A DNA stretch of 32,626 bases from an uncultured Ignavibacteria bacterium (GTDB lineage: Bacteria > Bacteroidota > Ignavibacteria > Tepidaquicellales > OLB5), in assembly GCA_937873695.1 (NCBI GenBank), contig CALMYL010000027.1, positions 1-32,626 of the forward strand. Reading direction: 5' to 3'. The translations under genes were made by a program, and so were the position numbers. This document shows positions 1 through 32,626 of the stretch, piece after piece. The stretch's first letter is position 1; every line of letters begins with the position of its first letter. The notes beneath the pieces were generated by a model. It was not told where the DNA came from and did not search any database. It worked only from the letters and a program-made list of their open reading frames with translations.

Positions 1-875
1 TTCTTTTACGAATATACACCTTAATTTCTTGTCTACAAAATCGAGGTCACTTCAAGGATCTGCTAAAAGATAATTTGAGATTTGCATGGAAAAGTTACAA
101 ATATTATTATTTAATGAAATTATATGATGCAAGAACTTATAGAATTTGCAGGAAAAGATATAATAACTACATTGAACATGTAATTACTAGAAATGGAATT
201 CCGTGGCTTCTAGCTTTGTATTTGATCTACGAATATGGGTTTAATTTCAAAACTGTACTATTTTCAATTATGCTCTTACTATTCTTATACTCAATGTTTA
301 GATATGTGACTGGTGGCTTTATTTCATCTGCGCTAACCAAGATAAATCCACTTTATGTTAGATTAAACTTTTATTCGACTGATTTATCCAGTGGTGTGCG
401 TAATATCTACAGTGTATTTGGATATGTTGCTTTTTCGTTTTTATCTCAATTATTCTATATTTCCGGTTTAGTATTTATCTATTTTAGTACTTCCATTGAT
501 GTCGAAACTAGGAAAATTTTGTCATCCATTTTACAAGTATTAATATTTGGCAATTTCATTGTTATGATCAGAGCAGGAATTGTTTCATTACTAAAACCTT
601 TCATAATAAAGAATAGTTTATCATTTCAAATGAACCACATAAAATCAAAAATTCAAAAGAAATTATCCAAACCCAAATTTAAGATTACAGGTATAACTTT
701 GTTAGTTTGTTTCTCTAATCTGTCTATTAATTTTTGGTCTACTTCAAGGAAATTTATAAATAGTTTCATTAAAGTGTCAATATCATTGGTTTCTCTCCTA
801 TTTACTCTTTTCATTACAGCCTACCCAGAAATTATTAAAGAATTAATAGAAAATATAAAGAAAATTCTCACTTAA
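1..875 (+). CDS. Integral membrane protein of unknown function, 5' end cut by the window edge
   Basis: The reading frame is open from base 3 to the TAA at 873-875. The first codons already read like protein (GHFKDLLKDNLRFAWKSY), so the gene most likely begins upstream of the window. Internal candidate starts are TTG at 75 and ATG at 114, and neither is compelling. The visible part has a basic, tyrosine-rich stretch followed by several hydrophobic segments: a strong pair around residues 40-75 counted from the TTG, two more at about 112-140 and 150-180, and one near the C-terminus at about 230-250. I recognise no family motif. It is convergent with the nuclease gene, whose stop lies 34 bases downstream. 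Base composition is AT-rich like the next two genes. Function unknown. Confidence 0.6.
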   Translation, partial: LLRIYTLISCLQNRGHFKDLLKDNLRFAWKSYKYYYLMKLYDARTYRICRKRYNNYIEHVITRNGIPWLLALYLIYEYGFNFKTVLFSIMLLLFLYSMFRYVTGGFISSALTKINPLYVRLNFYSTDLSSGVRNIYSVFGYVAFSFLSQLFYISGLVFIYFSTSIDVETRKILSSILQVLIFGNFIVMIRAGIVSLLKPFIIKNSLSFQMNHIKSKIQKKLSKPKFKITGITLLVCFSNLSINFWSTSRKFINSFIKVSISLVSLLFTLFITAYPEIIKELIENIKKILT

Positions 876-909
876 AAAGAATATGTTATATTCAAGATGA
901 GGATAATTA

Positions 910-1932
910 TTAATTCCTGCCTCCAAAATACCTTTTCAAAGTTTCGGAGTTATCACTGAACGACCTTTTCATTATGTTATCATTCGTATAACTTCTTAAT
1001 TTTGGGAAAGTATGGAATTTCCCTGCTTTAATTTTAGACATAAAGTTATATATCATATGACCAGTAAATAAACACAATTTCTCAGTAATTTCTGCATTAA
1101 ACATGCCAATATAACGCATTATTAGGTGAGAAAAGCGTGGCATACTTTGTGTGCTATTCATTTCTGTAATCATAGTTTTGGTATTATCTTTTGATATATC
1201 AACAACTTTTATCTTGACAAAACTATCAATTACAGCAGACTCCATTGCATCAATTTCTTCAAAATTCGAATTATCTAGCGAAATTTCAACTTTTACTAAA
1301 TTTCCATATTCTTTGTTTTTAAAAACTAATTCCTTTTCAATATTTTTATCATAATACTTTTTTCTATAAAATTCTTTGTTAAACATACAATAAAAATCCC
1401 CGAAAACGATCGATATATCATTCTTTAATGATTCGTGCATGTTGATTACATATTCATTTTTCTTTTTCTTAAAAACATCTATTGCATTTATTGTCCACAT
1501 ATTAAATTTTATCCAATGTATAGCAAACAATATTGGTATTTCAGTCTTCTCAGAATAAGAAATTAGACAGTCAATTTGCTTCTTCATTAACGAAATATTT
1601 TCTTTGTTTGAAGATTTGACTTCTATCAATACAGATAAATCTTTACCTTTAAAAGATTTATAAATTACATTAAAATCCGGGACTTGATATTGGGATTTTG
1701 ATTGTTCTGGATATTGTTTTTGTTCTAGACCATGAACGAGTTTTACATAAGGCAGCATTGAATATATGCATGCAAAGTAATTTTCCACAGTAAATCCTTT
1801 TTCAAATCTAGTGATATTATCTTTAACATTTGGGTCAGTAATTTGATTCGATAATTTATGAAAGACTTCATCAACATTTTTAAATGCTGATTTTAGTTTA
1901 AACAAATTATATATTTTATCTATATCAGACAT
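910..1932 (-). CDS. PD-(D/E)XK nuclease-like protein
   Basis: This 340-residue protein carries a recognisable PD-(D/E)XK core. VPDFNVIY places the aspartate at D86, and LIEVKSS supplies E104 and K106 after a beta-hairpin-sized spacing. E50 in a preceding helix could be the extra acidic residue seen in many such folds. The family cleaves DNA or RNA with bound metal, so nuclease activity is inferred, not shown. The C-terminal half (about 200-340) is basic and matches nothing I know; it may be a target-recognition or partner-binding domain. The start codon follows the stop of the upstream membrane-protein gene (1935-2777) by two bases, so the two are surely co-transcribed. The pairing with a membrane anchor suggests defence or another accessory role. 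Confidence 0.6.
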   Translation of the reverse strand: MSDIDKIYNLFKLKSAFKNVDEVFHKLSNQITDPNVKDNITRFEKGFTVENYFACIYSMLPYVKLVHGLEQKQYPEQSKSQYQVPDFNVIYKSFKGKDLSVLIEVKSSNKENISLMKKQIDCLISYSEKTEIPILFAIHWIKFNMWTINAIDVFKKKKNEYVINMHESLKNDISIVFGDFYCMFNKEFYRKKYYDKNIEKELVFKNKEYGNLVKVEISLDNSNFEEIDAMESAVIDSFVKIKVVDISKDNTKTMITEMNSTQSMPRFSHLIMRYIGMFNAEITEKLCLFTGHMIYNFMSKIKAGKFHTFPKLRSYTNDNIMKRSFSDNSETLKRYFGGRN

Positions 1933-1934
1933 TT

Positions 1935-2777
1935 TTAAAAGTTAATTGTATAAATTCCTTCGTTATATCTTCCTTCATTTTTGTCAGCAAAGATCACCTG
2001 AAATTTAAAAGACAAGCTATTTGATTCAATAAATTTTCGAGTAAATTTTACACCATTGCAAGTTGTTATAGTTTTACTATCAAATGCAAATACAAATAAA
2101 TTATAATCACTCAAATCAATCTCAAATTCAAATTCTTTTTCTTTATTATTTATAATGCATTGATCATATTGCAACTCCCAACCAACTGCATTGTATAAAT
2201 TTTTGTCAAAATAAAAAATAATTTTCGAAACTTTACCCTCAATATTTCCTGTATTAATTAATGTTACTCTTAAAAAACCAAAGGTATAGTCATTCATTTT
2301 CTCTATTAAGATGTTATCAATAAAGATATCGGCTTTTTTTAGGCTATTACTTCTTAATATCTCAGTTTCTTGTTTTGCATATTCAGTTAATGTAGCAAAA
2401 CTTGCAGAGACCCCATCAATTTTTCCTGGCATTTCTGAAACTAATTCATTTACTTTTTCTACGTTTTCTACTAATTTACCGGAAGTATCGGCCAAAGTTT
2501 TCAATGCCTGCAAGTTTAACTCTGCTGTTTTATCCTGTTTTCCTATAAGAGATTTTTGAAGTCCTATTAGAGTATCTTGTTTTGAAAGATTGGTTTTAAA
2601 TTGTTCATTATTTCCAGTACTTTCATTAACCGCATACCAAATAGCCCATACTGCCGCTAGAGTTTGAATTAACGTTGCAATATTTCCAAACAAATTTTTA
2701 TCTTTATCTTTTTTAAATGATATTATGTAAAAAGATAAAATGACTCCAGTAATAATTATTGCTATTAATAGTTCCAT
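1935..2777 (-). CDS. Membrane-anchored coiled-coil protein, partner of the nuclease-like gene
   Basis: A 280-residue protein with two N-terminal hydrophobic segments (about 2-20 and 32-50) separated by a lysine- and aspartate-rich loop (KKDKDK). Next comes a long heptad-like region (about 55-150) rich in L, K, E and Q that should form a coiled coil. The C-terminal domain (about 150-280) looks all-beta: it is rich in alternating hydrophobic, aromatic and polar residues (FGFLRVTLINTGN, FEFEIDLSDYNLFVFAF). The hairpin topology would place the coiled coil and beta domain on the same side of the membrane. No enzymatic motif is visible. It is the first gene of a two-gene operon with the PD-(D/E)XK gene (2-base gap) and is divergent from the carbonic anhydrase. 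I do not recognise the family. Confidence 0.55.
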   Translation of the reverse strand: MELLIAIIITGVILSFYIISFKKDKDKNLFGNIATLIQTLAAVWAIWYAVNESTGNNEQFKTNLSKQDTLIGLQKSLIGKQDKTAELNLQALKTLADTSGKLVENVEKVNELVSEMPGKIDGVSASFATLTEYAKQETEILRSNSLKKADIFIDNILIEKMNDYTFGFLRVTLINTGNIEGKVSKIIFYFDKNLYNAVGWELQYDQCIINNKEKEFEFEIDLSDYNLFVFAFDSKTITTCNGVKFTRKFIESNSLSFKFQVIFADKNEGRYNEGIYTINF

Positions 2778-2903
2778 ATTAAGAGGAATAAGTTAAGAAA
2801 ATTTAATAATTTCTTAGCTAAATTAAAATATCATTTTTTACCCTATCATATTAAATCCCATATGTTTAGATTGCTGGTATTTCATAAACCAAACTTCATC
2901 CAA

Positions 2904-3623
2904 ATGAAAACATCAAAAAGCAGCTTTAGATCGCTGTTTATATTCATTGCATTAGTTTGTTTTCTAACATCATTTAATGTTCGTCTCTCAGCGCAGGATT
3001 CCACGGTTACACAGAATAAGGAGTCACAGTCAAAACTTACTCCCGCTGATGCGCTTCAGTTGATGAAAGACGGCAATGCAAGATTTTTAGATGGAAAAAT
3101 GATACAGCGTGACCTGAACAAACAGGTTTCAGCGACCTCAAAGGGTCAATACCCGTACGCGGTTTTACTTAGCTGTATTGATTCACGCGTTGCACCTGAA
3201 ATTACATTTGACCAGGGAATTGGCGATATCTTTGATGCAAGGATCGCAGGTAATTTTGCTAATGATGATATTTTAGGCAGCATGGAGTATTCCTGTAAAG
3301 TTGTTGGCGCAAGGCTTATATTGGTTATGGGTCACACCGAGTGCGGAGCGATAAAAAGTACAATTGATGATGCGCAGCTTGGTAACATAACGCAGATGCT
3401 TGCAAAGATCAAGCCCGCCGTAGAAAAAACAGTTTACGATGGAGAGAAATCATCAAAGAACTACGATTATGTCGATCTGGTTTCAAAAGAAAATGTACTG
3501 CTGGCTGTAGAGAACATTAAACTCAATAGCCCGATTCTAAAAGAAATGTATGATAAAGGTGAAATTGATATAGTCGGCTGTATGTATAACGTTCAGAATG
3601 GAAAAGTAGAATTCTATAAGTGA
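2904..3623 (+). CDS. Beta-class carbonic anhydrase with signal peptide
   Basis: Interconverts CO2 and bicarbonate using zinc. The beta-class signature is complete: SCIDSR gives zinc ligand C91 with the D93/R95 dyad, and GHTECGA gives ligands H144 and C147 (numbering from the ATG at 2904, 239 residues). I chose this start because it opens a normal signal peptide (MKTSKSS, a hydrophobic stretch, then LSAQ). An in-frame ATG at 2862 would put 14 extra residues before the signal. Export to the periplasm is therefore likely, while most beta enzymes are cytoplasmic. The mature N-terminus (about 30-55) is a polar linker before the catalytic domain. It stands alone: the gene before it is divergent and the gene after it is convergent, with paired hairpins in the 3' spacer. 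Confidence 0.92.
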   Translation: MKTSKSSFRSLFIFIALVCFLTSFNVRLSAQDSTVTQNKESQSKLTPADALQLMKDGNARFLDGKMIQRDLNKQVSATSKGQYPYAVLLSCIDSRVAPEITFDQGIGDIFDARIAGNFANDDILGSMEYSCKVVGARLILVMGHTECGAIKSTIDDAQLGNITQMLAKIKPAVEKTVYDGEKSSKNYDYVDLVSKENVLLAVENIKLNSPILKEMYDKGEIDIVGCMYNVQNGKVEFYK

Positions 3624-3634
3624 GATTTATTTCC

Positions 3635-3691
3635 GTGTCGGGACGTATTTCCCGACACCACGCTCTGCGGCGTCAGGTCTTTCGACCTGAC
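3635..3691. repeat. Two adjacent perfect hairpins between convergent genes
   Basis: The first hairpin pairs GTGTCGGGA (3635-3643) with TCCCGACAC (3650-3658) over a 6-base loop. The second pairs GTCAGGTC (3672-3679) with GACCTGAC (3684-3691) over a TTTC loop. They fill the spacer between the carbonic anhydrase stop and the convergent higA stop, so a bidirectional termination or RNA-end-protection role is plausible. Neither has a clean U-tract. A related but imperfect TGTCGGGTA hairpin occurs at 22871-22890, which suggests a dispersed intergenic repeat family. Confidence 0.6.
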
Positions 3692-3725
3692 ACCAAATAT
3701 AATTGATATACTCTGAAAATATTTT

Positions 3726-4028
3726 TCACAGTTTAACCGAAAAAGTCAGCTTGCCTCCCAAACCTTTATTGATAATTCGCATTAAAGTAGAAAGCCTGAT
3801 ATCCGAGGCGTCATTTTCTATTCGTGAAATATAAGATTTATTTGTACCCGCTTTCTGAGCTAGCTCTTCCTGTGTCATTTTAAGTTTTTTCCGGGCATCT
3901 TCTATCAGTACGCCTATTTTGAACGCCTCAAATTCCTGTTCCCATTCTTCTCTTGGCTTATGGCCTCTTTTCCCGTATTTCTTATCAAGAAGTTCATCGA
4001 AAGTAGTTAAGTTCTTATTTTTTTTCAT
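3726..4028 (-). CDS. higA: HigA-like antitoxin, XRE-family HTH
   Basis: A 100-residue protein with an N-terminal linker (about 1-38) and an XRE/Cro-type helix-turn-helix at about 40-95. The hallmark run is MTQEELAQKAGTNKSYISRI, followed by a third-helix region ending in LGGKLTF. In the HigBA family the antitoxin binds and neutralises the toxin and represses the operon. It lies 14 bases downstream of the toxin gene, so the order is toxin first, typical of hig modules. A near-perfect palindrome inside the operon promoter (4357-4374) is its likely operator. Confidence 0.85.
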   Translation of the reverse strand: MKKNKNLTTFDELLDKKYGKRGHKPREEWEQEFEAFKIGVLIEDARKKLKMTQEELAQKAGTNKSYISRIENDASDIRLSTLMRIINKGLGGKLTFSVKL

Positions 4029-4042
4029 TAAAATATTCCTCT

Positions 4043-4348
4043 TTAATTTTCAAAGCTTTTTGCGATCACTCCCTTTGGAGTTTTCTGCGTTTTCTTCTGG
4101 AACGCATTTCCCAGAACAACAATATTATCTTTATCAAAAAAAGAAAAAATCCTGAAGATATTTCCCTCTGCATTGATTCTTATTTCAAAAAGACCTTTTA
4201 TTCCTTCCATATGTTTAAAATATTTCTCAGGTATTACCCTTAGATCACGAATCAATCCTAAAGTCCATTCCGTCTTCTTTTGCACTTCGGGTGATTGTTT
4301 TTCATAAAAATCCATAAAATACCTCTTATATATTATGATCTGCTTCAC
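4043..4348 (-). CDS. higB: HigB-like toxin, RelE/ParE superfamily (phage Gp49-like)
   Basis: A 101-residue basic protein of the Gp49/HigB type, expected to be a ribosome-dependent mRNA interferase. The family pattern is clear: IIIYKRYFMDFYEKQSPEVQ at the start, then FKHMEGIKGLFEIRI, FRIFSFFDKDNIVVLGNAF and the closing QKKTQKTPKG. The start shown is GTG at 4348, which keeps the first conserved strand. An ATG at 4315 has a better ribosome site (AGAGG six bases upstream) but would remove that strand. The -7 box at 4353-4360 sits only a few bases before the GTG, so GTG initiation would be nearly leaderless. Which start is used cannot be settled by reading. Confidence 0.85.
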   Translation of the reverse strand: MKQIIIYKRYFMDFYEKQSPEVQKKTEWTLGLIRDLRVIPEKYFKHMEGIKGLFEIRINAEGNIFRIFSFFDKDNIVVLGNAFQKKTQKTPKGVIAKSFEN

Positions 4349-4352
4349 ACTA

Positions 4353-4384
4353 CAAAGTTATCTGATCAGACAACTATATACAAA
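4353..4384 (-). promoter_or_regulatory. higBA promoter with embedded palindromic operator
   Basis: On the minus strand the sequence reads TTTG (4381-4384), a 20-base spacer, then TAACTTTG (4353-4360). This matches the Bacteroidota-type consensus TTTG-N19/20-TAnnTTTG. The palindrome GTTATCTGATCAGACAAC (4357-4374, one mismatched pair around a perfect TCTGATCAGA core) overlaps the -7 box and the spacer. That is where an autorepressing HigA dimer would block the polymerase. Confidence 0.6.
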
Positions 4385-4453
4385 TCAAAAAAAAGTGTAA
4401 ATACATACGGTTTTTCCTGTTAAATTTAAACATCTATTTATACTTTCGTAATT

Positions 4454-4801
4454 ATGGCATACAGCGAAAAACTTGCGGAAAGAATTACAGAACTGCTTAA
4501 GCCGCAGAAAAAACTTGAGATTAAGAAAATGTTCGGCGGCGTATGTTATATGCTGAAAGATAAGATGATAGCGGGAATTGTTCTGGATAAGCTTATGATA
4601 AGATGTCTGCGTGAGGAATACGATTCCCTGCTAAAAAAACCTCATGCAGGTGAAATGACTTTTACCGGTAAACCAATGAAAGGTTTTCTGTATGTTGCTC
4701 CTGAAGGGATACGTACCGATAAACAACTGCAAAAATGGCTGGATGTTGGAATTGAGTTTACTCATAAGAGTCCGCCAAAGAAGAAGAAAAAGGCAAAATA
4801 A
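4454..4801 (+). CDS. TfoX N-terminal domain protein
   Basis: A 115-residue protein matching the stand-alone TfoX/Sxy N-terminal domain. Typical features are EIKKMFGGVCYML near residues 21-33, MIAGIVLDKLMIRC, and the FTGKPMKGFLYV segment near 70-82. The tail is strongly basic (PPKKKKKAK). In gamma-proteobacteria the full TfoX/Sxy protein regulates competence, but the isolated domain is widespread outside competent species and its role is unclear. I therefore do not infer competence. It is a single gene, divergent from higBA; a partial -7-like TACTTTCG lies at 4441-4448. Confidence 0.8.
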   Translation: MAYSEKLAERITELLKPQKKLEIKKMFGGVCYMLKDKMIAGIVLDKLMIRCLREEYDSLLKKPHAGEMTFTGKPMKGFLYVAPEGIRTDKQLQKWLDVGIEFTHKSPPKKKKKAK

Positions 4802-4850
4802 CCGCAAATTTTCAAAATGTAATGAACTATTATACTAAAAAAGAAATTAT

Positions 4851-4858
4851 TATATTTG
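4851..4858 (+). promoter_or_regulatory. -7 box candidate for the UPF0175/DUF3368 pair
   Basis: TATATTTG is an exact match to the TAnnTTTG box, 18 bases before the TTG start of the antitoxin-like gene. I could not find a convincing -33 TTTG at the usual spacing, so this is a partial promoter match only. Confidence 0.3.
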
Positions 4859-4876
4859 GATATATAACAATTACAA

Positions 4877-5104
4877 TTGAAAACATTAACTTTAAATTTA
4901 CCGGATTCATTGAATCTTGATGACAAAGAAGCAATAATGCTGCTTGCAGTTAAGCTATATGAACAGGCTAAACTTTCATTGGGTGAAGCAGCAGATCTTG
5001 CCGGTCTATCAAAAAGGGAATTTACCGAAACCCTTGGTAAATACAATGTTTCAGTATTTAATTATCCTGCATCAGATCTTTCAAAAGATTTGAGTAATGC
5101 CTAA
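4877..5104 (+). CDS. UPF0175 family antitoxin-like protein
   Basis: A 75-residue protein with the UPF0175 layout: a short beta segment (LTLNLPDSL), a helix (EAIMLLAVKLYEQAKLSLGEA) and the family's helix-turn-helix-like region AADLAGLSKREFTETLGKY, ending in VSVFNY. It starts with TTG at 4877. A TAA in frame 12 bases upstream (4865-4867) leaves no other start that keeps the first strand. It overlaps the following DUF3368 gene by eight bases (ATGCCTAA). UPF0175 and DUF3368 proteins commonly pair as a putative antitoxin and PIN-domain toxin. Confidence 0.8.
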   Translation: MKTLTLNLPDSLNLDDKEAIMLLAVKLYEQAKLSLGEAADLAGLSKREFTETLGKYNVSVFNYPASDLSKDLSNA

Positions 5105-5555
5105 AATTGTCATTTCAGATACAAGCTGTCTAATTATTCTTTCCAATATCAACGAACTTGAAATTCTAAAACATCTTTACGGTGAGATTTTTACTACTAT
5201 TGAAGTCAGTAAAGAATTTGGTGAACCTCTTCCTGAATGGATAATCATAAGGTCACCCGGTGATTTGTTAATCAGAAGATCTTTAGAACAACAAATAGAT
5301 AAAGGAGAAGCAAGTGCAATTGCCTTAGCATTAGAAACTCCGGATTGTATTATAATTTTGGATGACCTTAAAGCCAGAAAGATCGCTGAAAAATATGGGT
5401 TAAAGATCACGGGAACATTGGGGATTATTTTATATGCGCATGAAAAAGGAATTGTAAAATCAGTAAAACACTTACTTGACAAGATGAAAAAATCCGGATT
5501 CAGAATAACTGATGAAATTGAAAAAGAAGTATTAATAAAAGCGGGTGAAATATAA
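5097..5555 (+). CDS. DUF3368 PIN-domain toxin-like protein
   Basis: A 152-residue PIN-like protein, predicted to be a metal-dependent ribonuclease. The acidic cluster is visible: ISDTS gives D8, the GEASAIALAL motif gives E71, and ILDDLKARKIAE gives D89 and D90. The closing segment TGTLGIILYAHEKG is typical of DUF3368. It is translationally coupled to the UPF0175 gene upstream through an eight-base overlap, which supports a toxin-antitoxin pair. Toxicity itself is an inference from the family. Confidence 0.8.
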   Translation: MPKIVISDTSCLIILSNINELEILKHLYGEIFTTIEVSKEFGEPLPEWIIIRSPGDLLIRRSLEQQIDKGEASAIALALETPDCIIILDDLKARKIAEKYGLKITGTLGIILYAHEKGIVKSVKHLLDKMKKSGFRITDEIEKEVLIKAGEI

Positions 5556-5626
5556 GAATCACTTACCAACTTACAAATATGTCTAAGCTTTTAGATAATC
5601 CAAAACAAAAACAATGAAGCAATTTC

Positions 5627-6073
5627 ATGAAAACAATTGAATCAAATTGTATCTTTTGTGATATCGTTACTGGTAAAGCAGAATCAAGTAAGATCTATGA
5701 AGATGAACATATTATTGCATTAATGAATATCAGACCTGTAAATGCAGGTGAGTTTTTAATTATACCAAAGATACATATAGATCATTTTATTGATTTGCCA
5801 AGTGAACTGGCCTGTCATATTTTATTGACTGCTCAAACACTTTCAAATAATTTAATGAAAACCTTGAAGCCGCTGAGAATAGGTTATTTAGTACATGGTT
5901 TCGGAGTGCCTCATGCACATTTGAATGTGATACCGCTCAACTCTCCTAACGATATCGTATCCATAAAGCAATTGAAGATTATTAATGAGGAAATTATCGA
6001 CGATATAACTCTTTTACCTCAGCCAACAAGATCTGAATTAGACAAAATTGCTTCTGAACTTAAGAATTGCTAA
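5627..6073 (+). CDS. HIT-family protein with altered histidine triad
   Basis: A 148-residue histidine-triad protein, a nucleotide hydrolase or transferase family acting on adenylated or other NMP-linked substrates. The N-terminus has the zinc-type CIFCDIV (C8, C11), then KIYEDEHIIALMNIRPVNAGEFLIIP. The triad region reads VPHAHLNVIPL: the first histidine (H96) and the nucleophilic middle histidine (H98) are present, but the third position is asparagine (N100; codon AAT). Loss of the third histidine may lower or alter activity. A separate gene with no operon partner that explains its substrate. Confidence 0.8.
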   Translation: MKTIESNCIFCDIVTGKAESSKIYEDEHIIALMNIRPVNAGEFLIIPKIHIDHFIDLPSELACHILLTAQTLSNNLMKTLKPLRIGYLVHGFGVPHAHLNVIPLNSPNDIVSIKQLKIINEEIIDDITLLPQPTRSELDKIASELKNC

Positions 6074-6100
6074 TTGCTCATTATTAAATGTTAATTGTTT

Positions 6101-6628
6101 ATGACATACTTCGCATTCCTAAAAGGAGTTAACGTTTCAGGTCACCGTATAATTAAAATGGCTGAGCTTAAAGCCATGTTTGAGGATATGGGATTTAAGA
6201 ATGTACGTACATTTATTCAGAGCGGGAACGTTGTATTTGAATCCCCTGCCAAAGCTGATGCGTTGAAGAAAAAAATAGTAGCAGGACTCGCAAAATCACT
6301 GGGATACAATGTAAATGTCATTATACGCAGTAAAGATGAAATGGAAAAAATTGTTAAAGATTATCCTTTCAGCAAAATTAAAGAACACGATGAATGCAAA
6401 ATCAATATCGGTTATCTTGATAGCGCACCTGATAGATCAGCGTTAAAGGAACTGGAAAGTATGAACAACGATGATGAAATGTTTCTTGTTAAAGGAAATA
6501 ATTTATATCATCTATGCAGAAAGAGCTTTCAGGATTCGCTTTTGGGTAAGAATATAGTTGAAAAGAAGCTAAAATTGATTTGCACTGTAAGGAACTGGAA
6601 CACAACAAATAAAATTCAGAAAGTTTGA
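6101..6628 (+). CDS. DUF1697 family protein
   Basis: A 175-residue protein of the DUF1697 family, recognisable from its opening YFAFLKGVNVSGHRIIKM, the MFEDMGFKNVRTFIQSGNVV segment and the later HDECKINIGYL. The family has no established biochemical function. I use the ATG at 6101; a TTG two codons upstream (6095) is also in frame. The TGA stop overlaps the TTG start of the next gene by four bases (TTGA), so the two are translationally coupled. Confidence 0.85.
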   Translation: MTYFAFLKGVNVSGHRIIKMAELKAMFEDMGFKNVRTFIQSGNVVFESPAKADALKKKIVAGLAKSLGYNVNVIIRSKDEMEKIVKDYPFSKIKEHDECKINIGYLDSAPDRSALKELESMNNDDEMFLVKGNNLYHLCRKSFQDSLLGKNIVEKKLKLICTVRNWNTTNKIQKV

Positions 6629-7101
6629 TTGCGCTAAAAAAACAATACAAGCTAACCCAGCTGGCAAGGGCTGAACTGCTGAACTTCTGCGGGACGCTTA
6701 AACCGAAGGACCTGAATAAAGAAATTGCATTATTTAACAATTCCACAATTACAGGTATGCTGCTGCACATAGCAAACACATATCACTTTTGGCTTATGCG
6801 CTTTGCCGGTAAACAGGAATTTGAATATTTCGATGAAAAAAATATTTCTGATATAATCGACGTTAAGAAAATATTTGAACTTACCGATAAACTTGTAATG
6901 AGTTTTCTCGATTCATATCCATACCATACGACAAGGATAAAGGGTGAAATATTCTGGCTGAAAACTGATATGACTTTCAATGTGCTGGAGTTATTCACAC
7001 ATGTAATGACTCATGAGTTTCACCACAAAGGACAGATAATGTCTATGACAAGATTGCTGGATTACTCACCTGTGGATGCTGATATTATCAGGTTCAATTG
7101 A
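6625..7101 (+). CDS. DinB-like (YfiT/DinB metal-binding fold) protein
   Basis: A 158-residue four-helix protein of the DinB superfamily. The presumed metal ligands are H48 (LLHIANTYHFWL), H130 and H134 (the THEFHHKGQIM motif). Despite the name, the family is unrelated to DNA polymerase IV; many members are thiol-dependent transferases or remain uncharacterised. It starts with TTG inside the stop of the DUF1697 gene (TTGA overlap), and no better in-frame start keeps the first helix. Substrate unknown. Confidence 0.8.
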   Translation: MIALKKQYKLTQLARAELLNFCGTLKPKDLNKEIALFNNSTITGMLLHIANTYHFWLMRFAGKQEFEYFDEKNISDIIDVKKIFELTDKLVMSFLDSYPYHTTRIKGEIFWLKTDMTFNVLELFTHVMTHEFHHKGQIMSMTRLLDYSPVDADIIRFN

Positions 7102-7109
7102 TATCAATT
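7096..7109. promoter_or_regulatory. 14-bp perfect palindrome upstream of hicBA
   Basis: AATTGATATCAATT is a perfect palindrome overlapping the stop codon of the DinB-like gene, about 60 bases before hicB. A partial -7 box (TATATTTA, 7140-7147) follows. The HicB here is short and lacks a visible DNA-binding domain, so an operator role for this site is uncertain. Confidence 0.25.
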
Positions 7110-7169
7110 TGAAACATTTTATTATAGTTCAAAATTTATTATATTTAAACTAAGAAATAAAAGCAAACA

Positions 7170-7379
7170 ATGAATAACCAGCAATTTACAGCAGTAATAC
7201 ACAAAGAAAAAAATATTTATGTAGCAAATTGCCCCGAAGTGGGTACTGTCAGCCAGGGGTCTTCGATTGAAGAAGCTGTCTCGAACTTAAAAGAAGCTAC
7301 TGAATTGTATCTTGATGAATTCCCTCTTGATGAATCATATACATCAATAATTACCACTTTTCAGGTTACTCATGCCTAA
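7170..7379 (+). CDS. hicB: HicB-like antitoxin
   Basis: A 69-residue protein with the partly degraded RNase-H-like HicB fold: FTAVIHKEKNIYVANCPEVG, then SQGSSIEEAVSNLKEATELYL. It neutralises the HicA mRNA interferase in characterised systems. This copy is short and has no C-terminal HTH or RHH domain, so it probably does not bind DNA by itself. The last eight bases overlap hicA (ATGCCTAA). Order is antitoxin first. Confidence 0.85.
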   Translation: MNNQQFTAVIHKEKNIYVANCPEVGTVSQGSSIEEAVSNLKEATELYLDEFPLDESYTSIITTFQVTHA

Positions 7380-7599
7380 ATTACCAATTCTTTCCGGCAA
7401 AGAAATAATAAAAATACTTAACAAATTTGGATTTACTGAGATCAGACAAAAAGGCAGCCATGTAATTTTAAAAAAGTACGCGGAATCCAAAGAAATCGGT
7501 TGCGTTGTTCCCTTACATAAAGAAGTTGCTATCGGTACTTTGAGGGGGATTTTAAAGCAAGCCAACATTGCCCCTGCAGAGTTTATTACAAATCAATAA
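7372..7599 (+). CDS. hicA: HicA-like mRNA interferase toxin
   Basis: A 75-residue protein with the double-stranded-RNA-binding-like HicA fold. It has the expected GKEIIKILNKFGF opening, the catalytic-histidine motif KGSHVIL (H30), and PLHKEVAIGTLRGILKQA at the end. HicA toxins cleave mRNA independently of the ribosome. It is coupled to hicB through an eight-base overlap. Confidence 0.9.
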   Translation: MPKLPILSGKEIIKILNKFGFTEIRQKGSHVILKKYAESKEIGCVVPLHKEVAIGTLRGILKQANIAPAEFITNQ

Positions 7600-7644
7600 A
7601 ATTATGTTATACTTCACTATTCCGCCATTTAACCACTCCACTAT

Positions 7645-9171
7645 TTGATAAACATCTGCATACACGGACATTTTTACCAGCCTCCCCGCGAAAATCCATG
7701 GACGGGCGAAATTGAAAAGCAGGTTAGCGCTGAGCCGTATCATGACTGGAATGAACGCATTCACCATGAGTGTTATAAAGCAAATTCAGAAGCGGAAATA
7801 ATTGATGATACAGGCAAAGTTGTAGCCATAGTCAATAATTATGAGCTGCTGAATTTTAATTTCGGTCCAACCCTGCTTGCATGGATACAGAATAAACATC
7901 CCGAAACATACAATAGGATAATTGAAGCAGATAGAAACAGCATTCCCCAGCATAAAGGGCACGGCAATGCAATTGCCATGTGTTACAACCACATGATAAT
8001 GCCATTGGCTAACATGAATGATAAGATCACACAGGTTGTATGGGGTCTCGCTGATTTTAAACATCACTTCGGGCGTGATTCCGAAGGCATCTGGCTGCCG
8101 GAAACAGCCTGCAACATTGAAACGGTTGAAGTATTGATAAATCTCGGGATTAAATACATCATACTTGATACCGGCCAGGCAGCGTTTTACAGGAAAATGG
8201 GATCGAACGATTGGATCGATGTAAACGACGGTTCCATAAATCCCAAAAGGCCATACAGGTGCCATTCAGAAATTCATAAAGAAAAGTTTTTAGATATATT
8301 TTTTTATGACGGACCGGTATCAAAATCCGTGGCATTTGATGATGTACTTGAAAGCTCACAGAACCTGCTGAAAAAAATATTCAATGCTGAAGATAAAGAA
8401 ACAAAAGAAAATCAGCTGATAAGCGTTGCAACCGACGGCGAAACTTTCGGTCACCACAAAAAACATGCTGAAAGAACGCTTGCGTTCTTTATGAAATCGC
8501 TTGCCCCGCAGAATGAACTTAAAATTGTAAATTACGGCGAGTATCTAGAAGCAAATCCCCCGCAGTTTGAAGTAAAGATCAAGCCCGGCGATAATGGTGA
8601 AGGTACTTCGTGGAGCTGTGTGCATGGCGTTAAACGGTGGAAAGAAGATTGCGGCTGCGGAGGCGGAGGCGGATGGATCCAGCAGTGGCGCAAGCCGCTG
8701 AGGGAAACTATGGACTGGCTGCGTGACCAGATGATAATTATTTTTGAAAATATCGGCGGAATAATTTTTACTGATGTTTGGAAAGCCCGGAATGAATATA
8801 TTTCTTTGCTGCTGAATAACACTTTGGAAGAACGGGATAGTTTCTTTAGAAATAATACCTCCAAAGAACTTTCTGAAAACGAAAAGCAAATCGCAATTAA
8901 ACTGCTTGAAATACAGCGGTATTCTATGCTGATGTATACAAGCTGCGGATGGTTCTTCAGTGAGATATCCGGACTTGAAACTGTTAAGATACTTGAATAC
9001 GCTGCCCGTGCTATGGAAATTGTGAATGAACTGACCGGGATAAATGTTGAAAATGACTTTAAACTAAGATTAGACGAAGCTAAGAGCAACATTCCCAAAT
9101 ACAAAACCGGCAAAGGGGTCTACGAAAAACTTGTTGTGCCCCATAAACACCTGAACATAAACCAAATGTAG
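7645..9171 (+). CDS. Glycoside hydrolase family 57 protein with DUF3536-like C-terminal region
   Basis: A 508-residue GH57 enzyme, a family of retaining alpha-amylases, glucanotransferases and branching enzymes acting on alpha-glucans. The N-terminus IHGHFYQPPRENPW is region 1. GIWLPETA carries the probable nucleophile E153, and VATDGETFGHH the probable acid/base D264. A glycine-cysteine-rich loop (CGCGGGGGW, about 336-344) follows. The C-terminal helical part includes MYTSCGWFFSEISG, as in the GH57/DUF3536 proteins, but those I recall are longer. The start is TTG at 7645, because a TAA at 7630-7632 closes the frame upstream and the conserved first strand begins at once. malQ follows seven bases after the stop, so an operon for glycogen or maltodextrin turnover is likely. 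Confidence 0.9.
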   Translation: MINICIHGHFYQPPRENPWTGEIEKQVSAEPYHDWNERIHHECYKANSEAEIIDDTGKVVAIVNNYELLNFNFGPTLLAWIQNKHPETYNRIIEADRNSIPQHKGHGNAIAMCYNHMIMPLANMNDKITQVVWGLADFKHHFGRDSEGIWLPETACNIETVEVLINLGIKYIILDTGQAAFYRKMGSNDWIDVNDGSINPKRPYRCHSEIHKEKFLDIFFYDGPVSKSVAFDDVLESSQNLLKKIFNAEDKETKENQLISVATDGETFGHHKKHAERTLAFFMKSLAPQNELKIVNYGEYLEANPPQFEVKIKPGDNGEGTSWSCVHGVKRWKEDCGCGGGGGWIQQWRKPLRETMDWLRDQMIIIFENIGGIIFTDVWKARNEYISLLLNNTLEERDSFFRNNTSKELSENEKQIAIKLLEIQRYSMLMYTSCGWFFSEISGLETVKILEYAARAMEIVNELTGINVENDFKLRLDEAKSNIPKYKTGKGVYEKLVVPHKHLNINQM

Positions 9172-9178
9172 TTAAATA

Positions 9179-11002
9179 TTGTTTAATACAGAAAATAACG
9201 ATGCATATTTCCTAAACAGCCGGACTGCTGATAAATGGCGCAGGATCGGAACAAAGCGCAGGGCAGGTGTTGCCGTTCCCCTTTACTCCGTTTATTCTGC
9301 TGAGAGCACCGGAATTGGTGAATTAACGGATATCAAACTATTAGCAGAATGGTGCATAGCTGCGGGTATATCTATCATTCAGTTGTTACCCTTAAACGAT
9401 GTTGGCAGTGATTTTGCGCCCTACAATTCTGTTTCATCATTTGCCATCGACCCTATGTACATAACCATTAAGGATATTCAAAATGCTGATATAAAACCTT
9501 TTTTGCATGAACTCGAGAGGCTCAAAAAGAAATACAAACCGCATTTCAGAAGAGTCAATTACAAAATTAAGCAGGCAAAAATTGACCTGTTGTGGAGGAT
9601 ATACAAGTCAACAAAGACTGATGATATAGCTGAATATAACTATTATAAATCAGCTAACGAGTACTGGCTTAATGATTATTCCCTTTACAAAGTAATTTCA
9701 GAACTGAATCCTGATACCGGATGGCAGAATTGGGATGATGGACTTAAAAACAGGGAACTTCAGGCAATTGATAATTTTCAGAAAGTAAATTTCGAGCGGA
9801 TCGAATTCCATAAATGGATGCAATGGCAGTTATATGAACAGCTGAAAGAGGTCAAACAATTTCTGGAGTTCAGGAATATTCTGCTGTTGGGTGATCTCCC
9901 CTTCCTTGTTTCCCGCGAAAGCGCTGATGTATGGTCACACCCCGCATACTTTATGCTTCAGCTATCTTCAGGCGCGCCGCCTGATATGTACTTTGCTATG
10001 GGACAAAAATGGGGCATGCCCCCGTATGAGTGGAACAATATCGCAAATGATGGATTCATTTACGTTAAAGAGAAGCTTAAATATGCCGAAAACTTTTACG
10101 ATATGTACAGGATAGATCATTTTGTAGGATTATTCCGGGTTTGGGTTAGTCCCGTTGATGATTACACTACCCCCGGTTCATACATGCCAAAAGAGGAATA
10201 CCTGTGGGAACCGCACGGCAGACGGATCATTGAAGAAATGGTAAATTCATCAAAGATGCTCCCCTGCGCCGAAGATCTTGGCACCGTGCCGGGATGCTCA
10301 TATCATGTATTGAGTGAATATGGAATACCCGGAATAGATTTTCAGCGTTACTATAAGAATCAGGGCGGTTTCCGCCCGGGGTATGAATACAGGCTTAATT
10401 CCGCGGCAGTATGCTCAACCCATGATTCAAGCTTCTGGGTAAACTGGTGGCAGTTTGAAGCCGGCACTATTGATGAAAAACTATTCGATATGTCTTGTGA
10501 AAAAGCAGGCATCCACCCCGGGCATGTTAAGTACTGCAAAAAAATATTATTCGATAAGAAAAGATCAAAACATGGCAGGCTTTTCTGGAATGATGAAATA
10601 ACTTCTCCGCAGCTTGCAGCCGAAATTCTTGGCGCACAGCAGGATTCAATTCACAGTATCTTGTATGCTTATGCAGAAAGTTACAGGGAAAAGGAAAAAT
10701 TCCTGGGTTATTTAGGATTTGAAACTGATATCAACGGAATTTCAACGGACCTTGTCAAAAAATGCATGGAATCGATAAATCACAGTAATTCTATATTCAG
10801 CTTACAGCTGATTCAGGATTACCTTTCACTTGACACAGAATTACTTCATACTATCGGCAAGTACAATTACAGAATTAATACTCCCGGAAGCGTAAGCAGG
10901 AATAACTGGTCTCAGTTGATGCCATTGAGCCTTGAAGAACTTAAAGAATCTGCAATTAATGAACCTTTAAAGCAGGTTCTGATGAATTCAAAAAGAGCAT
11001 AG
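9179..11002 (+). CDS. malQ: 4-alpha-glucanotransferase (GH77, amylomaltase)
   Basis: Transfers 1,4-alpha-glucan segments between maltodextrins, releasing glucose. All three GH77 catalytic motifs are present: YRIDHFVG (nucleophile D313), CAEDLGTVP (acid/base E365) and STHDSS (D416). LLPLNDVGSDFAPYNSVSSF near residue 69 is the conserved substrate-binding segment. Length 607 fits the family, with an insertion-like region around 95-235. The start is TTG at 9179: a TAA at 9173-9175 blocks any earlier start and the next ATG would remove the first barrel strand. It is coupled to the GH57 gene upstream and convergent with ppk2 (12-base gap). Confidence 0.95.
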   Translation: MFNTENNDAYFLNSRTADKWRRIGTKRRAGVAVPLYSVYSAESTGIGELTDIKLLAEWCIAAGISIIQLLPLNDVGSDFAPYNSVSSFAIDPMYITIKDIQNADIKPFLHELERLKKKYKPHFRRVNYKIKQAKIDLLWRIYKSTKTDDIAEYNYYKSANEYWLNDYSLYKVISELNPDTGWQNWDDGLKNRELQAIDNFQKVNFERIEFHKWMQWQLYEQLKEVKQFLEFRNILLLGDLPFLVSRESADVWSHPAYFMLQLSSGAPPDMYFAMGQKWGMPPYEWNNIANDGFIYVKEKLKYAENFYDMYRIDHFVGLFRVWVSPVDDYTTPGSYMPKEEYLWEPHGRRIIEEMVNSSKMLPCAEDLGTVPGCSYHVLSEYGIPGIDFQRYYKNQGGFRPGYEYRLNSAAVCSTHDSSFWVNWWQFEAGTIDEKLFDMSCEKAGIHPGHVKYCKKILFDKKRSKHGRLFWNDEITSPQLAAEILGAQQDSIHSILYAYAESYREKEKFLGYLGFETDINGISTDLVKKCMESINHSNSIFSLQLIQDYLSLDTELLHTIGKYNYRINTPGSVSRNNWSQLMPLSLEELKESAINEPLKQVLMNSKRA

Positions 11003-11014
11003 ATTTCGCATTAA

Positions 11015-11932
11015 TTATTTTGTTTTATCCTCATTTAAAATAAGTGCCTTAGCTCCTTGCAGCTCTTGTTTTTCTTTCTCGCTTATCGAAGGGTAACCTA
11101 AATTAAGTTTTTCCAAAGTACCCACAATTATATCTCCCACAGCAGCTCTCATAAACCACTTCTTATCAGCGGGTATAACAAACCATGGCGCATAATCAGT
11201 GGAAGTATTTTCAATGGCATCTTCAAAAGCCTTCATATACTTATCCCACAATTGCCGCTCTTTTACATCGCTAATGGAAAATTTCCAGTTCTTTTCGGGC
11301 TCATCTATTCTGGATAAAAACCGTTTCTTCTGCTCATCCTTTGAAACATGCAGAAAGAACTTTATAATTACAGTACCATTTTCATATGCCTGCTTCTCAA
11401 AATTATTGATGATCTCGTAACGTTTCTGCCAGAATTTTTTATCGACTTTATCTATCGAGTCAATACCCGGTATATTTTGACCCAGAATATACTCAGGGTG
11501 TACGCGGGTTACAAGCACTTCTTCGTAATGCGAACGGTTAAAAATGGCAATCATTCCCCTTTTGGGCATAGCCCGGTTTATGCGCCACAGGAAATCATGC
11601 TCAAGCTCCTCAACCGATGGCTGTTTAAAGCTGGTTACGTTGCATCCCTGGGGATTTACACCCGTCATTACATGCTTAATAGTGCCATCTTTGCCGGCTG
11701 CATCCATTGCCTGGATAACTACAAGCAGTGAGTACCTGTTCATAGCATAAAGCATATCCTGCAGTTCCGCAAGCCTGCTTATATCTTTAGCGAGCATTTC
11801 AGCCGCATCTTCTTTGCTTTTGAAGTTTGCTGTATAGCAGGTATCAAAATCCTTTAGATTCACTTTTTTACCGGGTTTTACCAGCAGGTTTTCATCTTTC
11901 CTGAAATTATTATCTGTAGAATTACTTCCCAT
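11015..11932 (-). CDS. ppk2: Polyphosphate kinase 2 family phosphotransferase
   Basis: Transfers phosphate between polyphosphate and nucleotides. The Walker A motif is AMDAAGKDG (75-83), and the Walker B-like motif is FNRSHYEEVLVTRVHP (131-146). The FNRSHYE form, instead of FDRSWYNR, resembles the PPK2 class that can phosphorylate both AMP and ADP from polyphosphate; this class assignment is by motif memory. Length 305 is normal for a single-domain PPK2. It lies 33 bases after the metallopeptidase gene on the same strand, the last member of a probable four-gene run. Confidence 0.92.
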   Translation of the reverse strand: MGSNSTDNNFRKDENLLVKPGKKVNLKDFDTCYTANFKSKEDAAEMLAKDISRLAELQDMLYAMNRYSLLVVIQAMDAAGKDGTIKHVMTGVNPQGCNVTSFKQPSVEELEHDFLWRINRAMPKRGMIAIFNRSHYEEVLVTRVHPEYILGQNIPGIDSIDKVDKKFWQKRYEIINNFEKQAYENGTVIIKFFLHVSKDEQKKRFLSRIDEPEKNWKFSISDVKERQLWDKYMKAFEDAIENTSTDYAPWFVIPADKKWFMRAAVGDIIVGTLEKLNLGYPSISEKEKQELQGAKALILNEDKTK

Positions 11933-11965
11933 AAAATTTAGATATTTAATTCCTCAAATATAACA

Positions 11966-13084
11966 CTATTTGTAGAATTTATCGTAATATTCCTTTATTT
12001 TTCCGGGGGTAAACCTGCCTTCTTTGTATATTCGTATGATAAAATCCCTGAATACTTCGCCCCTTGAATTATAATTCTCTTCCTTCATTATCTGATAAAG
12101 CGCAATTGCAAGAACGTGAATACCCTCATCACTTTCCTGCCATCTTTTGCGTGCGTCATTTGATACACCAAGATTTTCGTTTATCATTTGGTCAAGCGAC
12201 TGCACACAATCCTCTTCAAACAGCCCGTCAAGTGTGTTGTAGCCAAGTGACTTGTTGTGATTATTCACCTTATCCATTACAAACTCATCTTTACTGAATG
12301 ATTCAATCACCCCTCTTAGCTCCGCATCATTTTTGTAATCGTACGGCGGGTGCATCATTTCATGTGCTGAAGTGCGGATAGTAATTTTAAACGGCCAGGC
12401 GATTGATGTTAAAAAACGCATTCCGGTTATTTTTATGCCGTGCGGCCTGTTGTAATAAAGCATGTAGACCGTAATAGTATCAGAAGGCAGTTTAAAGCCC
12501 AGCAGCATTTCATTCTGTGCTATTACATCGTACTTATCAAGTCCCTGCTTTTCTGCTTCAATTCTCTTAACAATTTTCGGTTTGATGTTCTCCGTCCAGT
12601 ATTCCTTAAATCCATTATCTTTTAGATATTGGAATATCTGCAGCAGTTCATCCTTTACCGAAATAAATATCCCCCAGCTCTCTTCATCATAATACGGCGT
12701 TTTCATGAAATTCGTTTTCAATTCTGCGGGATCTTTTACTGCATCTATCAAATCCCCAAGCTCTTCACCATCTATAGCAGAAAAATACAGGCATAACCAC
12801 GCCGAAATGATAATTTCATTATCAAGCTTCAGCTTCTTGTGAAGCGATGTTACCGCATTTTGAACTTCCGGCGGCATTTTATTTTCATACGGATTCAGCT
12901 CATTCGGGTAATGCTCCTTATAATAAGGATCAGCTGTTAATATGTTCATAAAACAGCACAGGTCATATTTAAACGATGGTTCAATTTTCCATTTTGTCAT
13001 AGATTGTGAAAATAAATTATTTTGAAATTGATTAAATATAAGAGATAAAGAAAAAATCAGGGCTGTAACAAGAATAGCTCTCAT
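11966..13084 (-). CDS. Exported HExxH metallopeptidase-like protein
   Basis: A 372-residue protein with a signal peptide (MRAILVTALIFSLSLIF, likely cleaved near ...LFSQ, about residue 27), so it probably acts in the periplasm or outside. HEMMH (241-245) in TSAHEMMHPPYDY is a zinc metallopeptidase motif. LFEEDCVQSLDQMI, about 45 residues later, could supply a glutamate third ligand (E290 or E291), as in gluzincins. I do not recognise the exact family. The start overlaps the stop of the TPR gene by four bases (ATGA), so the two are translationally coupled. The substrate is unknown. Confidence 0.75.
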   Translation of the reverse strand: MRAILVTALIFSLSLIFNQFQNNLFSQSMTKWKIEPSFKYDLCCFMNILTADPYYKEHYPNELNPYENKMPPEVQNAVTSLHKKLKLDNEIIISAWLCLYFSAIDGEELGDLIDAVKDPAELKTNFMKTPYYDEESWGIFISVKDELLQIFQYLKDNGFKEYWTENIKPKIVKRIEAEKQGLDKYDVIAQNEMLLGFKLPSDTITVYMLYYNRPHGIKITGMRFLTSIAWPFKITIRTSAHEMMHPPYDYKNDAELRGVIESFSKDEFVMDKVNNHNKSLGYNTLDGLFEEDCVQSLDQMINENLGVSNDARKRWQESDEGIHVLAIALYQIMKEENYNSRGEVFRDFIIRIYKEGRFTPGKIKEYYDKFYK

Positions 13085-13950
13085 TCGCTCAATGATTTAA
13101 GCCTCTCCAGCTTCTCTTTATCATTTTCCTGAACCCAGATATCCTTTGATAGCTGTTCGTATGCACTTTTAAAATATGGCTTAGCCTCATCTGCCCTGCC
13201 CAGAGCATGCAGACATTCCGCTATTTCTTCTGAGTTGTAGCCATCTTCACAGGAATACATTTCGCTATCCTTACCGCGCAAATCCACTTGCATTTTCAGC
13301 GCTTCTTCGGTTCGTCCAAGTGACCTTAAACATCTTGCCACCGACCATTTAGCAATATACAACTGCGTACCTGATTTTCTTTCTGTATGCCATACCACAT
13401 TGCGCTCAAAGAGCTCTAAGGCTTTATCAAATTCGCCCATATCATGGTAGGTCCACCCCGTATTATTATAAAGCGCGCCAAGCCAGCCTTTTGCTTTTTC
13501 GTCTTCGGTATCTTCTGCCATCTGAATGGCAAGCTCATTCCATTTCAGCGATTCATCGCCCTTATCAACTATACCAAGCATATGCACAGCATCGATCGCT
13601 AGATTATCTTCCTCATATTTATCAGCCTGCATATACGCCCCCATAAAAAGCTCGCGAGCTTTATCATATTCCTTAGCGGAATTATAGGTCCTGCCCCGCT
13701 CAAGCATAAACCGTATTCTTGGGACAATATGCTCAGGCTTTAGCAGCTTCATAACCTTATCAAGAATCTCATGCGCTTCGGTAAATTTGCGCTGCAGACT
13801 CTGCGTGCGGGCAAGCTGAGTTAAGAGCTCAATGTAATACTCTTTATCTTTCCCCTTTTCAGCCTTTGGAAGGAGCTCTCTGAACTTTGCTTCAGTTCCT
13901 GCGGGGTCATTATAATCCCATAGTTTATCAAAATCCCTTTGTTCAGCCAT
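13081..13950 (-). CDS. TPR-repeat protein
   Basis: A 289-residue, apparently soluble protein made almost entirely of tetratricopeptide-like helical pairs, for example LLTQLARTQSLQRKFTEAHE (about 43-62), YNSAKEYDKARELFMGAY (about 89-106), YNNTGWTYHDMGEFDKALEL (about 161-180) and SVARCLRSLGRTEEALKMQ (about 204-222). Such repeats bind partner proteins. No signal peptide is visible, although the coupled downstream gene encodes an exported peptidase, so the two products may not meet. It starts nine bases after the Nudix-like gene. Confidence 0.85.
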   Translation of the reverse strand: MAEQRDFDKLWDYNDPAGTEAKFRELLPKAEKGKDKEYYIELLTQLARTQSLQRKFTEAHEILDKVMKLLKPEHIVPRIRFMLERGRTYNSAKEYDKARELFMGAYMQADKYEEDNLAIDAVHMLGIVDKGDESLKWNELAIQMAEDTEDEKAKGWLGALYNNTGWTYHDMGEFDKALELFERNVVWHTERKSGTQLYIAKWSVARCLRSLGRTEEALKMQVDLRGKDSEMYSCEDGYNSEEIAECLHALGRADEAKPYFKSAYEQLSKDIWVQENDKEKLERLKSLSE

Positions 13951-13959
13951 ATAAAATAA

Positions 13960-14400
13960 TTACCTCATGTTTGAAAACAATTTTTCTATAGTATATTTCG
14001 CCCAGCCGCGGTGCGCTATTTCGCTATCATCGGGCAGTGCGAACCTATCGAACCATTTGTATTCACTGATATCCCCTGAAGTTGTCGGCATTATCTCCGG
14101 CAGGGCATCTACCTTCTGCCAGTAGTGGAATATCAAATGCCATGAGCCGTCATTGCCAACAAATGATTCAATGAACCCAAAGCTCAGATTTGCCGTAATA
14201 TAGCTCATTTGTTCATTCAGTATCCGCCTTGCGGCATCCGAAGGATGCTCATTGAATTTCACCATATCATCCGGGATAAACCAACCTGATTGATTATCAT
14301 ACTTGTTTGTTTCCTTGTACTTGCAGAGCAGCACCTTATTGTTATGTATAAGCGCCACATCCGCAATTAATTTTACTTTTTTATCGTCAGTTGTTATCAT
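13960..14400 (-). CDS. Nudix-fold protein with degenerate Nudix box
   Basis: A 146-residue protein with Nudix architecture: ADVALIHNNKVLLCKYKE as the first strands, GWFIPDD before the box, and a typical second half (FIESFVGNDGSWHLIFHYW and EYKWFDRFALPD). The box itself (45-67) aligns as D-x5-E51-x7-R59-I60-x2-E63-Q64-x-S66. The two glycines and two of the usual glutamates are replaced, so metal-dependent hydrolysis may be lost and the domain may only bind a nucleotide. It is the first gene of the minus-strand run with the TPR, peptidase and PPK2 genes. Confidence 0.75.
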   Translation of the reverse strand: MITTDDKKVKLIADVALIHNNKVLLCKYKETNKYDNQSGWFIPDDMVKFNEHPSDAARRILNEQMSYITANLSFGFIESFVGNDGSWHLIFHYWQKVDALPEIMPTTSGDISEYKWFDRFALPDDSEIAHRGWAKYTIEKLFSNMR

Positions 14401-14408
14401 ATTTTTCC

Positions 14409-14504
14409 TTTAGAACTGTAAAATTGAAAAACCCCTCTGTTGGTGTTTAGCGAAGCGACACCAACAGCAATATTAAGTTTAATTTCATTTAGAACTGTAA
14501 AATT
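14409..14504. repeat. Hairpin element flanked by 17-bp direct repeats
   Basis: TTTAGAACTGTAAAATT occurs at 14409-14425 and again at 14488-14504. Between them lies a perfect 10-bp stem, CTGTTGGTGT (14437-14446) with ACACCAACAG (14458-14467), around an 11-base loop. The layout resembles a small palindromic insertion with a duplicated target, or a tandem duplication that was later interrupted. The rest of the 14401-14653 spacer shows no coding potential. Confidence 0.5.
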
Positions 14505-14653
14505 ACGTGTAAGTTTTCGAAGTTGCAACGGAGAAGTTGTGAATAATTACGGTACTGAACCATCGATTTCGTTTTTGTTGATGACACAAACAATGAAGGA
14601 CTCTTACATAATACTTTGATTATTCAAAAAAGGATGTTTTTTAGAAAAAAGAA

Positions 14654-17020
14654 TTATTGAGAGAATAAATCATCTATTTTTTGGTCCTCGGTTAATGGGG
14701 TTTCTGACATAATTGTTTGAAGCGTACTATTATTGGATTCTGCGGATGGCATATTATAGTTGTTTGCAAATGGTTGAGCCATCATCTCATTATAATAATA
14801 TTCATCTTCTCTTTCTTCATCACGTCTTGACCTTTCCAACTCCTTGTACCAATCCTCATAATCCCATGTTATTAAATCTTCGAAACTTGGGGATTCTTCT
14901 AAACTAAACTCATTGTTAAATTCTCTTATCTCGTCTATTTTGTAATCAATATCAGTTTTTAAATCAGACAAATCTTGAATATTTTCGTCCTTCAAATATT
15001 CAATGAGAGCATCAATTTCTGAAAACCAAAAATCATCAATATATTGTTGAATTTCAACTTTAATTTCATCTTTGGAAACAAAATCATCATAATCATAATT
15101 ATAAACAGCAAAAATTTCTTTAATTCTATAAAATTCTTCTATTTCCGTAGCAATACTGAACAATTTAAAAATAGTATCTTCCCATTTCTCAAGAATAATT
15201 CTTTTAGTTTCTAAAAAATTGCTGCAATTAATCAAAGCAGTTGCAAAAGCAGCAAAGTCGAAATATCTTCTAACATCATCTAAATTCAACTGTCTATATA
15301 ATCTCGGTATATCTTCTTTAACAGTCTCGTTTGGAAAAGTTGAATACAAATTAATTAGAATTAATATACGATTTTTATCATAAATAGATTTCAATTGATG
15401 TTCAATCTTTCTTATAGAATCATAAAATTTACCAACCTCCTTTTGAGGAATTACAACTAAATTTTCATCAGCTAACGAAAATCTAATCGTAAGTTGTTCA
15501 ACAAAAATTGCAGATTCAAGAATTCTCCATAATTCATCAGTTGATTCATTCAGGTAGTTGATTAAAAAATCTATGATGGACGGATTGAAAAAATTACAAT
15601 AGTATGATTGTCCATTATAGATTCTAGTTATAAAACTCCCCAATAATTCTTTTAATTTGCTATTATAAGGATTATTAATTAGGTTGAATCCATTTTTATT
15701 TATTTCATATTGTAGTCTATTCAAATAAGCTTCTTTGAATTTATTTTCATCGATATAACCAACTGAAAACAATGTTGTCACCATAAACCTTGCATAATCA
15801 TCGAGTTGATTCTCGTATGGATCTTTCCATATCATTTGCGGATTATTTAGCTTTTCAATAATATATTCTAAATATTCTTTGGGTTTGGTTTCTTTTAAAT
15901 TATTCTGACTTGTAATATATTCAATTATTCTTGGATTATAATTTTTATGTGAAATGATCAACAAATAGTTCTTATTTTCGATTATCTTTTCTTTGTATTC
16001 ATCTTTTAAGCCAGTAAATGCAATATGATTGTATAACATTTTAGCTCTATCATATTTACTATAATCTTGTATTTTAATTTCATATTTCTTTAGATCTAAG
16101 TTAGCTTGTTGGAATTTTCCAGATATTTGCATTGCTCTATTAAGAATAGTCGTTCGGGTAGTTAAAATTAACAACTTATTATCCGATTTTGATATCCTGT
16201 TAATAAAATTTATTATTAACGAGTCATTATTTTGTGGATTAATGATATCAAGATAATTAGCTCCTAAAAAATCATCAAAATAAAATATCTGTTTTTTATC
16301 AGTTTCATAAACATTATCAAAATCCTTTACATCAGTAGCAAAAAATAATTCATAATCTCTAGCTAGAAATCCAAATATTAAATGATTCGCCAAAGTAGTT
16401 TTACCAATTCCTGGCTCTCCAGAAAGAATTAAAAACTTCTCTTTTTTTAAAACTGATAAAGAATCGCTATAACTCTTCGTAGGTACAAATAAACGAATAT
16501 TCTTTCTTATTTCGTCTAACACAAAATTTGTTCTACTTTTTATACCATTATTTAATATTTGCAGTAAGACTGCTGAACTTGTCAGCCATAGTTTGTAATG
16601 ATTAAATGCTATATCTTTGTACAAATTTAAACGGTTATTTATATCATCTTTTCCCCATACATCGCCTGTTTGTGTAATATAAGGTTTGAATGCTTTTTGA
16701 ATTTTTTCTTTATGTTGAGGCAAAAGCCCTATCGAAGTTATTATTATGTAGCGTTTAGGTTTCGGTTTTATTTTTTTTAGTTTTGGCAATTCAACTGTTA
16801 TTAGCTCATTATAGAGTTTTTCAAAATTAGAGTGGAACCAATGTTTAGCTTGAACAATAATATCGTTGTTCATGTTTGGCTTTGAATATCGTAAATCAAT
16901 ACCACCATCACGTCCTTTTTTAAAACTCTCTAATTTAAATCCGAGCTCTTTCTGGAGTATGTCTCGTGCTAACAATTCAAACTCTTTATCGTTTATGTTT
17001 TCTAAGTTATAATTTGTCAT
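14654..17020 (-). CDS. Restriction endonuclease-STAND NTPase fusion (nSTAND3-like), putative defence protein
   Basis: A 788-residue protein. The N-terminal domain (about 1-130) is Mrr-like: FELLARDILQKELGF, then the GRDGGIDL motif (D42), then IIVQAKHW (Q57, K59). The middle is a P-loop NTPase: Walker A GEPGIGKT (201-208), Walker B-like IFYFDDFLG (D249, D250), and LILTTRT as a sensor-like strand, as in nSTAND3 proteins. The C-terminal 400 residues are helical, AT-rich in codons and probably sense a ligand; the last 80 residues are acidic. STAND-nuclease fusions are known anti-phage sensors that trigger DNA degradation, and that role is inferred here. An HNH-like gene lies 78 bases upstream on the same strand. 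Confidence 0.8.
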   Translation of the reverse strand: MTNYNLENINDKEFELLARDILQKELGFKLESFKKGRDGGIDLRYSKPNMNNDIIVQAKHWFHSNFEKLYNELITVELPKLKKIKPKPKRYIIITSIGLLPQHKEKIQKAFKPYITQTGDVWGKDDINNRLNLYKDIAFNHYKLWLTSSAVLLQILNNGIKSRTNFVLDEIRKNIRLFVPTKSYSDSLSVLKKEKFLILSGEPGIGKTTLANHLIFGFLARDYELFFATDVKDFDNVYETDKKQIFYFDDFLGANYLDIINPQNNDSLIINFINRISKSDNKLLILTTRTTILNRAMQISGKFQQANLDLKKYEIKIQDYSKYDRAKMLYNHIAFTGLKDEYKEKIIENKNYLLIISHKNYNPRIIEYITSQNNLKETKPKEYLEYIIEKLNNPQMIWKDPYENQLDDYARFMVTTLFSVGYIDENKFKEAYLNRLQYEINKNGFNLINNPYNSKLKELLGSFITRIYNGQSYYCNFFNPSIIDFLINYLNESTDELWRILESAIFVEQLTIRFSLADENLVVIPQKEVGKFYDSIRKIEHQLKSIYDKNRILILINLYSTFPNETVKEDIPRLYRQLNLDDVRRYFDFAAFATALINCSNFLETKRIILEKWEDTIFKLFSIATEIEEFYRIKEIFAVYNYDYDDFVSKDEIKVEIQQYIDDFWFSEIDALIEYLKDENIQDLSDLKTDIDYKIDEIREFNNEFSLEESPSFEDLITWDYEDWYKELERSRRDEEREDEYYYNEMMAQPFANNYNMPSAESNNSTLQTIMSETPLTEDQKIDDLFSQ

Positions 17021-17098
17021 ACATTTAATATAAAATGATATTCAATATTCCTGATATAGAAAAACCAGAATTGTATTTTATAAATACTAATAGTAGAA

Positions 17099-17842
17099 TT
17101 AGAGAATATGTTTATAAATATCTAAACCTAATAAATAGTCCAAAAATGGTTTAATTTTACCTGGTTCATATTCAAGAATTTGCAATTTATTTCCTTTAAA
17201 AAAAAGTTTTGATCTATCTTCTATAATTAGATCCTTTTGGGGCACAAAAGTAACTATAAGTCCATTCAATATTATGTTTATAATGCCATTTTCATGCACA
17301 ATTGGTGTGTTAGTGATTATTTTTAATTTTACATCTGAGTCATTTAAATAATGAGCAACAATAATTGGAATGTAATCGATAATTTTAAAATTTGAAAACA
17401 ATAAACTTTTCCTTAACTTTTCTGCTAGTTTGTAATGTAAATTCACATTTGTATAATTTGATCGCTTACTAATATGCATTCTCCATAATATTGACAAAAA
17501 GAACAAATAAACTTGATTATGATTTGCATAATCAATACTTAAATAATTTAGACTTTCAAGTTCTCTAATTATATTGAAATTAATATTAAAATAATGTTTG
17601 ACAAAATATTCATAAAATCTTTTACCCTCGTTCTCGTAATTACTTAAGATAGCTCCATCACAATCCTTACATAAAATATTTTCATCGTATTCACCTGTTG
17701 GCAGTTTAGATATTTTATTTTTATTATATACATTAACATTTTGGATAAAATGCTTTTCATCATAAAACTCTTCATGCAACCAATCAGGAATTATATGTGC
17801 TTTGATCAATTTCCTATTTTTTTGACATAATTTACATATCAT
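17099..17842 (-). CDS. HNH-like zinc-binding protein
   Basis: A 247-residue protein with a likely treble-clef/HNH-like core: CKLC at 3-6, AHIIP with H16, and CKDC at 58-61 supply two zinc cysteine pairs around the catalytic-type histidine, and NYENEGKRFYEY follows. The remaining 170 residues are AT-rich in codons and match nothing I know. Such proteins often occur in defence islands as nucleases, but activity is unproven. It lies upstream of the REase-STAND gene in the same direction and may share its transcript. A terminator separates it from the metabolic genes. Confidence 0.55.
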   Translation of the reverse strand: MICKLCQKNRKLIKAHIIPDWLHEEFYDEKHFIQNVNVYNKNKISKLPTGEYDENILCKDCDGAILSNYENEGKRFYEYFVKHYFNINFNIIRELESLNYLSIDYANHNQVYLFFLSILWRMHISKRSNYTNVNLHYKLAEKLRKSLLFSNFKIIDYIPIIVAHYLNDSDVKLKIITNTPIVHENGIINIILNGLIVTFVPQKDLIIEDRSKLFFKGNKLQILEYEPGKIKPFLDYLLGLDIYKHIL

Positions 17843-17901
17843 AGCAGTATATTATAAAAAAAACTGTTTCAATTTAACTTAATTAATATTTTTTAAAAAC
17901 A

Positions 17902-17930
17902 TAAAAAAGGCGAGCTTCTACCCGCCTTTA
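17902..17930 (-). terminator. Second intrinsic terminator in the gcdH-HNH spacer
   Basis: AAAGGCG (17906-17912) pairs with CGCCTTT (17923-17929) over a 10-base loop. On the minus strand the stem is followed by a run of six T. It lies behind the stronger terminator at 18001-18031 and would insulate the HNH/STAND block from transcription coming from the acyl-CoA dehydrogenase gene. Confidence 0.6.
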
Positions 17931-18000
17931 ATCATAATGTTTGTCTCTATTCATCACACCCTGTCTCTACAGTTTCCTTTGGAGCGTTCTGGCGGTTCAA

Positions 18001-18031
18001 AAAAAAATGTCCGTTCTATGAACGGACATTT
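18001..18031 (-). terminator. Strong intrinsic terminator after the acyl-CoA dehydrogenase gene
   Basis: A perfect 12-bp stem, AAATGTCCGTTC (18005-18016) with GAACGGACATTT (18020-18031), closes a 3-base loop. Read on the minus strand it runs into an uninterrupted T tract (the A run at about 17999-18007). It lies about 60 bases past the gene's stop codon. Confidence 0.85.
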
Positions 18032-18093
18032 TAAATCATGGTAATCCTTTAATCCTTAAATCATGGTAATCCTTTAATCCTTTAAATCATGGT
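18031..18093. repeat. 25-bp tandem repeat, about 2.5 copies
   Basis: Two identical 25-bp units beginning TTAAATCATGGTAATCC lie at 18031-18055 and 18056-18080. A 12-base partial copy at 18082-18093 reaches the stop codon of the acyl-CoA dehydrogenase gene. The array sits between the stop codon and the terminator stem. Confidence 0.85.
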
Positions 18094-19280
18094 CAGTCTT
18101 TATAATCCACCCTGAAGCTCGGTATCCCCGTTATATCTTCACCAATTATCAATGTATGCATTTCATGTGTGCCTTCGTAGGTCTTCACTGATTCCAGATT
18201 ATTCGCATGGCGCATTACCGGGTATTCATCAAGTATTCCGTTTGCTCCAAGTACCTCGCGAGCCATACGGCATATTGTCAGCGCTATTTCGCAGTTATTG
18301 CGCTTAGCCATACTTATGTGCGTATGCTTAATTGTGCCATCATCCTTCATTCTGCCCAAACGGTAAACCATCAATTGCCCTTTGGTGATTTCATTCAGCA
18401 TCCACACAAGCTTTTCCTGTGTCATCTGGTATGCGGCAATGGGTTTATCAAACTGAATGCGTGAGAGCGAATACTCTAAGGCTGTTGCGTAACACTCCAT
18501 AGCTGAGCCAAGTACACCCCATGCAATGCCGTACCGTGCCTGGTTAAGGCAGCCTAAAGGACCCTTTAGTCCTTTTACGCCGGGTAACAGATTGGCATCA
18601 GGCACAAATACATCCTGCAAAGTAATTTCACCTGTGATAGATGCGCGCAAAGAAAGTTTACCGTGGGTTTGTGGTGTCTCAAATCCTTTAAATCCGCGCT
18701 CAACTAAAAATCCGTGAACAACGCCATCAAGCTTTGCCCACACAACTGCAATATCAGCAATTGGTGAGTTCGTTATCCACATCTTTGCGCCGTTAAGAAT
18801 ATAGCCGCCATCAACTTTTTTCGCGTTGGTTATCATACCGCCGGGGTTTGAGCCGAAATCAGGCTCAGTTAAACCAAAGCATCCTATCTTCTCAGCCTTC
18901 GCAAGCGATGGGAGCCATTTTTTCTTCTGCTCTTCGCTTCCGTATGCGTAAATTGGGTACATTACAAGTCCAGATTGCACTGAAGCGAAGCTTCTTAAAC
19001 CGGAGTCTCCCCTTTCGAGCTCTGTCATCATTAATCCGTAAGCAACGTTGTTCACTTCCATTCCGCCGTATTCAGCAGGCAGGGTCGGACCGAAAAATCC
19101 AAGCTCAGCCATCTTGGGAATTAAATCCCTGGGGAACGTCATAGCCTGGTTGTGTTTTTCTATAACCGGTATAACTTCGTTGGTCACGAAGTCACGGGTA
19201 GTATCGCGTATCATTCTTTCTTCTTCAGAAAGAAGCGCATCTATATTGAAATAATCTACACCTTTGTAATTTGTTGACAT
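18093..19280 (-). CDS. gcdH: Glutaryl-CoA dehydrogenase-like acyl-CoA dehydrogenase
   Basis: A 395-residue flavoprotein that oxidises, and in the glutaryl type also decarboxylates, an acyl-CoA. FAD-binding motifs are GCFGLTEPDFGSNPGGM (133-149) and WITNSPIAD (168-176). The C-terminal KTYEGTHEMHTLIIG gives the catalytic base E369 in the arrangement of glutaryl-CoA dehydrogenases. LRSFASVQSGLVMYPI gives R96, aligned with the arginine that binds the substrate carboxylate. This points to lysine/tryptophan degradation or aromatic catabolism. It follows hflX by 24 bases on the same strand and is closed by a strong terminator. Confidence 0.88.
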   Translation of the reverse strand: MSTNYKGVDYFNIDALLSEEERMIRDTTRDFVTNEVIPVIEKHNQAMTFPRDLIPKMAELGFFGPTLPAEYGGMEVNNVAYGLMMTELERGDSGLRSFASVQSGLVMYPIYAYGSEEQKKKWLPSLAKAEKIGCFGLTEPDFGSNPGGMITNAKKVDGGYILNGAKMWITNSPIADIAVVWAKLDGVVHGFLVERGFKGFETPQTHGKLSLRASITGEITLQDVFVPDANLLPGVKGLKGPLGCLNQARYGIAWGVLGSAMECYATALEYSLSRIQFDKPIAAYQMTQEKLVWMLNEITKGQLMVYRLGRMKDDGTIKHTHISMAKRNNCEIALTICRMAREVLGANGILDEYPVMRHANNLESVKTYEGTHEMHTLIIGEDITGIPSFRVDYKD

Positions 19281-19304
19281 GATAACTCAAGTTTTCCGTG
19301 AATG

Positions 19305-20705
19305 TTAAGCTGATTCCGCGGAAAGTTCCTTTCTATTCTTTTTTAATTTTCCTCTGGGCGGCTGCTTTTGGGTGCTAAGCCCGCTCAATATTTTCTTCAA
19401 ATGTTTGCTGTTGCCTTTTATTTTAAGCTTTATGAATTTCTGCAGATATTTTGTTGAAACTATATCAGCTTCTTCGTGAAGCATATTGATAATTTTATAC
19501 GCTTCGGGGTCGCCGGCGGGAATTTTTATTTCAACTTCATCAATTTCATTTTTCATCTCATCAATTATCTTATCAAACAGGCTTCCCATATTAATGCCTT
19601 TGAATGCTGAAATGAACACCGAATTGGGGTACCTTTGTTTTAACGCTGAAATAAGCTCCTGCTTGTTATCATCAACAAGCTTATCAACTTTGTTGAATAC
19701 CATTATCACCTGTTTTGAATCAGCCCCGAGATCTTTGAGGGTTTCCTCAACCACGGTGATCTGGTCTTCATAGCTTTCACTCGAAAGGTCAATTACATGC
19801 AGCAATATATCCGCTTCAACAACTTCGGCAAGTGTGCTTTTAAATGATTCTATCAGGTCATGCGGCAGGTTGCGGATAAATCCAACTGTATCACTAATCA
19901 GCACAGGCTGCGGCAATTTCTCACCGTTAATTTCTTTAAGTACCTTTGTTGATGTATCAAGCGTAGCGAATAATTTATTTTCAACATACACGCCTGCGTT
20001 TGTGAGCAGGTTAAGCAGAGTTGATTTGCCCACGTTTGTGTAACCAACAAGCGCTATGCGCGAAAATCCCCCGCGCTGCTGGCGTTGGGTCTTGCGCTGC
20101 TCTTCAATTTTTTTAAGCTTTTCCTTAAGCAGCGATATACGTGTGCCAATGAGCCTTCTATCCGTTTCGATCTGTGTTTCACCCGGACCCTTTGTACCAA
20201 TACCGCCAAGCTGTTTGGATAGATGCGTCCATTGCCTTGTTAAACGCGCCTGCAGGTACTGCAATTGCGCAAGCTCAACCTGTGTTTTAGCCTCAGATGT
20301 TCTTGCGTTGGAGGCGAATATATCAAGTATCAGCGCGGGTTTATCCAAAACCTTGCACTTAATTATCTTTTCTAGATTCCTTATCTGCGTTGGTGAAAGT
20401 GAGTTTTCGAAAATGACAAGATCAATTTTATCATCTTCCACTTTCTGCGCAATTTCCTGTGCTTTACCTTTGCCGATAAATAATGATTTATCTATCTTAT
20501 CGCGCTCCTGGTAAAACTTATCAACCACAGCGGCTCCCGCTGTCTGAGTTAAGAACTCAAGCTCTTCTAAGTGTTCTCTGAAAATTTTCTGCTTTACTGT
20601 TTTTGCCGTTGTTGATTTGGGAATTGTTGTGCAGACAAGTATAGCTTTTTCTTCTTCTTTTTTTGTTGTGTGTAGTTTACTCAAATATCTCTTTTCTTTT
20701 GTCAC
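19305..20705 (-). CDS. hflX: Ribosome-associated GTPase HflX
   Basis: A 466-residue GTPase that binds 50S subunits and rescues stalled or hibernating ribosomes. The N-terminal HflX domain includes LFIGKGKAQEI (75-85), LSPTQIRNLE and the linker GPGETQIETDRR (173-184). The GTPase motifs are G1 GYTNVGKST (221-229), G3 DTVGF (272-276) and G4 NKVD (338-341). The tail is lysine-rich. The start shown is GTG at 20703-20705, which lies inside a dispersed repeat (20701-20757). A TTG seven codons downstream (residue 8) is an alternative; the frame upstream is open to a TAA at 20760-20762 but has no ATG. gcdH follows closely. Confidence 0.95.
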   Translation of the reverse strand: MTKEKRYLSKLHTTKKEEEKAILVCTTIPKSTTAKTVKQKIFREHLEELEFLTQTAGAAVVDKFYQERDKIDKSLFIGKGKAQEIAQKVEDDKIDLVIFENSLSPTQIRNLEKIIKCKVLDKPALILDIFASNARTSEAKTQVELAQLQYLQARLTRQWTHLSKQLGGIGTKGPGETQIETDRRLIGTRISLLKEKLKKIEEQRKTQRQQRGGFSRIALVGYTNVGKSTLLNLLTNAGVYVENKLFATLDTSTKVLKEINGEKLPQPVLISDTVGFIRNLPHDLIESFKSTLAEVVEADILLHVIDLSSESYEDQITVVEETLKDLGADSKQVIMVFNKVDKLVDDNKQELISALKQRYPNSVFISAFKGINMGSLFDKIIDEMKNEIDEVEIKIPAGDPEAYKIINMLHEEADIVSTKYLQKFIKLKIKGNSKHLKKILSGLSTQKQPPRGKLKKNRKELSAESA

Positions 20706-20823
20706 CCTGCTGTGCCTTACTCCACACCAGTGGAGGAATGGAACTTGTTTTGGGTCTGCTTATTTGTCACCCTGCTGTGCCTTACTCCACACCAGTGGAG
20801 GAATGGAACTTGTTTCAGGGTCT
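20701..20823. repeat. Two direct copies of a 57-58 bp intergenic repeat
   Basis: Copies at 20701-20757 and 20766-20823 begin GTCACCCTGCTGTGCC and end in GGGTCT. The second copy has terminal complementary ends (ACCCTG and CAGGGT) and both contain an internal hairpin (CTCCAC, ACCA loop, GTGGAG). A third copy lies at 22916-22972. The first copy overlaps the annotated start of hflX. Confidence 0.85.
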
Positions 20824-21005
20824 TGTTACAAAATCATAAATCCTTTGGTAATTCCAACTATTCATAATCTTGATTTTATTTTTTCTGCCTGCATACTCAA
20901 ATATCTTCATAAATAATCAAATCAACCAGTAGGTTAACATCCCGCTTAAGCGGGACTGGCAAAAAGCGCCAGGATGCTGAAACGAGTTCAGCATGACGAA
21001 ATTTT
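20824..21005. repeat. hflX-S8 spacer: palindromes and post-stop hairpin
   Basis: After the direct repeats this spacer holds the 15-mer TCTGCCTGCATACTC (20884-20898), also found at 22970-22984. It then holds the perfect 16-bp palindrome TCCCGCTTAAGCGGGA (20940-20955) and a hairpin pairing ATGCTGAA (20974-20981) with TTCAGCAT (20987-20994). That hairpin ends 11 bases past the S8 peptidase stop, so it could protect or end that transcript. No coding region is seen. Confidence 0.65.
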
Positions 21006-22811
21006 TTAATATATCACAAGCTTCTTTGTTTCCTGATCAAAGTAAAAAAACCTCCCGGGCGCACCAAATGGCGCGGTGCGTGAATCCTTATCATCTGATG
21101 CTTTAAAATAGAACTTAACATTTTCTGATCTCACATCAAACGGAACTGTCGCCGTGTATTTGCCGGAATTATTTTCACCTGATTTTTCTGTAAGCACCAT
21201 CTGGCGTTCTGTGAATTCGCCGCCATTCATTGAATAAAACATTTTTACTGATTCAGGTACAACTGAATTATTAGAAAGCACACTTATCGATATACTTTGG
21301 TTCTCGCCAACTTCTGTAATTTCAGGTTTGTTGCTGATGATCATGCCGTAATATAATGCAGCATTATACGCGTTTATCAATCCCCACCCGTAAACATTGC
21401 CGGGTGAATCCTTTTTATTGGCAGTCATTTTTAATGCTTCCAGTACCTGCAATGGAGTAAGCTCAGGGTGAACCGAAAGTATAAGCGCGCAGACTCCCGC
21501 GGTTAACGGACCCGAAAACGATGTGCCGCTAACGTATGAATAGCCTGCTGTATCGTATGTAAACGAATACGAAGCTGCTGCGTAAACATCAACTCCCATT
21601 GCAACTATATCAGGTTTTATTCTGCCGTCACTGGTTGGACCGTTTGAACTGAAATACGCAATTCTGCCTGCGCTATCAACCGCGCCTACGGCAATTACAT
21701 TTTCGCCATCCGGCGGTGATACGATACTCGGCGGTGTTGTCTGGTATTCATTGCCCATTGAATTCACTACAACCACACCAAGCTTAGCTGCAAGATCAGC
21801 AGCCCTTACAATAACCGTGGTTTTGCCGTTCATATCTTTGTATGTGTACTGATTATTCGGCAGGTCAAACGGTTTATATATTAACGAGCTTGATATAACT
21901 TCTACACCCTGTGATTCCATCCATTCAACACCTTCAAGCCAGAAATCCTCTTCAACAGGAGTCTCGCTTGCGCCGGCTTCGGTCTTGCTTAAATAAAACT
22001 CAACATCAAACGCGGGACCTATCAGCTGCCCGGGGAAGTATCCCCCTAAGGTTGACATTGTTGATGTACCATGTCCGTCCTGGTCATAACTATCGCCCGG
22101 CATCTGGTTTGGCTGTGTTTGGTACTGCACTGAATCATCCTTGAATATCCAGTCATATTCCCCTTTTACATTCCTTGTCATTAACGCTTCATGTTTGCGC
22201 CAGTTGAATCCGTCATCGCACATTCCCACGGTTACTCCGTAACCGGTTACACCAAAATCATGCAGCCTGGGCACATTTATCTGTTCATTCTGCCAGTATG
22301 AGTAGCCATAGTCTAATTTCGTTTTAGCTGAATAATATTTATCAAGTTCATTAACAGCCTTACCGCTTGGTGTTACCTTTACGAATTCCAGAAAACCAAC
22401 GCCTTCTATTTTTTCAACAAACGGAAGCTTCTTAATTTCATCAAGTTTATCTTTTTTGGCTTTTATGCTCACACCGTTGAACCACTTTGATACAGCATGA
22501 GGTGTTAAGCCAAGCTTTACAATCGCATCAATGTATTCCTGCTTTACGGGGATATCGTTGTAATTAACAACCATCTCCGGTGCAAGCACTTTTGACCTGC
22601 GCCAAAGCGCTTTTTCGGTCAGCTCAGCTTTTGCAATATTATAGCCTTCGCTTCCGGGGGTGAGTATATCTCCCGGTTTGTAATCGCCCTTATCCTTAAA
22701 AAATATCCAGTAACGGTACTCCGTTGTTTCGGGATTCAGCTTTTGTGAAAACAGATCACCAGTTAACTGGAATGAAAAGATCAACAAAAGGACTATCTGT
22801 AATTTACGCAA
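21006..22811 (-). CDS. Exported S8 (subtilisin-family) serine peptidase
   Basis: A 601-residue secreted peptidase. The signal peptide (MRKLQIVLLLIFSFQL, ending near ...LFSQ, residue 23) is followed by a probable inhibitory prodomain (about 32-146) and the catalytic domain. The triad is D199 (VGMCDDGF), H247 (DGHGTSTMST) and S431 (SGTSFSGP), with oxyanion-hole N354 (SMGNE). The domain after about 500 looks beta-rich. The protein ends in KKLVIY, and I see no standard type IX secretion tail. The start is TTG, eight bases after a good ribosome site (AGGAG), and no ATG fits the signal peptide. Repeat-filled spacers lie on both sides. Confidence 0.92.
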   Translation of the reverse strand: MRKLQIVLLLIFSFQLTGDLFSQKLNPETTEYRYWIFFKDKGDYKPGDILTPGSEGYNIAKAELTEKALWRRSKVLAPEMVVNYNDIPVKQEYIDAIVKLGLTPHAVSKWFNGVSIKAKKDKLDEIKKLPFVEKIEGVGFLEFVKVTPSGKAVNELDKYYSAKTKLDYGYSYWQNEQINVPRLHDFGVTGYGVTVGMCDDGFNWRKHEALMTRNVKGEYDWIFKDDSVQYQTQPNQMPGDSYDQDGHGTSTMSTLGGYFPGQLIGPAFDVEFYLSKTEAGASETPVEEDFWLEGVEWMESQGVEVISSSLIYKPFDLPNNQYTYKDMNGKTTVIVRAADLAAKLGVVVVNSMGNEYQTTPPSIVSPPDGENVIAVGAVDSAGRIAYFSSNGPTSDGRIKPDIVAMGVDVYAAASYSFTYDTAGYSYVSGTSFSGPLTAGVCALILSVHPELTPLQVLEALKMTANKKDSPGNVYGWGLINAYNAALYYGMIISNKPEITEVGENQSISISVLSNNSVVPESVKMFYSMNGGEFTERQMVLTEKSGENNSGKYTATVPFDVRSENVKFYFKASDDKDSRTAPFGAPGRFFYFDQETKKLVIY

Positions 22812-23059
22812 TAAAAATGCTCCTATGTAATTTAATTTACTTTTTTACTTCCCGCCTGCTCTCGCAGGCATGTCGGGTAAATACCCGGCATCACATAACA
22901 ATCTCTTTCGAACATGTCACCTGCTGTGCCTTACTCCACACAAGTGGAGGAATGGAACTTGTTTCAGGGTCTGCCTGCATACTCTGTAATATTCCACGCA
23001 TCCCAAATCAAATAGTATGTAAACAGATGCTGAAACAAGTTCAGCATGACAAACGGTCC
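22812..23059. repeat. S8-lipA spacer: third repeat copy and hairpins
   Basis: Contents from left to right: hairpin GCCTGC (22854-22859) with GCAGGC (22864-22869); hairpin TGTCGGGTA (22871-22879) with TACCCGGCA (22882-22890, one wobble pair); the third copy of the long repeat (22916-22972, lacking one C near its start); the 15-mer TCTGCCTGCATACTC (22970-22984); and hairpin ATGCTGAA (23027-23034) with TTCAGCAT (23040-23047), 12 bases past the lipA stop. No gene is seen. The order mirrors the hflX-S8 spacer. Confidence 0.7.
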
Positions 23060-23974
23060 TTAAACTGACTGTTCGTCAGCATGGTATGAGCTTCTTACCA
23101 AGGGACCTGATTCCACATGACGGAAGCCCATTTCTTTCCCTTTAAACTTGTACTCCTTAAAAATATCCGGGTGTACATACCGCTGAACCGGCAAATGACT
23201 TTTTGTGGGTCTTAAATACTGACCTATTGTAACGATATCGCAATTAACTGATTTCAGATCTTTCATTAAGTCATAAACTTCTTCATCCGTCTCACCAAGC
23301 CCAACCATAAATCCGCTTTTTGTTATCAGCCCTTTTTCTTTTCCTATTTTCAGCAGCTCAAGTGTTCTTTCATAAACCGCCTGCGGCCTTACATAGTGAT
23401 ACATCCTCGGCACTGTTTCAATATTATGGTTTAAAATATCGGGTCTTGCATCTATCACAAGCTGCAACGCTTCCCAGTTACCTCTAAAATCCGGAATAAG
23501 AACCTCTACTTTGCACTCGGGAGAAAGTTCTCGGATCTGATTTATCGTCATAGCAAAAATATCAGCGCCGCCCATTTTCTGGTCATCTCTATCAACAGAT
23601 GTTATTACCGCATGTTTCAATCCAAGCTCTTTCACTGACTCAGCCACCCTGCGCGGCTCATCATAATCCAGAGCATCGGGTTTTCCAAGCTTCACCGAGC
23701 AGAAGCCGCATGATCGTGTGCAGACCTCACCTAGTATCATAAATGTGGCGGTCTTGCGGTGCCAGCACTCCGCCATGTTCGGACAGCGTGCGTCTTCGCA
23801 GACAGTATTCAGCTTCTTTTTACTTACAAGCTCTTTCAGGTAAGTAAAATTTTCACCCGTTGGAAGCTTCACCCTAAGCCAGTCAGGCCTGCGGTTATTT
23901 TCAATATCGGGATTTTCAACAGAATGCTTCTTCTGGTGGGTGTTTATATATTTTATTTGTACTAATTCAGACAT
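23060..23974 (-). CDS. lipA: Lipoyl synthase LipA
   Basis: A 304-residue radical SAM enzyme that inserts two sulfurs into protein-bound octanoyl groups to make lipoate. Both iron-sulfur cluster motifs are intact: the auxiliary cluster CEDARCPNMAEC (C59, C64, C70) and the radical SAM motif CTRSCGFC (C85, C89, C92). The conserved C-terminal VRSSYHA, whose serine ligates the auxiliary cluster, is also present. The E2 gene at 25100-26482 encodes a lipoylated protein and is a natural client. ATG start; length typical. Confidence 0.97.
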   Translation of the reverse strand: MSELVQIKYINTHQKKHSVENPDIENNRRPDWLRVKLPTGENFTYLKELVSKKKLNTVCEDARCPNMAECWHRKTATFMILGEVCTRSCGFCSVKLGKPDALDYDEPRRVAESVKELGLKHAVITSVDRDDQKMGGADIFAMTINQIRELSPECKVEVLIPDFRGNWEALQLVIDARPDILNHNIETVPRMYHYVRPQAVYERTLELLKIGKEKGLITKSGFMVGLGETDEEVYDLMKDLKSVNCDIVTIGQYLRPTKSHLPVQRYVHPDIFKEYKFKGKEMGFRHVESGPLVRSSYHADEQSV

Positions 23975-23995
23975 TATTTTAATTTAGATTTTTTC

Positions 23996-24098
23996 CCTCA
24001 CCCCTAATCCCCTCTCCCGTAGGGAGAGGGGGAATATACCTCGAAAATTTTCGCACCTTGCTCCCCTCTCCTTCCAGGAGAGGGGCTGGGGGGTGAGG
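23996..24098. repeat. Composite palindromic element with two strong hairpins
   Basis: CCTCACCCC (23996-24004) and GGGGTGAGG (24090-24098) are perfect terminal inverted repeats. Inside are two 10-bp hairpins: CCCCTCTCCC (24009-24018) with GGGAGAGGGG (24022-24031), and CCCCTCTCCT (24063-24072) with AGGAGAGGGG (24076-24085), each with a 3-base loop. The right end abuts the stop codon of the DUF4870 gene. It resembles widely dispersed, non-autonomous intergenic palindromes. Confidence 0.8.
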
Positions 24099-24563
24099 TC
24101 AATTCACACCATAAACTCTTCTGTAAACCATATTTCCAATTATCGGATACTTCTTCATTCCGCCTTTGTATGCTGAAACAGCGTTAATGATTGCAAGCGC
24201 CACACTTGCGAAAATGAATCCCAGCACAACAACGGCTATTGCCAGCAATACTATTATTTGCAATGCGCCTATATGTGAAGGTCCATCCTGGCCCGGAACT
24301 ATGAGTCCCGCTGCCATACCAATCACTGCAACAAACATCACAAGCACAACCAGCACCACAGTGTACGCTATATGAAAGAACAATGACTGAAGCGAGTGGA
24401 AAGACACGAACTTCGATTTATCCTTGTTGATAGCCCAGAAGATCAGCGGCACCCAAAGGCTGCCGAAGAACATGGATAGATGCGCAAACATGGCAAGCAG
24501 TTTTTCATTCTGCGTTACACTGCTTTGCTGCGTTATGTAACCCTGTTCAGTTAGCTGATCCAT
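24099..24563 (-). CDS. DUF4870 family membrane protein (second copy)
   Basis: A small membrane protein of the DUF4870 type: NEKLLAMFAHLSMFFGSLWV, then INKDKSKFVSFHSLQSLFFH, two further hydrophobic helices, and the end KKYPIIGNMVYRRVYG. Function is unknown. I prefer the ATG at 24563 (154 residues); a TTG at 24590 is in frame but would overlap the upstream paralogue by 44 bases, and an ATG at 24575 is also possible. It clearly arose by duplication with the gene at 24547-25017. The stop codon abuts the palindromic element. Confidence 0.85.
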   Translation of the reverse strand: MDQLTEQGYITQQSSVTQNEKLLAMFAHLSMFFGSLWVPLIFWAINKDKSKFVSFHSLQSLFFHIAYTVVLVVLVMFVAVIGMAAGLIVPGQDGPSHIGALQIIVLLAIAVVVLGFIFASVALAIINAVSAYKGGMKKYPIIGNMVYRRVYGVN

Positions 24564-25017
24564 AAACCTTTGCATAAACTTTTTTGCCAATTATTGGATA
24601 TTTGCAGAGCTCACCCTTATATGATTTTATACCCATATAAATGGAGTAACCAATTGCGCCGAAAATTATCGCGAAGAGCAGGATATAAAAACCTATCATA
24701 GCGATGATAAAAAATACCGGCATTTCCTTGCTTCCGGTTGCGCCGGCAAATGCGCCCATACCAACTCCGCCAATAATGGCAATTATCGCAAACCCGAACA
24801 CAAAAACCAGTATTGCAGCTATATACGCAATATGGAACCACAGCGACTGCAGCGCATGGAAGGTCACGAATCTGGATTTATCCCTGTTGGTAGCCCAGAA
24901 GATTATGGGTAAAACTATACCCCCTAAAAATAAGGAAAGATGAGAAAAAAGCGCAAGCATTTTCTCATCTCCCTGTATTATATTTTGATCAGGGGGAGTT
25001 CCGAATGAATTTGTCAT
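24547..25017 (-). CDS. DUF4870 family membrane protein (first copy)
   Basis: A 156-residue paralogue of the next gene with the same blocks in the same order: DEKMLALFSHLSLFLGGIVL, TNRDKSRFVTFHALQSLWFH, a glycine- and alanine-rich hydrophobic stretch, and CKYPIIGKKVYAKVYG. Four hydrophobic segments are expected. The family has no assigned activity. The C-terminus overlaps the start region of the second copy, so the pair is co-translated. It starts 82 bases downstream of the E2 gene's stop. Confidence 0.85.
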   Translation of the reverse strand: MTNSFGTPPDQNIIQGDEKMLALFSHLSLFLGGIVLPIIFWATNRDKSRFVTFHALQSLWFHIAYIAAILVFVFGFAIIAIIGGVGMGAFAGATGSKEMPVFFIIAMIGFYILLFAIIFGAIGYSIYMGIKSYKGELCKYPIIGKKVYAKVYGSAN

Positions 25018-25099
25018 ATATATTATATTTTAATTTATTCAAACCAAAGCCCCACAAATCTCAAGACCGATACGTACTTCTTAAAAACTGATCCTGCGT

Positions 25100-26482
25100 T
25101 TAGACAGCGTAATTTTCGAGGTATTCAACTACCTTCATTACAAATTTACCGCCTAATGCGCCATCTATCAGCCTGTGATCGAACGAGAGCGTTAAATACA
25201 TCATCGGCTTTATAACAATTGCATCGCCTTCTGATGTTTCTACTACTACGGGGCGTTTCTTAATTGCGCCTGTACCTAAAATTGCAACCTGCGGCTGGTT
25301 TATTATCGGGGTACCGATAATGTTACCAAACACGCCGTAATTGGTGATAGTGAATGTCCCGTCCTGGATCTCATCAAGCGTTAATTTTTTAACCCTTGCG
25401 CGTTTTGCAAGATCGGTCATTTCCCTTGCGATGCCTGTCAGATTCTTCGAATCCGCGTTCTTTATCACGGGAACGATAAGTCCGCCGTTATCCATCGCAA
25501 CAGCTATCCCTAAATTAATAAAACTCTTAACTAAGATATTTGTTCCGTCAATTGACGCGTTTACCAGCGGGAAATCCTTTAAAGCCTTAACTACGGCTTC
25601 GCAGATAAAAGGCATATAGCTTAATTTAAATCCTTCGCGTTTAAGGAATTCATCGCCCAAAACCTTGCGGGCTCTGTCTACAGCGCTCATATCGCACTCA
25701 GCAATTGCAGCAACGTGCGGTGAGGTCTGTATGCTCATTACCATATGCTCTGCCATTTTGGACTGAAGTGTATCCATCGGCACAACATCAACACCCGGCA
25801 TGTTGTATAGATTCGTTAAGTCAACTGATTTATGAATTTCGGGAGCTTTATATTCAGCCTGTTTCTTTTCAACCGTAACAGCTTTAGCTGTTGAAGGAGT
25901 AGTTGTTCCGCCCTGTGTTGCCTTTGGAGCAGCCGGTTTGGTAATCTTGCCTGATTTTCTGTCTTCAACGTATGCAAGTATATCCTGTTTTCTTACCCTT
26001 CCGCCGGCACCTGTTCCGCTTATACCGGAAAGTTCATCCATTGTAACGCCTTCTTTGGAAGCGATGTTGAGCACGAGCGGTGAGTAGAATCCGGAGCCTG
26101 AACCTGATTTGGTTTCGGTTTTGGTTTCAGCCGCGGGAGCCTGTACTGTTTCCTTTACAGGTTCGGGAGCCTTTTCAACTGTTTTTGGCTCTTCCTTAAC
26201 TTCAGCTTTTGTGACGCCTGCTTTTACGTTTGCATTAGCCGCGTCGGTTTCAATTCTTGCAACAACATCACCAACATTCGCGGTATCACCTTCTGCAAAG
26301 AGCACTTCAACAAGTATTCCGCCTTCGGCTGATGGTACTTCTGTATCAACTTTATCCGTGGATATTTCAAACAATGTCTCATCCCTGTCAATTTTATCGC
26401 CCGGCTGTTTGAACCATTTAAGAATTCTGCCATCCATTATTGATTCACCCATTTTGGGCATTACAATATCAACTACTGCCAT
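25100..26482 (-). CDS. 2-oxo acid dehydrogenase E2, dihydrolipoamide acyltransferase
   Basis: The lipoylated core of a 2-oxo acid dehydrogenase complex. It has an N-terminal lipoyl domain (2-78) with the lipoyl-lysine motif EISTDKVDTEVPS (K44), an Ala/Pro/Lys/Thr-rich linker (about 80-130), a peripheral-subunit-binding domain (about 134-171, SPLVLNIASKEGV to GRVRKQDILAY) and the acyltransferase domain (about 215-460), with the active site SFDHRLIDG (H436, D440). Motifs do not settle whether the substrate is pyruvate, 2-oxoglutarate or branched-chain oxo acids; no E1 or E3 gene is in the window. A clear ribosome site (GGAG seven bases upstream) supports the ATG. Confidence 0.93.
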   Translation of the reverse strand: MAVVDIVMPKMGESIMDGRILKWFKQPGDKIDRDETLFEISTDKVDTEVPSAEGGILVEVLFAEGDTANVGDVVARIETDAANANVKAGVTKAEVKEEPKTVEKAPEPVKETVQAPAAETKTETKSGSGSGFYSPLVLNIASKEGVTMDELSGISGTGAGGRVRKQDILAYVEDRKSGKITKPAAPKATQGGTTTPSTAKAVTVEKKQAEYKAPEIHKSVDLTNLYNMPGVDVVPMDTLQSKMAEHMVMSIQTSPHVAAIAECDMSAVDRARKVLGDEFLKREGFKLSYMPFICEAVVKALKDFPLVNASIDGTNILVKSFINLGIAVAMDNGGLIVPVIKNADSKNLTGIAREMTDLAKRARVKKLTLDEIQDGTFTITNYGVFGNIIGTPIINQPQVAILGTGAIKKRPVVVETSEGDAIVIKPMMYLTLSFDHRLIDGALGGKFVMKVVEYLENYAV

Positions 26483-26523
26483 TATAAATCTCCGTGATTA
26501 TTTAAATTTTTTAACGAATTTAA

Positions 26524-26554
26524 CAAAAATAGCTAAAATTTAAGGAAGTTGCAA
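26524..26554 (-). promoter_or_regulatory. Candidate Bacteroidota-type promoter for the E2 gene
   Basis: On the minus strand TTG (26552-26554) is followed by 20 bases and then TATTTTTG (26524-26531), matching the -33 and -7 boxes. The start codon lies about 40 bases downstream with a GGAG ribosome site. AT-rich sequence makes chance matches likely, so this is tentative. Confidence 0.4.
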
Positions 26555-26913
26555 TTCAATGATTTATATCGCTGAATACTTTGTTGACCCAATTGTAAGA
26601 ATCAAAAGCTAACCACTCCAAAGGAGCCCCCTTGGGGCGAATTTCACGCTTGCCTTAAAGAGCGGAGCGAAGGAAGGAATTACACGAATTTTCAGATTTA
26701 AATTCCATGCAGAAGAGTTTTTAGATAATTTTATCGACTATCAAATACTAAAGAGTTTGGTATTCTCTTCAAGTTGAATGTCTTTAGTGAAATTCGTGTA
26801 ATTCGCCTGACTTTCGCTTTTTGAAAGTTGGTTATTTCTTTTGAATTCATAGAAACTTTATATACTTTATAGCTATTAAACTAAGTAATCTATCCACCAA
26901 AAGCAGTTTTCAA
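26555..26913. other. Non-coding spacer with a long-range 15-bp inverted repeat
   Basis: No coding region is seen in this divergent spacer between the E2 gene and the outer-membrane-like gene. GAATTACACGAATTT (26677-26691) and AAATTCGTGTAATTC (26790-26804) are perfect inverted repeats 98 bases apart. A related GGCGAATTTCAC lies at 26637-26648. A weak promoter-like TATACTTTATAG lies about 40 bases before the next start. It may be a degenerate small mobile element or a structured RNA. Confidence 0.5.
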
Positions 26914-27495
26914 TTGAAAAGACCATTAATACTCATACTTTTCGTTTTAGTTACATTAAGTCCCACGGCTTTCGCTCAGGATAGCACCGATTATAAGAAA
27001 ATGTACACTTCCTGGGCAATGATGCAGATTATTCCTTCGCCCGTAATATTTCAGGATTCAGACGGCAAAAATTCAAAAATACAATTAGGCCTAAGGTGGC
27101 AGCTGATCCCTCTAAATATTTCATTCAGGTCAAACAAATATACCACTCCCCTTCAGTTCTTTAAGATAAATCCTGTTCGCAGATTCACAGGCTCGATGGA
27201 TATCTTTGTTCAGCCGGAGTGGACTGTATCCGGCTTCAAATATTCGGGGCTATCAAGATTCGGTTTAAGCGCGGGAAGCAGGGTTATACTGCCAATTAAA
27301 GGTGATGGCGAGAAAATATCATTTTCGGTTGGGGGAAAGTACACTCACAGAAATGATAATTTGACGGGTAAAAACGGTTACTGGTCAGCCGAAGGCGGGA
27401 TATATTTCCTGTTCGGATTTGTTGGTTTGCAATTCAGCTACAACTTTGATGAAAGAAGCAGGTATAATATCGGCTTTTATTTAAAATACTTTTAG
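26914..27495 (+). CDS. Probable outer-membrane beta-barrel protein
   Basis: A 193-residue exported protein. The signal peptide (MKRPLILILFVLVTLSPTAF, then AQD) is followed by alternating hydrophobic/polar beta strands with glycine and aromatic residues (LGLRWQLIPLNISF, ISFSVGGKYTHR, YWSAEGGIYFLFGFVGLQFSY) and the aromatic C-terminus YLKYF, as expected for an outer-membrane barrel. It is too short for a large pore; eight strands would fit. It uses TTG in the context CAATTGAAAA, the same as the UPF0175 start. The MBL-fold lipoprotein gene begins five bases after its stop. Family not recognised. Confidence 0.65.
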   Translation: MKRPLILILFVLVTLSPTAFAQDSTDYKKMYTSWAMMQIIPSPVIFQDSDGKNSKIQLGLRWQLIPLNISFRSNKYTTPLQFFKINPVRRFTGSMDIFVQPEWTVSGFKYSGLSRFGLSAGSRVILPIKGDGEKISFSVGGKYTHRNDNLTGKNGYWSAEGGIYFLFGFVGLQFSYNFDERSRYNIGFYLKYF

Positions 27496-27500
27496 TTTAT

Positions 27501-28502
27501 ATGATGAAACGCTCAGCTATATTCTTATTTATATTGCTTACCGTAACTATCATAGGATGCTGGCCTGTAAGGGTCGGTATGAAAAGTATTGGCGAGTCGA
27601 TTTTCGGTGAACCGGAGAAGGTTAAGAACAAAATAAAAGATCCCGTTAAGGAAAACGTAAGACTCTCAGCTTTGTGGGTCGGCCACTCAACTGTTTTACT
27701 GCAGATTGAAGATAAGGTCATTTTGGTTGACCCCGTTTTTGAGGACGTAATATCCGGTGTGGTGCTGCGCAAGGTCGAAGCTGGACTAAACATTAAAGAT
27801 ATCCCTAAACTCGATATTGTAGCAGTCTCCCATGCTCATATGGACCATATGAGCCTTGGCAGCCTGAAAGACCTTGATAAACGCTTCCCGAAAGCGAAAT
27901 TGATCATCCCCTACGGCTCTGAAGAATACCTGCCATCATATGATATGGAAATGATTCGGCTCAAAACGGCTAATTCAAAGGAGCTGGGTTATATTGGTGA
28001 GTCTAGAGAAATTGACGGGGTAAAAATTACCGCCGTGTTTGCACAGCATCAGGGCGGCAGGTACGGAATGGACAGCTACACATGGAAGGTCCCCGGCTGC
28101 ACAGGTTACATTATCGAATACAAAGGCATCACGGTCTTTTACGGGGGTGATACAACTTATGATGAGTTTGCCTATAGATATCTTGGCTCAAAGTATAAAA
28201 TTGATCTTGCTTTAATACCGGTGGGACCCTGCCGTGACTGCGAAACTGACGGCAGTTATTATCATTTAGCTTCGCTTGGGGCGCTGAAAGTATTTGATGA
28301 GCTGAAAGCGGATTACATGATACCTGTACATTACGGCGCGCTGGAATATTTTGATGACCCCAATATTCCGGTTTATGTACTCAAAGACCTTGCAGAAAGA
28401 TACGGAACAAGTTCAGCAACGGGACTCGCAATTTCAAAACCGTATTCCGAAGGCCTGAAGATACTGAACGAAGGTGAACAATATGTATTTCAGTATAAAT
28501 GA
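27501..28502 (+). CDS. MBL-fold metallo-hydrolase lipoprotein (NAPE-PLD/UlaG-like)
   Basis: A 333-residue protein with a lipobox TIIGC (C20), so probably lipid-anchored. The metallo-beta-lactamase fold shows the full dinuclear zinc site: SHAHMDHMS (H111, H113, D115, H116), H183 (FAQHQGGR), D217 (YGGDTTYD) and H277 (IPVHYGA). VGHSTVLLQIEDKVILVDPVF is typical of the UlaG/NAPE-hydrolysing phospholipase D-like group, which act on phosphodiesters or lactones. The exact substrate is unknown; lipid substrates would fit an anchored enzyme. It is in an operon with the barrel protein. The start is the first of two adjacent ATG codons. Confidence 0.88.
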   Translation: MMKRSAIFLFILLTVTIIGCWPVRVGMKSIGESIFGEPEKVKNKIKDPVKENVRLSALWVGHSTVLLQIEDKVILVDPVFEDVISGVVLRKVEAGLNIKDIPKLDIVAVSHAHMDHMSLGSLKDLDKRFPKAKLIIPYGSEEYLPSYDMEMIRLKTANSKELGYIGESREIDGVKITAVFAQHQGGRYGMDSYTWKVPGCTGYIIEYKGITVFYGGDTTYDEFAYRYLGSKYKIDLALIPVGPCRDCETDGSYYHLASLGALKVFDELKADYMIPVHYGALEYFDDPNIPVYVLKDLAERYGTSSATGLAISKPYSEGLKILNEGEQYVFQYK

Positions 28503-28850
28503 TATGCAGAGCTTGCAACCACTCGTGGCATGAGAAAACCGTGATCTTTCGCACTAGGGGCTGCAGCCCTATGTTTTGCTTTTCGTGCCACGAATAAGAC
28601 TTCAAAACAATCGATATAAATAATAAGTTTATCAATATTCGTCAGACTTATTAGAAACTAATTTCGTGGCACGATTATTTTCTAATCAACACATCAAAAG
28701 ATACTCGTTCCACGAAAAAAGATTAATTGATGATACTCATAGTGTCCGAACACTACAACTTTTTAAACTTGACGATTCCCCTATTCGTGGCACGAGAAAA
28801 CCGTGATCTTTCGCACTAGGGGCTGCAGCCCCTTGTGCTTATAAAAAGCA
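28503..28850. repeat. Palindrome array and 46-bp direct repeat between genes
   Basis: Five copies of the near-palindrome TCGTGSCACGA lie at 28523, 28583, 28663, 28705 and 28785; the first and fourth each have one mismatch. The first and last copies open a 46-bp direct repeat (28524-28569 and 28786-28831, identical but for one base) that ends in the palindrome GGGCTGCAGCCC. The first repeat plus the second palindrome forms a unit with inverted ends. No coding region is seen. This spacer separates convergent genes. Confidence 0.8.
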
Positions 28851-28881
28851 AAAAAAAGCCGTCTCTCAAGAGACGGCTTTT
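28851..28881 (-). terminator. Strong intrinsic terminator of the DEAD-box helicase gene
   Basis: A perfect 12-bp stem, AAAAGCCGTCTC (28854-28865) with GAGACGGCTTTT (28870-28881), has a TCAA loop. On the minus strand it ends in a run of seven T. It lies 26 bases past the helicase stop codon. Confidence 0.9.
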
Positions 28882-28907
28882 GGTTATGCAAAATATAACT
28901 AAGCGGA

Positions 28908-30704
28908 TCAATCTCTATCTTTAGCGAAATCAATTGATACCCTGTTGCCTTTTATTGTATTGTTATGCATTGATTCCACAACAGTATCAGCAACTTTTTT
29001 ATCCACTTCTACAAATGAGAACTTATCATACATATCTATCGTGCCTATCTGGCTGCCTGATATGCCTGATTCACCCGCTATTGCGCCAAGTATATCACCC
29101 GCGCCGACTTTGGATTTTTTTCCTACGTTCATAAACAATCTCACCATGTTTCCGCCGCCGCGTTTATGATCACCCTTGCGTTTATCCTTGCCAAATGAGC
29201 GCTCTCGGTCCTTACCATATGACCTGTCTTTGCCGTATGATTTTTCCCCGCCGTATGATTTTTCATTGCCGTATGATCTCTCCCGCCTGTCACTCCTGTC
29301 TCTATCACGGTCTCTTTCTCTGCCGCGTTTCTTATCGCCTTTTCTATCTCTTCTGCCATCTGACCTGCTGTCATATTCCCTGATCTCGGGTAGATCATTC
29401 TTTTCAGCTTCATTGTTCTTTATCATCAGCTTTATCAAACCGCCTGCAATTTCATATGATGTGAAATCTTCAGCTACAAGTTTATCAATGTAATGATCGT
29501 ACTTCTTAAGATCTGAACCATCACCAATAGCGTTCTTTATCTCCTCAAGGAAAGAGGATGTCCTCAACTCAGCAACATCTTCGCTGCTTGGGGGGGTCAT
29601 ACGCATTATTTTTGATTTGGTATATCTTTCAATATCTTTAATTTTATGGAATTCCTTACCAACCACAAATGTATGCGCCTGTCCGGTTCTGCCCGCGCGC
29701 GCTGTTCTGCCTATCCTGTGCACATAATACTCCTCATCCTGCGGCATATCGTAATTAAATACGGCGTCAATATCATCAACATCAATACCGCGCGCGGCAA
29801 CATCAGTTGCCACCAGCAGGTCAAGCTTGCCGGAGCGGAATTTATCCATTACCCTGTCACGCTGGCTCTGCTTTAAGTCGCCATGCAATGCTTCCCCTGA
29901 GTATCCCCTGGCCTTTAAATGCGCCACAAGCGTATCAACAGTGCGTTTGGTATTGCAGAATACAAGCGAAAGCGTTGGATTCGATACATCTATCAGACGC
30001 GTAAGTACTTCAAGCTTCATATTAGGTTTTACTTCGTAATAGTACTGCTGAATGTTGGGTACGGTAAGCTCCTTATGTACGACTTTTACATGTTCAGGTT
30101 TATTCAGGTATTTCTTAGAAAGCTCAAGTATTGCCTTCGGCATGGTTGCTGAAAAGAATATTGTCTGTCTTTCTTTTGGTACCTGTTTTAAAATTGCCTC
30201 AATATCATCACGGAATCCCATGTTAAGCATTTCGTCAGCTTCATCAAGCACTACTGTGTGCACATTATCAAACTTTATTGTTTTGCGCTCCAGGTGATCC
30301 ATCAGTCTGCCCGGTGTCGCTATGATCATCTGCACGCCTTTTCTCAGTGTCATTAACTGGCGTTCAATTGATTGTCCCCCGTAAACCGGCAATACTCTGA
30401 TTCCCTTTTTATATTTAAGCAGGTCGCTGAATCCTTCAGCTACCTGAATGGCAAGCTCGCGTGTGGGACACAGCACAATTGCCTGTGTATGCTTTGATGT
30501 TGCATCCATTTTTTCTATTACGGGTATGCCGAACGCGGCAGTTTTACCTGTCCCGGTCTGTGCCTGTCCAATCAGATCCCTGCCTTCAAGCAGGTACGGT
30601 ATGGCTTGTGACTGAATGGGCGTAGCTTCTTCAAAGCCAAGATCAGCTACGGCTTTGGTCACCTCTTTGGAGAGGTTTAAATCTTCGAATTTTAATGTTT
30701 CCAA
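28908..30704 (-). CDS. DEAD-box RNA helicase with C-terminal DbpA/RRM-like domain
   Basis: A 598-residue ATP-dependent RNA helicase. Motifs in order: Q motif (FEEATPIQSQAIP, 24-36), I AQTGTGKT (48-55), Ia PTRELA, II DEAD (154-157), III SAT (185-187), LVATDVAARGIDV and VI HRIGRTARAG. A helical spacer is followed by a highly charged low-complexity tail (about 440-520) with repeated SYGxEK/SYGKDR units and R/D runs, then an RNA-binding DbpA/RRM-like domain (VRLFMNVGKKSKVGAGDILG). This is the DeaD/CsdA-like layout used in ribosome assembly and cold adaptation. It starts with TTG at 30702-30704, since a TAA lies 18 bases upstream in frame with no ATG between. Confidence 0.93.
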   Translation of the reverse strand: METLKFEDLNLSKEVTKAVADLGFEEATPIQSQAIPYLLEGRDLIGQAQTGTGKTAAFGIPVIEKMDATSKHTQAIVLCPTRELAIQVAEGFSDLLKYKKGIRVLPVYGGQSIERQLMTLRKGVQMIIATPGRLMDHLERKTIKFDNVHTVVLDEADEMLNMGFRDDIEAILKQVPKERQTIFFSATMPKAILELSKKYLNKPEHVKVVHKELTVPNIQQYYYEVKPNMKLEVLTRLIDVSNPTLSLVFCNTKRTVDTLVAHLKARGYSGEALHGDLKQSQRDRVMDKFRSGKLDLLVATDVAARGIDVDDIDAVFNYDMPQDEEYYVHRIGRTARAGRTGQAHTFVVGKEFHKIKDIERYTKSKIMRMTPPSSEDVAELRTSSFLEEIKNAIGDGSDLKKYDHYIDKLVAEDFTSYEIAGGLIKLMIKNNEAEKNDLPEIREYDSRSDGRRDRKGDKKRGRERDRDRDRSDRRERSYGNEKSYGGEKSYGKDRSYGKDRERSFGKDKRKGDHKRGGGNMVRLFMNVGKKSKVGAGDILGAIAGESGISGSQIGTIDMYDKFSFVEVDKKVADTVVESMHNNTIKGNRVSIDFAKDRD

Positions 30705-30835
30705 TTTTGAATAATTAGTTTAATCCCCTCGTTTTTGGGGAATCTGAATTGTCTCGTTAATATTACGACTGATAAATAGAAGTTTAACTGAGGAATATCT
30801 CACGGTTTGCCGCACGCGCGGCACGATTTATATTA

Positions 30836-30843
30836 CAAATATA
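30836..30843 (-). promoter_or_regulatory. -7 box candidate for the helicase gene, with long leader
   Basis: The minus strand reads TATATTTG here, an exact TAnnTTTG box, about 130 bases before the helicase start. The implied leader contains the hairpins GCCG/CGGC (about 30809-30821) and TCCCC/GGGGA (about 30724-30742). Long structured leaders are common for cold-regulated helicases. No -33 box is clear. Confidence 0.3.
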
Positions 30844-30943
30844 CGCATAATTTATGAGAGATGCGGGAAGAAGTGAAAAAAGCCTTGAATTCTAATAATT
30901 TTATGAATTTCCGAGATAAAGGAAATAATTTCAGAATACATTG

Positions 30944-31843
30944 TTACATGATCGAATAATTTGGATTATCCATTATTTCAATAATATTTTCTCGTTCGAC
31001 ATCATTTATTTCTTCATACACCTCTTCTAATTGATCAATAAAGTTATCTTTCTTAATATCATTCTCCAAACCCAATATTACTTCTTGAAAACTATTATCG
31101 AATGCAATTGGTTTCAAAGTTTTTACAATTTTCTTTAATTCAGAATCTTCATTATTATTCAACAAAAATATTATCATTTCTTTCAAGGCTAAACGTTCCT
31201 TTATAAAATTATATTCTTTTCTAATAAATATTTTATATGATTTTGATTGAGAATTTTGCTCATAAGTGTATATGTTTAATTCACTGCATTTATTCACTAT
31301 TAAATCATACAACAAACTGCAAATCTTCCCTAACATAATGCCAAATTTAATTTTAACCTCATCAGAATTAGGGGTAGCAAAAAAATCATCTTCAGAAATT
31401 TCTACACCAAAATATTTATTGAAATATTTCATCAATTCGGTTTTTTCATTTACAAATATATTTGTATTAGATATAGAATATCTATCGTATCGTAGGTCAT
31501 TATAGAATTTATTAAGTAAATCTAAAAAAGAAATATGTTCTTTTCCTATTTTGATATCTTCAAATTTTTTAAGTCTATTAATCAATAATTGATGGTTATG
31601 ATTTTTCAATTCTTTTTCTAATTTTTTCAAATCTTCATATGATTCATTTTCAATCAAAATAACTGAAATCTTTAGAAGTCTTTCTATGCCTACTGAAATA
31701 TTATACAAAAATTCGAAAACATTTGGTTCTTCAGTAAAGAATTCAATATTATCCAAAGATTTTAAACCATTGTAAATAAAATTCCCCGAAACGGACAATT
31801 CAGTTCCTAAATTAAAATTTAACCAAAATTCTTTTTTATTCAT
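30944..31843 (-). CDS. Uncharacterised helical protein, possibly HEPN-like, paired with the OLD-TOPRIM gene
   Basis: A 299-residue, lysine- and asparagine-rich, mostly helical protein that I do not recognise with certainty. The N-terminal half has features seen in HEPN-type folds: FEFLYNISVGIERLLKISVI (about 43-62), a conserved-looking HNHQLL (82-87), and LRYDRYSI (117-124) at the end of a helix. It lacks a clear catalytic Rx4-6H motif, so RNase activity cannot be claimed. The C-terminal part (about 195-299) is charged and acidic. It begins 28 bases after the TOPRIM gene's stop on the same strand, so the two are very likely one operon. Confidence 0.5.
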   Translation of the reverse strand: MNKKEFWLNFNLGTELSVSGNFIYNGLKSLDNIEFFTEEPNVFEFLYNISVGIERLLKISVILIENESYEDLKKLEKELKNHNHQLLINRLKKFEDIKIGKEHISFLDLLNKFYNDLRYDRYSISNTNIFVNEKTELMKYFNKYFGVEISEDDFFATPNSDEVKIKFGIMLGKICSLLYDLIVNKCSELNIYTYEQNSQSKSYKIFIRKEYNFIKERLALKEMIIFLLNNNEDSELKKIVKTLKPIAFDNSFQEVILGLENDIKKDNFIDQLEEVYEEINDVERENIIEIMDNPNYSIM

Positions 31844-31871
31844 ACAATTGTTATTTCAATTAATCAAATTA

Positions 31872-32582
31872 TCAATAAAAAATATTTTTATTCCACATAT
31901 TAATTTTTTCAACGACTTCAACTAATTTTGCAGATAATTTTAAATCTTCCTTCAAGTTTTCTAAAGTAATATTCCTAGTTATTTTTTCTGCAAAAAGCAC
32001 TTTATTGTTTTGGAATTTGCTACCTTCACCTTTTTTAAATGCATCTAAATATTTAGGAAAATTAGCAAAATTACCTAATGGTTTCATATCCCTCGTATCA
32101 TACATTTTGTTTAGTGTTTCAATATGAATATAATTTTCTATTTCTCTTCCATCTGTTACCCAAGCGTAGCCATTAATGTCAATTATTTCCTTTATAATTC
32201 TTAACTTAGTATTGTTAAGTACATCATCTTTTTTATGTTTATCACTATCAATAATCATTACCGCATTTTTATTTATTTTAAGAATATTAATCGAATCATT
32301 TTCTTTATCCTGTAATTCAGTTGAAAGATGATACAATAGTCTACCTCCATAAAACATACATTGGTAATGACTACCTTCTTTTATTTTTCCTTCCGTCCAA
32401 AGCTCAATCCATCTATTAAAATATATTCTATCTGAAGGACCTTCTACCCAAACAATACAATTTGATTGTAATAAATCACTTGCTCGTACATCTAAATCAT
32501 CTAAGATTCCTTTATTTTCAATATATGAAGTAACTTTAATAATCTTAGATTCTTTAGAATTATGAGTAACATTGGAATGCCC
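31872..32582 (-). pseudogene. OLD-family TOPRIM nuclease, N-terminal ATPase part missing or frameshifted
   Basis: The frame ending at 31872 continues upstream of its first ATG (32357) to a TGA at 32583-32585. That upstream part encodes the start of a TOPRIM domain: LDVRASDLLQSNCIVWVEGP, then SDRIYFNRW, typical of OLD-like ATP-dependent endonucleases. The domain then continues with IIDSD (32236-32250) and GREIENYI (about 32125-32148), which complete the acidic metal-binding set. OLD proteins carry an ABC-type ATPase before this domain, but here a TGA interrupts the frame just after a run of seven T (minus strand). Either a frameshift or sequencing error splits the gene, or this is a decayed fragment; the ATPase may lie beyond the window. 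Initiation at ATG 32357 would delete the first TOPRIM glutamate. Confidence 0.7.
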
Positions 32583-32626
32583 TCAAAAAAATGGACAAAA
32601 AATTAAGAGTGATAATTTAAGTTTTC

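Follow-up and report, generated by a model that had tools for sequence, protein, structure and literature searches.

Several prokaryotic defence proteins are built around nucleases of the PD-(D/E)XK type. PD-T7-1, PD-T7-5 and others, described in an E. coli pangenome screen, are single-gene defence proteins of this kind (PMC10952713), and ShdA, from the Shield system, is a membrane-bound anti-phage nuclease that contains an RmuC domain (PMC10270631). A literature search of incomplete coverage found no described system combining a membrane coiled-coil protein with a PD-(D/E)XK nuclease. Such a gene pair is present near one end of the window (G000:C27:1-32626), the whole 32,626-nucleotide stretch of DNA analysed here, which belongs to a host genome of 3.78 Mb in 30 contigs. 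The original prediction described the pair as a membrane protein coupled to a nuclease.

The two genes lie on the reverse strand. The first one, at positions 1935..2777, encodes a membrane protein of 280 amino acids, from an ATG start to a TAA stop at 1937-1935, and is followed after 2 bases by the ATG (1932-1930) of a nuclease gene at 910..1932, which encodes 340 amino acids. Both reading frames and the 2-base spacing had been predicted and are found at these exact coordinates. Shuffling the AT-rich stretch 500 times gave a longest stop-free run of 77 codons on average and of 172 at most; both frames are longer and therefore exceed what is expected by chance. The 2-base spacing suggests that the two genes are probably co-transcribed.

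The 340-residue protein has an Hjc-type PD-(D/E)XK core with conserved catalytic residues. It comprises a module at about residues 21-182, with a structural core at 48-178, and a C-terminal part at 183-340. Four sequences went into the structure model, in which only the core is confident (pLDDT 72-84 for residues 101-140 and 75-83 for 151-170, lower around 44-61), the C-terminal half being unreliable, with pLDDT below 40. The core superposes on the Hjc structure 2wiw with a Z score of 14.2 over 118 residues at 2.3 Å (VIA-align), well above the best non-Hjc chain (Z 9.6), and a Foldseek search with it reached E 7e-7 to 2wcw, the best 27 chains all being archaeal Hjc-type resolvases. The PD-(D/E)XK assignment made from the sequence is thus borne out by the predicted fold. 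Pfam, NCBIfam and PHROGs also match the protein to the Holliday junction resolvase Hjc, weakly but consistently: the Pfam match (PF01870, E 3.8e-4) scores 20.8 bits, just under the cutoff of 21.1, and the match to the NCBIfam Hjc equivalog (NF040854) scores 20.8 bits against a cutoff of 70. Of eight relatives, seven match the Pfam family independently; the curated cutoff is exceeded by two of these and equalled by one.

The motifs named in the original prediction, VPDF and LIEVKS, are present at residues 84-87 and 102-107, and the family profile aligns them with VPDI and IEVK of Hjc, respectively. The D86 codon of the VPD motif lies at 1675..1677 and the codons of the (D/E)XK motif, E104-V105-K106, at 1615..1623, all on the reverse strand. 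An additional conserved acidic residue, which the prediction had not listed, is E50 in the first core helix (codon 1783..1785, reverse strand). E50, D86 and K106 are invariant in all nine aligned members, and position 104 is a glutamate in all except the Acinetobacter member, where it is an aspartate. In the proposed mechanism, E50, D86 and E104 would hold the metal ions and K106 would be the catalytic lysine. The protein is probably a metal-dependent DNA endonuclease, with DNA cleavage and anti-phage activity as its putative functions.

Relatives of the nuclease are found on plasmids of Acinetobacter, Rhizobium, Agrobacterium, a Paracoccaceae bacterium, Methylosinus and Sinorhizobium, as well as on two viral contigs; a search of annotated phage records returned no match. 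Two subfamilies can be distinguished, one formed by the window's nuclease and the Acinetobacter protein (32% identity), the only relative sharing its C-terminal part, and the other by the alphaproteobacterial and viral members. The N-terminal module, at about residues 21-182, is common to both (hhalign probability 99.3) and the remainder did not align. The distribution is sporadic, the gene being present in 1 of 391 genomes of its class. PADLOC has no family matching the window's nuclease, and known defence models matched no member of the family, except for a weak DruK match of the most distant one.

Most of these relatives sit in defence settings, which are of varied kinds. One viral member (L012) lies between the portal and replication-initiation (RepA) genes of a P2-like phage. 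This interval corresponds to that between gpA and gpQ of P2, a described anti-phage hotspot of P2-like phages (PMC9122126), and the gene is therefore located in a defence hotspot; the small two-helix membrane protein near it is divergent and shows no relationship in Pfam or PHROGs. Other relatives are accompanied by AbiE, an N-6 methylase and a caspase family protein (L004), by an ABC-three-component system (L006), or, in a phage tail region, by PDC-S45 and a Gabija/OLD-like ATPase (L013), and an Mrr-like gene adjoins one relative. The most distant member (L007) is found in a conjugation region and not among defence genes. Because most neighbourhoods are of the defence kind, which is circumstantial evidence, the family is likely to have a role in anti-phage defence, and its nuclease probably needs no fixed partner. 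Absent from PADLOC, lacking a Pfam family of its own and recurring at phage-defence hotspots in unrelated bacteria and prophages, it offers a low-cost candidate for a new single-gene effector against phage.

Two Rhodobacterales plasmids present a distinct arrangement, in which the nuclease relative lies directly before a PD-T7-1-like gene (L005:5977-8369 and L038:6001-8280). In the first, the nuclease gene overlaps the PD-T7-1 homologue (E 3.7e-70) by 4 bases. In the second, from Sagittula, the nuclease is apparently broken into pieces, its neighbour is near-identical to the PD-T7-1 homologue of the first plasmid, and SIR2 and Fic genes are also present. The second proteins are closely similar, and the two genes may constitute a genuine two-gene unit of that lineage.

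The membrane protein contains two N-terminal hydrophobic helices (residues 3-21 and about 29-47 by hydropathy), a coiled coil, whose heptad (3.5) periodicity peaks in windows starting at about residues 90-100, and a C-terminal β domain with predicted strands at 166-279. This is the architecture that had been proposed from the sequence. The protein is not recognised by Pfam, PADLOC, NCBIfam or PHROGs, and its single-sequence model was poor (pLDDT 41) and was not used for fold searches. Weak matches of the family to CARF_TM (PADLOC E 0.009), tape-measure and SNARE-like proteins are typical of coiled coils and were set aside. Relatives were sought with a two-member profile in the 391 genomes of the class, and two real ones remain. 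The relative in G568 has 240 residues (z 10.9 against 1000 shuffles), stands alone and adjoins a transposase-like gene. That in G582 has 323 residues (E 3.2e-8) and likewise two helices, a coiled coil and a β domain; it is preceded by a deaminase/MazG-like fusion gene and a small two-helix protein, both named from reading of the sequence. This G582 locus, with the deaminase-like and MazG-like gene upstream (L052:5070-8083), may represent a different type of defence locus. Candidates in G051 and G062 were rejected as RmuC coiled coils, their match being limited to the helical and coiled-coil part, the one in G128 as a short, unlike protein of 117 residues, and three loci matching stretches of the β domain (L040, L043 and L046) for lack of a similar architecture. 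By these comparisons, the protein belongs to a sparse family that combines membrane helices, a coiled coil and a β domain.

The pair is located in the right-hand part of an AT-rich insertion (window positions 1..2820) between glgB, on contig C28 (C28:1431-3923), and a carbonic anhydrase gene (2862..3623, forward strand; Pfam Pro_CA E 1.7e-40), which is the conserved flank, being present in 10 of the 13 genomes of the genus. The GC content is 26.8% at 1-2820 versus 37.8% at 2821-14000, and homology to related genomes starts at about 2821-2836. In four relatives, glgB and the carbonic anhydrase gene are separated by 73-414 bp, which defines the empty site, and in the host the interval comprises 1.4 kb of C28, a gap between the contigs and 2.8 kb of the window, with 27% GC in both sequenced parts. 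The ends of C28 and C27 have no clear overlap, and it is the gene order in relatives that suggests joining C28 to this end of C27. The contig ends at base 1, and the edge seen there is therefore partly an artefact. The AT-rich edge of an accessory block that the prediction had placed here is accordingly confirmed as to its composition and only in part as an edge, given that the island continues on C28. A second membrane protein with several hydrophobic segments, open at the contig end (3..875, forward strand), is contained in the same insertion and has no Pfam or PADLOC family. The other end of the island (C28, 3-1404) encodes a protein of 224 residues whose N-terminus is hydrophobic and also contains a frame, open at the contig end, that spans at least 172 residues; neither has a convincing family. 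The readable part of the insertion contains no recognisable integrase or transposase. Both genes of the pair are absent from the 12 other genomes of the genus, and this, together with the empty site in relatives, suggests that the pair is probably a recent arrival in the host lineage.

Other loci of the same contig were also annotated, all on the reverse strand. Positions 14654-17020, inside a second AT-rich stretch (about 14.5-18 kb), encode a STAND NTPase with an Mrr-like nuclease domain (PADLOC PDC-S73, E 1.5e-179) and constitute a second candidate defence locus. Between the carbonic anhydrase gene and its next conserved neighbour, which nearly adjoin in G271, lies a probable toxin-antitoxin pair (3726-4348) composed of a Gp49-like protein (Pfam E 1.5e-17) and a helix-turn-helix-like protein. 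At 30944-32357, close to the opposite contig end, a third AT-rich stretch contains two ORFs without assigned family, one of them with a weak match to PADLOC PDC-M55B (E 1.2e-4).

Close spacing of two genes in a single genome does not by itself make them a conserved system, and the homologues of the two proteins are not neighbours at the other loci examined, an outcome that the original prediction had named as refuting the coupling. A membrane partner of this kind is present at none of the nine other nuclease loci and a nuclease neighbour at neither of the two other membrane-protein loci, a small sample of eleven informative loci in which the scan of named-genome contigs, run with a three-member alignment, gave one; this was the already known Rhizobium locus, so that co-occurrence is under-sampled there. 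The Acinetobacter nuclease has no such membrane neighbour either. Since that relative alone shares the C-terminal subfamily, less weight attaches to the lack of pairing in the other one. The proposal of a membrane protein coupled to the nuclease as a conserved system is, on these loci, not supported. A true two-gene defence system specific to this lineage, in which the coiled coil would anchor or oligomerise at the inner membrane and the β domain would sense infection and hold or release the DNA-cutting nuclease, would be consistent with the common strand, the close spacing, the similar AT content and the shared insertion, and has a precedent in the membrane-bound ShdA (PMC10270631); we nevertheless consider it unlikely, given the lack of co-occurrence and an Acinetobacter member with the same C-terminal part and no such neighbour. 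The pair could also be a new system in which the membrane coiled-coil/β sensor protein tethers or gates the Hjc-type nuclease as a split counterpart of ShdA-like nucleases, a reading that we hold to be rather unlikely.

The similarity to Hjc raises the question of whether the protein could instead act in DNA repair or recombination, as a bacterial Hjc relative that resolves branched DNA for a mobile element, and not against phage. Holliday junction resolvases are its closest matches among solved structures and profiles, and relatives are carried by plasmids and prophages, one of them in a conjugation region. However, the protein falls far below the equivalog cutoff, is about 2.5 times the length of Hjc and has a sporadic distribution, and the mostly defence-related neighbourhoods also argue against this role, which appears quite improbable. 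Gene order and tight spacing like those of some toxin-antitoxin operons could be taken to indicate a host-toxic nuclease that the membrane protein restrains, but nuclease relatives exist without the membrane protein and without any other common partner, as do membrane-protein relatives without the nuclease, and we regard this arrangement as very improbable. Our preferred reading, which we hold with moderate confidence, is that the nuclease is a single-gene anti-phage effector carried on an accessory island and the membrane protein a separate accessory gene. In this reading, the C-terminal part, in which the two nuclease subfamilies differ, would select or sense either the target DNA or a state specific to infection, after which the Hjc-type core would cut DNA. 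The membrane protein may be co-expressed with the nuclease, which would most likely work without it.

Four described groups of proteins resemble the nuclease or the pair. The effector nuclease of SPARDA, a short Argonaute partner, has a nuclease domain that aligns with a Z score of 9.1, whereas no Argonaute match is found among the neighbours of the nuclease in the window. ShdA of Shield likewise combines a membrane helix with a restriction-endonuclease-like nuclease, but in one polypeptide with an RmuC domain; here there are two polypeptides, and the nuclease has no match to that domain (PF02646) at E values up to 1. Proteins such as PD-T7-1 and PD-T7-5 are also PD-(D/E)XK nucleases at accessory loci, and a PD-T7-1 homologue overlaps or adjoins two of the nuclease relatives, although the window's nuclease, unlike PD-T7-1 and other PADLOC families, matches no PADLOC model. 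Archaeal Hjc (PF01870, NF040854) agrees with the window's nuclease in the core fold, across 118 residues, and in the E, D and (D/E)xK residues; the window's protein, under the equivalog cutoff and with a sporadic, accessory distribution, differs from it in its length of about 340 residues, compared with about 130 in Hjc, and in its extra C-terminal part.
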